From Pelagibacteraceae bacterium AG-337-I02 (lineage in GTDB: Bacteria > Pseudomonadota > Alphaproteobacteria > HIMB59 > GCA-002718135), in the NCBI GenBank assembly GCA_003282155.1, contig QBZY01000010.1:1-49855 (forward strand): a stretch of 49,855 nt of DNA. The letters are read 5' to 3'. Both the position numbers and the translations under genes were made by a program. The notes beneath the pieces are model-generated. The model was given only the letters and a program-made list of their open reading frames with translations, did no database searches and had not been told where the DNA came from. Every line of letters begins with the position of its first letter. The first letter of the stretch is position 1. Positions 1 through 49,855 of the stretch are shown here, in pieces.

Positions 1-44
1 GAGTATTAACTCTCTTCGTATAATACAAAAAGATTTTTAAAAAT

Positions 45-100
45 TGGCTGGGGTGTTAGGATTCGAACCTATGAATTCCAACTCTAAAAGGTGTTAAGAC
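45..100 (-). pseudogene. decayed 3' fragment of tRNA-Gln (outermost copy)
   Basis: Read on the minus strand, this matches the 3' part (CCA end, acceptor 3' strand, T arm, variable region and part of the anticodon arm) of the intact tRNA-Gln at 5951-6025, with about eight substitutions and a short deletion, then loses similarity. The 5' half is absent, so it cannot be a working tRNA. It is the most diverged of three such fragments and is best read as an old attachment-site remnant. Sequence from 101 to 249 shows nothing else I can name. Confidence 0.75.
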
Positions 101-249
101 AACAATTAGATTTATAAATTTGCTAGATAATTTGAATTAATTCTTCAATAATTTTTAAAAATGACTTTGTAAATGTAGTCAAAGTGTAACCAAGATTTAA
201 TATTTTATTAATTCGAATTTTTTTATATATTCCAAAAAAAAGATTTTAT

Positions 250-1167
250 ATGACTAAAACTGCAATAGTAACAGGAGCATCTCGTGGATTTGGTCGAGGT
301 ATAGCTCATGTTCTTGCTACTGAAGGTAATTTCAGAGTATTTGCAACTGCGAGAAATAAATCTGCCCTTGATGATTTAAAAGATGAAGTTGATTCTTTTA
401 AAGGTGATGGAGAATTGCTTCCTTATGTTTTAGATCAAAATAATGATGAAGATGTTAAAAAATTTTCAGAAGAAATAATTTCAAAAGAAGTAAAAATAGA
501 TTTACTTGTCAATAGTGCTTATCAAGGACTAGTAGCAATGACACCTCATTTTGGTAAACCATTTTGGGAGAGACCTATCTCTGTGTATGACGGACATATG
601 GATGTAGGTGTTAGAAGCTCGTATGTAATGAGTAAGCTAATAATACCATCAATGATAAAAAACAATAATGGACTGATTTTACAAATTTCTAGTTATGGAG
701 GTTTTTTTTATCTTTTTGATGTTGGGTACGGAGTTGCACATGCTGCAATGGATCGTCTGAGTTGTGATATGGCCATTGAGTTAAAAGAGTATAATGTAAG
801 AGCAATAACTTTACATCCTGGAGGTGGTCAAACAGAAATTACTGCATTTCCCGATGGAGAAAGTCCAAAATTTGTTGGTCGAGCTGTATATGCTTTAATT
901 GAAAAAGCTGATGACTCTTTTTTATCTAAATCAAATGGCAAAACATTATTTACAATTGATTTGGCAAAAAAATTTGATTTTAGAGAAGATTATGATCATG
1001 ATGGATCTATCAATGAAGCACGTTACGAAAGCGCAAAACCTATTAAAGAAATGATGTTAAAAGCATTACCTCAATATGATAGTGAATTACCATTACCATC
1101 ATTTAAAGAAACCAATAATTCTGGTTTTGCAGATTTTTTTCCAGGAGCAAAAAATAAAAAATTATAA
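250..1167 (+). CDS. short-chain dehydrogenase/reductase, DHRS1-like, with altered active site
   Basis: A 305-residue SDR, longer than the usual 250. The N-terminal nucleotide-binding motif TGASRGFG is at residues 8-15, an NSAY segment takes the NNAG position, and a catalytic Ser sits in LQISSYGG. The segment FWERPISVYD and the phrase YGVAHAAMD resemble the DHRS1 subfamily, whose members read YGVxKAA. Here the catalytic Lys of YxxxK is His, so the fold is clear but normal SDR chemistry is uncertain. The C-terminal 90 residues are an extension. It is 12 bp upstream of the decayed mutarotase-like gene, which suggests a former two-gene sugar- or alcohol-oxidising unit. It lies in the outermost tRNA-bounded cassette. 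The substrate cannot be told. Confidence 0.85.
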   Translation: MTKTAIVTGASRGFGRGIAHVLATEGNFRVFATARNKSALDDLKDEVDSFKGDGELLPYVLDQNNDEDVKKFSEEIISKEVKIDLLVNSAYQGLVAMTPHFGKPFWERPISVYDGHMDVGVRSSYVMSKLIIPSMIKNNNGLILQISSYGGFFYLFDVGYGVAHAAMDRLSCDMAIELKEYNVRAITLHPGGGQTEITAFPDGESPKFVGRAVYALIEKADDSFLSKSNGKTLFTIDLAKKFDFREDYDHDGSINEARYESAKPIKEMMLKALPQYDSELPLPSFKETNNSGFADFFPGAKNKKL

Positions 1168-1179
1168 AAGAGTTATAAA

Positions 1180-1502
1180 ATGTCATTAATGGGTTGGATT
1201 AAAGTTCATATTAGAGAAGGAAAAATGGATGAATATATTGATTTACATAACTCTCCAAATTGAAGAGCCTACACTTTATCTCGATAAGGATACAATATTA
1301 TTATAAGATCAATAGGTACAGTAAATAAAAATGTATTACTTTTAATGGAGGAATGTAACTCCATGAATGATTGGGTTTATATATATACCTAAAAGAGAAA
1401 GTGGAAAAAACACGACAATTTTTTAAAAAGATAGGAAATCTTTTTACAGATAAAGGTCATGAAATCACGTTTTCAGAAATAACTAAGTTGATTTATTTAT
1501 GA
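1180..1502 (+). pseudogene. broken L-rhamnose mutarotase-like gene
   Basis: From an ATG at 1180 the frame reads MSLMGWIKVHIREGKMDEYI followed by DLHNSPN, then TGA at 1261 and TAA at 1285. The same frame continues with plausible protein (SIGTVNKNVLLLMEECNSM) to a TAA at 1390. After that the good protein, including KEKVEKTRQFFKKIGNLF and the ending EITFSEITKLIYL, lies in another frame up to TGA at 1500. The pattern 'kVk.gk.dEYi..H...w', a middle 'LLLMEE' strand and an end like 'EVFxL' is that of the RhaM/L-rhamnose mutarotase (ferredoxin-like dimeric) family, about 105 residues. Two nonsense changes and a frameshift mark it as dead. Family assignment is moderate because it rests on pattern, not on a search. 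Confidence 0.6.
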
Positions 1503-1521
1503 CTTCAACTAGAGTTCGGCA

Positions 1522-1558
1522 ATAAAAATAGTGGTTTAGCCCTTAAAAAAAGGGCTAA
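1522..1558 (-). terminator. rho-independent terminator of the fasciclin gene
   Basis: A 9-bp perfect inverted repeat (TTAGCCCTT at 1536-1544, AAGGGCTAA at 1550-1558) with a 5-nt loop starts 4 nt beyond the stop codon of the minus-strand fasciclin gene. In the direction of transcription it is followed by ACCACTATTTTTATTG, so the T run comes a few bases after the stem, which lowers confidence slightly. Confidence 0.6.
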
Positions 1559-1562
1559 TTAA

Positions 1563-2045
1563 TTATTGTGGTAATACTACTTTGTTAATGACATGAATAA
1601 CGCCATTTGTAGTTTCGATATCAGCGGTAACTACCTCTGCATCATTTACAAAAACTTTACCGTTTTCCGCTTTTACAATTAATTTTTGACCATTAACTGT
1701 TACTGCTTCGATAGTTCCAGATATGTCTGCAGACATTACTTTACCTGAAAGAACATGGTATGTTAAAATTCCTGCTAGAGTACTTTTATTCTCTGGCTTA
1801 AGAAGGTCATTTAATGTTGCCTCATCGATTAGAGCAAATGCATCATCTGTAGGTGCAAATACTGTAAAAGGACCCATGCCTTTAAGTGTATCAACTAATT
1901 CTGCTGCTTGTACTGCAGCAACCAATGTATTAAATGCACCAGCTTTAATTGCAGTGTCTACAATATCATGTTTGTGTCCATCTGCTTTTAAAACATTAGC
2001 AAAAAATACGAATGGAATAATTAATGTAATGAATATTTTTTTCAT
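1563..2045 (-). CDS. secreted single-domain fasciclin (FAS1/beta-Ig-H3) protein
   Basis: A 160-residue protein with a Sec signal peptide ([21 protein letters not shown]) and one full FAS1 domain from about residue 26 to the end. The hallmark H1 region [13 protein letters not shown], the central LTYHVL and the end [12 protein letters not shown] are all present. FAS1 domains mediate adhesion or ligand binding outside the cytoplasm; single-domain bacterial forms are common and their partners are usually unknown. It is monocistronic, with its own terminator just after the stop. It lies in the same tRNA-bounded cassette as the SDR gene but is transcribed in the opposite direction. Confidence 0.93.
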
Positions 2046-2178
2046 ATTATTTCCTTTCTAATAATTTAGAATTAGTATGAAAAAAAATAAAAAAATGTGA
2101 CAACCTGTACAAAATAAAATTTTTAAAAATTTTTTTTAATTTTATTTTCATAAAATTAGATTCAAATAATTATCAATA

Positions 2179-2197
2179 GTGTCGCGTATGTGTCGCG
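2179..2197 (+). repeat. paired 8-bp direct repeat (GTGTCGCG-TAT-GTGTCGCG), integrase arm-like
   Basis: Two identical octamers separated by TAT, giving an 11-bp (one helical turn) period. The pair ends 34 bp before the CCA end of the tRNA-Gln pseudogene at 2232. The spacing and the TAT linker are the same as in the pairs at 3407 and 5899, but the octamer differs (GTGTCGCG against GTGAGACC). The arm-site role is inferred from layout. Confidence 0.6.
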
Positions 2198-2231
2198 AAA
2201 ACTTTTAATTCAGAAATGTTAACAGAATTTT

Positions 2232-2298
2232 TGGCTGGTGCGTTAGAATTCGAAACTACGAATGCTGACTCCAAAAAAACGGTGCCTTACCACTTGGC
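2232..2298 (-). pseudogene. tRNA-Gln(UUG) pseudogene, nearly full length
   Basis: Covers 67 of the 75 positions of the tRNA at 5951-6025, from the CCA end through the T arm, anticodon arm and D arm, with about six substitutions and a small insertion in the anticodon-loop A run. The 5' acceptor strand is replaced by an A run, so the acceptor stem cannot form. It is interpreted as a displaced tRNA end from an earlier integration. It sits in the 556-bp gap between the fasciclin and GST genes, which otherwise contains only the two arm-like repeat pairs. Confidence 0.8.
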
Positions 2299-2359
2299 AA
2301 AAAAATATGATGTAAATCTTGGATAAAGTTTTTTAAAAGTTTTAAAATCAAGTCTTTAA

Positions 2360-2378
2360 GTGAGACCTAATTGAGACC
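2360..2378 (+). repeat. orphan arm-like repeat pair (GTGAGACC-TAA-TTGAGACC)
   Basis: Same 8+3+8 layout and orientation as the pairs beside the tRNA copies, with seven of eight bases shared between the two halves, and the same GTGAGACC octamer as the pair beside the intact tRNA. No tRNA-like core follows at the expected distance of about 34 bp. The nearest tRNA copy (2232-2298) lies on the opposite side. It may be the second arm of an attachment site or a remnant of a deleted copy. Confidence 0.45.
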
Positions 2379-2601
2379 ATAACTTAAAAATTAAAATAAT
2401 TAATATAAGTACAATTAATGTAAATTAATTATTTGCTATTAATTTGTCTAAGTAATTTCCATAGACTCAAGTTTGGAATTTAAAGGACGGAAAACAATAT
2501 TCCTAAAAAAAATCATATAAATCATTGAAAATGCTTTAAGTTTTTAATGTAAATTTATTTGAAATTGTTATATTGAAAAATAACAAAAATAGGAGTCATT
2601 A

Positions 2602-3318
2602 ATGACCGAGATTGATTTAGCCTACCTTCCAATTGTAGGAAGAGGGGAACAAATTAATATTATTTGTTCGATGCACGGAATTAAAGTAAATGCTTTGATG
2701 TCTAAGCCTATGGGAGAAGATTTCGACAAAGACACTGAGGCGGCGTTTGGTACAGTTCCTTGGATGAAAGATCATGCCAATGGGCTTGAATTGAATGACT
2801 CTATGGCAATAGTTCAATATTTGGTTACTAAATATCAAGGTCCTCTAACTCCAAAAAATCCTAAGGAAGCAGCAAGAATTGCTAATTACTGGGCCTGGTC
2901 TCAAGATTATTATTCTTTTGTGCTTTCTCCCTTTCATGACATTATCACTGATCACAATGAACCATTCTGGAGAAATCTACGATTGACAGACACTCTTGCA
3001 GAAGGAGGAAAAGAAACTGGCATAAAAAATTTAACCACACTTCATAATAATCGTTCAAATTTACTTGAGAACCATTTATCCTCTTCAAGTGATGCTAAAC
3101 CCTTCTTAACAGGTTCAAAATGTTCTTACGCTGACATATTTTTATATACATGTGTCCGTACTGTTCAAGAAACTGGTGGTTTTGGGATTTTAAGAAAGGA
3201 AACTGGTGGAGACCCTTTTAAAAACTATCCTATTATAAGTAGCATCTGTGATGAGGTTGGAAAAATACAAACAGTGATTGATACTGTTGGAACAAAATTT
3301 TCTGATTGCCCAATTTAA
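2602..3318 (+). CDS. glutathione S-transferase family protein
   Basis: A 238-residue cytosolic protein. The N-terminal thioredoxin-like domain (about 1-80) has the cis-Pro region GTVPWMKD and the ELNDSMAIVQYL stretch that in GSTs carries the glutathione gamma-glutamyl-binding acid and Ser. The alpha-helical C-terminal domain follows, with FLTGSKCSYADIFLY matching the usual 'l.G...s.AD..l' N-capping box. The layout of MTEIDLAYLPIVGRGEQINI, with YLPIVGRGE, resembles sigma-like GSTs ('YF..rGRaE'). An AGGAG ribosome site precedes the ATG by 7 bp. It is the only gene in its tRNA-bounded cassette, so it was probably carried as cargo. The substrate is unknown. Confidence 0.88.
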   Translation: MTEIDLAYLPIVGRGEQINIICSMHGIKVNALMSKPMGEDFDKDTEAAFGTVPWMKDHANGLELNDSMAIVQYLVTKYQGPLTPKNPKEAARIANYWAWSQDYYSFVLSPFHDIITDHNEPFWRNLRLTDTLAEGGKETGIKNLTTLHNNRSNLLENHLSSSSDAKPFLTGSKCSYADIFLYTCVRTVQETGGFGILRKETGGDPFKNYPIISSICDEVGKIQTVIDTVGTKFSDCPI

Positions 3319-3406
3319 TTTATTTTTATTTGTTAAAAAATAAAAGAACTAAAATTTAAATTAATTTTAATTTCGAATTCATGAAAAGTGATTTTTAATT
3401 TTTTCA

Positions 3407-3425
3407 TTGAGACTTATGTAAGACC
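3407..3425 (+). repeat. degenerate arm-like repeat pair beside the third tRNA-Gln copy
   Basis: Reads TTGAGACT-TAT-GTAAGACC: the same 8+3+8 layout as the pair at 5899-5917 with one or two changes per half. It ends 34 bp before the tRNA CCA end at 3460, so the geometry is conserved even though the bases have drifted. Confidence 0.55.
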
Positions 3426-3450
3426 AAAATGAAAAAAAGATAATTAATCG

Positions 3451-3512
3451 AAGAAAATTTGGCTGGGGCGGTAGGATTCGAACCTACGAATGCCGACTCC
3501 AAAAACCGGTGC
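3451..3512 (-). repeat. perfect 62-bp direct repeat of the tRNA-Gln 3' region (attachment-site copy)
   Basis: Positions 3451-3512 are identical to 5942-6003, base for base: 9 bp of flank plus the last 53 nt of tRNA-Gln including CCA. Identity stops sharply at 3513, inside the D arm. A perfect copy of a tRNA 3' end bracketing 2.4 kb of cargo is the signature of an att duplication made by site-specific integration into a tRNA gene. The surrounding 3319-3646 gap holds nothing else recognisable apart from the arm-like pair. Confidence 0.85.
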
Positions 3513-3646
3513 AGTAGCAAAAGACACTTAAAATTTAAGAGAAATATAGTGTAAGTTTTATTTAGAAATAAAAAATAACTTTGTGACTGAGAGCATAATG
3601 AGACCAATATTATTATAATAATTAAAATAAAATTTTTTCTTTGTAT

Positions 3647-5098
3647 TTAATAGCAGCTAATAGCAACTGAGCCTTCAGCTTCTCTTACCCCATCAGAGGA
3701 CCCTACAAGTGTACCTGATACCCCTATTCCTCGCGCTTGATGTGAACCAGGATCACCCTCACAAAAAGATGTAATATTATTGAAATCTTCCCAGTCTTTG
3801 AGTGCCGAGAAAGAACTAAATGTACAAGATCCACCGACACATTCAATATCTTCATTGTTAGCTGCCAGAGCTTCTAAAGCAGCAGTCGACTCCTGGATTG
3901 CTGAGTAAATACCAGTAAAAGCCCTTCCAGTAGGATCTTCTTTAATAGCTTCATCTAGATTTGAAAAATTATATTGATTTCTCCCCGCATTATTTAGAAG
4001 ATTTGTAGTAAAACTTTCAGCAATATTCTGAGAGTTCAACCAATTGGCTATAATTTGTGCCTCCTCTGATAAAGATGAGGTAGCTTCACTTATTTCTTCA
4101 GAAGCTTCAGCAATCTCTTGTGCGACCTCTTGGATCTCTTCTGTTACCTCGGCTACTTGTGCAGCTACTTCACTTACATCTTGAGTAACTTCAGTAACTT
4201 GTACAGCCATTTGGGTTACTTCTTTGGTGACTTCTTCTACGTTTGACACAACTTGACTAACTTCTTGTGTTACTTCACTAACTTCTGTGCTTACTTGACT
4301 TACATCTTCTGTTACTTCACTAACACTAGAGGTAACCTGACTAACTTCGGAACTAACTGAGCTTACCTCAGTTGTTACTGAATTTACTTTAGATGAAGAA
4401 GCAGATAGGTTTGTTATTTCTTCTGTATTTTTAGTTAAGTCACTAGTATCTAAATTATTACTTGAAGAAGTGACATTACCGTCTTTATTCGAAGGAACTT
4501 CTCCTTCAATAATAGTATCCATATCTACAGACATTTCTTCAGAAATTTGAGATTTAAATCTTTCAAAATCCATTAAAGCAAATTCATCTCCAATATTTTC
4601 TAATTTATCTAGAGTTATATCAATTTTAACTGCACTCTCGTTAACACTGTTAATTGCTTCTGTTAATTCAACCGCAGCATCTAGTTTGATCTGCTGCATA
4701 TCTTTCATCGTTATAGCTAGAAGTTCATTTTCTTCTCCACTAAAGTTACCCATATCTAAATTATCCATATTATGACTAATTTTACTTGGGAGAGTATTAG
4801 ATATATTACTCGTAATATTTTCAAAAACATTTATTTGATCGAAAATATTTACAGTTTCAAAATCTACTTCATTCGCGGATAAAAACCCAATACCTTGTTG
4901 TAAAACTTTAATAGCTTCATCGAAATCCTTTTCTATTTCACTAACAGCTTCTGGAAGAGATTTCATATCTTCTAAAATCTTTGTGTTCAAATCTTGAAAT
5001 TCTCCTTTGAGCTCATCTAAACTATAAAGGTCTTGAGATATACCTGTGTAAGAATAAACAAGGGTAAAAATACCAAAAATATATTTAAAAATTTTCAT
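3647..5098 (-). CDS. secreted protein with seven 14-residue coiled-coil repeats
   Basis: A 483-residue protein with a Sec-type signal peptide (about residues 1-21). The order is a helical, acidic region (22-200), a Ser/Thr/Asn-rich linker (200-240), then seven tandem 14-residue units (252-349) of the form V-S-x-V-x-x-x-V-x-E-V-T-x-[DE], with hydrophobic residues at 3/4 spacing. The C-terminal 130 residues contain five Cys and no known motif. The repeats predict a long regular coiled coil, probably oligomeric, outside the cytoplasm; a surface fibre or stalk is a guess. It overlaps the end of the upstream gene by 14 bp, so the two are translated as a unit. I do not recognise the family. Confidence 0.75.
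   Translation of the reverse strand: MKIFKYIFGIFTLVYSYTGISQDLYSLDELKGEFQDLNTKILEDMKSLPEAVSEIEKDFDEAIKVLQQGIGFLSANEVDFETVNIFDQINVFENITSNISNTLPSKISHNMDNLDMGNFSGEENELLAITMKDMQQIKLDAAVELTEAINSVNESAVKIDITLDKLENIGDEFALMDFERFKSQISEEMSVDMDTIIEGEVPSNKDGNVTSSSNNLDTSDLTKNTEEITNLSASSSKVNSVTTEVSSVSSEVSQVTSSVSEVTEDVSQVSTEVSEVTQEVSQVVSNVEEVTKEVTQMAVQVTEVTQDVSEVAAQVAEVTEEIQEVAQEIAEASEEISEATSSLSEEAQIIANWLNSQNIAESFTTNLLNNAGRNQYNFSNLDEAIKEDPTGRAFTGIYSAIQESTAALEALAANNEDIECVGGSCTFSSFSALKDWEDFNNITSFCEGDPGSHQARGIGVSGTLVGSSDGVREAEGSVAISCY
4052..4345 (-). repeat. seven tandem 42-bp (14-codon) repeats inside the coiled-coil gene
   Basis: Encodes residues 252-349 of the protein above. Units 1-3 start VSQV, unit 4 VTQM, unit 5 VSEV, unit 6 IQEV and unit 7 ISEA; most end EVT plus an acidic pair. 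Repeats are similar at protein level and partly at DNA level, so they probably grew by in-register duplication. No other repeat class is involved. Confidence 0.8.
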
Positions 5099-5825
5099 CT
5101 AATATTTTCTTTTTTGTAATTTCATACTCATCTTTTGTAATTAAATCCTCTTCGTATAACTCTTTTAATTCTTTTAACTTTTGTTTATAATTAGGATCAT
5201 CTTTATTTGACTCTTCAGCGAGCTCCTTAACAAAATTCTCTAATTTTTGATTTGAATTTTCATTAATTAATTCTTCATCTTCTGAAGTTTTGATAGACAA
5301 TATGTTTTCTTCATATTTACTTTTCATTGAACCTAGAGAGCCTTGAATTGAAGCAATTAATTGTTTACGTTTCTCAACACCTTCTGAAATTTCTGTAGTT
5401 TCTAGTTCACCAAAACTAAGTATTTTAGACATTAACAAAAATCTACTAATACATTCTTGAGCAGAGGAGTTTTCATTCATTCCTATGCTTTTACGCATTT
5501 GATTTCTAATATTATATATTGATTCAACATCATCATCCTGCTTTACTTTTGGATATTTAACCATTTCGTTATAAAGTATTTCTAGCCAAGCCATTGCAAG
5601 CATAGATTTGTGAGGATGAGTTGCTAGAGTTCTTTTCTTTTTAACAAATCTAAATACTACCTCTCTAGCTGCTTTTGCTTGTACATTTAAATATTTCAAA
5701 TCTCCAAGAATTTTTGGATAGATCAATTCTTCATAGGTAGCATATTTTTCTGATAATTCAGCTTTACAAAAAGTACTTATAAATAAGAAAAAAACCAGAT
5801 ATGAAAATGATATTTTTTTAAACAT
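5085..5825 (-). CDS. secreted helical protein with C-terminal SHOCT-like domain
   Basis: ATG at 5825 gives a 246-residue protein with a clean signal peptide (MFKKISFSYLVFFLFISTFC then KA). A GTG five codons earlier would only add MFKVN. The mature part is predicted to be mostly helical and rich in Lys and Glu. The last 35 residues (KLKELKELYEEDLITKDEYE, then a KKKILD end) match the SHOCT pattern 'L.kL.eL.d.GiiTeeEFe.kKakLL', a short oligomerisation or binding domain. It is followed by the coiled-coil protein with a 14-bp overlap. The pair fills the tRNA-bounded cassette next to the intact tRNA. No enzymatic motif is seen, so the function is unknown. Confidence 0.72.
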   Translation of the reverse strand: MFKKISFSYLVFFLFISTFCKAELSEKYATYEELIYPKILGDLKYLNVQAKAAREVVFRFVKKKRTLATHPHKSMLAMAWLEILYNEMVKYPKVKQDDDVESIYNIRNQMRKSIGMNENSSAQECISRFLLMSKILSFGELETTEISEGVEKRKQLIASIQGSLGSMKSKYEENILSIKTSEDEELINENSNQKLENFVKELAEESNKDDPNYKQKLKELKELYEEDLITKDEYEITKKKILDENF

Positions 5826-5898
5826 ATTAACTTTAAACACTTAAAATTTACAATATTATATTATTCGATTCAAATATATTTACATTTTACAAATCTTA

Positions 5899-5917
5899 GT
5901 GAGACCTATGTGAGACC
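5899..5917 (+). repeat. perfect arm-like repeat pair (GTGAGACC-TAT-GTGAGACC) beside intact tRNA-Gln
   Basis: Two identical octamers with an 11-bp period, ending 33 bp from the CCA end of the tRNA gene. Best-preserved member of the set at 2179, 2360 and 3407. The constant distance to the tRNA end and the helical-turn period suggest binding of a protein dimer or tandem, such as an integrase N-terminal arm-binding domain or an excisionase. That reading is inference. Confidence 0.65.
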
Positions 5918-5950
5918 AAACTCTGAAAAAAGTATCGATGTAAGAAAATT

Positions 5951-6025
5951 TGGCTGGGGCGGTAGGATTCGAACCTACGAATGCCGACTCCAAAAACCGG
6001 TGCCTTACCACTTGGCGACGCCCCA
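5951..6025 (-). tRNA. tRNA-Gln (UUG)
   Basis: Read on the minus strand: acceptor TGGGGCG pairs with CGCCCCA, discriminator G, and encoded CCA. The D arm has GCC/GGC. The anticodon stem CCGGT/GTCGG encloses loop TTTTGGA with anticodon TTG, and the T arm contains GGTTCGAATCC. The U1-A72 start of the acceptor is typical of bacterial tRNA-Gln. The total of 75 nt including CCA fits. This is the only complete copy; its 3' end faces the cassette array at lower coordinates. Confidence 0.97.
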
Positions 6026-6040
6026 AATAATGATTACTCT

Positions 6041-6066
6041 CTAGTATTTAGCACAAAATAAGTCAA
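6041..6066 (-). promoter_or_regulatory. candidate promoter of tRNA-Gln
   Basis: On the minus strand, TTGACT (6066-6061) and TACTAG (6046-6041) could be the -35 and -10 boxes, placing the start about 8-10 nt before the mature tRNA end. The 14-bp spacer is shorter than the usual 16-18, so this is weak. It is given mainly because the tRNA needs a promoter in this gap. Confidence 0.3.
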
Positions 6067-6176
6067 ATTCTTCGAGTGCGACATTACCATAAAAAGGAAT
6101 AAAAAGCAGAAAAAGTGATCAGTATTGATTCAAGGCAAGGGATTTACATTTTTAAAGCTAAACCTATTTAATTTTT

Positions 6177-6866
6177 ATGAGAAAATTAATTACTATAATT
6201 TTATTCTTATCAATATTTTTACCAATTTCTCAAGTCAATGCGAACACAGAAAAGTTGTACGAAAGACTTGTTAATGATTGGTCAACTATTTTTCCTGATG
6301 GGAATAGAAACGCAGCAGGACCAAGATTTTTTAAATATATTTTAGATCAAAACTTAGAATATGAAGAGTTTATGCAGTTTAACAAGTTATACTGTGCTGT
6401 TTCTGGTTCTATTATTCCTCCAGATGCTCAACCAGATGAAATTTTTCTAACTAACTTAGAAAATGATGAAAGAATTTGTGGTCAATATTATAAATGTTGT
6501 TGGCCTTGCTTATGCGATGTAATGAAATATTCAGAAACAAAAAAAATCAACATTGATTTTAAAGATCAATCAAAAGATATCTATACAATCGTTATTGATA
6601 ATCCATGCAATAAAAACGATTTTCCCGAACTTGTTAATAGAGATTATTTTTGTGAAGGTAATGAATTAAATAAAGAATATACATACTCAGTAGATAACAA
6701 ACTTGTTATTGGTGTATTGCATAATGCAAAAATATGTGATGCTTACGATATAGATTATATAAAAAATGACCAGATAACAGGTCCTATGTGCGAAGCTAGA
6801 AATAGCATGCCTCTTGAAGAACTAAATTTTGGAATGGGCGACATTTTTATTAGATTGGCAAATTGA
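6177..6866 (+). CDS. secreted Cys-rich protein of unknown function
   Basis: A 229-residue protein with a Sec signal peptide ending near residue 22 (VNA). The mature part has ten Cys, including a dense YYKCCWPCLCDVMKY cluster around residue 105 and further Cys in IDNPCNKND, YFCEGN, AKICDAY and GPMCEAR, so disulfides or a bound metal are likely in the periplasm. I do not recognise the family. It is the first gene of a likely operon with the FG-GAP/UnbV protein: its stop overlaps or nearly touches the next start. The two may act as an exported pair. Confidence 0.7.
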   Translation: MRKLITIILFLSIFLPISQVNANTEKLYERLVNDWSTIFPDGNRNAAGPRFFKYILDQNLEYEEFMQFNKLYCAVSGSIIPPDAQPDEIFLTNLENDERICGQYYKCCWPCLCDVMKYSETKKINIDFKDQSKDIYTIVIDNPCNKNDFPELVNRDYFCEGNELNKEYTYSVDNKLVIGVLHNAKICDAYDIDYIKNDQITGPMCEARNSMPLEELNFGMGDIFIRLAN

Positions 6867-6877
6867 AAATACTTGAA

Positions 6878-8293
6878 ATGAGTAAGTTAGTTTTTATTTT
6901 TATCTTATTAATATCTAATATGGCTAAGGCAGAATTTTTTTCTAATATTTCAAATATAATTGAAAATAATAACAATAGATTAAGTTATGGGATTTCAGTA
7001 ACTGACTTTGATAAAGATGGAAATTATGAATTTATTATTGCAGGTTTTGGTTACTCTAATCTAGCTCTTAGTTATAAAAATGGAAAACTAATTAATACAA
7101 TACAAGATCCTTTATTCATTGATGAAGATAGGAGTACCATTGGCGTATCAGCTTGCGATATAGATCAGGATGGCTTTGAAGAAATTTATTTCTTAAATAC
7201 TGATACGTATAGCGGCGAAAAAAAATACTCTGATAGATTACTGGATAACAATAACAAAATATTCGATTATTTTGAGTTAGAAAAAAATTTAGAAAAATTA
7301 AATTTAACCGCAGGCAGATCTGTTGTTTGTGTAGACAGAAATGGATCGGGAAAGTACGGCGTATATGTTGCTAATTATGGGGGTCCTACTAGATTTTATG
7401 AAATTAAAGAAAATGAAGTTGAAGATTTAGCTCCAATGCTTGGAATAGATAAAATAACTGGAGGAAGAGCGGTAATTTCAGGACATATAGTTTCTGATAA
7501 TATGGATATATTTGCAGCTAATGAGAGGGGTCCAAATTTTTTATATAAAAATATTAATGGTAATTTTAAAGATATTGCGATTGAAAAAAATGTGCAAGAT
7601 ACTTTTCAAAATGGTCGCGGAACTGCTTTAACTGATTTTTTGTATAGAGGTGAACTTGATATTGTAACAAGTAACTGGGAAGGTTATCATCGTATTTTTG
7701 TAAAACAAAAAGAATCTTTTCTCGATATGTCTTCATTAGATTTTAGATTACCTAGTAGAATACGAACTGTTATATCGGCTGATTTTGATAATGATGGTTA
7801 TGATGAAATTTTTTTAAATAATATCGGTCAACCAAATAAACTCTTTCGTATCCTTGATGAAGGAAATCTAGAAGAAATTAAACTAGATGCAGCACTTGAA
7901 GCACAAGGTCTAGGAACCGGTGCAGCTGTTGCTGATATTGATGGAGATGGAATTTTAGAATTACTTATTTCTCATGGTGAATCTGGCGCTCAGCCGCTTA
8001 GTTTATTTAAGGCAAATGTGTTAAATACCAATTATGTTAGAATCAAACCTCTCAACACTTTTGGTGCCCCTGCTAGAGGTGCAACTGTTACCTTACATAC
8101 AAATTTAAGAAATCATGCCAAAACTATTGATGCTGGCTCAGGATATTTATGTCAAATGGAACCAATAGCACATTACGGTTTACGTAAAGGTGAAGTAATT
8201 AAAAATATATCAATTAAATGGACGAATGGAACAATTGAGAACTATGAAATTAATGATATAAATAATACATTCGAATTTAAACAAGGAATATAA
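6878..8293 (+). CDS. secreted CRTAC1-like protein: FG-GAP/VCBS propeller plus ASPIC/UnbV domain
   Basis: ATG at 6878 gives a 471-residue protein with a good signal peptide (MSKLVFIFILLISNMAKA); a TTG at 6863 overlapping the previous stop would add five residues. The body has repeated Ca-binding D-x-D-x-[DN]-G motifs of integrin-like propellers (DFDKDGNYEF, DIDQDGFEEI, DFDNDGYDEI, DIDGDGILEL). The C-terminal 90 residues fit the ASPIC/UnbV domain (GAPARGATV, YLCQMEPIAHYGL, IKWTNG). Such proteins resemble cartilage acidic protein 1; the bacterial ones are exported and of unclear role. It is coupled to the Cys-rich protein and followed after 5 bp by the DUF4396 gene. Confidence 0.88.
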   Translation: MSKLVFIFILLISNMAKAEFFSNISNIIENNNNRLSYGISVTDFDKDGNYEFIIAGFGYSNLALSYKNGKLINTIQDPLFIDEDRSTIGVSACDIDQDGFEEIYFLNTDTYSGEKKYSDRLLDNNNKIFDYFELEKNLEKLNLTAGRSVVCVDRNGSGKYGVYVANYGGPTRFYEIKENEVEDLAPMLGIDKITGGRAVISGHIVSDNMDIFAANERGPNFLYKNINGNFKDIAIEKNVQDTFQNGRGTALTDFLYRGELDIVTSNWEGYHRIFVKQKESFLDMSSLDFRLPSRIRTVISADFDNDGYDEIFLNNIGQPNKLFRILDEGNLEEIKLDAALEAQGLGTGAAVADIDGDGILELLISHGESGAQPLSLFKANVLNTNYVRIKPLNTFGAPARGATVTLHTNLRNHAKTIDAGSGYLCQMEPIAHYGLRKGEVIKNISIKWTNGTIENYEINDINNTFEFKQGI

Positions 8294-8298
8294 TTTAG

Positions 8299-8757
8299 AT
8301 GTCGGTTGCTGAAACATTAAAAAAACCAACTCCACGTTTTCATTGGAAATGTAAACATACATGGAGAAGAAGTGCCAAAAATACACTTTGGTGTTTACTT
8401 GGATGCTCAATTGGTGATTTTGGAACAATCCTATATTTTCAACTAAATGCAATCAATTGGCCTACTCTATCAATAATGATTTTAGCTATTATAAACGGAT
8501 TAATCACTAGTATTATTTTAGAAACAATAATTTTATCTAGGCAAATGATCATTAAAATTGCTTTTCAAACAGCATTAACAATGAGTTTTATTTCTATGCT
8601 AGCCATGGAAATTGCAATGAACTCTGTTGATTGGCTAATTTTAGGAGAAGCAAAATTGGTATGGTGGATAGTACCTATCATGCTTTTAGTAGGGTTTTTG
8701 ACACCATGGCCATATAATTATTATAGATTAAAAAAGTATAGTATCGCCTGCCATTAA
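8299..8757 (+). CDS. DUF4396 family membrane protein
   Basis: A 152-residue integral membrane protein with four predicted segments. Characteristic DUF4396 signatures are present: the first helix with LLGCSIGDFG, the MSFISMLAMEIAMN stretch in the third, and GFLTPWPYNYY near the end (family pattern 'G....PvNy..l'). A short basic N-terminus (WKCKHTWRRS) precedes the first helix. No function is established for the family; some members sit with multicopper or copper-related genes, which is not the case here. It lies 5 bp after the CRTAC1-like gene and is probably in its operon. Confidence 0.85.
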   Translation: MSVAETLKKPTPRFHWKCKHTWRRSAKNTLWCLLGCSIGDFGTILYFQLNAINWPTLSIMILAIINGLITSIILETIILSRQMIIKIAFQTALTMSFISMLAMEIAMNSVDWLILGEAKLVWWIVPIMLLVGFLTPWPYNYYRLKKYSIACH

Positions 8758-8814
8758 TTCAATTAATTCACAAACTAATATTGAAATTGGTTTAAACCCG
8801 CATATCTCTTTTTG

Positions 8815-9282
8815 ATGATTAGAATTTTACTTACATTATTATTTATAAGTTCCTCATCATTTGCTGCTAGTACTAGTTCGGATGATAGTGAAACTAGCAT
8901 TTCAGCCAGTGAACAAGTTACAAAATTATACGATAAAGCTTACGAATTGGTTTATTATAAAAAATTTGATAAATCTATTAAACTACTAGAAAAAATTGCT
9001 AAGCGCAAAGATCTAGGTGAAAAAAAAGCTGATGTATATAATCTACTTGGTTTTAGTTACAGAAAGCAGAGTGAGCCAAATCTAGATAAGGCCTTTGAAG
9101 CATATAAAATTGCCTTAGACGCAAATCCAGAACATATAGGAGCACATGAATATCTTGGAGAACTTTACATAACTCTTGGTAACATGAATAAAGCTAATGA
9201 AATGTTATCAAAGTTAGAAACATTAGCTGGAACTAATTCTATGGAATATAGAAAATTAAAAACAGCAATTGATAATTCATAA
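8815..9282 (+). CDS. exported TPR-repeat protein
   Basis: ATG at 8815 is preferred over the adjoining TTG. The signal peptide ends near residue 18 (SSSFAAS). Two or more tetratricopeptide repeats follow between residues 35 and 145 (VYNLLGFSYRKQS, LDKAFEAYKIALDANPEHIG, AHEYLGELYITLGNMNKANE). Such small periplasmic TPR proteins usually act as scaffolds. A terminator follows within 10 bp, so this gene ends the transcript that may begin at 6177. No partner can be named. Confidence 0.85.
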   Translation: MIRILLTLLFISSSSFAASTSSDDSETSISASEQVTKLYDKAYELVYYKKFDKSIKLLEKIAKRKDLGEKKADVYNLLGFSYRKQSEPNLDKAFEAYKIALDANPEHIGAHEYLGELYITLGNMNKANEMLSKLETLAGTNSMEYRKLKTAIDNS

Positions 9283-9290
9283 ATATAACA

Positions 9291-9316
9291 ATTGCTCTTT
9301 ATATAAGAGCAATTTT
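9291..9316 (+). terminator. rho-independent terminator after the TPR gene
   Basis: A 9-bp perfect stem (ATTGCTCTT/AAGAGCAAT) with a 5-nt loop, then TTTTAATT. It lies 8 bp after the TPR stop and just before the next start. Confidence 0.8.
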
Positions 9317-9321
9317 AATTG

Positions 9322-9750
9322 ATGATAATTTATACTCTTAATTTTTTATTAACAATTCTAATTGGGTCTATGATTTTTTTCATGGCTATTGTCTCACCCT
9401 CAGTCTTTGCCACTTTAAGTACTAACGCCAGCAGTAAATTTTTACGAATAATTTTTCCTAGAATGTTTTTATTTGGGTTTATAATAGCTGTTTTATCCTT
9501 AATCCTTAGTTATATTTCAGATAATATTTTAAATTCTATTTTATTAATAGTAGTTGCCATAAGTTTTATTATTAATAGAAATTATTTAACGCCAAAAATA
9601 AACGATTTTAGAGACAAAGAATTAGAAGGTGATAAAAAAGCATCTTCTAGTTTTAAATATATGCATTTGCTTTCAGTTTTATTATTTATATTGAATTTTA
9701 TTATTTTAGTTAGCATCGTAATTATCAATTATTTTAGCTATAATTTATAA
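9322..9750 (+). CDS. DUF4149/TMEM205-like membrane protein
   Basis: A 142-residue protein with four predicted transmembrane helices. The N-terminal helix with 'GSMIFFMAIVSPSVFATL' and the late 'FKYMHLLSVLLFILNFII' segment match the DUF4149 pattern (first-helix 'G..fF...vaP..F..L' and a last-loop 'F...H..s...n'). An ATG at 9322 follows a TTG. It converges with, and overlaps by 13 bp, the end of pdeM. No function is known for bacterial members. Confidence 0.7.
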   Translation: MIIYTLNFLLTILIGSMIFFMAIVSPSVFATLSTNASSKFLRIIFPRMFLFGFIIAVLSLILSYISDNILNSILLIVVAISFIINRNYLTPKINDFRDKELEGDKKASSSFKYMHLLSVLLFILNFIILVSIVIINYFSYNL

Positions 9751-10391
9751 ACTTTATCCTGTCCTACAGGATAAATACTCAAATTTTTCTTACCTAGTAC
9801 ATCACTTATTTGTTTAGAATTGATATCTAATCCACCTGTTAATATTCCAAAACTAGGTAATATGAATATTTTTTCATTATGTACAAAAGATGTTTTAAAA
9901 ATAGTTTTCCCTCTGTGTGAAATTTTTATTTTTGGATGATAGTGACCACAAATTTGAAATGAAGATGTTTCGATGGGTATGTGTGTAAACAAAAATTTAT
10001 CAATTTTATAATTTGTAAAATTTTTAAAACCTTCAATTTTTATTTTTTTATCATGATTACCATTGATCCATATGAAATCAGTATTATTCATATATTGACT
10101 AAGATTTTTAAGGTCTTGATCATTTAAGCTCAAAGTTGAAAAAACATCGTGTAATAAATCTCCAACTATAATTAAATTACTTGGTTTAATTTTATCCAAA
10201 CAAGCAAAAAGTTTGTCTAGTATTTCTTTTGTATCATACGGAGGTAAAAATTGTTTATTCCTTGCATAACTAATGGATTTTCCAATATGTAAATCTGATA
10301 CGATTAGTGTATTTAATCTTTTCCAAAAAAGAGATTTGTTGGGGTATGCATAAAATTCTTCATTACCAAAATTAATTAATTGATAGTACAT
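9738..10391 (-). CDS. pdeM: ligase-associated DNA damage response metallophosphoesterase PdeM
   Basis: A 217-residue calcineurin-like phosphoesterase. The metal-binding motifs are in order: DLHIGK near residue 33, GDLLHD near 97, GNHDK near 131 and CGHYHPK near 153. The family is a nuclease or phosphodiesterase of the Lig-Exo-Lhr-PdeM repair cluster, and the gene lies directly after lhr with a 20-bp overlap, which supports this over other phosphoesterases. The length is typical. Its 3' end overlaps the convergent DUF4149 gene by 13 bp. Confidence 0.9.
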   Translation of the reverse strand: MYYQLINFGNEEFYAYPNKSLFWKRLNTLIVSDLHIGKSISYARNKQFLPPYDTKEILDKLFACLDKIKPSNLIIVGDLLHDVFSTLSLNDQDLKNLSQYMNNTDFIWINGNHDKKIKIEGFKNFTNYKIDKFLFTHIPIETSSFQICGHYHPKIKISHRGKTIFKTSFVHNEKIFILPSFGILTGGLDINSKQISDVLGKKNLSIYPVGQDKVYKL

Positions 10392-12825
10392 TAGCCTCTT
10401 TTAATATTTCATTTTCTAAATCCTCTAAAATATATTCATCAGTTTCCTTTTTTGATAAATTTTCTCTATTTATTTCAAGAATAATTGGAACAGCCAATGG
10501 TGATATATTTGTGAGTTTCTTTAGTATAATTTTTTTATCGATTTTTTTTAAGATTTCTTTTAGTCTATCATAATCAATCATATTCTTTTTTGCATCTTCA
10601 TATGATGATTTAAGAAGAATGTGATCTGGTTCATTTTTTTTTAGAACTGTATAAATTAGATCAGAACTAAATAAAACTTGCTTTCCAGTTTTTTCCATTC
10701 CAGGCAACCTTCTTTCTATTAAACAAGAAATAATTGCATTATCTCTAAATAATCTTTTAACTATTGAAGTTTCTTCAAGATAATTATCTAAATGTTTATC
10801 TAACAATCCTAAATTTAGAATTGTTTTAATTTCTTTAACTTCTTTTAAAGACCATAAAACAATAGCATAATCATTTGCAACAAAACCAAGAGGTTTATAG
10901 TTAAATTCCTTAAAGCCTCTTAGCAATAAAAATCCTAGTGTTTGATTGGCATGCCATCCTGCAAAAGAATAGATAACAGTATAAAAAATTTTTTTTCGAG
11001 GGAATTGTTCCACTAGATATTCATCTTTTTTAGGAATTTTAGATATATTTTTTTGTCTTTTTAACCATTCAGTAATTTGCTCTGGATATGAATCCCACAT
11101 ATTACTTTTTGCCAATAAAGCCCTAACTGAGTTAGCCAAATTTGTCGATAATGGCATTCTACCTCCAGAGTATGATGGAATTTTTGAAATTAAAGATTTA
11201 CTTCTTTTAACTTGTACTAAATTATTTTTCATTGATTGAAATTCTAGTACTTGACCGGCAAATATAAATGAATCACCTTGAGAAAGATTTTGAATAAAAA
11301 CTTCTTCTATATTCCCTAACGTTTTTGTTCCAAGTTTTATTTTTAACATCGGATTTTCAATTATTGTTCCAACATTCATGCGGTATTTTCGTGTTTCTCT
11401 TCTATTTACTAACTTATAAATATTTTTATTTTCTCTCAATTGGAAGATTCTCTTAAATTGATCATAATTATTTAAAACATATCCTCCATCTTGTATGAGA
11501 TTAATCAATTGTTTAAAATCATTAAGTTTTAATTTTTTGTATGGATATGCTTTGATAATTTCTTTGTAGAGATCATTAATATCAAATTGCCCCGCACAAG
11601 CCGTAGCAAAAATATGTTGAGCTACAACATCAAAACTTCCTTCTTTTAAATCTATTTTATCTAAGTTATTTTTTTTTATTTCTTCAATAGCAGCTTTTGC
11701 TTCGATAAATTCAAAACGATTAGTGGGTACTAAAATTGCCTTTGAAGGAGTGTTTAAATTATGATTTGATCTTCCCACACGTTGTAATAATCTATTAATT
11801 CCTTTAGGTGCTCCAACTTGAATAATTTTTTCTACATCTCCATAATCTAATCCAAGCTCTAAAGAAGAGGTCGCAACAACACAGTCAACTAATCCTTTGC
11901 TAAGATTATTTTCCACTTTTAAACGTAAGTTTTTTTCTAATGAACCATGGTGAACAGCAATTTTTAATTTTTTCTTATTAATTAGCCATAAGTTTTTAAA
12001 CATATATTCGGCTTGCGCCCTCGTATTAACAAAAATAATAGTTAATTTTGATTTCATTATTTCTTTATAGATTTCATTAATAGAATACGTAGCCATATGA
12101 CCAGACCAAGGAATACGTTCTTTTGATACTAAAATTTTAATCTTAGGTAAAACTGAATTTTCATAAGAAACTATTTTTGGTTTTTTGCGACAAAGCCATT
12201 TTTTTGCATCTTGTTTATTTTTGAGAGTTGCAGACAACCCTATTCGTTGTAAATTTGGAGAGAAAGTTTGTAATCTTTCAATATTTAGACTTAGTAGATC
12301 AGCTCTCTTATTATCCAAAAAAGTGTGTATCTCATCAATAATTATATATTTTAGATTGTGAAAAAATTCTTTTGCATTCTCATAAGAATTTAATAATGCA
12401 AGTGACTCTGGAGTGGTAATAAGAATATTAGGAGGTTTTTGTTTTTGTTTTTGTTTTTTATATGGTGTTGTGTCGCCTGTTCTTACTTGAAATGAAATAT
12501 TCAAATCAAGCTCTTTAATAGGTTTCTCTAAATTTCTAACAATATCGTTTGCAAGAGATTTTAATGGAGAAATATAGAGAGTATGAAGACCTTTAAATTT
12601 TTTTAATTTTATTAAATCATCTATTGGATTAATAAACCCTGTTAATGTTTTGCCAGCACCAGTTGGAGCAAATACAACAACATCAGATCCGGTTCGAACA
12701 TGCCGAAAAGTTTCAATTTGATGAGGAAACCAAGACCATTTTTTTTTCTTCATCCACTTGTTTAGGGGGTGTAATAATAAGGGATTCGATTTATTTATAT
12801 TCATATGGATTTCATTAATCATCAA
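10372..12825 (-). CDS. lhr: ligase-associated DEXH-box DNA helicase (Lhr-core type)
   Basis: An 817-residue superfamily 2 helicase of Lhr-core length, without the long C-terminal extension of E. coli Lhr. Seen in order: Q-like motif WFPHQIETF, Walker A APTGAGKTLTG, Walker B IDEIHTF, motif III GLSATL, and motif VI QRVGRSNH. The winged-helix and Lhr-specific C-terminal domain follows. In this cluster the helicase acts with the ligase, exonuclease and phosphoesterase, probably on DNA cross-link or strand-break damage. The longest start (12825) overlaps the divergent exonuclease gene by 21 bp. An internal ATG at 12804 would make the two start codons abut at CATATG. Confidence 0.94.
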   Translation of the reverse strand: MMINEIHMNINKSNPLLLHPLNKWMKKKKWSWFPHQIETFRHVRTGSDVVVFAPTGAGKTLTGFINPIDDLIKLKKFKGLHTLYISPLKSLANDIVRNLEKPIKELDLNISFQVRTGDTTPYKKQKQKQKPPNILITTPESLALLNSYENAKEFFHNLKYIIIDEIHTFLDNKRADLLSLNIERLQTFSPNLQRIGLSATLKNKQDAKKWLCRKKPKIVSYENSVLPKIKILVSKERIPWSGHMATYSINEIYKEIMKSKLTIIFVNTRAQAEYMFKNLWLINKKKLKIAVHHGSLEKNLRLKVENNLSKGLVDCVVATSSLELGLDYGDVEKIIQVGAPKGINRLLQRVGRSNHNLNTPSKAILVPTNRFEFIEAKAAIEEIKKNNLDKIDLKEGSFDVVAQHIFATACAGQFDINDLYKEIIKAYPYKKLKLNDFKQLINLIQDGGYVLNNYDQFKRIFQLRENKNIYKLVNRRETRKYRMNVGTIIENPMLKIKLGTKTLGNIEEVFIQNLSQGDSFIFAGQVLEFQSMKNNLVQVKRSKSLISKIPSYSGGRMPLSTNLANSVRALLAKSNMWDSYPEQITEWLKRQKNISKIPKKDEYLVEQFPRKKIFYTVIYSFAGWHANQTLGFLLLRGFKEFNYKPLGFVANDYAIVLWSLKEVKEIKTILNLGLLDKHLDNYLEETSIVKRLFRDNAIISCLIERRLPGMEKTGKQVLFSSDLIYTVLKKNEPDHILLKSSYEDAKKNMIDYDRLKEILKKIDKKIILKKLTNISPLAVPIILEINRENLSKKETDEYILEDLENEILKEANVLSIN

Positions 12826-13794
12826 CTATTTATCAAAGATATAAATGTACATATAGATCCAATATTACCGAAAAAAACAGCAATTATTACACATGGTCAT
12901 GCAGATCACGCTCGATTTGGACATGATCATGTTATTGCTACTAGGCAGACAATAGACATAATGAAAATTCGCTACGGAGATAAATGCGCGAAGAAATTTA
13001 CTCCTCTTAGATACGGTCAAAAATACTCGATTAAAAACTTTGATTTTACACTCTACCCAGCAGGACATATTTTAGGTAGTGCTCAAGTTTTAATTGAAAA
13101 AAATAATCACCGTTTAGTCATCACAGGTGACTATAAAGTAGGAAAAGATGAAACATGTAAAAATTTCAAACTGGTTAAATGTGATACTTTAATTACCGAG
13201 GCAACATTTGGATTACCCATATTTCAACATCCAGATCCCAAAGATGAAATTCAAAAACTTATTCAATCAGTAAAGATAAATAAAAATAATTGTCATATTG
13301 TTGGTGCGTATGCACTTGGCAAAGCGCAAAGAGTAATGAACCTTTTACGTCAGCATAAGTATAATGAAACAATTTATATTCATGGCTCTCTAGAAAAATT
13401 ATGCCAATATTATTCAAAAGAAAAAATTAATATTGGAAAGTTTGAAAAAGTCTCTTCAAAGGATAAAAGCTTTTATGAGGGTAAAATAATTATCGCCCCT
13501 CCTTCAGCATTAAAGGATCGTTGGTCAAGACGATTTTCTAATCCTATTATTTGTATGGCAAGTGGATGGATGACAGTTAAGCAAAGGGCAAAACAACAAG
13601 GTATTGAATTACCATTAGTTATTAGTGATCATAGTGATTGGAATGAATTACTAGATACAATTAAAAAATCAAAAGCGAAAAATATTCTTATTACGCATGG
13701 TCAGGAAGATGCACTGGTTTATTATTGTAAGAAACAAAATCTTGTTTCAAAGCCCCTTTCCATCCAAGGCAGAGGTGATGAGGAAATAGAATGA
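12805..13794 (+). CDS. ligase-associated DNA damage response exonuclease (metallo-beta-lactamase/beta-CASP fold)
   Basis: A 329-residue protein. The MBL motif ITHGHADHA is near residue 28, GDYKVG carries the next metal ligand, TEATFG follows, and SDHSDWNELL near residue 274 holds the late His of the beta-CASP region. The family is often annotated as mRNA 3'-end processing factor but in this context is the exonuclease partner of the ATP-dependent DNA ligase. The N-terminus starting MDF fits the usual family start. It overlaps the ligase start by 4 bp (ATGA), so translation is coupled. Its promoter must lie inside the 5' end of lhr. Confidence 0.92.
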   Translation: MDFINHQLFIKDINVHIDPILPKKTAIITHGHADHARFGHDHVIATRQTIDIMKIRYGDKCAKKFTPLRYGQKYSIKNFDFTLYPAGHILGSAQVLIEKNNHRLVITGDYKVGKDETCKNFKLVKCDTLITEATFGLPIFQHPDPKDEIQKLIQSVKINKNNCHIVGAYALGKAQRVMNLLRQHKYNETIYIHGSLEKLCQYYSKEKINIGKFEKVSSKDKSFYEGKIIIAPPSALKDRWSRRFSNPIICMASGWMTVKQRAKQQGIELPLVISDHSDWNELLDTIKKSKAKNILITHGQEDALVYYCKKQNLVSKPLSIQGRGDEEIE

Positions 13795-15359
13795 AAAAAT
13801 TTTCTTCTCTACTGCATAATTTAATTTTAACACCAAGTCGAAATACCAAAATTAAATTACTTGAAGATTATTTTAAAATACTTGATATCAACCGTGCATA
13901 TGCGCTTGCAATTTTATCTGACCAACTCTCATTTCAATTTATTAAAGCATCTAAACTTAGAGAGCTTGTCTATGATCAAGTAGATCAACATTTATTTGAT
14001 TACTCATATGACTATGTTGGGGATTTAGCAGAAACAATATCATTGATTTGGCCAACAAATAAGGAGGGTAAATCACAAAATTTATCTACCTTAATAGAAA
14101 ATATAAAAAAAATTAAAAAATCTGAAATTAATACAGAGTTTAGTAAAATTTTGAGCGAACTATCTAATAACGAAAGATGGACTTTAATTAAAATTTGCAC
14201 GGGTGGATTGCGAATTGGAGTCTCAGAAAGATTAGTAAAAACGGCCTTAGCTGATCTGTATAACAAATCTGTAAATGAGATTGAAGAAATTTGGCATGGT
14301 CTAGAATTTCCATATGAAAATTTATTTCAATGGTTAAAAAATGAAACATCAAAACCAAAAATAGATTTTAAAAAATTATTTCATCCTATGATGCTTGCTA
14401 ATCCTATTGATGAGGAAAAAGATTTTAAAAGATTAGACGCGAATGAATTTCAAGCAGAATATAAATGGGATGGGATTAGAGTTCAGCTTATGGTTTCATC
14501 AAAAAGTGTTTCACTATACTCAAGAACAGGTGATAATATATCATCTGCATTCCCCGAAATAATTGAATCTACTAAAGGTGATGCGGTTATTGACGGAGAA
14601 TTACTTGTGGGGAGAAATTTTAAGCCCTCTGGTTTTAATGATCTACAACAAAGGTTAAATAGAAAAAAAGCCTCAAAAGATCTTCAAAAAAAGTTTCCTG
14701 TTTTCATACGAGCTTATGATATCCTTTTTTATAAAGGAAAAGATCTTCGAAAATTATCTCTTTTTGAAAGAAGAAAATATTTGGAAAAATTTCAAAAAGA
14801 AAATAAAACTAATCAAATTGATTTATCTTCAATCATTAATTTTTCTACCTGGGACGAATTAACTAAATATAAAAATAACTTTCATGATGATTTGAACGAA
14901 GGAGTTATGATTAAACTCAAAAATAGTGAATATTTACCAGGGAGAAAAAAGGGATATTGGTACAAATGGAAAAAAAATCCAAAACTTGTTGATGCAATTC
15001 TAATGTATGCTCAACGAGGGCACGGTAAAAGATCATCGTATTATTCAGATTTTACTTTTGGTGTTTGGAAAGAGAGTGAATTAGTTCCAATAGGAAAAGC
15101 GTATTCCGGTTACACTGACAAAGAACTATTAGTATTAGATAAATTTATAAGGAATAATACTATCAATAAATTTGGTCCCGTGAGAGAAGTAAAAAAAGAG
15201 ATTATATTAGAAGTAGCCTTCGATGATGTGTTTCCGAGTACTAGACATAAGTCAGGTGTAGCTATGAGATTCCCAAGAATACACCGCATTCGTTGGGACA
15301 AACCAGTTAATGAGGTATTAACAATTAGTGAATTTAAAAAAGAATTTAAGCTGAGTTAA
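13791..15359 (+). CDS. ATP-dependent DNA ligase (cisplatin damage response type)
   Basis: A 522-residue ligase with an N-terminal DNA-binding domain (1-200), an adenylation domain and an OB fold. The nucleotidyl-transfer Lys is in EYKWDGIRVQLM (motif I, near residue 227). Motif Ia-III features YSRTGDNIS and VIDGELL, then EGVMIKLKNSEYLPG (motif IV) and YWYKWKK (motif V) follow. The ending RFPRIHRIRWDKP is usual for this family. It seals nicks in the Lig-Exo-Lhr-PdeM repair pathway and is the last gene of the rightward arm. Confidence 0.95.
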   Translation: MKKFSSLLHNLILTPSRNTKIKLLEDYFKILDINRAYALAILSDQLSFQFIKASKLRELVYDQVDQHLFDYSYDYVGDLAETISLIWPTNKEGKSQNLSTLIENIKKIKKSEINTEFSKILSELSNNERWTLIKICTGGLRIGVSERLVKTALADLYNKSVNEIEEIWHGLEFPYENLFQWLKNETSKPKIDFKKLFHPMMLANPIDEEKDFKRLDANEFQAEYKWDGIRVQLMVSSKSVSLYSRTGDNISSAFPEIIESTKGDAVIDGELLVGRNFKPSGFNDLQQRLNRKKASKDLQKKFPVFIRAYDILFYKGKDLRKLSLFERRKYLEKFQKENKTNQIDLSSIINFSTWDELTKYKNNFHDDLNEGVMIKLKNSEYLPGRKKGYWYKWKKNPKLVDAILMYAQRGHGKRSSYYSDFTFGVWKESELVPIGKAYSGYTDKELLVLDKFIRNNTINKFGPVREVKKEIILEVAFDDVFPSTRHKSGVAMRFPRIHRIRWDKPVNEVLTISEFKKEFKLS

Positions 15360-15416
15360 AATGGTATTATCAAAATATTGCAATAATTATTAAATATAGT
15401 AGAAAAATCAAATAAG

Positions 15417-16403
15417 ATGATCAAAGAAGAAAATTTTGGATATAGAGATAAAAGAGGCCACTTCGTACCTAAAGAAGCGGCTGATAAAAATCCTATATGG
15501 ATACTTCCTTTTAATTTAAAAAAAATTTTAGATTGGTTTATCTTTTCGTATATTTTTTCTTGGAATCTTGTTTACTTAGCTGTTGCCTTTATCGCTTACT
15601 ATTTTTTTACACCTGCGCTTTCCGAAATGAAAAATCTTTCACCGGGTTGGATTTCTGAAATTTTAATTCGGAACTATGTAATAGGTACGATCTTTTTTAG
15701 TTTAATACATATACCTCTTTACATAAAAAAATCTCAGGGAATTAAATTTAAATTTAATCCAAACTGGCCAGAAAAAATTCAAAAGATTTTTACATTTAAT
15801 AAACAAATATTTGATAATTTATTTTGGAGTTTGTTTTGGGGTGTTCCTATTTGGACAGCTTACGAGGTTTTATCTTTTTGGTTTTATGCTTCTGGTTTGT
15901 TACCTTTTGTTCAATTCAGTGAAGCTCCCATTTATTTCTTTGTTATTCTTTTACTAATTCCAGCATTTAGAGATGCTCACTTTTATTTAATTCATCGGTT
16001 CTTACATTTTAAATTTATGTACAAAATTGCTCATTCTGTGCATCATCGAAATGTTAATCCTGGACCTTGGTCCAGCCTATCAATGCATCCCATTGAGCAT
16101 TTATTATATTTCTCAGGTGTGATCATTCATTGGGTTATTCTCTCTCATCCACTTCATGCAACGTATCATTTATTTCATGCAGGCCTAGGATCAGCAAACG
16201 GACATATAGGTTTTAAGCAAATGATGATCAATGATAAGCGAGCGATAGATCTCAGTAATTATAATCATTATCTTCATCATAAATATTTCGAAGTAAATTA
16301 TGGAAATTTGATGATTCCATTTGATCAATGGTTTGGTACCTATCATGATGGATCAAAAGAAATGCATGATAAGATGCTTAAAAGAGTTAGTATTAAAAAC
16401 TAA
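15417..16403 (+). CDS. fatty acid hydroxylase/sterol desaturase family membrane protein
   Basis: A 328-residue membrane di-iron oxygenase. At least five hydrophobic segments surround the His boxes: HFYLIHRFLHF (HxxxHRxxH type), then HSVHHRNVNPG, then MHPIEH and the C-terminal NHYLHHKYFEVNYG. This pattern is that of the FA_hydroxylase (PF04116) family, including sterol desaturases and carotenoid or lipid hydroxylases. The substrate cannot be told. It stands alone between the repair module and the transporter operon, with an intergenic gap of 57 bp before it and 131 bp after it. Confidence 0.9.
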   Translation: MIKEENFGYRDKRGHFVPKEAADKNPIWILPFNLKKILDWFIFSYIFSWNLVYLAVAFIAYYFFTPALSEMKNLSPGWISEILIRNYVIGTIFFSLIHIPLYIKKSQGIKFKFNPNWPEKIQKIFTFNKQIFDNLFWSLFWGVPIWTAYEVLSFWFYASGLLPFVQFSEAPIYFFVILLLIPAFRDAHFYLIHRFLHFKFMYKIAHSVHHRNVNPGPWSSLSMHPIEHLLYFSGVIIHWVILSHPLHATYHLFHAGLGSANGHIGFKQMMINDKRAIDLSNYNHYLHHKYFEVNYGNLMIPFDQWFGTYHDGSKEMHDKMLKRVSIKN

Positions 16404-16524
16404 TTTTATTTAACAATTTCATTTATTTAAATAGATTTTAGCCGTTACACATTATGCCTTGTTTAAAGGTTAACATTATGTTTATATGATAATTATATGC
16501 TAGCTAGTAGCGTATTTTACTCAT

Positions 16525-16534
16525 AGGAGGAAAT
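16525..16534 (+). promoter_or_regulatory. strong ribosome binding site of the solute-binding protein gene
   Basis: A full AGGAGG at 16525-16530, 4 nt before the ATG, stands out because most genes here have weak or no Shine-Dalgarno. It fits high expression of a periplasmic binding protein. A possible promoter (TTAACA at 16470, TATATG at 16494, 18-bp spacer) lies upstream but is weak evidence. Confidence 0.6.
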
Positions 16535-18142
16535 ATGAAAAAACTATATGTGGTTATAGTTGCAGTGTTGGCTCATCTGATGTTCATTTCATCAGCTTCA
16601 GCCCAACCTACAAATAGTAACCAACTATCCGATCCTCGTGTTAGACAAGCTTTGTGTATGGCTATCGACATGAAAACAATCGGTGAAACATTATTTGAAG
16701 ATCAAATCATAATGGCGGATAGTTTATTACCAAACGGTCCAATGAAGTCTCCAAATCTACCTGATCTCAGTTACAATCCTGAAAAGGCTCGTCAACTGTT
16801 AGCAGAAGCAAATTGGGACTCTGATAGAGAACTTGATATGGTATTCTATTATGGAGATCAGCTGACTGCTGACTTCATGGCAGCAATTCAAGCATACTTT
16901 GCTGATGTTGGTGTTAAAATGACTTACCGTCTATTACAAGGTGATGTTGGTGCACAACTTAATTCAGTTCCTGATGATGGTGTGAATGGACCAGCTGCTG
17001 TTGACTATGACTTAGGTTATGGTGCTCGTGCAGCAATTGCAATGCAAGAATATTACAATACATTTAAAACAGGTCTAAACCCACAAACTCCTGGTGATCC
17101 AACAATGGATGCGCTTATTGAAAAAATTAATTCAAGTGCAGATCCAGAAGTTCTAAAACCTGCTTTCTTTGAAATACAAGAATATCAAATGCAGCAAGTT
17201 AACATTTGCCCATTATACTATCAAAAATTATTCATCTATGAGAGTAATAAAGTTGATAGAAATGGTGGATCTTATGGTAACGCTCAGTATAACTATAACT
17301 GGGGAATTACTGATTGGAATGTAAGTGGTGGCACTATGCAAACTAACACAGGTCCAGTTGAATTCTTTGAGCAACCTTGGTACAACCTAGGTTTATGGAT
17401 ACACAATAAAGTTGTTTTCGATAGACTTTTAGTTGCTGATGGTGCGTTACAACCAGTTGGATGTTCAGCTTGTGAAAGTTATGAGTTATCAGCTGATGGT
17501 CTAAGTTTAACATTTAAACTAAAAGATGGTCTTACTTTCCATGATGGAAACGATGTGACTGTTGAGGATGTAGCATGGAGTATTCGTACTGCTATGAAAG
17601 CACCTCAAATGCACGCTCTTATCGGAAACACAGTTGGTTCGATCAAAGGCGCTGATGCATTCAAAGATGGTTCAACTGATGATGTTTCAGGTATTAAATA
17701 CAATATTGCAGACAGAGTAATTACGTTAGAATTAACAAAAATTGATCCTAACATCTTAACTACTTTCACTCAATTTGCTATTTTACCTAAGCACTTATTA
17801 GGTGATGTTGATCCTTTGAAATTCCAACAAAGTGATTTCTGGCAAATGCCGATAGGATCTGGAGCATTCAAAATTACTGAAGTTAAAATGAACGACTTTG
17901 CAAAGTTCGAACCTTTTGACGGCTATCATGGCGGTAAAGCTGGTTTTGATATCATTGCTTACCCAAGTTATGATGGTGATGGTAACTTAATTAAAAATGC
18001 TGCTGCAGGAAAAATGGACTACGGATTTACTAAAAACGTGGCCGATGTTGCTGCACTAGATGCTATGGACAACATGGGAACTAAAGCTGTTGATATCCCT
18101 TATACTCGTATGATGTGGATTATGCAGTATCCAAAACCATAG
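16535..18142 (+). CDS. circularly permuted family 5 (DppA/OppA-type) ABC solute-binding protein
   Basis: A 535-residue exported protein with a signal peptide (1-23, ending ASA). In SBP_bac_5 proteins the order is: N-terminal 'GG.l', 'ES[WY].lS.DG.t..FkL.dG..FHDG...tA.DV..S', 'G[TS]Gp[YF].i', then in the second half 'DpRVRqAl..AiDr', 'A..LLaeA', and the C-terminal lobe. Here the second half comes first: LSDPRVRQALCMAIDMKTIG at 31-50, KARQLLAEANW at 84-94, and the usual C-terminal end near WGITDWNVS at 256-264. The mature N-terminal start GGTMQTNTGPVE follows at 265, then ACESYELSADGLSLTFKLKD at 312-331, FHDGNDVTVEDVAWSI at 335-350, and GSGAFKI at 441-447. The protein ends (YTRMMWIMQYPKP) exactly where a normal protein would run into 'DPRVRQAL'. 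All parts are present once. Total length is normal. It feeds the ABC transporter that follows. Confidence 0.93.
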   Translation: MKKLYVVIVAVLAHLMFISSASAQPTNSNQLSDPRVRQALCMAIDMKTIGETLFEDQIIMADSLLPNGPMKSPNLPDLSYNPEKARQLLAEANWDSDRELDMVFYYGDQLTADFMAAIQAYFADVGVKMTYRLLQGDVGAQLNSVPDDGVNGPAAVDYDLGYGARAAIAMQEYYNTFKTGLNPQTPGDPTMDALIEKINSSADPEVLKPAFFEIQEYQMQQVNICPLYYQKLFIYESNKVDRNGGSYGNAQYNYNWGITDWNVSGGTMQTNTGPVEFFEQPWYNLGLWIHNKVVFDRLLVADGALQPVGCSACESYELSADGLSLTFKLKDGLTFHDGNDVTVEDVAWSIRTAMKAPQMHALIGNTVGSIKGADAFKDGSTDDVSGIKYNIADRVITLELTKIDPNILTTFTQFAILPKHLLGDVDPLKFQQSDFWQMPIGSGAFKITEVKMNDFAKFEPFDGYHGGKAGFDIIAYPSYDGDGNLIKNAAAGKMDYGFTKNVADVAALDAMDNMGTKAVDIPYTRMMWIMQYPKP

Positions 18143-18156
18143 TTAAATTAAACATT

Positions 18157-18191
18157 AAAGCTGAGGCATTTGCCTCAGCTTTTTATTTTTA
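18157..18191 (+). terminator. terminator/attenuator between the binding protein and permease genes
   Basis: A 12-bp perfect stem (AAAGCTGAGGCA/TGCCTCAGCTTT) with a 2-nt loop, then TTATTTTTATT. It is the strongest hairpin in the window. Its place between the binding-protein gene and the permeases suggests partial termination, giving excess binding protein over membrane parts, as is known for other ABC operons. Confidence 0.88.
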
Positions 18192-18207
18192 TTAACGGGA
18201 AGTAATA

Positions 18208-19173
18208 ATGACAACTTACATTGCTCAACGCTTGATTATTTTCTTTCCGATGCTTCTTGTCATAAGTTTTCTTGTTTATTCGGGATTAGAATTATCTCCA
18301 GGTGATGCTGTATCACATATGATTAGCCCAGAACTTGCATCAACAATTACTGCTGAACAACTTGATGCAATGCGTGAAGCGTATGGGCTAAATCAAAGTT
18401 TCATAACAAGATATTGGATTTGGTTAACAAGCATGGTTCAAGGGGACATGGGTTACTCCATGGCTGGTGGAGTTGCTATTTCTGAAATAATGATAAAAAC
18501 AGTTCCTGCAACTTTGGAACTATCAATGGTTGCTTTATTTTTCTCAACCATTTTAGGTTGTTCTTTAGGTGTGATTAGTGCACTTAAAAGAGGTTCTGGA
18601 ACTGATAATTCTCTCACAGTTGCTGGAATGGCTGGAGTTTCTATCCCAGAATTTTTCTTTGGATTAGTTGCAATTCTATTGTTTGCCATTGAATTAAAAT
18701 GGCTTCCTGTTGGTGGAAGACTCATGCCACATTATGAAACAGTGTGGGATAGAATTCCAAATATTGTTCTCCCTTCCTTAGTATTAGCATTAATGATGAC
18801 TGCTGGAGCGATGCGTTATGCACGTTCGTCTATGTTAGATGTTCTTGCAAGAGAATTTATTACAACAGCTCGATCAAAAGGTATGCCAGAATGGAGGGTA
18901 AATATTTTACATGGTTTTAGAGTTGCTTTAACACCAGTTGTAGTTTTAATTGGCTTTCGTCTACCATTACTTATTGGTGGATCAACTATTATAGAACAGG
19001 TTTACCAGTGGCCTGGAATTGGGAGTATGTTTATTCGATCTGTTCGTGCATCAGATTATCCATTAGTTATGACAATATCTCTAATGTATGTATTTGTGGT
19101 TCTTACAGCAAGCTTAATTATAGATGTATTGACGGCATTAATTGATCCAAGGGTCAGATTAGGTAAGGAATAA
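18208..19173 (+). CDS. dppB: peptide/nickel-type ABC transporter permease (DppB-like)
   Basis: A 321-residue inner-membrane permease with six predicted helices. The DppB/OppB N-terminus (YIAQRLIIFFPMLLVISFLV), the 'PGD' after the first helix, and the cytoplasmic EAA loop (EFITTARSKGMPEWRVNILH, then the G-rich continuation) are typical. The end LIDVLTALIDPRVRLG is the family ending. It pairs with the DppC-like protein, with which it shares an A (TAATG). The imported substrate is probably set by the permuted binding protein; nan genes downstream suggest an amino sugar, sialic acid or glycopeptide rather than a free dipeptide, which is inference. Confidence 0.93.
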   Translation: MTTYIAQRLIIFFPMLLVISFLVYSGLELSPGDAVSHMISPELASTITAEQLDAMREAYGLNQSFITRYWIWLTSMVQGDMGYSMAGGVAISEIMIKTVPATLELSMVALFFSTILGCSLGVISALKRGSGTDNSLTVAGMAGVSIPEFFFGLVAILLFAIELKWLPVGGRLMPHYETVWDRIPNIVLPSLVLALMMTAGAMRYARSSMLDVLAREFITTARSKGMPEWRVNILHGFRVALTPVVVLIGFRLPLLIGGSTIIEQVYQWPGIGSMFIRSVRASDYPLVMTISLMYVFVVLTASLIIDVLTALIDPRVRLGKE

Positions 19174-20087
19174 TGGCAAAGACATCTTTAGATAGAAAAT
19201 TTGATCAAATTAAAAAACGTGAAGAAGAAAAATCATTTTCAATTAAAAAAAGAAGCAGAATAGTCAGTAAATTTTTAAATAACCGCTTAGCAGTTGTTGG
19301 TCTAATTATTTTTACTATTATTATTTTAGCTTCTTTATTTGCTCCATTACTTTCGCCATACGATCCTATGCGTGTTGATCTTCGCTCAATGAGGCAAGCG
19401 CCATCTTTTGATCATTGGTTTGGCACAGATAGTACAGGGCGTGATGTTTTTACGAGAGTTTTATTTGGTGGAAGAGTTTCAATTTTTATTGGTTTAGGAA
19501 GCGCTATATTATCTGCAGTAGTTGGCATCGCAGTTGGTTGTTATGCAGGTTACAAAGGTGGTTGGATAGATGTAATTGCTCTTAGAGTTTCTGAAATATT
19601 TATGTCGTTCCCTCAAATAATATTAGTTTTATTATTAGTATCAATAACTGGTCAAAGTTTATTTAATCTTATGGCTATATTTATTCTTACTGGATGGGGG
19701 GGGATGTATAGGCTTGCTAGAGCACGTATGTTGTCATTACGTGAGGAAGAATATGTTCAAGCTCTGAGAAGTTTTGGACTTTCGACCTTTACTATTTGCT
19801 ACAAACATATGTTACCAAATGCTTTAAGTCCTATAATGGTTAATATAACTCTTTCGACGGCTATGTTTATTTTAACAGAAGCTGGTTTAAGTTTTTTAGG
19901 ACTGGGAGTGCCGTTAAATATTCCAACATGGGGAAATATACTCAATGTTGCTCAAGATATTTTAATTTTACAAAACTATTGGTGGATGTGGGGACCGGTT
20001 GGAATAGTAATTTCAGTATTTGTACTTTGTGTTAATTTTATAGGAGATGGTTTGAGAGATTCAACAGATCCATCGCAACAAGGATAG
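19173..20087 (+). CDS. dppC: peptide/nickel-type ABC transporter permease (DppC-like)
   Basis: A 304-residue permease. A charged N-terminal 50 residues precede the first helix; then LLSPYDPMRVDLRSMRQAPS and HWFGTDSTGRDVFTRVLFGG, the standard DppC/OppC signature. The EAA loop (EEEYVQALRSFGLSTFTICY) interacts with the ATPases, and FVLCVNFIGDGLRDSTDP is the family ending. Its start overlaps the dppB stop by one base and dppD begins 1 bp after its stop, so all are one transcript. Confidence 0.93.
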   Translation: MAKTSLDRKFDQIKKREEEKSFSIKKRSRIVSKFLNNRLAVVGLIIFTIIILASLFAPLLSPYDPMRVDLRSMRQAPSFDHWFGTDSTGRDVFTRVLFGGRVSIFIGLGSAILSAVVGIAVGCYAGYKGGWIDVIALRVSEIFMSFPQIILVLLLVSITGQSLFNLMAIFILTGWGGMYRLARARMLSLREEEYVQALRSFGLSTFTICYKHMLPNALSPIMVNITLSTAMFILTEAGLSFLGLGVPLNIPTWGNILNVAQDILILQNYWWMWGPVGIVISVFVLCVNFIGDGLRDSTDPSQQG

Positions 20088-20088
20088 T

Positions 20089-21117
20089 ATGACAGATAAA
20101 AATAAGATAGCTCTCTCAGTTAAAAATCTCAAAACATTTTTCTATACTAATAATAGATGTAATAAAGCAGTAAACGGTGTTTCCTTTGATGTTGAAAAAG
20201 GTAAAACACTTTGTATTGTTGGCGAAAGTGGATGCGGAAAAAGTGTAACTGCAGCAACTATTATGCAACTTCTTCCAACTTTATCAAGAATTGAAGAAGG
20301 TGAAATTATTTTTCGTAAGGATGATAAAACCATCAATATTGAAAAATTGGAAAAGAATGGAAAAGAAATGAGAAATATCAGAGGTTCTGATATCGCAATG
20401 ATTTTTCAAGATCCAATGACTGCTTTAAATCCAGTTTATACAGTTGGTTTTCAAATAAGTGAAAATTTAAAATATCATACTAACCTTAATCGAAAAGAAA
20501 TAAGAGAAAAAAGCATTTCTCTTTTGAATGATATGGGGATTCCGTTACCTGAAAAGAGAGTAGATGAATATCCTCATAGTTATTCTGGTGGAATGAGACA
20601 AAGAGCTATGATTGCAATGGCAATGGCATGTAATCCAAAAATATTAATTGCCGATGAACCTACAACAGCTTTAGATGTTACAATTCAAGCTCAAATATTT
20701 GAATTGATGGAAAAACTTAAAGAGGAAAATGATACTGCAATCATTCTAATAACCCATGATATGGGTGTTGTTGCTGAATTAGCAGACAATGTTGCAGTTA
20801 TGTATATGGGAAATATTGTCGAAGCAGGTACTGCTGATGATGTTTTAAGACGGCCTACCCACCCCTATACAAAAGCATTATTAGAATCTGTTCCAGTTCT
20901 TGGTAGAGGAAAAAATCAAGATATAAATCCTATAAAAGGGTCAACACCCGACCCATACAACAGGCCTGTTGGATGCCAGTTTGCACCACGTTGTAACTGG
21001 CAAACAGAAAGTTGTGATGTGATGCCTGAAATTACACAAATAAATAAAACTCATCAAATTAGGTGCCATAAGTACGAACAATTTTTTGAAAAGTATGATG
21101 AAAAAAGAAATTCTTAA
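20089..21117 (+). CDS. dppD: oligopeptide-type ABC transporter ATP-binding protein (DppD-like)
   Basis: A 342-residue cytosolic ATPase: Walker A GESGCGKS near residue 46, Q loop MIFQDPMTALNP, signature YSGGMRQRAMIA, Walker B ILIADEPTTALD, and H loop ILITHDMG. The C-terminal oligo_HPY region (PTHPYTKALLESVP) and CQFAPRCNWQTESCDVMPE supply the Cys pattern that in this family can bind an iron-sulfur cluster, although here one or more of the usual four Cys is spaced in the common way. It forms a heterodimer with the DppF-like protein. Confidence 0.94.
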   Translation: MTDKNKIALSVKNLKTFFYTNNRCNKAVNGVSFDVEKGKTLCIVGESGCGKSVTAATIMQLLPTLSRIEEGEIIFRKDDKTINIEKLEKNGKEMRNIRGSDIAMIFQDPMTALNPVYTVGFQISENLKYHTNLNRKEIREKSISLLNDMGIPLPEKRVDEYPHSYSGGMRQRAMIAMAMACNPKILIADEPTTALDVTIQAQIFELMEKLKEENDTAIILITHDMGVVAELADNVAVMYMGNIVEAGTADDVLRRPTHPYTKALLESVPVLGRGKNQDINPIKGSTPDPYNRPVGCQFAPRCNWQTESCDVMPEITQINKTHQIRCHKYEQFFEKYDEKRNS

Positions 21118-22105
21118 ATTACGCGATGTAAAAGTGTACTTTCCTGTAAAAGCAGGAGTCTTCAATCGAACTGTCGGACATGTAATGGCGGTCGATGGTG
21201 TCGATTTAGATATTTATCGCGGTGAAGTATTAGGCCTGGCTGGTGAAAGTGGTTGTGGTAAAACTACTCTAGGTAAAGCAATCTTAAGATTGGTTGAGCC
21301 AACAAATGGTGAAGTCACATATGTTTCAAAGGAAGATGATGAAACAGAACTGACGTCATTAGAAAAAAAAGATATGGATCCTTTTCGAAAAAAACTTCAG
21401 ATTGTTTTTCAAGATCCTCATTCCTCTCTTAATCCTTCTTTTACTATTTTTGGATCTCTTCAAGATCCTTTAAAAAAATTTGGAGTTAATTCAAAAGAAG
21501 AAAGAAGAAAAATAATAGGTGATCTATTAGAAGCAGTTAATATGCGTAGAGAATATATGGATCGATATCCACATGAGTTTTCAGGAGGTCAAAGACAGCG
21601 AATTGGAATTGTAAGAGCTTTGTGTTTAGATCCTGAATTGATTGTATGTGATGAAGCCGTCAGTGCATTAGATGTGTCAATTCAAGCTCAAGTTTTACAA
21701 TTATTAATGCAACTAAAAAAAGATAATAATTTAACTTATCTATTTATTACACACGATCTAAGTGTAACAGAATATTTATGTGATAGAATTGCAGTAATGT
21801 ATTTAGGTAGAATTGTGGAACTTTGTGATTCTGAAGATCTTTATAAAAATACTCTTCACCCCTACTCTGAAGCTTTAATATCAGCAATACCAGTCGCAGA
21901 TCTTGATAAGAAAACTAAGAGAATTGTTTTAGAAGGAGATGTACCAAGTCCAGTAAATCCACCTAAGGGTTGTCCTTTTCATCCTCGTTGCCCTAAAGCG
22001 AAAGATATTTGTAAAACTGAAGTACCAACATTAAAAAAATATTCTACAAATGGTAATGAACATTATGCATCATGCCATTTGATCGATTTACCTGAAATAA
22101 GTTAG
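21095..22105 (+). CDS. dppF: oligopeptide-type ABC transporter ATP-binding protein (DppF-like)
   Basis: Start taken at the ATG at 21095, with another ATG next to it; a TTG at 21086 would add three residues. It overlaps the dppD end by 23 bp. Walker A is GESGCGKTTLGKA, the Q loop IVFQDPHSSLNP, the signature FSGGQRQRIGIV, Walker B LIVCDEAVSALD, and the H loop LFITHDLSV. The C-terminal CPFHPRCPKAKDICKTEVP is the usual oligo_HPY Cys region. It is the second ATPase of the transporter and is directly followed, after 2 bp, by nanA. Confidence 0.94.
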   Translation: MMKKEILKLRDVKVYFPVKAGVFNRTVGHVMAVDGVDLDIYRGEVLGLAGESGCGKTTLGKAILRLVEPTNGEVTYVSKEDDETELTSLEKKDMDPFRKKLQIVFQDPHSSLNPSFTIFGSLQDPLKKFGVNSKEERRKIIGDLLEAVNMRREYMDRYPHEFSGGQRQRIGIVRALCLDPELIVCDEAVSALDVSIQAQVLQLLMQLKKDNNLTYLFITHDLSVTEYLCDRIAVMYLGRIVELCDSEDLYKNTLHPYSEALISAIPVADLDKKTKRIVLEGDVPSPVNPPKGCPFHPRCPKAKDICKTEVPTLKKYSTNGNEHYASCHLIDLPEIS

Positions 22106-22107
22106 TA

Positions 22108-23037
22108 ATGACTAAATACGATCCAAAAGATCTTAACGGTGTTATGCCTGCAATGATCACATCCATTAATAAAGATGAAAGTATTAATAAAGATGGATTA
22201 AGAAAAATAATAAACCATCTTATAGCTGAAAAAGTTAATGGTTTGTACGTAACTGGTAGTACAGGTGAGACTTTTTTAATGTCACCGGATGAAAAAAAAG
22301 AAGTTCTTGATATTATTGTTGAAGAAGTAAATGGAAGAGTTCCTATTATTGCACATGTTGGGTCTATTGGAACTAAAATTACAACTGATCTAGCAAAATA
22401 TGCAACTAGTGCTGGAGTTGACGCATTATCAGCATTGCCACCTTTCTATTATAATTTTTCTAATGAAGAAATTTACAATTATTATAGTGACATTGCTCAA
22501 TCCTCACATTTACCAATTATTATATATAATATTAGTCATGCAAACTTGATGGACATTGATATGTTAAAAAGATTGGCTGTTATAAATAATATTAAAGGAG
22601 TTAAATATACAGCAGCAACACATTTTTACTTTGAAAAAATAAAAAAAGAAATTGGAGCATATTTTAAAATTTATTCTGGAATGGATGAAATGGCTCTATC
22701 TGGTTTAATATCAGGTGCTGATGGAATGATTGGATCATTTTATAATTTAATGCCAGAAATGTTTGTGGGAATTTTTGAAAATATGAAAAATGGTAATGTT
22801 TCTGAAGCAAAAAAATTACAAGATAAAGTCAATATGATCGTATTATATGCTTTAAAAAAATCAGGATATCCATTTATTAAAATGGGATTAAGTTGGATGG
22901 GAATTGATTCAGGATATGTAAGAAAACCTTTTTCAAGTATTGTCAATACAGAAATAGAAAAGGGAATTAAAGATGATTTGAAAAAATTAATTTCAGAAAA
23001 TGATCTTGAAGAAATAAAATTTTTAAAAGCATTATAA
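22108..23037 (+). CDS. nanA: N-acetylneuraminate lyase
   Basis: A 309-residue class I aldolase of the DHDPS/NAL family. The GSTGE carboxylate-binding motif is near residue 50, the catalytic Tyr is in IIIYNISHANL, and the Schiff-base Lys is in GVKYTAATHFYF. YSGMDEMALSGLISGADGMI closely follows the NAL subgroup rather than DapA. It cleaves N-acetylneuraminate (or a related nonulosonate) to ManNAc and pyruvate. The context with nanE and nanK 8 bp and 700 bp downstream, on the same strand, supports NAL over other members. Confidence 0.88.
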   Translation: MTKYDPKDLNGVMPAMITSINKDESINKDGLRKIINHLIAEKVNGLYVTGSTGETFLMSPDEKKEVLDIIVEEVNGRVPIIAHVGSIGTKITTDLAKYATSAGVDALSALPPFYYNFSNEEIYNYYSDIAQSSHLPIIIYNISHANLMDIDMLKRLAVINNIKGVKYTAATHFYFEKIKKEIGAYFKIYSGMDEMALSGLISGADGMIGSFYNLMPEMFVGIFENMKNGNVSEAKKLQDKVNMIVLYALKKSGYPFIKMGLSWMGIDSGYVRKPFSSIVNTEIEKGIKDDLKKLISENDLEEIKFLKAL

Positions 23038-23045
23038 CCAATCTT

Positions 23046-23729
23046 GTGAAAAAAAATATTTTAAAAAAATTAAAAAATAAAATCATTGTATCATGTCAAC
23101 CTAATGAGGGTGGCCCTCAGGACAAGACATCTATTGTTGTCTCTATGGCAAAAGCAGCAATACTAGGAGGTTGTGGGGGAGTACGAATAGAAGGAGAAAA
23201 AAATATCCGTGCCGTTAAAAAAAATATTTCAGTACCAATAATAGGAATAATAAAAAACGACTTAGCAAATTATAAAGTCAGGATCACTCCTCTCTTAAAA
23301 GATGTAGAAAAAATAATTAATAGTGGAGCAGATATAATTGCTTATGATGCAACGAATAGAAAAAGGCCTTTTTCAACAAAAGAAATTATTTTTAAAATTA
23401 AAAAAGCAAATCGTTTAGCTATGGCTGACTGCTCAAATCTAGCTGATGCTAAAAATGCTATTCTAGAAGGTGCAGATATTATTGGAACTACTCTTGCAGG
23501 TTATGTCGGAAAAAAAGTAAAAGACACGGATAAGCCAAATTTTAAATTAGTTAAAGAATTTAAAAAACTAAATTGTTTTGTAATGGCTGAGGGGCGTTAC
23601 AATTCTCCAGATCTTGCAAGAAAAGCTATATTAGCAGGAGCGGATGCAGTAACTATTGGAAGCGCTATTACGCGTATCGATAATATTACTAATTGGTTTG
23701 TAAAAAAAATTAAAAATAAAAATGAATAA
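23046..23729 (+). CDS. nanE: N-acetylmannosamine-6-phosphate 2-epimerase
   Basis: A 227-residue TIM-barrel enzyme starting at GTG. NanE features are present: IIVSCQ near the start, GGCGGVRIEG, VPIIGIIK, ADIIAYDATNRKRP, LAMADCSN, GTTLAGY, VMAEGRYNSPDLARKAILAG and AVTIGSAITR. The catalytic Lys is in GIIKND and the Glu in AEGRY. It converts ManNAc-6-P to GlcNAc-6-P. It overlaps the kinase gene by 8 bp, which points to coupled translation. Confidence 0.92.
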   Translation: MKKNILKKLKNKIIVSCQPNEGGPQDKTSIVVSMAKAAILGGCGGVRIEGEKNIRAVKKNISVPIIGIIKNDLANYKVRITPLLKDVEKIINSGADIIAYDATNRKRPFSTKEIIFKIKKANRLAMADCSNLADAKNAILEGADIIGTTLAGYVGKKVKDTDKPNFKLVKEFKKLNCFVMAEGRYNSPDLARKAILAGADAVTIGSAITRIDNITNWFVKKIKNKNE

Positions 23730-24603
23730 AAAAATATTTGAGAAATCAGGCATTGCTATTGATTTTGGTGCAACTAAAATATCAGTATCTGAAATTTTTA
23801 AAGGAAAATTTAAAAAAACTATAACTGAACCCACTTCAATAAGTAAAATAGGAAAAAATTACATTCAGCAAATTGAAAAAAATATAAAAACAGTAAATCA
23901 ATTAAAATTAAAAAAAATAGGTATAGCTATTACAGGTAGAGTTGATCAATCAGGAAATTGGTACCCAGTAAATAAAGAAAATTTAGGAACTTTTAAAATA
24001 CCTCTTAAAAAGCTTGTAGAAAAAAAATTTAAAACACCAACTACAATTATTAATGATGCTACTGCTGCAGCTTTTGGTGAAGCAATGTATGGAAAGGGCT
24101 ATAAATATAAACGTGTTGGATATATTACAATTTCAAGTGGTATCGGGGTGGGTATAATTTTAAACAATAAACCCTTTCTTTCTGAAACTGGTCTAGCTGG
24201 ACATTTAGGTTTTACAACCTCAAAATTGGGAAAAACAAAATGTGGGAGTGGAAGAATTGGTACTTTTGAAAGTATCGCTTCTGGTAAAGCAATGAGTAAA
24301 ATTGCTAAACAAAAAGGTTACAAAAATATCACAGCTGAGGAAATTTTTAAACTTAGTTTAAATAATAAAAAATGGGCCAGAAAAATAATTGATTTAAGTG
24401 CAAAATCTATCTCAGAATTGTGTGCTAATTTAAAAGCTATTTTTGATATAGATATAATTATTCTTGGTGGAAGTATTGGAATGGCAAAGGGTTATTTAGA
24501 ACTTGTTAAAAAAAATTTAGCGCAAGAACCTAAATTATTTCATGTAAAAGTAGTGAAGTCATCTCTTGGAATGAAAGCAGCAAAAATGGGTGTTTTGATT
24601 TAA
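23722..24603 (+). CDS. nanK: ROK-family sugar kinase, probable N-acetylmannosamine kinase
   Basis: A 293-residue kinase with phosphate loop AIDFGATKISVSE and catalytic Asp in INDATAAAFGE. The ROK signature region GHLGFT is followed by the zinc motif, normally CxCGxxGCxE, which here reads TKCGSGRIGTFE with two of the three Cys replaced by Thr. Some ROK kinases lack zinc, so activity is not excluded. Position after nanE supports ManNAc kinase. A weak hairpin (CACAA...TTGTG, then CTTTT) 1 bp after the stop may be a terminator or attenuator before the aminotransferase. Confidence 0.85.
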   Translation: MNKKIFEKSGIAIDFGATKISVSEIFKGKFKKTITEPTSISKIGKNYIQQIEKNIKTVNQLKLKKIGIAITGRVDQSGNWYPVNKENLGTFKIPLKKLVEKKFKTPTTIINDATAAAFGEAMYGKGYKYKRVGYITISSGIGVGIILNNKPFLSETGLAGHLGFTTSKLGKTKCGSGRIGTFESIASGKAMSKIAKQKGYKNITAEEIFKLSLNNKKWARKIIDLSAKSISELCANLKAIFDIDIIILGGSIGMAKGYLELVKKNLAQEPKLFHVKVVKSSLGMKAAKMGVLI

Positions 24604-24651
24604 ACACAAGAAAGTATTGTGCTTTTAATAAAAATTGCATAGGTTAATAAA

Positions 24652-25953
24652 ATGGGCAAAGGGCAAAAATTATATTCAAAAGCAAAGCAAATTGTTGCTG
24701 GTGGAAATATGCTTTTATCAAAAAGACCTGAAATGTTTTTACCCGAACATTGGCCTGCTTATTTTAGTAAAACAAAAGGGTGTGAGGTTTGGGATCTTGA
24801 TGGCAATAAATATATTGATACCTTAATGATGCCAGGAACTAATTCACTTGGATATAGCCATCCAGAAGTTGATGAAGCTGTGAAGGAAACAATTAGTAAT
24901 GGTAATATGTCTTCTCTCAATGCTCCTGAAGAAGTTGAACTTACTGAGAGGTTAGTTGAATTACATCCATGGGCTGATATGGCAAGATTTGCAAGATCTG
25001 GTGGTGAAGCTAATTCAGTCGCTATTCGTCTTTCAAGAGCTGCTTCCAGAAAAGATAATGTAGCATTTTGTGGATATCATGGCTGGCATGACTGGTACTT
25101 AGCTTCAAATTTATCTGACTCAAAAGGGTTAGATGGCCACTTACTACCCGGTTTAGATCCTCATGGTGTACCACAAAATCTAAAAGGAAGTGTATACCCT
25201 TTTGAATATAATAATTTTGATAAACTAGAAAACTTAGTCAAAACAAAAAATATAGGCGTTATCAAAATGGAAGTTTACCGAAATAAAGAACCAGAAAATA
25301 ATTTTTTACACCGCGTTAGAAAATTAGCTAATGATAATAATATTGTTTTAGTTTTTGATGAATGTACATCAGGATTTAGAAAAAATTATGGTGGCTTACA
25401 TAAGCTATATAATGTTGAGCCTGACGTCGCTATGTTTGGTAAAGCACTTGGTAACGGATATGCTGTGACTGCTGTTCTTGGAAAAAGAGATGTAATGCAA
25501 GCAGCTGAAAAATCTTTTATAAGTAGCACTTTTTGGACTGAAAGGATTGGATCTAGTGCTGGACTAGCTACACTAAAAGTTATGGATAACGAAAAGTCTT
25601 GGGAAAAGATTACAAAAACTGGTGAATACGTAAATAGTGAATGGATAAAATTATCAAAAGAATTTGATCTTCCAATTACTATTAGTGGTTTAGCGGCACT
25701 TACAACATTTTCATTTAAAAGTGAAAAAGCATTAGCTTATAAAACATTTATTACTCAAGAAATGCTTAAAAAAGGCTATCTTGCTGCAACTGCAGTCTAT
25801 GTTTGTACTGCACACAAAAAAGAAATTATTGATGGTTACATTGAAAATATACGCCCAATCTTTCAGACAATAAAAGAGTGTGAAGATGGAAAAGATATTA
25901 TGGATTTATTAGAAGGTCCTATTGCACATAATGGTTTTAAAAGACTAAACTAA
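24652..25953 (+). CDS. class III aminotransferase, glutamate-1-semialdehyde aminomutase-like
   Basis: A 433-residue PLP enzyme of the GSAM/class III group. It shows YIDTLMMPGTNSLGYSHPEV near residue 55, FARSGGEANSVAIRLSRAAS (phosphate-binding), FCGYHGWHDWY, VFDECTSGFR with the PLP-binding Asp, and the Schiff-base Lys in MFGKALGNGY. True HemL keeps 'P..GGP' features that differ here, and these catabolic neighbours argue for an amino-sugar or amino-acid substrate. It lies 48 bp after nanK and probably ends that operon, facing the convergent M81 gene with only 1 bp between. Confidence 0.88.
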   Translation: MGKGQKLYSKAKQIVAGGNMLLSKRPEMFLPEHWPAYFSKTKGCEVWDLDGNKYIDTLMMPGTNSLGYSHPEVDEAVKETISNGNMSSLNAPEEVELTERLVELHPWADMARFARSGGEANSVAIRLSRAASRKDNVAFCGYHGWHDWYLASNLSDSKGLDGHLLPGLDPHGVPQNLKGSVYPFEYNNFDKLENLVKTKNIGVIKMEVYRNKEPENNFLHRVRKLANDNNIVLVFDECTSGFRKNYGGLHKLYNVEPDVAMFGKALGNGYAVTAVLGKRDVMQAAEKSFISSTFWTERIGSSAGLATLKVMDNEKSWEKITKTGEYVNSEWIKLSKEFDLPITISGLAALTTFSFKSEKALAYKTFITQEMLKKGYLAATAVYVCTAHKKEIIDGYIENIRPIFQTIKECEDGKDIMDLLEGPIAHNGFKRLN

Positions 25954-25954
25954 A

Positions 25955-27442
25955 CTAATCTAAAGAAATAATTTTATTCCCAATTTTTTTGAAGGGCAAT
26001 CTTTTTAAGTTACTTGTACATAGACCTTGACTATCAATATAGTAACTCTGAGAAGCAATTGGATCGTAAGCATCCTTATGAGACACAGCTGCTTTGATTA
26101 TTATTAGTTTTGCATCTTTAGGATTAATCCCTTGCGAAGTTAGTTGTCCCAAATCCATTGGTGGTGTTTTAATTGAAGTAAGCAATAATGTTAATTGATC
26201 ATTTTTCAAAACAGCTGAGGGGCCCATATTAATTTTTGTTCCCATCATTGAAGCTAAGTGAGATTTTTTATTTTCAAGCTCAAAGGCTCCATCAGAAATT
26301 TTTTCTAATTTTGCTTTTATTAAGATAGGCTTGCCATGAAATAGATCAAACTTTGCCCCAATATTTAATTGGATTTCATCATTTATCTGAGCTTTTTGAC
26401 AAGCATCTGCTGCTTCGGGATCATTTATAATTGCAACAATGCCAGTATGATTAGTTTGTAATAAGCGATCTAATAAATCAGTTGCATCGCCTGGTGTTCC
26501 ACCTCCAATATTGTCAGCTGGTTCAATTAATAATATTGGTTTTTTAATATCAGTAATTTTATCAATTTCTTTTAGAGCTTCATCCAATGTATTTTCTTTT
26601 GGATAACCATCTTTTATTTTTTCTTCTAGTATATTTACCAAATTATTTAGGTAGTTTTTTGCATCACTAATTTTTCCTCTGGTACAGCAATTTATACTAA
26701 AACCACATTCTGGAATATCTGCGTATGAATATCCTGCCATAACATTAATGCATATGATCTCTGGATCTTTCTTCTCAATTTTTAAAACTTCCTCTAAAAT
26801 TGTTTTCATTGGATCATTTGCTGTTCCAACACCAGTTGGCGGGAGAATATAATTTGTACCTAAATGTATTTGTTCTACCTTTGGATCTAAAAAAAGATCA
26901 TTTAAAATTGATGCAGCTCTTACTGCTGTTTCTCTTGAATCACTGTGAGGGTTTTTTCTATATGCATAGACACAAGTACTATTCTTAATCATACTTTCTG
27001 AAACATTTGCATGTAGATCTAAAACTGCCACAACTGGAATAGAAATATTTTCTTTAGATAAAAAACTTTGAATATCTCTGAGAAAATCGCCCTCAAAATC
27101 ATCGTGATTTTTACTAACCATAGCTCCATGGAGAACTAAAAAAATTGCATCTATGTTATTGCTAGAAGATTTTAACTTTTCAAAGAAATTTTTTTTAAAA
27201 TATTTTTCAGATTCTTCGTCTACGGTACCAGACGGCCTGGCTGACATTTGAATGCCTGGAATAATATTCCATTTTTGATGAGAAGCATATTCTATAAAAC
27301 CATCTGTTGGAGATCCATTACCAGTGTTTTCATTAATTATTTCTTCATCATGAAAAATAATAAAATCTTTTAAAGTAGTTGGTTCACCTAAAAATGTATG
27401 CGTTTCATGATATATACCTGAGAGAAAAATATTTTTAGACAT
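25955..27442 (-). CDS. M81 family metallopeptidase (MlrC-like)
   Basis: A 495-residue protein matching the DUF1485/MlrC family: SGIYHETHTFLGEPTT at the N-terminus with the metal His, the APG-like VLDLHANVSESMI, RKNPHSDSRETA, and a C-terminal MlrC_C domain with 'ILLIEPADNIGGGTPGDATD'. Founding MlrC acts on linear microcystin fragments; most family members are in sugar or amino-acid catabolic clusters and their true substrates are unknown. It is the last gene of the five-gene leftward operon from 30816 and overlaps the upstream DHDPS-like gene by 8 bp. Confidence 0.9.
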   Translation of the reverse strand: MSKNIFLSGIYHETHTFLGEPTTLKDFIIFHDEEIINENTGNGSPTDGFIEYASHQKWNIIPGIQMSARPSGTVDEESEKYFKKNFFEKLKSSSNNIDAIFLVLHGAMVSKNHDDFEGDFLRDIQSFLSKENISIPVVAVLDLHANVSESMIKNSTCVYAYRKNPHSDSRETAVRAASILNDLFLDPKVEQIHLGTNYILPPTGVGTANDPMKTILEEVLKIEKKDPEIICINVMAGYSYADIPECGFSINCCTRGKISDAKNYLNNLVNILEEKIKDGYPKENTLDEALKEIDKITDIKKPILLIEPADNIGGGTPGDATDLLDRLLQTNHTGIVAIINDPEAADACQKAQINDEIQLNIGAKFDLFHGKPILIKAKLEKISDGAFELENKKSHLASMMGTKINMGPSAVLKNDQLTLLLTSIKTPPMDLGQLTSQGINPKDAKLIIIKAAVSHKDAYDPIASQSYYIDSQGLCTSNLKRLPFKKIGNKIISLD

Positions 27443-28352
27443 TAAGTATTTCTTCTAATTCATTATTTGCTTGTATTTTTATTTTTTTTACATCTTCTGC
27501 AGTTGCGCCGTCATATGGCCATAGAACTTTTTCTGATACTGGGCCCCAGCCACCAACAGATGCAAGTAACTTATCTAAACCAGTGTTTGATAGTTTATTA
27601 GCAAAAGGTAAAATATATTGTTTCATAAAGTTTAGAACTTTTGCTTCTAGTTCTTGTGCTTTTTCATAATCTTTCTCAATTAAATCCCAAATTTTTACAG
27701 CGCCATTTGGGCTTAAACATGCAACATTGGAATAAGATCCATTTGCTCCTAAAGGTTTTCCATATACAACTGTATGTCCAGGCACAAACACCGAGAGATC
27801 ATCTAATAATTCTCTTCTTTGTGAGTACCATTGCTCATCACCCCCTGCACATTTAATTCCTACAAGATTTTGAACTGATTGTTTTAATAAACTAATCTCT
27901 TCAAGAGAAAGCAGGACTTTTGCATGAGGAGGATTGTATAAAATCATATAAATATCCTCAACCACCTCTTGCATTCCTAAAATAAAATTTTTTGACTCAT
28001 TAAAGGTTGGAGGCCACCAATCTGGTAAGGTAATTTGAAATCCATTTGGTTTTAAACTTACCATTCGCTTTGCTCTTTCTTGGCAAACTCTTGGATTAGT
28101 ATTACTTAAACCAAGTTGAAATTTTTTCTTCTTTTTTAATGCAATTGTTGAGACTATTTCCGATAATTTATCAAATTCTTGTTCTGTTTGATTATGACAT
28201 TCTGCAGCGGTACCATTAGTATATATACCAGAAACTTTTGAGTCACATAAAATATGAATCTGTTCTTCAAATGCAACCCAGTCAATTTGATTATTATTAA
28301 TTGGTAAAAGAATAGTTCCCCAAATTCCATTTGGTTTCTCTCGTTGTTTCAT
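27435..28352 (-). CDS. dihydrodipicolinate synthase-family lyase
   Basis: A 305-residue class I aldolase-fold protein. The GTAAECHNQ loop takes the place of GTTGE, catalytic Tyr sits in ILYNPPHA, and the Schiff-base Lys is in GIKCAGGDE. It differs from the nanA copy and from DapA. The loop suggests a carboxylated keto-acid substrate, with pyruvate as one product. It lies between the class IV aminotransferase (1-bp gap) and the M81 gene (8-bp overlap). The substrate is unknown. Confidence 0.88.
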   Translation of the reverse strand: MKQREKPNGIWGTILLPINNNQIDWVAFEEQIHILCDSKVSGIYTNGTAAECHNQTEQEFDKLSEIVSTIALKKKKKFQLGLSNTNPRVCQERAKRMVSLKPNGFQITLPDWWPPTFNESKNFILGMQEVVEDIYMILYNPPHAKVLLSLEEISLLKQSVQNLVGIKCAGGDEQWYSQRRELLDDLSVFVPGHTVVYGKPLGANGSYSNVACLSPNGAVKIWDLIEKDYEKAQELEAKVLNFMKQYILPFANKLSNTGLDKLLASVGGWGPVSEKVLWPYDGATAEDVKKIKIQANNELEEILNV

Positions 28353-28353
28353 T

Positions 28354-29274
28354 TTAATGTTTGTGTAATTGATCTTGTGCTTGCTTAATAATGTCTACAC
28401 CCACTCTATCGCTCCATCCTTGAATCAATTTCTTAGTTACTGGACCAACATTTCCATCAGCAATTGGCATTCCATTAAACTTTGTTGCAGGCATTATTGA
28501 GTATGGCGTACTAGTAATAAACATTTCGTCAGAAGTTGCTAAGTCATAAGATTGGATAACAGCTTCAATCACTTCAATGTCTAAAGATCGGGCTATTTCC
28601 ATTGTTGAATTTCTTGTAAGCCCCTCCAAACAATTAGCAGTGGTTGGTGTAATTAACTTTCCATCTTTGATCATAAATATATTACCACCTTTATTTTCTG
28701 CAACATTTCCATGAATATCAAGAATGACACTTTGCGCATCAGGATCAACTAGTTTTGCTTCAATTTCTGCTAAGGTATAAAAAAGGCGACTTCTATTTTT
28801 AATTCTAGCATCTAAAGATTGTGATGGCACCATTCTAGTGGGAGGAGTTACTGCATGACAACCTTTAGTATAAAAAGGAGCCCACAAAACAAGATTCATA
28901 GGTTGAGTATAAATCATAACAGTTGGCTTAGAGACTTGCAAAGCTGGATTACCTCCAGTGATTGAATGTCCTCGAGAAATATTATGCACAAGCCAACAAT
29001 CCTCATTAGCCGTGTAATTATCTTTATTAATTTCTAATAATTCAAGACTAACCTTTTTCATTTCCTCTATTGTCATTTGAGGGTCGATACGTGTTAATTT
29101 AAATGATTTATATAATCTTTCTAAATGTTCATCTAATTTGAATGGTTTAAAATTAAATGTTCTGGTAGATTCAGTAACTGTATCACCTAAAAGTACAGCG
29201 CTATCAAATATTGAAATTTTAGCATCTACTTCTGGTACAATCTCACCAGAAATATAGACTTTTCTATTGTTCAT
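28354..29274 (-). CDS. class IV (branched-chain type) PLP aminotransferase
   Basis: A 306-residue fold type IV PLP enzyme. The start resembles BCAT/D-amino acid transaminase (GEIVPEVDAKISIFDSAVLLGD). The Lys is in SLDARIKNRSRLFYTLAEIE. AENKGGNIFMIKDGKL matches 'sE...sNif.v.dg.l', and the LTPTTANCLEGLTRNSTMEIA-like region is present. Substrate could be a branched-chain, aromatic or D-amino acid, or 4-amino-4-deoxychorismate. Context with oxygenases and a lyase suggests a catabolic role. Confidence 0.9.
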   Translation of the reverse strand: MNNRKVYISGEIVPEVDAKISIFDSAVLLGDTVTESTRTFNFKPFKLDEHLERLYKSFKLTRIDPQMTIEEMKKVSLELLEINKDNYTANEDCWLVHNISRGHSITGGNPALQVSKPTVMIYTQPMNLVLWAPFYTKGCHAVTPPTRMVPSQSLDARIKNRSRLFYTLAEIEAKLVDPDAQSVILDIHGNVAENKGGNIFMIKDGKLITPTTANCLEGLTRNSTMEIARSLDIEVIEAVIQSYDLATSDEMFITSTPYSIMPATKFNGMPIADGNVGPVTKKLIQGWSDRVGVDIIKQAQDQLHKH

Positions 29275-29275
29275 T

Positions 29276-30055
29276 TTATAATTTGTTTTTTGATTTTAAT
29301 TCTGCTTTTAATTGTTCTTGTTCCATTTTCTCTTTATGCTTGTCGTGTTTTGCAGAAACGCCATGATAAACAAAACCAAAAGCTCTTCGTGATCGAGTTT
29401 TAGATTTATTAGGATCAGCAAAATGAATAATTTTTGCATGGTGCATTAAAAACATTCCAGCTTTTCCTTCAAACTTTACAGTATTTTTTTTATCCTCTTC
29501 AGTTCCAAAATCAGTTACCCCTTTTGAAAAACCTAAAATTTCTGATTTGCCATGTGGTCTGTATCCTTCATATTTATGTGAACCTTTAACATAATGGATA
29601 CATCCATTTTCATCATCAACACCTTCAAGTGCAAGCCAACCAGTAACAGCTTTATCATTATCTAAATTAAAATAATAACCATCTTGATGAGGTGGAGTAG
29701 GATTGCTTTTACCAGGAGGTTTATTAAAGTATTCCATTGCTCTAGGTATAACATCCTCACCTAAAGCGTTTGCAGCTAACTCTTTTATTTTACTATTGTG
29801 AAATAGATCATGAAAGAAAAGATCGTATTCTTCTAACTTTTGCATTTGCATTAAAGTATCTTTGTTTTCTTTATCAACGTAATACACTTCCCCTTCTTTC
29901 ATTTTAGGAACACAGTCTTTAATATATCTATCAAACTCATTATTTATAAGCTCCATATCAGACTTCGAGAAAAGTTCAGGAATATGATTATAACCATTTT
30001 CGTCATAAATTTTTTTTAGATCACTTAATTCAGGGGTGTTGGTATTAAAATTCAT
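29276..30055 (-). CDS. phytanoyl-CoA dioxygenase (PhyH) family protein, paralog 2
   Basis: A 259-residue Fe(II)/2-oxoglutarate oxygenase. The facial triad is visible: HxD in PTPPHQDGYYF (His near residue 123) and the distal His in LMHHAKIIHFADPN; an Arg for 2-oxoglutarate follows in KTRSRRAFGFVYHG. It is clearly a paralog of the gene upstream (same motifs GCIHYVKGSHK and YRPHG; the family stays colinear). The start overlaps the upstream stop by 4 bp (ATGA). The natural substrate is unknown; bacterial PhyH members hydroxylate small molecules such as amino acids, phosphonates and ectoine. Confidence 0.9.
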   Translation of the reverse strand: MNFNTNTPELSDLKKIYDENGYNHIPELFSKSDMELINNEFDRYIKDCVPKMKEGEVYYVDKENKDTLMQMQKLEEYDLFFHDLFHNSKIKELAANALGEDVIPRAMEYFNKPPGKSNPTPPHQDGYYFNLDNDKAVTGWLALEGVDDENGCIHYVKGSHKYEGYRPHGKSEILGFSKGVTDFGTEEDKKNTVKFEGKAGMFLMHHAKIIHFADPNKSKTRSRRAFGFVYHGVSAKHDKHKEKMEQEQLKAELKSKNKL

Positions 30056-30816
30056 ATTAGATTTTTCTCCTTCATTTCTTTTCGAAGTTTTTCTTGATAA
30101 GAATCATGTGCTTCTTGATTAATTTCTGCGCTTTCTCCATAATAAATAAATCCCAGTGCTTTTCTAGTTCTTGTTTGAGATTTATTTCCTTCAGCCCAAT
30201 GTATTGTTTTAGCATTATGAATTAAAAAAGTTCCTGGCTCTCCAGGAAAAGACACTGTGTTGTTTTTATCTTCCTCATTTCCAAAATCAGTAATACCTTG
30301 AGAAAAACCTAATACATTGGATCTACCATGTGGCCTGTATTCAGATTTATGAGAACCTTTTACATAATGAATACATCCATTCTCTTCATCTACTTTTTCT
30401 AGAGCTAACCAACATGTAACTGCATTATGTTTTTTTAACATAAAGTAATAACCATCCTGATGTGGTGGTGTTGGCTTTCCAATTCCTGGTGGTTTATTAA
30501 AAAATTGTAAATTTTTGGGCTCAGCTTTTTCTCGTAAAACTATTTCTGCAACTTCTCTAATAGGAGAGTTTTCAATTAATTCTTTAAAGTAATCATCATA
30601 AGTAAACATTTGCTGAAGTTGCTTTATAGAAGTTTTATCATCTTTATTTTCATAAAATATATGATGATCAGGTACATTAGGCGTAACTTCTTTTATATAT
30701 CTAGATAATTCAATCTTAATCTCTTCTATTTTATCAATTGAAAATAATGGGTTTATTGCAATATAGCCGTTGTCATCAAATTTAGATTGAAGATCTTGAT
30801 TATTAAAAGTTGTCAT
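30052..30816 (-). CDS. phytanoyl-CoA dioxygenase (PhyH) family protein, paralog 1
   Basis: A 254-residue oxygenase with HxD in PTPPHQDGYYF, distal His in LIHNAKTIHWAEGN, and the 2-oxoglutarate Arg in TRTRKALGFIYYG. It is first of the leftward five-gene operon. A 96-bp gap separates it from the rightward PanB-like gene, so a divergent promoter probably lies there, and the two halves of the cluster may be co-regulated. Duplication with colinear motifs suggests two steps or two substrates. Confidence 0.9.
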   Translation of the reverse strand: MTTFNNQDLQSKFDDNGYIAINPLFSIDKIEEIKIELSRYIKEVTPNVPDHHIFYENKDDKTSIKQLQQMFTYDDYFKELIENSPIREVAEIVLREKAEPKNLQFFNKPPGIGKPTPPHQDGYYFMLKKHNAVTCWLALEKVDEENGCIHYVKGSHKSEYRPHGRSNVLGFSQGITDFGNEEDKNNTVSFPGEPGTFLIHNAKTIHWAEGNKSQTRTRKALGFIYYGESAEINQEAHDSYQEKLRKEMKEKNLI

Positions 30817-30912
30817 AATTTAATAAAATTATGGTAACTGAAATTAAAAAGATAGCTAGTAAAAATTAATTATTTACCATATTTTCTTAATTAAATTATA
30901 AATCATAAGAGA

Positions 30913-31755
30913 ATGAAAAAAAAATATAAAAGAGTTTTTTCTATAAACAATGATCTAGGATATAGAAATTATACTGTCAGAGATTTAATAAATTTAAAAG
31001 GTAAGAAAAAGCTAACGCAAGTAAGAGTTACAACAGTAGAAGAAGCTGCAGCCGCTGAAGAAGCAGGAATTGATTTATTATTAACTGGACCAGGAAAAGA
31101 TTTTCCAAATATTAGAAAAGCTGCTTCAAAAACTTTTATGACTGTTGGTATACCTTTTATTGAGAACCCGTCAAAAAGAGAAGCAACAAAAAAAGCATTC
31201 GAAATAATTGAAGCTGGTGCTGATTCACTAATGTGTCAAAATTGGAATCTTGAATGGATGACACATTTAAGTAAATTTAGAATTCCCTTTCAAAGTCATG
31301 TTGGTTTTATTCCGAGAAGAACGACATGGATAGGTGGTATTAGATCTTTTGGAAAGACAGCAAATGAAGCTGCAGAATTATTTAGAGATATAAAGGATAT
31401 TGAGAAAACTGGTGCATGGGGAATAGAAGTAGAACTCGTTCCAGAAAATATTTTAGAAATTATTACAAAGCACACATCACTTGTTACTATTTCAATTGGT
31501 TCGGGAATAGCTGCTGATGCTCAATTTTTATTTGCTGAAGATATATTAGGACAAAGTAAAATAAGTTTTCCAAGACATGCAAAAAAATATAAAAATTTTG
31601 AAAAGATATTAAGTGATATTCAAAAAGAAAGAATTGATGCTTTCAAAAAGTATAAAACAGAAGTACAAAAAAATAAATTTCCAACAAAAAAACATACTAT
31701 TTCAATTAAAAGAATAGAATTAAATAAATTTAGAAAGTTTCTGCAACAACATTAA
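30913..31755 (+). CDS. PanB-like (ketopantoate hydroxymethyltransferase superfamily) protein, paralog 1
   Basis: A 280-residue TIM-barrel protein. PanB-like landmarks: HVGFIPRRTTWIGG (PanB HLGLTPQ), IEVELVPENILEIIT (LECVPVELA with the Glu base), TISIGSGIAADAQFL (GIGAGNVTDGQIL), and SFPRHAKKYKNFEKI (PKFAKNF). The usual metal and substrate residues are changed: VGDS is LTGPG, ADLPF is VGIPF and VKIEGG is MCQNW. So normal ketopantoate synthesis is unlikely and the reaction is unknown. It is followed after 2 bp by a paralog. Confidence 0.82.
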   Translation: MKKKYKRVFSINNDLGYRNYTVRDLINLKGKKKLTQVRVTTVEEAAAAEEAGIDLLLTGPGKDFPNIRKAASKTFMTVGIPFIENPSKREATKKAFEIIEAGADSLMCQNWNLEWMTHLSKFRIPFQSHVGFIPRRTTWIGGIRSFGKTANEAAELFRDIKDIEKTGAWGIEVELVPENILEIITKHTSLVTISIGSGIAADAQFLFAEDILGQSKISFPRHAKKYKNFEKILSDIQKERIDAFKKYKTEVQKNKFPTKKHTISIKRIELNKFRKFLQQH

Positions 31756-31757
31756 TT

Positions 31758-32603
31758 ATGAAAAATAAATATAAAAAAGTTTACTCTCTTGCACATGAAG
31801 CTGGTTATAGAAACTATACTGTGAAAGATTTAATAAATTTAAAAGGTAAGAAAAAATTAACACAGATAAATGTTGTATCTCCCGAAGAAGCTTCAGCTGC
31901 GGAAGCTTCGGGCATAGATATGATTATTTGTGGGGTAGATCAATTAAAAGAAATACGCGAAGCTGCACCCAATACATTTTTAACGTGTGGAATAAAATAT
32001 ACTGAGCATGCTTCCAAAGAAAGTATGATGAAGAAGGTATTTGAATTACTAGAAGTTGGTGTAGACTCCATACACACCAATTCGTGGAATATAAATTTTA
32101 TCAAATATTTAAGTGATTTTAATATCCCTTTTCAAGGGCATGTAGGTTTTGTTCCAATGAAATCAACGTGGACAGGGGGTGTGAAACCAATTGGGAAAAG
32201 TTCTGCTGAGGCTATTAAAGTTTATCATGATATAAAAGAATTAGAAAAAATTGGTGCTTGGGCTGTAGAGGTCGAGTGTGTACCGGAGGATGTTTTAAAA
32301 GAAATAACAAAAGACACCAAAGCTTTGACTATTTCAATAGGATCAGGCAGATATGCGGATATTCAATTTTTGTTTGGTGAAGATATTTTGGGATATCACT
32401 TCAATTCAACTAAAACACCTAGACATGCAAAACAATATAAAGATTTTAAAAAGACATACGAAAAGTTACAAAAGGATAGGATAGATGCTTTTAAGGAATA
32501 TCAGAAGGATGTAGTAAGTAAGAAATTTCCATCAAAAAATAATGTTGTTTTTGCTGAAAAAAAAGAACTAGAAAAATTTAAGAAATTAATAAAAAAAATC
32601 TAA
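31758..32603 (+). CDS. PanB-like protein, paralog 2
   Basis: A 281-residue paralog of the preceding protein (about half the residues are identical by eye, and both begin YK(R/K)V then RNYTV(R/K)DLINLKGKKKLTQ). HVGFVPMKSTWTGG, VEVECVPEDVLKEIT and TISIGSGRYADIQFL are kept. The PanB metal site is again missing (ICGVD, CGIKY, IHTNSW). Both copies keep the late Glu in VE[CL]VP. Tandem gene pairs of this sort often form hetero-oligomers, but that is a guess. The next gene starts at the base after its stop. Confidence 0.82.
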   Translation: MKNKYKKVYSLAHEAGYRNYTVKDLINLKGKKKLTQINVVSPEEASAAEASGIDMIICGVDQLKEIREAAPNTFLTCGIKYTEHASKESMMKKVFELLEVGVDSIHTNSWNINFIKYLSDFNIPFQGHVGFVPMKSTWTGGVKPIGKSSAEAIKVYHDIKELEKIGAWAVEVECVPEDVLKEITKDTKALTISIGSGRYADIQFLFGEDILGYHFNSTKTPRHAKQYKDFKKTYEKLQKDRIDAFKEYQKDVVSKKFPSKNNVVFAEKKELEKFKKLIKKI

Positions 32604-33425
32604 ATGGAAATTAGTAAATTAGTTAGAAGATTAAATGATAATGAAATATCGCAGTATGAAGATAAGGGTTATATAAAAGGTCTGCCTGTATTTTCTAAAA
32701 GTGGTGTTAAAGATCTTCAAAAATTTTTTTTAGACTTAAGTAATAGACTGCCCGCAGGCGTTAACATAAATAAAACTAATATGTGGCATAAAGCGAGTAA
32801 AAAGTTTTATGATTTAGCACATACGCCGGCTATTCTTGATTATGTGGAGGATCTTTTAGGGTCAAATTTCTTCCTTTGGGGTGGACAATTTTTTTACAAA
32901 GCAGCTAAAAGTAAAGGTGTTGTTCCTTGGCATCAAGATTCTCAATATTGGCCTTTAAATCCATCAAACTCTGTTACAGTTTGGTTAGCTGTATATGATA
33001 CAGATAAGTCTAATTCAGCAATGAAAATAGTATCAGAAAGCCACAAAACAAAAAGATTTTTACATAAATTTAATGACGATAAAAATTATGATTTAAATCA
33101 AGAAGTATCTAATGATCAAATTGATAAAGAAAAAATAGTATATATGAATTTAAAAGCTGGTGAGATTTCTCTTCATTCAGATGCTCTTTTACATGGTTCT
33201 GATGCAAACTATTCAAATAATCCTAGATGTGGAATTACTCTAAGATATTCTCCTTCAAATGTAAAAGCAGATTTATCAGAGTGGCCTTTTTTTTCCGTTC
33301 AAATAGCTAGAGGTGAAACAAATCACTCTTTAAATCCTATTGCTCCTATGCCGAGAGGCGAAGCAACCCCTGTTAAGGGCTTTCAATTTCATCATGAATT
33401 TGAAAGTGAGTGGAGAAGAAATTAA
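32604..33425 (+). CDS. phytanoyl-CoA dioxygenase (PhyH) family protein, third copy
   Basis: A 273-residue oxygenase. The HxD is in VPWHQDSQYWPL, the distal His in SLHSDALLHGSDANYS, and the Arg in NNPRCGITLRYSP. It differs from the two leftward copies and resembles PhyH members that act on small polar molecules. It directly follows the PanB-like pair, so the pathway probably includes at least one hydroxylation linked to the PanB-like step. Confidence 0.88.
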   Translation: MEISKLVRRLNDNEISQYEDKGYIKGLPVFSKSGVKDLQKFFLDLSNRLPAGVNINKTNMWHKASKKFYDLAHTPAILDYVEDLLGSNFFLWGGQFFYKAAKSKGVVPWHQDSQYWPLNPSNSVTVWLAVYDTDKSNSAMKIVSESHKTKRFLHKFNDDKNYDLNQEVSNDQIDKEKIVYMNLKAGEISLHSDALLHGSDANYSNNPRCGITLRYSPSNVKADLSEWPFFSVQIARGETNHSLNPIAPMPRGEATPVKGFQFHHEFESEWRRN

Positions 33426-33446
33426 ATTTTAACTAGTATAAAATAA

Positions 33447-34526
33447 ATGAAAATAATTGATGAAATAATTCTATACGAAAACCCTGATCCTTTACTCGTT
33501 AGTAAACAAGGTATTTTCCCAGGTATAGTAAAATTACAGGATAATTGCTTACTTGCATTATTTACTATTGGGCAAGCTTTTGATTCTGCTGATCAAAGAA
33601 CATTTGTTTCAAAAAGTTTTGATGATGGAAGAAGTTGGTCTAAACCAAAACCTTTACATAATCATAAATATAAAAATATGGAAGAATCAGAATCTCTTAA
33701 ACCACTATTGTTACAAAATAATAAATTACTGGCAATAGGTTATGCTTTTGTAAGACCAGATAGTTTAACGCCAATTATTAATCCTAATACATTTGAAATA
33801 CTGCCGCTCAATAATAAAATAAGTATTTCTAACGATAATGGTGAAAGTTGGTCTTTGCCAAAAAATTTTAACGTCAATGAAACACCGCTTGAAATATCAG
33901 GGCCGTGTATTCAGTTAAAATCAGGTAGAATATTAGGAGCAGCTCCACCTTTCCATTTAAAAGAGTCAGATCATTCAGGATGGATAATTTATAGTGATGA
34001 TGAAGGAGAAAATTGGAGTAAACTATCTGAATTTTATAAATCCAAGGAAGGCCATATTTCAACTTGGGAATGTCGATTATGTGAAACGAACAGCAAAATT
34101 ATTGTTATTTTTTGGGCTTATGACAATAAAAATAAAAAAAATCTTAGCAACCATGTTGTAATTTCCGATGATTCTGGAAAAACATTTAATACTGTAATTG
34201 ATACTAAAATTAGAGGACAAGCTTCTAATGTAATGTTTTATAAAGATGATATAGTTTTTACCATTCATTGTCACAGAGAAAACCCAACGGGATTAATTCT
34301 AAGAAAAGTTGATGTCAAAGATAATAAGTTTTCAATTATAGATGAAATCAATTTGTTTTCTAAAGATGGCTTATCAAGTGATGATACTAACATCAGTAAA
34401 CAATTTGGCTCGCTTAAGTTTGGTCAACCATCAATACTTCTTTTAGATAATAATGAATTGATAATTTGTTTTTGGTGCATTCATGATAACCAACATATTA
34501 TTAAAACGTATATCGTAAATATATAG
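33447..34526 (+). CDS. cytoplasmic Asp-box/BNR (sialidase-fold) protein
   Basis: A 359-residue protein, no signal peptide. Four Asp boxes (S-x-D-x-G-x-x-[WF]) are visible: SFDDGRSWS, SNDNGESWS, YSDDEGENWS and SDDSGKTF. These mark a six-bladed propeller of the PF13088 sialidase family. The Arg of the usual FRIP motif and the Asp of the catalytic site are not evident near the start (GIFPGIVKLQDNCLLALFTI). It may be a cytoplasmic glycosidase, lyase or sensor; family membership does not prove sialidase activity. It sits before the MFS transporter. Confidence 0.8.
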   Translation: MKIIDEIILYENPDPLLVSKQGIFPGIVKLQDNCLLALFTIGQAFDSADQRTFVSKSFDDGRSWSKPKPLHNHKYKNMEESESLKPLLLQNNKLLAIGYAFVRPDSLTPIINPNTFEILPLNNKISISNDNGESWSLPKNFNVNETPLEISGPCIQLKSGRILGAAPPFHLKESDHSGWIIYSDDEGENWSKLSEFYKSKEGHISTWECRLCETNSKIIVIFWAYDNKNKKNLSNHVVISDDSGKTFNTVIDTKIRGQASNVMFYKDDIVFTIHCHRENPTGLILRKVDVKDNKFSIIDEINLFSKDGLSSDDTNISKQFGSLKFGQPSILLLDNNELIICFWCIHDNQHIIKTYIVNI

Positions 34527-34534
34527 TCATCAGT

Positions 34535-35860
34535 ATGTTCAATCTAATATCTAATGAAAAAGAAAAAATGAAAGTAATTAATTATTATCATTTTTCAACT
34601 GCACTACAAATGTGTGCTGTTATAGGAACAGTTGCAGCACCTTTAACATTATATTCTGTAGAATTAGGATTAGATCCAGATAGAATTGGTATTTTAGGTA
34701 GTCTTATGGCTTTTTGCCAAGTTTTAGCTTTAATTAGTATCCCTTTAACTCTTTATTTTGGTAGTAAGATTTTATCTATTTGGACATTATTTAGCAGGTA
34801 CATTTTTCTTTTAATTTTTTTAATTGTCCCGTTTTATAAAGATAATTTAACACTTGTTTTCTACTTGTTATTTTTTGCAATGCTCATGTTTTCTATTTTA
34901 CGTTCATTATCTGAAGCTGCGTTTGTGCCTTGGATGCAAGAATTTATTCCGAGAGATGTTAGGGGTAGAGTTATTGGTATTAATGGCATTGTGTGTACAC
35001 CCTTTGCTTTGGTTGTATCATATGGAATAAAAATCTGGCTGGATACTAGAGAGGGTTTAGAGAGATTTTACCCAGTTTTTTTCATAGCAATAATTCTTGG
35101 ACTAATATCAGCTCTATTACTTTTAAAATTAAAAGGAGGAGAAAAGATTAAAGGACGAGATGATGATCAGGGTTATTTTAAAAATTTGCTTAAAGCAACA
35201 AAAGATAAAAATTTTAACTTATTTTTAGTTTCATCAGGAACACAATATTTAGTTATTACCATACTAGCTATTTTCTTAACTCTCTATTTTAAAATTAGAA
35301 TGAATATTCCAAGTGGAGAATTAATTTTTTCATCAACTTTAATTTTAATTGGAGGGACGTGTAGTGGTTTAGTAGTTGGAAGAGTTACAGATAATTATGG
35401 CTGTCGGGGTATAAGAGTATTATTCCAAAGTTTACAAATTTTATTATTACTTACACTACCATTTATAAATTCTGATACTCCTTACTTGAGTTATTTAATT
35501 GGAATAATTTTCTTTCTATTTGGATTTTTAATGTGGGGCAGTGCATCAATAGGTTATATTTTCATGCTAAACTATGTACCAAGTAATAACAAAGAATCAT
35601 TCATGTCACTTGCTTATAGCTTAGATGGAATAACAGCAGGAGTAACAACAGTGCTAGCTGGTTATCTAGTTGTTTGGTTAGATAATAATGAGATTATTCT
35701 TTTTGACAAATTACTTGGCAGCTATGAAGTTTTATTTGTTATTTGTGCATTTATTATAGCAATATCTATGAATGCTTTTGTTCTTATAAGAGAAGAAGGA
35801 GCTATGGGAGTTAGAACTTTTTTGAGACAATTAATTTTTTACAGAAAGCAATTACCATAA
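34535..35860 (+). CDS. major facilitator superfamily transporter
   Basis: A 441-residue integral membrane protein with 12 predicted helices. Between the second and third is a short cytosolic loop (YFGSKILSIWTLFSRY), in place of the standard 'GxxxDrxGrr', and the halfway loop is LKLKGGEKIKGRDDDQGYF. The EFIPRDVRGRVIG element in the 4-5 loop is a common MFS signature. The first ATG is used; one at the 12th codon would also work. It starts 8 bp after the Asp-box gene and could import or export the pathway substrate. The convergent gene ends 4 bp after its stop. Confidence 0.85.
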   Translation: MFNLISNEKEKMKVINYYHFSTALQMCAVIGTVAAPLTLYSVELGLDPDRIGILGSLMAFCQVLALISIPLTLYFGSKILSIWTLFSRYIFLLIFLIVPFYKDNLTLVFYLLFFAMLMFSILRSLSEAAFVPWMQEFIPRDVRGRVIGINGIVCTPFALVVSYGIKIWLDTREGLERFYPVFFIAIILGLISALLLLKLKGGEKIKGRDDDQGYFKNLLKATKDKNFNLFLVSSGTQYLVITILAIFLTLYFKIRMNIPSGELIFSSTLILIGGTCSGLVVGRVTDNYGCRGIRVLFQSLQILLLLTLPFINSDTPYLSYLIGIIFFLFGFLMWGSASIGYIFMLNYVPSNNKESFMSLAYSLDGITAGVTTVLAGYLVVWLDNNEIILFDKLLGSYEVLFVICAFIIAISMNAFVLIREEGAMGVRTFLRQLIFYRKQLP

Positions 35861-35864
35861 AATA

Positions 35865-36983
35865 TTATTCAAATTTTAAACGTATCCAATGTAGATCCAT
35901 TTTTTTATCATTACCCGCATAATAAAAAACTAAAACTTTCCCACTCTGTAAAACATCAGCATAAGGCAATCCAAAACTCCATATATTCATGTCAGCTAAT
36001 AACCCTCCTAGCTCTTTACTATTTTGCTTAATTTTTTTTTGATTAAAAATTGTTACCTCAGAAATTTCATCAAAATGGGCATTGAGATTATCTGATACTC
36101 TTACTTTTATGCTTTGATTTTTAAATCTATCAACCCATGCTAACACTACCTTACCATCCTTTAATAATGCAGGATGAGAAGGTTGATCGGAAATATTTAA
36201 ATCTTTTGGCTGAGACCATGTTTTACCTTCATCATTACTTATTCTTTGATGAATATTAATGAAAGTTTTTTTTGCCGAATCATATGTCCATGCAAAAGAG
36301 GTAATAGTTCCATTTTTATTTACACCACATCTTAAATCCCAATTAAAAATTCTTCCAGTTTCATCACCTGCTGCTAAATAAGGTTTAGACCATGTTTTTC
36401 CATTATCAGAAGAACATATGAAAATATTTTTTTGATACCATTTTGATTCATCATAATAGTCTTTATTATTTTCAATACTCATAATTAATTTTCCATTTGG
36501 TAATTTCATAATAGGATTGGTAAGACTTGGTGGACCAATGTCTTTAGGTAGCTGAACTTTTCTAAGTTTTGACCACGTATTCCCATTATCATAAGAATCT
36601 GCAATTAGAATTTTCATTGGAAGACAGCCTTCAGTATCAGCATTAAATAATTCTTTTCCTGGAATAGAAGTTCGATCAATCCACAAAAATGATGCAATAA
36701 TATGAGAATCAGAAATTTCAGTTAAATAACAAAGTTTTAGACTGCCTTTAAGATTATCTATTTTAACATTTTTAAAAGGCTCCCAAGGTTCTGACCATTT
36801 CTCACCTTCATCATCTGATCGAAAAAACTCTATTCCCTCTAATTCAGAATCTTTATTATTTCCACCTCTTGCAGTGGCAAGAATAGATCCATTACTAAGA
36901 GAAACAAATGATGAAAAAGTATAGCATGCTTTATTTGAGTCAATTTTTGCAGAACATAAGATGCCTGAAGAATCTATTTTCAT
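35865..36983 (-). CDS. second cytoplasmic Asp-box/BNR (sialidase-fold) protein
   Basis: A 372-residue protein without a signal peptide. Four Asp-box-like motifs are SDDEGEKWS, DSYDNGNTWS, SSDNGKTWS and SNDEGKTWS. The N-terminal FSSFVSLSNGSILATARGG resembles the sialidase start where 'RIP.l....G.ila..e.R' is expected, but lacks the Arg-Ile-Pro. It is probably paralogous to the gene at 33447 with which it brackets the MFS transporter, in opposite orientation. It is the last gene of the leftward nagA operon. Confidence 0.82.
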   Translation of the reverse strand: MKIDSSGILCSAKIDSNKACYTFSSFVSLSNGSILATARGGNNKDSELEGIEFFRSDDEGEKWSEPWEPFKNVKIDNLKGSLKLCYLTEISDSHIIASFLWIDRTSIPGKELFNADTEGCLPMKILIADSYDNGNTWSKLRKVQLPKDIGPPSLTNPIMKLPNGKLIMSIENNKDYYDESKWYQKNIFICSSDNGKTWSKPYLAAGDETGRIFNWDLRCGVNKNGTITSFAWTYDSAKKTFINIHQRISNDEGKTWSQPKDLNISDQPSHPALLKDGKVVLAWVDRFKNQSIKVRVSDNLNAHFDEISEVTIFNQKKIKQNSKELGGLLADMNIWSFGLPYADVLQSGKVLVFYYAGNDKKMDLHWIRLKFE

Positions 36984-36994
36984 TTAATAAAATT

Positions 36995-37480
36995 TTATTT
37001 TTTTTTCTTAGGCCATCCCATTAAAAGTTTGGCATTTTTTTCTTCTTCAATAGCTTTTTCTTTATCTTTAAAAATTTTCACTACGCATTGAGGTTTATTA
37101 CGGTCAATTACATCATAAACTAGATGGTGATCTACTTTATCAATAAGTGGGCCTATCCAACCAGCACAATGATCGCAGTATCTTTTCATAGGCTCTGCAT
37201 CATTATCCAAAACTTTACTAAGACTTGGACAAACATTCATTCTTAATTCTAATTTTTCATCATCTAATTTTAAATCCATATCACAGTTTTCTTCAATTCT
37301 AATATGATCCCAGTATTCATACATTCCCTTCAAACCTTTTTCTTTGAATAATTCTAAAGTATGTTTTTCTTGGTTTTTACTGATTTCCAACCAGTAAGCC
37401 TCTAGATGCTCTTCTCCTTGATCTTCGAGAAACTTAAAAACTTCGTTATAGAAACGGGTGAAATGATCACTAGGTATCAT
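36995..37480 (-). CDS. small conserved protein, possibly L-2-amino-thiazoline-4-carboxylate hydrolase-like (paralog b)
   Basis: ATG at 37480 overlaps the upstream stop by 4 bp (ATGA); the family is consistent with this 161-residue form. Two conserved Cys-rich spots are NVCPSLSKVL and YCDHCAGWIG, with a W-D-H-x(I/F) helix before them. The upstream protein shows the same order of features, so the two are paralogs. The pattern of Cys and Trp recalls the ATC hydrolase family (PF14196), but I could not confirm this. Function is uncertain. Confidence 0.5.
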   Translation of the reverse strand: MIPSDHFTRFYNEVFKFLEDQGEEHLEAYWLEISKNQEKHTLELFKEKGLKGMYEYWDHIRIEENCDMDLKLDDEKLELRMNVCPSLSKVLDNDAEPMKRYCDHCAGWIGPLIDKVDHHLVYDVIDRNKPQCVVKIFKDKEKAIEEEKNAKLLMGWPKKKK

Positions 37481-37941
37481 GCTCTTTTCCTTATAGTTTG
37501 TCTGCATGCTGCTTCTCCTAAAATTTCAGTTTTAATTTCGTATGGAGTATCTTCAGCCAAAGCTTCATTTGTTTTAATAGTTTGATCACAAAAGTTTGGT
37601 GAAACATTGCCAACCAACTTTCTTACATGTTCATACGCTGTACAACGATTAACTGTTAAAATAATCTCTTCATCATTAATAGAAATATTATAATCAGCAT
37701 TTTCCCGATCAAAAAAATGTTGCCAATGTTTAGCTAACATTTTGATATTACCGTTTTTAATATGATCTTTGATGTCCTTATAAACATCATTACCAACTTT
37801 TTTGAAAATATCATTCATAGTATCGATACCATATTTATTTATGATAAACTCAATAGTTGTATTTGTAGCACCGTGAAAATCCATGTGTACATTGCCACCA
37901 TCGTTATAACGAAGTTTTTGATCTAAATTATTTTTATTCAC
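37477..37941 (-). CDS. small conserved protein, possibly L-2-amino-thiazoline-4-carboxylate hydrolase-like (paralog a)
   Basis: Starts tried: an ATG at 37977 would overlap nagA by 44 bp, a GTG at 37941 by 8 bp, and an ATG at 37884 by none. The GTG is chosen because similar proteins appear to carry residues before the HMDFHGATN motif, but this is uncertain. The protein has VHMDFHGATNTTIEF, a W-x-x-F-F region, NRCTAYEHV and FCDQT, and ends GEAACRQTI. The Cys positions match its paralog downstream. Function is unclear; a role in hydrolysing a small heterocyclic or amide compound is a guess. Confidence 0.5.
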   Translation of the reverse strand: MNKNNLDQKLRYNDGGNVHMDFHGATNTTIEFIINKYGIDTMNDIFKKVGNDVYKDIKDHIKNGNIKMLAKHWQHFFDRENADYNISINDEEIILTVNRCTAYEHVRKLVGNVSPNFCDQTIKTNEALAEDTPYEIKTEILGEAACRQTIRKRA

Positions 37942-39112
37942 TTTTATATACAGATTTTCCAGCAATATAGGTTTCACTAATCTCCAAATTATCTTTTTGT
38001 AAAAGAATAAAATCAGCTAATTTATTTTTTTCAATACTTCCCATAATATTTTCTAATCCTATTACTCTTGCTGGTACTAAACTTGCAGCAATAGCAACTT
38101 GGGATAAAGTTTTTTTTGAAAACTTATAATAATTTTGTAATGCTTCAATAGAAGTTAATGATGATCCAGCTAATAAACCATTATAAGTAGAAGCTTTCCC
38201 TTTTTCAACTGTACACCATCTTCCAGGAAAAAATTCAAACTTAACAGGAACAGTAGAACCAGCTCCCCTAACAGAATCCGTTTCCAAGAATACTCTATCA
38301 GTTGGTAAGTGAGATAGTAGTTCAACTAATTGAGGGTGAACATGAATACCGTCACATATAACTCCAAGAGCAATTCGTGTTTCAGCAATTAAAGCATCAG
38401 TTAGAGATAATACATGAACACCTGTGTCATCTGGTGGATAAGTTGGAAGTGCATCATACATATGTGTTACAGCATCAACCCCCCAATCTGCAAATTTAGG
38501 AACATCAATTGGATTGGCTCCACTGTGACCTAAATGAATTGAAATATTTTCTTTTTTAAGTCTCTTTATAAATTCTTCTGAACCATTCATTTCTGGCGCT
38601 AATGTCAAAGCTTTTAATTTACCCTGGCATGCATCTAATAATTCTTCGGCTAAAGGTACAGAAGGATTTCGAAGATTTTTAGGATCATGAGCCCCAGGTA
38701 ATGCAAAACAAGGTCCTTCTGAATGAATTCCTAAAACACGCGCTCCCTCTTTTGCTTTATCAATATCATTTGATAGAGCGTTTAATAAAGTTTTAGTTTT
38801 TTCAGGTGGTAGGCATGGTGTTGACGGTAAAAAACCTGTCACTCCTACTGATGGTAGTATTTTAGAATTATCAATAGTACAATTTTCTTCTGCATGACCA
38901 TACAAATAATTTAAAAAACCGTGTTGTAGAACATCAATCATTCCAGGAAAGATAAAGTTATTCTGACCATCAATTATTTTCAAGTCATCAGAAATATTTT
39001 CATTCGGATTTAAAATATCAACAATTTTATCGCCATCAATTAGAAGATCTTTATCTTCCTCTCCATATGGAGTTACCAAAGTAACATTTGTAAATCTTTG
39101 TTTGTGTTGCAT
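37934..39112 (-). CDS. nagA: N-acetylglucosamine-6-phosphate deacetylase-like amidohydrolase
   Basis: A 392-residue amidohydrolase with the NagA features in order: PGMIDVLQHGF near 56-66, IHSEGPCF with the metal Glu, AHDPKNLR, HLGHSGANP, THMYDALP, VICDGIHVHP, ETDSVRGAG with the catalytic Asp, and LLAGSSLTSIEAL. The first element is DVLQHG as against DVQLNG of E. coli NagA, which is within the family. It should deacetylate GlcNAc-6-P from NanE, linking this gene to nanA/E/K 15 kb away. Some related deacetylases act on other N-acetylated sugars, so the substrate is likely but not proven. Confidence 0.87.
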   Translation of the reverse strand: MQHKQRFTNVTLVTPYGEEDKDLLIDGDKIVDILNPNENISDDLKIIDGQNNFIFPGMIDVLQHGFLNYLYGHAEENCTIDNSKILPSVGVTGFLPSTPCLPPEKTKTLLNALSNDIDKAKEGARVLGIHSEGPCFALPGAHDPKNLRNPSVPLAEELLDACQGKLKALTLAPEMNGSEEFIKRLKKENISIHLGHSGANPIDVPKFADWGVDAVTHMYDALPTYPPDDTGVHVLSLTDALIAETRIALGVICDGIHVHPQLVELLSHLPTDRVFLETDSVRGAGSTVPVKFEFFPGRWCTVEKGKASTYNGLLAGSSLTSIEALQNYYKFSKKTLSQVAIAASLVPARVIGLENIMGSIEKNKLADFILLQKDNLEISETYIAGKSVYKSE

Positions 39113-39182
39113 ATATTTAATTTAATATTAAGGTAAAACCTAAAACAACTATAGAAAAAATACAAGAACTAGGGGAAATAAG

Positions 39183-39947
39183 ATGAAAGACCATTGTGTA
39201 TGTATAACTGGATCTTCACATGGTATAGGATTTGGAATTGCAGAGGCATTTGCTAAAAAAGGAGCAAAAATTGTCATTAATTCTTATGAAAAAGATAATG
39301 GCGCTTTAGATAAGCTCAAAAATTTGACAGAGTGTTATTTTGTACAATCAGATCTATCAACAATTAATGGGAATAAAAAACTAATTCATGAAGCAAAAAT
39401 TAAACTTGGAAAAATAGATACACTTATAAATAATGCAGGCACGTTTCAGGATACTGATTTTGAGAATATTAATGAAGAAAAATTTGATAAAACATTTAAT
39501 CTGAATGTTAGAGGTTATATGTTTACGTCTCAAGAATTTGTAAAACAAATTTCAAATGATCAAAATAATTGTAGTATTATTTGTATTGGTTCCTCTAACT
39601 CCTTAGCAGCTGAAAAAAACAGCGTCATGTATGATACTTCCAAAGGAGCTGTACTAATGATGATTAAATCAATGGCTGTAAGTTTAGCATCAAAGAACAT
39701 ACGTGTTAATGGTATTGGTCCAGGAATACTTGAAACACCACTGACTAGTGCAGGTCTAAATAAAGGAAATAATAAAAAAGTAATCAGTTCACAAATTCCA
39801 CTTGGTAGAATTGGGGAGCCATCAGATATTGGTGGAGCAGCTGTATTTTTAGCATCTGAAGAAGCAAAATATATTACAGGACAAATGTTATACGTCGATG
39901 GTGGAATTTTAGCTAATCAATTAAATTGGGATGAGTCACTTTTATAA
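39183..39947 (+). CDS. SDR family oxidoreductase
   Basis: A 254-residue classical SDR. It has the coenzyme motif TGSSHGIG at the N-terminus, NNAG, catalytic Ser in CIGSSNS, YDTSKGAVLM with YxxxK, and the ending ITGQMLYVDGG. It resembles glucose/3-oxoacyl-type dehydrogenases. Cofactor choice is open. It begins 70 bp after the nagA start, so a divergent promoter is likely, and RidA follows after 24 bp. Confidence 0.9.
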   Translation: MKDHCVCITGSSHGIGFGIAEAFAKKGAKIVINSYEKDNGALDKLKNLTECYFVQSDLSTINGNKKLIHEAKIKLGKIDTLINNAGTFQDTDFENINEEKFDKTFNLNVRGYMFTSQEFVKQISNDQNNCSIICIGSSNSLAAEKNSVMYDTSKGAVLMMIKSMAVSLASKNIRVNGIGPGILETPLTSAGLNKGNNKKVISSQIPLGRIGEPSDIGGAAVFLASEEAKYITGQMLYVDGGILANQLNWDESLL

Positions 39948-39971
39948 AAAAATTTAAAAAAAGGAGAGAAT

Positions 39972-40361
39972 ATGATTAAAATAATAACCACAGGTGCAAA
40001 ATCAGTTTTACCTTTTAGCCCAGCAATCAAAGCAGGAGATTTTGTATATGTTTCAGGCCAAGCATCTGTTGATCGAGAAAATGGTTCAGTCATTGTAGGA
40101 ACATTTGAAGAAGAAATGAGACGTTCAATTGAAAATTTAGAAATAATTTTAAAAGAAGCAAGTCTGACCTTGGATCATGTTATTAATGTGAAAGGTTACG
40201 TAGCTGATCAAAAAGATTTAAAAGAATATAATAAAATTTATCCTGAATATTTTACAGATCCACTACCAACAAGAAGTACAATTGTAAAAGTGTTGCCTAC
40301 TTTCTTAAAATTTGAGCTTGATTGTGTTGCTTATGCACCAAATACTAGACAAGAAGGATAA
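39972..40361 (+). CDS. ridA: RidA family enamine/imine deaminase
   Basis: A 129-residue RidA/YjgF protein. The start (TTGAKSVLPFSPAIKAGDFV) matches 'APaaiGPYSqaV..G..vy.SGQ', then FVYVSGQASVD, followed by NLEIILKEASLTLDHVI. The end TRSTIVKVLPTFLKFELDCV carries the Arg near position 105 that binds the substrate carboxylate. It hydrolyses reactive 2-aminoacrylate-type enamines, which PLP enzymes nearby, including the D-threonine-aldolase-like protein, may release. A good GGAG site precedes it. Confidence 0.92.
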   Translation: MIKIITTGAKSVLPFSPAIKAGDFVYVSGQASVDRENGSVIVGTFEEEMRRSIENLEIILKEASLTLDHVINVKGYVADQKDLKEYNKIYPEYFTDPLPTRSTIVKVLPTFLKFELDCVAYAPNTRQEG

Positions 40362-41642
40362 TTAAAAATAAGTTAATATTCCATCAAGAACATTATAGTC
40401 ATCATCAACAACTGGAATAAACTTCCATTTATCAAATGCTGTGCATGGATGGGAAATACCAGAACAAATCATATCCCCTACCTGCCATTGATGATTATCA
40501 GCAAGTTTAACAAAGGCATGCTGATCATTTGTGCTAAATATTTCTGCTTCACCAATATCTAAGAAACCTTCACCAGGTCTAAATCTTTTTATTGGTTTTG
40601 GTAAACCTGAATCATATGGAGCATCTCGTTTTCCCATAGTTAGAAAAGCAAGATTATTTTCAGGAATTGATTGTACATAGGACCAAATTTCAAGAGCTGG
40701 TTGTAGAGATTGATCCCATTGTCTATTGGAATCACTTTTAGCTGTTTCAAGTGCATCTAAGTAAGGCCCATGATCATGTGTAATATAACATCCACTTCGT
40801 AATAGTACTTTAATAGGAACACTGAGTTTGATTTTAGAAAATCTTTCTCCTACAATATCAAAATGAGTTGATCCGCCAGCAGTAATTAATAATTCATTTA
40901 GATGAGAGTAATAATTTGAAGGAATATCTTTAATAATATCCTCAATCTTTGAACAAAAATCATGCACAGCATTTGAACCTTTCATAGCAACAGCCGCTAT
41001 GCCCTCATAAGAAGATATACCTGCAAAAGTAAAATTCTTTGATGAGTCCGCTCCAATTATATTAACGAGTTTTAAAAAATCTTCTTTTTTACGTATACCT
41101 GTTCTTCCATTTTTTGCACCTATTTCAGGCAATAAATTTATTGGATTGGTTAAATTTTGATCACCAAGATTTTTTTTAATATTTAAAAACTGTTCAATAG
41201 AATCAACAAAACAATAAAAAGAAAAATTTTTATTTTGATTAATATATGATGCTATTGTTTCTAAATGCGATTTACCTAAAAGTTGATTAGCAAGTAAAAC
41301 TTTATTAATACCAAAATCAAACATAACTTGAATTTGGTTAATGGCACCAGCTGTAATGCCCCATGCACCATGTTTTATCTGCTCAGAAAAAATCTGAGGG
41401 GCCATGGTAGTTTTACCATGAGGTGAAATATGTAAATTATGTTTTTCTAAATAATCTGAAAAAGTTTTTAAGTTATGAAGATAATTTTTTTGTTTTAATA
41501 CCATTAATGGCATTGGCATATCTTCTTTCAAAATATTCCATTTTTTATTTTTAAGTTCTTTAAGTGGAAATGGCTCACTAGAGCCTGGAATACCTTTAAT
41601 TCGTCTATCTAAAATAGTATTTTGAATTTCACTCAAATCCAT
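40362..41642 (-). CDS. D-threonine aldolase/D-serine dehydratase-like PLP enzyme (fold type III)
   Basis: A 426-residue PLP protein with an alanine racemase-like N-terminal barrel. The Schiff-base Lys is in ISPHGKTTMAPQ, the PLP-binding residues GAKNGRTGIR, and the metal site SHPCTAFDKW with the His-x-Cys pair characteristic of the D-Ser dehydratase/D-Thr aldolase (DSD1-like) C-terminal domain. Such enzymes cleave or deaminate beta-hydroxy D-amino acids. The start overlaps the stop of the HpaI gene (TAATG), so it is coupled to it. Which reaction occurs cannot be told. Confidence 0.88.
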   Translation of the reverse strand: MDLSEIQNTILDRRIKGIPGSSEPFPLKELKNKKWNILKEDMPMPLMVLKQKNYLHNLKTFSDYLEKHNLHISPHGKTTMAPQIFSEQIKHGAWGITAGAINQIQVMFDFGINKVLLANQLLGKSHLETIASYINQNKNFSFYCFVDSIEQFLNIKKNLGDQNLTNPINLLPEIGAKNGRTGIRKKEDFLKLVNIIGADSSKNFTFAGISSYEGIAAVAMKGSNAVHDFCSKIEDIIKDIPSNYYSHLNELLITAGGSTHFDIVGERFSKIKLSVPIKVLLRSGCYITHDHGPYLDALETAKSDSNRQWDQSLQPALEIWSYVQSIPENNLAFLTMGKRDAPYDSGLPKPIKRFRPGEGFLDIGEAEIFSTNDQHAFVKLADNHQWQVGDMICSGISHPCTAFDKWKFIPVVDDDYNVLDGILTYF

Positions 41643-42466
41643 TAAGCATTTATTTTATCAAATGTATTTATAAGCTCCTCTGCATAGTTAGTTAGTCCTA
41701 TAACGTCAGAACCGATATTTAAGAGATTATATCCCATATCAATATATTCAGAGGCAATGTTTGGTCCACCTGGTGTTGCTGCAATTTTATTATGTTTCCT
41801 TGCAAGTTCTGCAACTAGTTTTCTTACTTTAGAAACTTCTGGATGATCCATTTGTCCAGGAACACCTAAAGCTAGTGAATAATCTCCAGGCCCAAAAAAT
41901 AAACCATCAACGCCTTCCATTTCTGCAATTGCTTCTATATGATCAAATGCCTCTGGTGTTTCAATTTGATAAATTACGAGTCTTTCTTCATTAGATTTTG
42001 TTAAATACTCTTCAATATCTAATCTGGCATACTTACCATCATTATTACCTCCATCTAAACCTCGGTGTCCTATAGGAGGAAATTTTGTGCTATCTCTAAC
42101 AAATTTTGCATCATCATAGTTTTTAATTTGTGGAATTACTAAACCAGCACAATCTATTTCTAATCCTCTTATATAAGAACTATAACTACCTCTAGATACT
42201 CGTAAGATTGCATCAACATCATATATTTTAGCAGCATTAACTTGATTCTCTGCTTGAGTGTAATCCAAAGATCCGTGTTCCATATCTAGCCAAATTGCGT
42301 CTGGTTGAGCAAGAGAAAAAATTTCGGCAACTTTTGTATCCGAGGTATTACATTTTAAGGTTATTGCTACTTTACCTTCACTTGTAGTTCTTTTGATTCT
42401 ACTTTCTCTAAAAGTATCAAAAGGTTTTTTGCTTACTTTTGCCATTGTTCTATCATATCTCGTCAT
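41642..42466 (-). CDS. HpcH/HpaI class II aldolase family protein
   Basis: A 274-residue TIM-barrel aldolase. It shows WLDMEHGSLDYTQAENQVNA (family 'D.EHg..d'), R-V-x-R in ILRVSRGSYS, GLVIPQIKNYDDAKFVRD, YQIETPEAFDHIEAIAEM with the catalytic Glu, and DGLFFGPGDYSLALG with the metal Asp. Members cleave 2-keto-3-deoxy-sugar acids and related compounds to pyruvate. It is the middle of the leftward operon and translationally coupled with the D-threonine aldolase-like gene. Confidence 0.91.
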   Translation of the reverse strand: MTRYDRTMAKVSKKPFDTFRESRIKRTTSEGKVAITLKCNTSDTKVAEIFSLAQPDAIWLDMEHGSLDYTQAENQVNAAKIYDVDAILRVSRGSYSSYIRGLEIDCAGLVIPQIKNYDDAKFVRDSTKFPPIGHRGLDGGNNDGKYARLDIEEYLTKSNEERLVIYQIETPEAFDHIEAIAEMEGVDGLFFGPGDYSLALGVPGQMDHPEVSKVRKLVAELARKHNKIAATPGGPNIASEYIDMGYNLLNIGSDVIGLTNYAEELINTFDKINA

Positions 42467-42483
42467 AATATTTCTCCCTTTAT

Positions 42484-43275
42484 TTATTTTGCAGTATATC
42501 CACCATCAACTGCAATGATTGTTCCTGTTAAGTAAGCGGATGAGTCTGATGCTAAAAAAATAATTGGCCCTTTTAGATCAGTGCTATTAGCCATTCTACC
42601 TAACTGAGTTCTTTTGCTATAATTCTCTACAAACCTATCTGGATGTGAAGGAACTTTGAAACCTCCTGGTGCCAAACAATTTACCCGAATATTATGAGGT
42701 CCTAACATACTTGCTGCCCATCTTGTAAAATTGTGCATGCCTCCCTTTTCATAAAAATATAATGGAGAAGTAGCAGGTGTGAAATCTGTACCTTCATAAT
42801 TGCCATTTTCCACACCAACAGTACCCATCATTGATCCAATATTTATAATAGATCCAGATTTATTTTTTTTCATTCCTTCAGCAAACATATTTGTAATTTT
42901 AAATAATGCTGATGCGTTTATTCTTAAACTTTTATCAAAGTCATCTAGACTATTGTCCCAACCAAGACTGCCATGCTCTCTGGAAACTGCATTATTTATC
43001 AAGACATCACATTTTCCACTTTTCTCAATAATGTCATTGTATAATTTTTCGATTGAGTCATCCTGAGATAAATCTAATTGTAATGCAGTAACTTTATAGC
43101 CTCGTTTTGTTTCTTCTTCTGCTACTTGTTGTAAACTTTCAATATTTCGTGAAGCTATATATGTATCTGCTCCAGCTTCAGCTAATGCTTCCACTATTTG
43201 TCTCCCATAAAGTCCAGCACCTCCAGTAACAAGTGCAACTTTACCTTTTAAAGAAAAACTTTCTAAAACATTCAT
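42484..43275 (-). CDS. SDR family oxidoreductase (probable sugar-acid or gluconate-5-dehydrogenase-like)
   Basis: A 263-residue SDR: TGGAGLYGRQI at the cofactor site (shifted from TGxxxGxG by Leu-Tyr), catalytic Ser in NIGSMMGTVG, and YFYEKGGMH for YxxxK. The ending LTGTIIAVDGGYTAK is the family ending. The 'LYFYEKGGM' and ARG-rich start are like gluconate-5-dehydrogenase relatives. It is directly upstream, after 17 bp, of the HpaI aldolase gene, so it may oxidise the sugar acid that the aldolase cleaves. Confidence 0.87.
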   Translation of the reverse strand: MNVLESFSLKGKVALVTGGAGLYGRQIVEALAEAGADTYIASRNIESLQQVAEEETKRGYKVTALQLDLSQDDSIEKLYNDIIEKSGKCDVLINNAVSREHGSLGWDNSLDDFDKSLRINASALFKITNMFAEGMKKNKSGSIINIGSMMGTVGVENGNYEGTDFTPATSPLYFYEKGGMHNFTRWAASMLGPHNIRVNCLAPGGFKVPSHPDRFVENYSKRTQLGRMANSTDLKGPIIFLASDSSAYLTGTIIAVDGGYTAK

Positions 43276-44235
43276 CTAACTAACCTCACTTAAATTAATT
43301 TTAATTCCACCCTCTTCTCTACTCTTTATGCCAGCAGCAACAAGTTGCATTAATTCTTTGGTTTCCTTCCATGGAACTGGTTTTACACCTGTTCGTAAAT
43401 AATGAACGTATGACTCTAATTGTTTTTTAAATGCATAAAAAGTATCATTTGATTTTATTTGTATTCCACTTTTAGTTCCAACTAAAGAAACAAGCCCAAA
43501 ACCTCCGATCATATCAAAGACATTAGCAATATTAATATCAATACCTTTTGAATGATGTAAATGAACAATATTTCTATCTTTATCTCCTAGATTTTGTATT
43601 GAGGTAAAGCCTGGACCAACAATTGGATATAATGTTTCTAAAGCGTGTATCCCATATTTTTCCCAACTTTTTGCCATAGTGACATTAATGTATCTTAAAT
43701 CACCTAGTTCGTAAGTAGATTGATGGTATGGCTCGTACTCTTTACAATATCGCATTGCAGAAGAACTAATTATTGGCTTTCCTTCATCAATCCACTGTTG
43801 AAAAATTTTTAGATCAGTAAAATTATCGCATAATGGTTTATCAACAAAGATTGGTACATTTGCCTCAACGAATGGTTTACACCTTTCAACATGCTCTGAA
43901 CCAATATCAGTTGCAACTAAAACTGCATCGACTTGTCCAATCACATCTTTTGGATCTTCAACAATATTTTCAATTTCTGCAACATTAGCGACAAGTTTTG
44001 CATCTTCAGTATTGTCTGTCCATACATGTGAAACTTCTACATCTTTTATACCTAGAGTATTTTTTGGTTGCTTTGAAATATAATCAATAATTGCTGCATA
44101 AGGACATTGTGCTAATGCTTCAGCGTTATATCGACCGTTTATAATTATGCTCCATGAGTAAGGATGTCCATTTCCTTCAGTCATTCCTAGCATTGCTAAT
44201 TTGATTTTTTTATTTTCTATGGGAAACTGAGTCAT
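43276..44235 (-). CDS. Gfo/Idh/MocA family oxidoreductase
   Basis: A 319-residue NAD(P)-linked sugar oxidoreductase. The N-terminal Rossmann start KIKLAMLGMTEGNGHPYSW lacks the plain GxGxxG but VDAVLVATDIGSEHVERCKP and the EKP-like VDKPLCDN are typical. The rest is shorter than the usual 340-380 residues. It meets the SDR gene directly (0 bp). Its likely substrate is a cyclic polyol or sugar acid; family only. Confidence 0.83.
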   Translation of the reverse strand: MTQFPIENKKIKLAMLGMTEGNGHPYSWSIIINGRYNAEALAQCPYAAIIDYISKQPKNTLGIKDVEVSHVWTDNTEDAKLVANVAEIENIVEDPKDVIGQVDAVLVATDIGSEHVERCKPFVEANVPIFVDKPLCDNFTDLKIFQQWIDEGKPIISSSAMRYCKEYEPYHQSTYELGDLRYINVTMAKSWEKYGIHALETLYPIVGPGFTSIQNLGDKDRNIVHLHHSKGIDINIANVFDMIGGFGLVSLVGTKSGIQIKSNDTFYAFKKQLESYVHYLRTGVKPVPWKETKELMQLVAAGIKSREEGGIKINLSEVS

Positions 44236-44248
44236 TAATTAATATCAC

Positions 44249-45028
44249 TTACCACGCTGTCCAACCACCATCAACTATAAGTGAATGACCCGTCATATAA
44301 CTTGATGCATCAGATAAAAGAAAAATTGTTGGTTTTGCTGTTTCGATAGGTTTACCGAAACGCTTCAACATTGTAGAATTTTTTAAATTACTCAAAAATT
44401 TTTTATTATTATTTGCAGCCTTAGTTATGTTTGGAAAAGGTCCAGGAACAATTGCATTAATACGAATATTATTTTTACCATAATATGAAGAAAAATATTT
44501 TACCATTTGGTTTAAACCAGCTTTTCCAGCACCATATTCTACAGGATTAGGATTAATATTTTTTGGATACATTTCCATTTTCGGCGATATTAATCCATAC
44601 ATAGACGCAAACATTACAATACTTCCACCTTTTTTCATTTTATTTGCCACACCTCTCATAAGTAAAAAAGAGCCTGTTAAATTAATTTGATTAGCTTTAT
44701 TAAATTTTTCTGCAGTTAATTCAGATAGTTTATCAGAAGTTGATCCAAATGTTGCGTTAACTAATCCATCTATATATTTAAATTTTTGATAAGCTAATTT
44801 AATATTTTTAGAAATTGATTCAGGCTCAATCATATCTAAGTGAGAAAATATAATTTTACTCTTGGGATATTTTTTTTGTAATTTTTTTATTACTAATTCA
44901 GTTTTTTTGATGTCTTGATCGGCTAAAAATATATTTCCTTCTAGTTTCATTATCTCTTCGCATAAAACTGAACCAAGATATCCACTACCTCCAGCAATAA
45001 AAATATTTTTATTTTTCAAACTAATCAT
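44249..45028 (-). CDS. SDR family oxidoreductase (sugar-related)
   Basis: ATG at 45028 gives a 259-residue protein beginning MISLKNKNIFIAGGSGYLG, which puts the glycine motif at the normal distance. A longer start at 45085 would overlap the previous gene by 56 bp and is not chosen. Catalytic Ser is in VMFASMYGL and YxxxK in VEYGAGKAGLNQM. It ends MTGHSLIVDGGWTAW. It starts 1 bp after the Gfo/Idh stop. Confidence 0.88.
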   Translation of the reverse strand: MISLKNKNIFIAGGSGYLGSVLCEEIMKLEGNIFLADQDIKKTELVIKKLQKKYPKSKIIFSHLDMIEPESISKNIKLAYQKFKYIDGLVNATFGSTSDKLSELTAEKFNKANQINLTGSFLLMRGVANKMKKGGSIVMFASMYGLISPKMEMYPKNINPNPVEYGAGKAGLNQMVKYFSSYYGKNNIRINAIVPGPFPNITKAANNNKKFLSNLKNSTMLKRFGKPIETAKPTIFLLSDASSYMTGHSLIVDGGWTAW

Positions 45029-45029
45029 C

Positions 45030-46034
45030 TTAACTAATTTTAATTGTTTTTTTATCTTTCCAAGATGATTTAGCAGCCAATACAACTTTTAAATTTAAAT
45101 AAGCTTCTTCTAAAGTTGCTAAATCACAATCCTTACCTTCATAACCATCTAAAAATCTATTTGCCTGTAAAAGAAAATTATTTTGATGTACTTCCATTGG
45201 ATCTCGGTCTTTCATATAATCTTTTTGATCTTTCCAAACACCGCTATCATCATCAGCAAACATTAAAGTAGAATGATCAAGTTTTATATTACCTTTAGTG
45301 CCAACAAACTCATATGTATTAATATTTGGTTTCTGAAATTGATTAACTGTAATATTGGCTAAAGATCCATTAGAAAATCTTATATTAATAAGACAAGTAT
45401 CCTCTGTTTCTGTTCCCTCTAATACTAATCTATCGTACATACAGCTTACCTCTTCAGGAATACCTAATATCCAAATTAATTGATCAATCATATGAGTAGA
45501 AGCATCGAGTATGGCACCTCCTCCAGTTTCTTCTTTTGCATAATAAATAGTTTGATAATCTGGCCTATATTTAGGAAACTCTTGTGATGAATTAATATAA
45601 GCTAATTTAACGTCCCCTATTTTATTATTCATAATTTGATCTTTTAAGGCTCTAGAGACTAAGCTATTTCTTCTTGTATATCCTACACGAACAAATAATT
45701 TTTTTTCTTTTACTTCTTCTATAATATTTTCTAAACCATCAATTTTTGTAGAAAGAGGTTTTTCTACCATAAATGATAAATTACTTTTTATACAAAACTG
45801 CATATGTTCCAGATGCCAATTAGCTGGTGAACATATTATTGCTAGATCAAATTTTTGATTAACTTCATCAAGAGAATTATATGTATGTTGAATTTCAAAT
45901 TCACTATTTAAGTTTTTTTGTTTATTAACATCTGGTTCAACAATAGAAATTTTAGCTCTGCTAGTTCCCAAATAACCTTTAATATGTCTTTTACCAATTC
46001 CACCTGCTCCAATTATTAAAATATTATAAATCAT
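45030..46034 (-). CDS. Gfo/Idh/MocA family oxidoreductase (second copy)
   Basis: A 334-residue oxidoreductase: LIIGAGGIGKRHIKGY (GxGxxG) at residue 5, CSPANWHLEHMQFCIKSN, and VEKPLST for the EKP motif; the middle has GGGAILDASTHMIDQLIWIL with the usual catalytic His. Its length and motif order are normal for the family. It is the first gene of the leftward six-gene operon to 40362, with a divergent gap of 87 bp before the RraA-like gene. Confidence 0.92.
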   Translation of the reverse strand: MIYNILIIGAGGIGKRHIKGYLGTSRAKISIVEPDVNKQKNLNSEFEIQHTYNSLDEVNQKFDLAIICSPANWHLEHMQFCIKSNLSFMVEKPLSTKIDGLENIIEEVKEKKLFVRVGYTRRNSLVSRALKDQIMNNKIGDVKLAYINSSQEFPKYRPDYQTIYYAKEETGGGAILDASTHMIDQLIWILGIPEEVSCMYDRLVLEGTETEDTCLINIRFSNGSLANITVNQFQKPNINTYEFVGTKGNIKLDHSTLMFADDDSGVWKDQKDYMKDRDPMEVHQNNFLLQANRFLDGYEGKDCDLATLEEAYLNLKVVLAAKSSWKDKKTIKIS

Positions 46035-46121
46035 TATTTATATAAAACTAACTTGACCACTTTATAATAGTATGATGTTATATTAATAAGTAAATTGATA
46101 ATATAAATAAATTCAAAAGAA

Positions 46122-46778
46122 ATGACTCTTAATTTTGAAGAATATAAAACGAGACTTTATTCAGCAGTATTAGCTGATACGTTAGATAGTTTGGGTTATC
46201 ATAAACAAACATTAACACCTGGTATCAAATCAATAAAACCAGATGTAATTATATGTGGGCTTGCGAGAGTTGGTTTGTATATGCCTATTTATCATGATGA
46301 TGAAAATACAAATGTTTATGAACATGAAATAGTATTGATTGATAGTTTAAAAGAAAATGAAATTGCTGTTTTATGTTGTCACGGAAATGAAAAGATAGCT
46401 CCATGGGGAGAATTATTATCAACTCGAGCAACTTATTTAAAATCAGCAGGTTGTTTAACAGATGGCTGTGTTCGTGATACAAAAATGATTAATGAAATTG
46501 GTTTTCCAGTTTTTGCAAAAGGAACTAATCCTGTTGATACAAAATTTAGAGGTAAAATGATGATGGCAGATGTGCCAGGCGAAATAGCAAATGTCTATGT
46601 TGAAAGTGGAGATTTGATATTTGGCGATAATGATGGTGTAGTTATTGTACCATCTAAAGTTATTGATGAAGTAGTAAGAAAAGCTCTAGAAAAAGTAAGT
46701 AGTGAAAATACTGTTAGAGATGAACTAAAAAAAGGTGATAGTTTAACTGCCGTATTTGAGAAACATAAAATTTTATAA
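46122..46778 (+). CDS. RraA/4-hydroxy-4-methyl-2-oxoglutarate aldolase family protein
   Basis: A 218-residue RraA-fold protein. It shows the active-site pattern of the aldolase branch: GELLSTRAT, then about 12 residues on GCLTDGCVRDT with the Arg-Asp pair that binds the metal and oxaloacetate-like substrate. The end SGDLIFGDNDGVVIVPSKV matches 'v..GD.i.gD.dGvvvvP'. The protein probably cleaves or decarboxylates a 4-hydroxy-2-oxo acid rather than regulating RNase E. Its 3' end overlaps convergent ispE by 6 bp. Confidence 0.9.
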   Translation: MTLNFEEYKTRLYSAVLADTLDSLGYHKQTLTPGIKSIKPDVIICGLARVGLYMPIYHDDENTNVYEHEIVLIDSLKENEIAVLCCHGNEKIAPWGELLSTRATYLKSAGCLTDGCVRDTKMINEIGFPVFAKGTNPVDTKFRGKMMMADVPGEIANVYVESGDLIFGDNDGVVIVPSKVIDEVVRKALEKVSSENTVRDELKKGDSLTAVFEKHKIL

Positions 46779-47606
46779 TTTTATATAATTATTTTCAGCT
46801 ATTGCTACCCATAAATTTGGATAAGTTTTAAGAAAAGAATTTTTCGCATTTTCAGCTTTAAGTTTATTTTCAAAAACTGAAAAAATACATGATCCACTAC
46901 CTGTTAGTCTTGTAAAAATAGTATCTTCTAAATTATCCATCTTATTATAAATAGAATTAAAATCAGGTTCGAGTTTTTTAATTACTTTTTCAAAATCATT
47001 CCCGTTATCGTTATCATTAATTTCTTCAATATCTTCCTCGACATTATAATCAAAATCAGAAGGAATGAATAAGTCGTACATTTTTTTTGTGGAGCAATTA
47101 AAATTAGGTTTTGTTATTAAGAAAAAATATTTTGGGAAGACAATATTTGAAATTAAGTCTCCCCTTCCTCTTACCAAACTATCGTGTTGATTAAGAAAGA
47201 AAGGAATATCAGAACCTAAATCTGTATAGTCAAAAATATTTTTTTTATCAATAATTTCTAGATTTTCTAGGATCTTTATTACCGTTGCTGCATTTGAAGA
47301 TGCCGAGCCCAATCCAGCTTGATAGGGAAAGTTTTTTGTAATTGAAAACGAAATATTGGGAGGTGAAATATTCAAAAAACTAAATATTTTTTTTATAATA
47401 CAATCATCAAATATATTATTTTCTGGAGCAAATGCACCCCTGTATTCAACATTGAATTGATTGCTTGGCTTTACCTCTATTTCATCACATAAATTAATAC
47501 TGGTTATTCCTGTTCTAATATTATGATAATTATCTTCTCTTCGATTTAAAATTTTAACAAATAAATTTATTTTTGCAGGTGACTTCTCAGTAATGCTATT
47601 ATCCAT
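46773..47606 (-). CDS. ispE: 4-diphosphocytidyl-2-C-methyl-D-erythritol kinase
   Basis: A 277-residue GHMP kinase of the MEP isoprenoid pathway. Substrate loop PAKINLFVKILNRREDNYH is at the N-terminus, with the Lys-Asn pair; the glycine-rich ATP loop is YQAGLGSASSNAATVI near residue 90, and LTGSGSCIFSVF is the C-terminal GSG motif. The start overlaps the TPR gene end by 8 bp, an arrangement commonly seen in alphaproteobacteria. Confidence 0.94.
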   Translation of the reverse strand: MDNSITEKSPAKINLFVKILNRREDNYHNIRTGITSINLCDEIEVKPSNQFNVEYRGAFAPENNIFDDCIIKKIFSFLNISPPNISFSITKNFPYQAGLGSASSNAATVIKILENLEIIDKKNIFDYTDLGSDIPFFLNQHDSLVRGRGDLISNIVFPKYFFLITKPNFNCSTKKMYDLFIPSDFDYNVEEDIEEINDNDNGNDFEKVIKKLEPDFNSIYNKMDNLEDTIFTRLTGSGSCIFSVFENKLKAENAKNSFLKTYPNLWVAIAENNYIKL

Positions 47607-48906
47607 TAAATTTTTCTAATTTAATTTTAACATTTTCTTCAATTTCATCTTCAGGTTCAGCTAATTCTAGTGCTTGTTGCCAGAAATGAATAGCTTCTCT
47701 TTTTCTATTCATAGCATAATAAATATCTCCAAGGTGGTCTAGAGATATTGCTTCACCTGGTGCAATATCTATTACCATTTCCATTAAACGAGCAGCTTCT
47801 GAAAGATTATTTTTTTTAAAATGCGCCCAAGCAAGACTATCAATAATATAGAAGCTTTCAGGGTTAGCTTCATACGCTTCTTCTAACATTTGCAAAGAAC
47901 GATCTAGTTTCATTTCTCTTTCAACCCAACCATAGGCAAGATAATTTAATACATTTGGACTATCAGGTTTTATTTCAAGTGATTTTAAAAAATCTTTTTC
48001 TGCTAAATCCCAGTCACCTAATAGTTCAAAACATATACCTCTCATATAATATATATTCCAAACGTCACCGCGGTTTTCTTCAATCATCTGATTATATATT
48101 GATAAAGCTAAATCATATTTTTTATTGTACCGGTAAAAATCACCAAGAATTTTTTTTAGAGAATAATTGTTATTGTTATTTTGTAGAATAGATAAAATTT
48201 TATTTTCAGCATCTTCATACGAACTATTATATAAATAATTAATTGCTAAACTACTTTGTGCATCTAAATAATATTGACTTTCCTTCCCTATCTTCTCAAA
48301 AGTATCTCTTGCCACTTCGAATTGACCAACTTGATCAAATAGTTCAGCCTTAATAATAATTGCTCTTTCATTTTTTGGATTAATTAATTTAGCAAGTGAA
48401 GTATAAAATAATAAAAAATTATAATTTAAACGTCTTTGTTCATTGTTTGAAAAAGATGATGCCACAATTTCAACAAGTGAACGACTAATGGTAGTACCGT
48501 TCTTAAGTTTATTATTTGTGAAGAAAATAAAATCTAGTAATTCATTTGATTGATCTAAATTGTCTCGTAATTCTTTTATCTGATTAAATTTTTTATCTAA
48601 AAATAAGGATGAAATTTTAATTATATATGCCTCTTGATTATTTTTGTTTTTTTCCAAAATTTTATTAGCAATATCTTTGGCTAAATTAATGTCTTCGGTA
48701 ATAATCGCCGCTATTGCCTTATCAAGGAGTTGATCTTGTGATAGTTTTATTTTATCAGCATTAAAATTCAGTAATGTTGCAGGATAATCATAATTTTTAA
48801 AGGCTAGTTGTGAGATTAAAAAGGTAGAGCTACTAGTTGCAAAAACACTAGTATTGAAGGCGATAAGAAGAAAAATAAAAAATAGTTTTTTAATCAAATT
48901 AATCAT
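47599..48906 (-). CDS. exported TPR-repeat protein
   Basis: A 435-residue protein with a signal peptide (MINLIKKLFFIFLLIAFN then TSVFA). The C-terminal half shows clear tetratricopeptide repeats with 34-residue spacing: YKLD-type units such as YNQMIEENRGDVWNIYYMRG, LAEKDFLKSLEIKPDSPNVL, ESFYIIDSLAWAHFKKNNLS and ISLDHLGDIYYAMNRKREAI. TPR proteins beside ispE are usual in alphaproteobacteria, but the role is unknown. It lies 8 bp overlapping with ispE and 47 bp from divergent udg. Confidence 0.88.
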   Translation of the reverse strand: MINLIKKLFFIFLLIAFNTSVFATSSSTFLISQLAFKNYDYPATLLNFNADKIKLSQDQLLDKAIAAIITEDINLAKDIANKILEKNKNNQEAYIIKISSLFLDKKFNQIKELRDNLDQSNELLDFIFFTNNKLKNGTTISRSLVEIVASSFSNNEQRRLNYNFLLFYTSLAKLINPKNERAIIIKAELFDQVGQFEVARDTFEKIGKESQYYLDAQSSLAINYLYNSSYEDAENKILSILQNNNNNYSLKKILGDFYRYNKKYDLALSIYNQMIEENRGDVWNIYYMRGICFELLGDWDLAEKDFLKSLEIKPDSPNVLNYLAYGWVEREMKLDRSLQMLEEAYEANPESFYIIDSLAWAHFKKNNLSEAARLMEMVIDIAPGEAISLDHLGDIYYAMNRKREAIHFWQQALELAEPEDEIEENVKIKLEKFNG

Positions 48907-48953
48907 TTTAAATGTACTAGAGTTGCACTATGAATAGATAATTGTAATTTTGC

Positions 48954-49664
48954 ATGAATCAATCAAATAAAAAAAATTTAGAATTCATAATTAATTCTGG
49001 AGTAAACTATTTTCTTCAAGATTCTCCAAGAAACTGGTTTGAAAATGAGAAAAACTCTGAATTACCTAATCCAAATATCAATGCTGGGGATAAAAAAAAT
49101 AAAATTGATGAAGTGATTAAGGATCTTAAAGATCACAAATCTAATCTTCAAAAAACTGCTAAAAATTTAGTAGTCTATGATGGAAATTTAAATGCAAAAG
49201 TTATGTTAATTGGTGAGGCTCCAGGAAGAGATGAGGATCTGCAAGGTATTCCATTTGTGGGAAGAGCTGGGCAACTATTAAATAAAATGCTTTTAGCTAT
49301 TAATTTACAAAGAGAAGACGTCTACATTACTAATGTAGTTAATTGGCGCCCGCTTGATAATAGAACACCTAATGATGAAGAAATTTTAGAATTTTTACCA
49401 TTTTTACAAAGACAAATTGATATTATTAAACCAAAATTTATTTTCCTATTAGGTGGTGTTGCAGCAAAAGCAATTTTATCAACCCCTCTAGCCCTAGGAA
49501 AACTCAGAGGTAAATGGCATGAATACAAATCACTGAATTTAGATGGATCAATTCCTACAATAGCTTCCTATCATCCTGCTTTTTTACTTCGATCTCCTCA
49601 GTATAAAAAGCACTCTTGGCAAGATTTACAAATGCTACAAGAAAAATTGAAAAATGTATCATAA
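48954..49664 (+). CDS. type 4 (iron-sulfur) uracil-DNA glycosylase
   Basis: A 236-residue DNA repair enzyme. Motif GEAPGRDEDLQGIPFVGRAG is near residue 88-107, TNVVNWRPLDNRTPNDEEI follows, and SYHPAFLLRSPQYKKHSW is the C-terminal leucine-loop region. The Cys residues of the usual 4Fe-4S site are not obvious: the region KILKP...CRPPxNR of other type 4 enzymes reads NWRPLDNR here. An odd N-terminal 70 residues precede the domain, as in alphaproteobacterial members. It overlaps the next gene by 11 bp. Confidence 0.9.
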   Translation: MNQSNKKNLEFIINSGVNYFLQDSPRNWFENEKNSELPNPNINAGDKKNKIDEVIKDLKDHKSNLQKTAKNLVVYDGNLNAKVMLIGEAPGRDEDLQGIPFVGRAGQLLNKMLLAINLQREDVYITNVVNWRPLDNRTPNDEEILEFLPFLQRQIDIIKPKFIFLLGGVAAKAILSTPLALGKLRGKWHEYKSLNLDGSIPTIASYHPAFLLRSPQYKKHSWQDLQMLQEKLKNVS

Positions 49665-49855
49665 AAAATTTACAATTTTTTGTTTTTTTATATTCTTTGC
49701 AATTTTTTCAAAACAAATCTACGCTTATCAACAAGATATAGTCACAAAATATGATAATATATTCTCATCAAAGGTGCTTAGTGCAGAAGATGTTTATAAC
49801 TATCAACAAGCATACAAGTTTCAAGAAATATGCAAATGGAAAAGTGCAAACAATT
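49654..49855 (+). CDS. partial exported protein, probable soluble lytic murein transglycosylase start
   Basis: Runs off the window; only 67 residues are seen. It has a signal peptide (MYHKKFTIFCFFIFFAIFSK then QIYA) and then FSSKVLSAEDVYNYQQAYKF with EICKWKSAN, which resembles the start of alphaproteobacterial soluble lytic transglycosylases ('lS..D...Y..if..q..g.w..A'). It begins 11 bp inside the UDG gene end. The catalytic domain is beyond the edge, so the call is tentative. Confidence 0.6.
   Translation, partial: MYHKKFTIFCFFIFFAIFSKQIYAYQQDIVTKYDNIFSSKVLSAEDVYNYQQAYKFQEICKWKSANN

Follow-up and report, generated by a model that had tools for sequence, protein, structure and literature searches.

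Family 5 solute-binding proteins (SBPs) form a large and well-studied family of receptors whose closing motion is thought to use two hinge strands. The locus described here raises the question of whether such a receptor occurs in nature with its two halves in swapped order and, if so, how it arose, how it would work, and what it would bind. The gene lies in the window, the whole 49,855-nucleotide stretch of DNA that was analysed, and its features are collected in Table 1. The reading frame runs where the sequence-only reading of this DNA had placed it, and the product, which starts with a signal-peptide-like leader, may be exported.

Within the whole 535-residue protein, SBP_bac_5 (PF00496) is the one Pfam family found, at 168.1 bits against a cut-off of 32.4. 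The match exceeds the gathering score and each half of the family is present once, which places the protein in family 5; the canonical N-to-C profile order is absent, and the homology itself is not in doubt. The whole-protein match consists of two stretches, the better of which aligns residues 313-527 to profile positions 7-204. Searched separately, block A (residues 1-263) matches profile positions 209-326 (70.4 bits) and block B (residues 264-535) positions 7-204 (101.3 bits), and the re-indexed order B+A yields a single continuous stretch, 7-326, of 179.3 bits. The sequence-only reading had described the family landmarks as swapped and had proposed this block-wise comparison; the motifs it quoted are placed as it said, and the blocks match the profile in reverse order. 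Solved proteins agree, as residues 308-494 align to 65-237 and residues 31-96 to 278-346 of 1xoc, and residues 30-232 to 266-464 of 7kz8. NCBIfam models likewise split the protein in two stretches, including the best of them, NF045467 (Opp4A oligopeptide-binding; 135.7 bits in two stretches), a model in canonical order whose 650-bit cut-off lies far above the window score.

A control search of 72,556 plasmid records used the homolog P0072 in its natural order (543 aa) and re-indexed (517 aa, without leader). A single place covering at least 80% of the query was found in 5 of 2232 matching records for the natural order and in 1099 of 3296 for the re-indexed one. The old termini are joined, the new termini lie at a site that is internal in canonical relatives, and unpermuted close homologs exist. 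From these comparisons, the reading frame very probably encodes an SBP of family 5 (PF00496, cluster C) that has undergone natural circular permutation.

Table 1. Features of the binding-protein locus and its surroundings, in window coordinates.
Feature	Position	Strand	Basis
AGGAGG ribosome-binding site	16525..16530	+	read in sequence
Family 5 solute-binding protein (SBP), very probably circularly permuted, 535 aa	16535..18142	+	profile and homolog matches
Probable signal peptide, residues 1-23 (...SSASA before Q)	16535..16603	+	sequence pattern; hydrophobic leaders in alignment A1
Block A, residues 28-261, canonical C-terminal half (second lobe and return strand)	16616..17317	+	
Junction of the old C- and N-termini, residues 262-268 (approximate limits)	17318..17338	+	comparison with canonical sisters
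Block B, residues 269-535, canonical N-terminal half, ending in hinge strand (YTRMMWIMQYPKP)	17339..18139	+	
Terminator-like hairpin, between binding protein and permeases	18157..18182	+	terminator-site scan
ABC permease, Opp/Nik B type	18208..19173	+	profile search
ABC permease, Opp4C-like, 336 bits (cut-off 350)	19173..20087	+	profile search
ABC ATPase, OppD/DppD-like, below curated cut-offs	20089..21117	+	profile search
ABC ATPase, OppF/DppF-like, below curated cut-offs; TTG start as listed, true start perhaps slightly later	21086..22105	+	
N-acetylneuraminate lyase NanA, 289 bits (cut-off 281)	22108..23037	+	profile search
N-acetylmannosamine-6-phosphate 2-epimerase NanE, 282.2 bits (cut-off 189)	23046..23729	+	profile search
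ROK kinase, best match N-acetylmannosamine kinase (NanK), 215.5 bits (below cut-off 283)	23722..24603	+	
Class III aminotransferase, glutamate-1-semialdehyde aminomutase-like, below cut-offs	24652..25953	+	profile search
Catabolic block: BhcC-like PLP enzyme, HpaI-type aldolase, two SDRs, two Gfo/Idh oxidoreductases	40362..46034	-	

An unusual gene in a fragmented draft genome (40 contigs, 79% complete) could be an artefact of assembly or amplification, produced when two neighbouring normal genes, or the pieces of a broken one, were misjoined. A scan of genome contigs found 28 loci from other assemblies, 24 of which carry the whole gene in one co-linear match (23 over residues 1-535 and one over 1-532; the other four are cut), with 79-100% identity in the best segment. 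Most of the loci have titles with isolate names in the AG-000-A00 style, which we take to denote single-cell genomes. Among 80 genomes sampled from the window's taxonomic family, 19 carry the gene; every one of these belongs to the window's genus, and all 19 copies match residues 1-535 with no internal stop. The dN/dS ratios of 0.03-0.16 in both blocks, over five comparisons, indicate that purifying selection acts on both. Because the gene recurs in other assemblies and the order recurs in all of the 120 best database homologs, misassembly was rejected and its probability is negligible; it had been named beforehand as a ground for abandoning the permutation, which stands.

The permutation described in the sequence-only reading is upheld, with the correction that the protein is no isolated case: it belongs to a permuted family. 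The search for homologs of the same order that it had called for returned 120 best matches that are all permuted, down to 51% identity. One of them, P0037, is short (358 aa), permuted, and 88% identical over 62% of the query, with unrelated-looking end residues, and is probably truncated or frameshifted. Source names among the permuted homologs include Devosia geojensis, Paradevosia shaoguanensis, Maritalea, Marinovum, Alsobacter, Granulosicoccus, Geminicoccaceae, and candidate division KSB3 (P0099). In the part of the set where the source gives a protein name, the name is that of an ordinary substrate-binding protein, which is a warning for annotation. A search with a doubled query brought 117 new distant relatives, sorted by block HMMs into 20 permuted, 90 canonical, and 7 unordered, and a profile of 14 canonical relatives listed at least 109 new proteins, all canonical. 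Among 350 sequences (346 database proteins, the window protein, and three locus proteins), 272 match both blocks nearly completely, 143 permuted and 129 canonical, and the other 78 were left out as they lack a near-complete match to one block.

The canonical relatives, which include the clostridial proteins of Hungatella hathewayi (P0247), an unclassified Anaerotruncus (P0150), and Defluviitalea raffinosedens (P0322), belong to the same subfamily as the permuted proteins, are alignable over both blocks, and share the YTR hinge motif. Unlike the permuted proteins, they have the canonical order and a longer, lipoprotein-type leader, with a median of 60 residues ahead of block B; their hinge gap is 7-8 residues. 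The best identities across the two orders are 60.3% (P0076 with P0239) and 60.0% (P0099 with P0312), and the permuted P0129 is 59.7% identical to the canonical P0322. Since identity across orders reaches 60%, the permutation lies inside one subfamily and not at the root of the family.

In the wider samples the permuted SBP is rare per genome. It was found in 2 of 385 genomes class-wide (E<=1e-60), both of the window's genus, in 1 of 398 phylum-wide (E<=1e-80), the window itself, and in 5 of 397 in an order centred on the genome G417, with at most three candidates per genome scored among the matches listed, so that these counts may miss copies. The order around G417 appears to be Rhizobiales, because the SBP of locus L059 starts like P0042 (Paradevosia) and that of L060 like P0014 (Rhizobiales bacterium). 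No match was found in viral contigs, and plasmids held no close copy, the best place being below 60% identity in all 1356 records. Two loci in bins named for other groups, L020 (Euryarchaeota archaeon, 97% identity) and L033 (Gammaproteobacteria, 94% identity over 54 residues only), carry the near-identical gene and for that reason are probably misbinned or misnamed.

The place of the cut and the nature of the join can be read from members of both orders. A typical canonical relative (P0239) runs from its leader through VLYSNGGPEEFF... and YTRLFYLNKFPKADGTPSPLADVRVRQA... to NPQFNYDWNIQNWELK, where it ends; a typical permuted protein (P0099) runs from its leader through NSNPLSDVRVRQA... to NPQYNYDWNIVNW, then through TVAPDKDGKQ into VLYTNTAPVEFF..., and ends after YTRSLFVNKFPKK. 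Canonical sisters end just past the NW motif, and their block B starts near VLYTN. In 123 of the 143 permuted sequences a gap of exactly 16 residues separates the block models; the window protein, in alignment A1, has a join that is shorter by five residues. Permuted proteins have a new C-terminal tail with a median length of 2 residues. The sampled permuted proteins have one common cut site, with the new ends falling where canonical relatives continue uninterrupted. Ahead of the cut, the alignment stops at the residue equivalent to 267 in AppA (1xoc) and 273 in OppA (1ola). We take this to be the point where the chain first passes from lobe I into lobe II, and the common cut is apparently this first inter-lobe hinge. 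The earlier proposal that the cut lies at the entry to the second lobe and that the old ends are joined is borne out by the canonical-order relatives that are up to 60% identical to permuted members.

In the permuted chain, the canonical C-terminal half follows the leader, and a short linker joins the old C- and N-termini. The new ends apparently fall at the first lobe-to-lobe crossing of family 5, so that a single hinge strand, and not two, would connect the lobes covalently, with the new ends pairing non-covalently at the hinge. The protein would otherwise behave as an ordinary two-lobed receptor, closing on its ligand and docking on the Opp-type importer encoded in the same operon. Among tree members of permuted groups II and III, 9 of 10 have a lipobox-like cysteine in the leader (P0132 is without one), and their membrane tether would accordingly sit at the hinge.

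The AlphaFold model of the permuted window protein is confident (pLDDT 91, pTM 0.84) and forms a single chain. Its two blocks each match a different, complementary half of solved SBPs, and the solved SBPs listed match it one half at a time. Among the 50 matches listed by each of Foldseek and VIA, there was no solved chain that extends over the whole length of this model. The model of a canonical sister matches the listed solved SBPs end to end and is only moderately confident (pLDDT 73.2, 14 sequences). The pTM and the block-wise matches suggest that the two blocks assemble as one SBP, as the sequence-only reading had expected of a predicted fold. We know of no member of the permuted family with a solved structure or a binding datum.

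The openly licensed PubMed Central literature holds engineered permutations and biosensors, and no naturally permuted SBP was found in it, although a report elsewhere could exist. PMC9815098 describes permuted halves of the Thermotoga ribose-binding protein, also a circular permutation of a periplasmic binding protein, which are laboratory constructs of single lobes with the type I SBP fold, unlike the window protein. More than 100 related proteins in several bacterial groups share the swap, so that nature provides a test of a receptor cut at the hinge and re-joined at its old ends, and the permuted SBP family is a well-sampled case of natural circular permutation. A natural family with one covalent hinge, together with canonical relatives of 60% identity, makes the second hinge, the placement of the ends, and membrane tethering testable.

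How often the order changed was addressed with a concatenated-block tree of 62 of the 272 proteins (44 cluster representatives and 18 added), a 59-protein tree that leaves out the long branches P0156, P0176, and P0180, and trees of the single blocks that also leave out P0157 and P0158. P0121 and P0123, grouped under group II in the comparison of cut and join, are absent from the trees. In the 62-protein tree, permuted groups of 31, 5, and 5 proteins and a canonical group of 15 meet at a centre that is not resolved, and six distant canonical rows lie outside them. The order may have switched more than once, by two independent permutations at the same place or by a permutation followed by a return to the canonical order in the group with the named clostridia, and the best trees of 62 and 59 proteins and the block B tree each need two changes, with single-change trees in just 6% and 20% of bootstraps, respectively. 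The block A tree, however, needs one change, and a single permuted clade in the 59-protein set lowers the log-likelihood by 0.30 and is not rejected (AU p=0.43). All three permuted groups have the same cut, and a PDxNGKK-like linker occurs in both group I and group II; the groups were named after the tree was seen, and the long outgroup branches meet. More than one switch seems the less probable history, though a serious contender. If true, it would mark the hinge as a place where the chain has broken repeatedly in evolution, and single-hinge receptors as a functional class that is maintained for its own sake. We lean towards a single origin of the permuted order, without claiming it.

The permuted order would have begun with a tandem duplication of a canonical gene, or a fusion of adjacent copies, after which the outer halves were lost. 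A fusion of neighbouring paralogs would give the same order, and the protein could then be a chimera of halves from two different SBPs; but P0008, P0014, P0017, and P0042 are among the window protein's five closest neighbours in the block A tree and again in the block B tree, and canonical relatives are similar over both blocks. With these neighbours shared by both block trees, the chimera was not favoured and is very improbable. Duplication and trimming, already suggested by the sequence-only reading, stays plausible as the route; the two-copy intermediate it implies was looked for with the doubled query, which scored the 7990 candidates sharing most words, and none was seen among candidates of at least about 563 aa, the best 120 of 160 matches covering at most 51% of the query. 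A canonical-order relative, P0172 (799 aa), has block matches that run B, part of A, part of B, and A, a pattern suggestive of an in-frame internal duplication that spans the hinge; its BLAST self-comparison gives the full-length match alone, the repeat being seen in HMM matches and by eye. A duplication of this type would be raw material from which a permutation could arise.

The operon reads SBP, two permeases, two ATPases, NanA, NanE, a NanK-like kinase, and a class III aminotransferase. The four genes after the SBP make up an Opp-type importer, and the same four occur in 5 of 5 distant loci, with 66-77% identity. Sialate-catabolism genes, as beside a SatABCD-type importer, adjoin it, with NanA and NanE above and the NanK-like kinase below their cut-offs; the sequence-only reading had passed over these genes. 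NanA directly follows the ATPases in 25 of 25 close loci that are long enough (of 28), and the next gene is NanE in 21 of 24 and an aminotransferase in 3 of 24. In L022, L025, and L030, the aminotransferase comes after NanA with neither NanE nor NanK in between, and in L013 NanE is followed by the aminotransferase with no NanK match. A NanA homolog lies nearby in 5 of 5 distant loci (36-47% identity), in four of them above the N-acetylneuraminate-lyase cut-off and in L059 below it (259.9 against 281). Neither NanE nor NanK was detected in 4 of the 5 distant loci; the fifth, L061, whose SBP copy is 54.7% identical, has NanE and NanK-like genes alongside.

As NanA is kept in close and distant loci, uptake of N-acetylneuraminate or a related nonulosonic acid is our best guess, held with moderate confidence, and NanA would split the imported compound. 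Another ligand, for instance a peptide, an opine-like compound, or a different 2-keto-3-deoxy sugar acid, is less likely but gains from the range of family 5 SBPs in the PDB, which bind peptides, nickel, heme, agrocinopines, and more, and from neighbours shared between loci (Gfo/Idh, SDR, HpaI-type, and BhcC-like enzymes). Because NanE and NanK are missing from 3 of 24 close loci and were not detected in 4 of 5 distant ones, sialic acid is not certain; against another ligand stand the constancy of NanA and the NanE and NanK genes that adjoin both the window and L061 copies. In two of the five distant loci, L059 and L060, the catabolic block of Table 1 lies beside this transporter, and the substrate range may for this reason be wider than sialic acid. 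The SatA-type sialic acid SBP of Haemophilus ducreyi (PDB 5z99, 5yyb, 5za4) has the canonical order and is 22-23% identical to the window protein in the matched half, and the window protein has neither its chain order nor close similarity to it. Nothing on this transporter was found in the openly licensed PubMed Central literature; one paper in it, PMC10504371, contains both AEGEAN-169 and sialic acid.

Several minor features of the region may be added. The window (16535-46778), L059, and L060 have in common, whole or in part and in differing arrangement, a set made up of the importer, NanA, aminotransferases, and DHDPS-like, Gfo/Idh, SDR, HpaI-type, and BhcC-like proteins; with the SBP alone taken as its marker, this catabolic set occurs in 19 of the 80 genomes sampled from the window's family. 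Two proteins of the sialidase-like repeat family BNR_2 (33447-34526 and 35865-36983) flank an MFS transporter. The hairpin behind the SBP gene has 11 pairs and a T-rich tail and is listed on both strands; nine terminator-like sites are listed in 16300-24700, against a mean of 3.8 in shuffles, and its stem is the longest of the nine. The G+C content is 0.38 in the binding-protein gene and 0.37 in the first permease gene, against 0.305 for the window, which perhaps reflects transfer or high expression.
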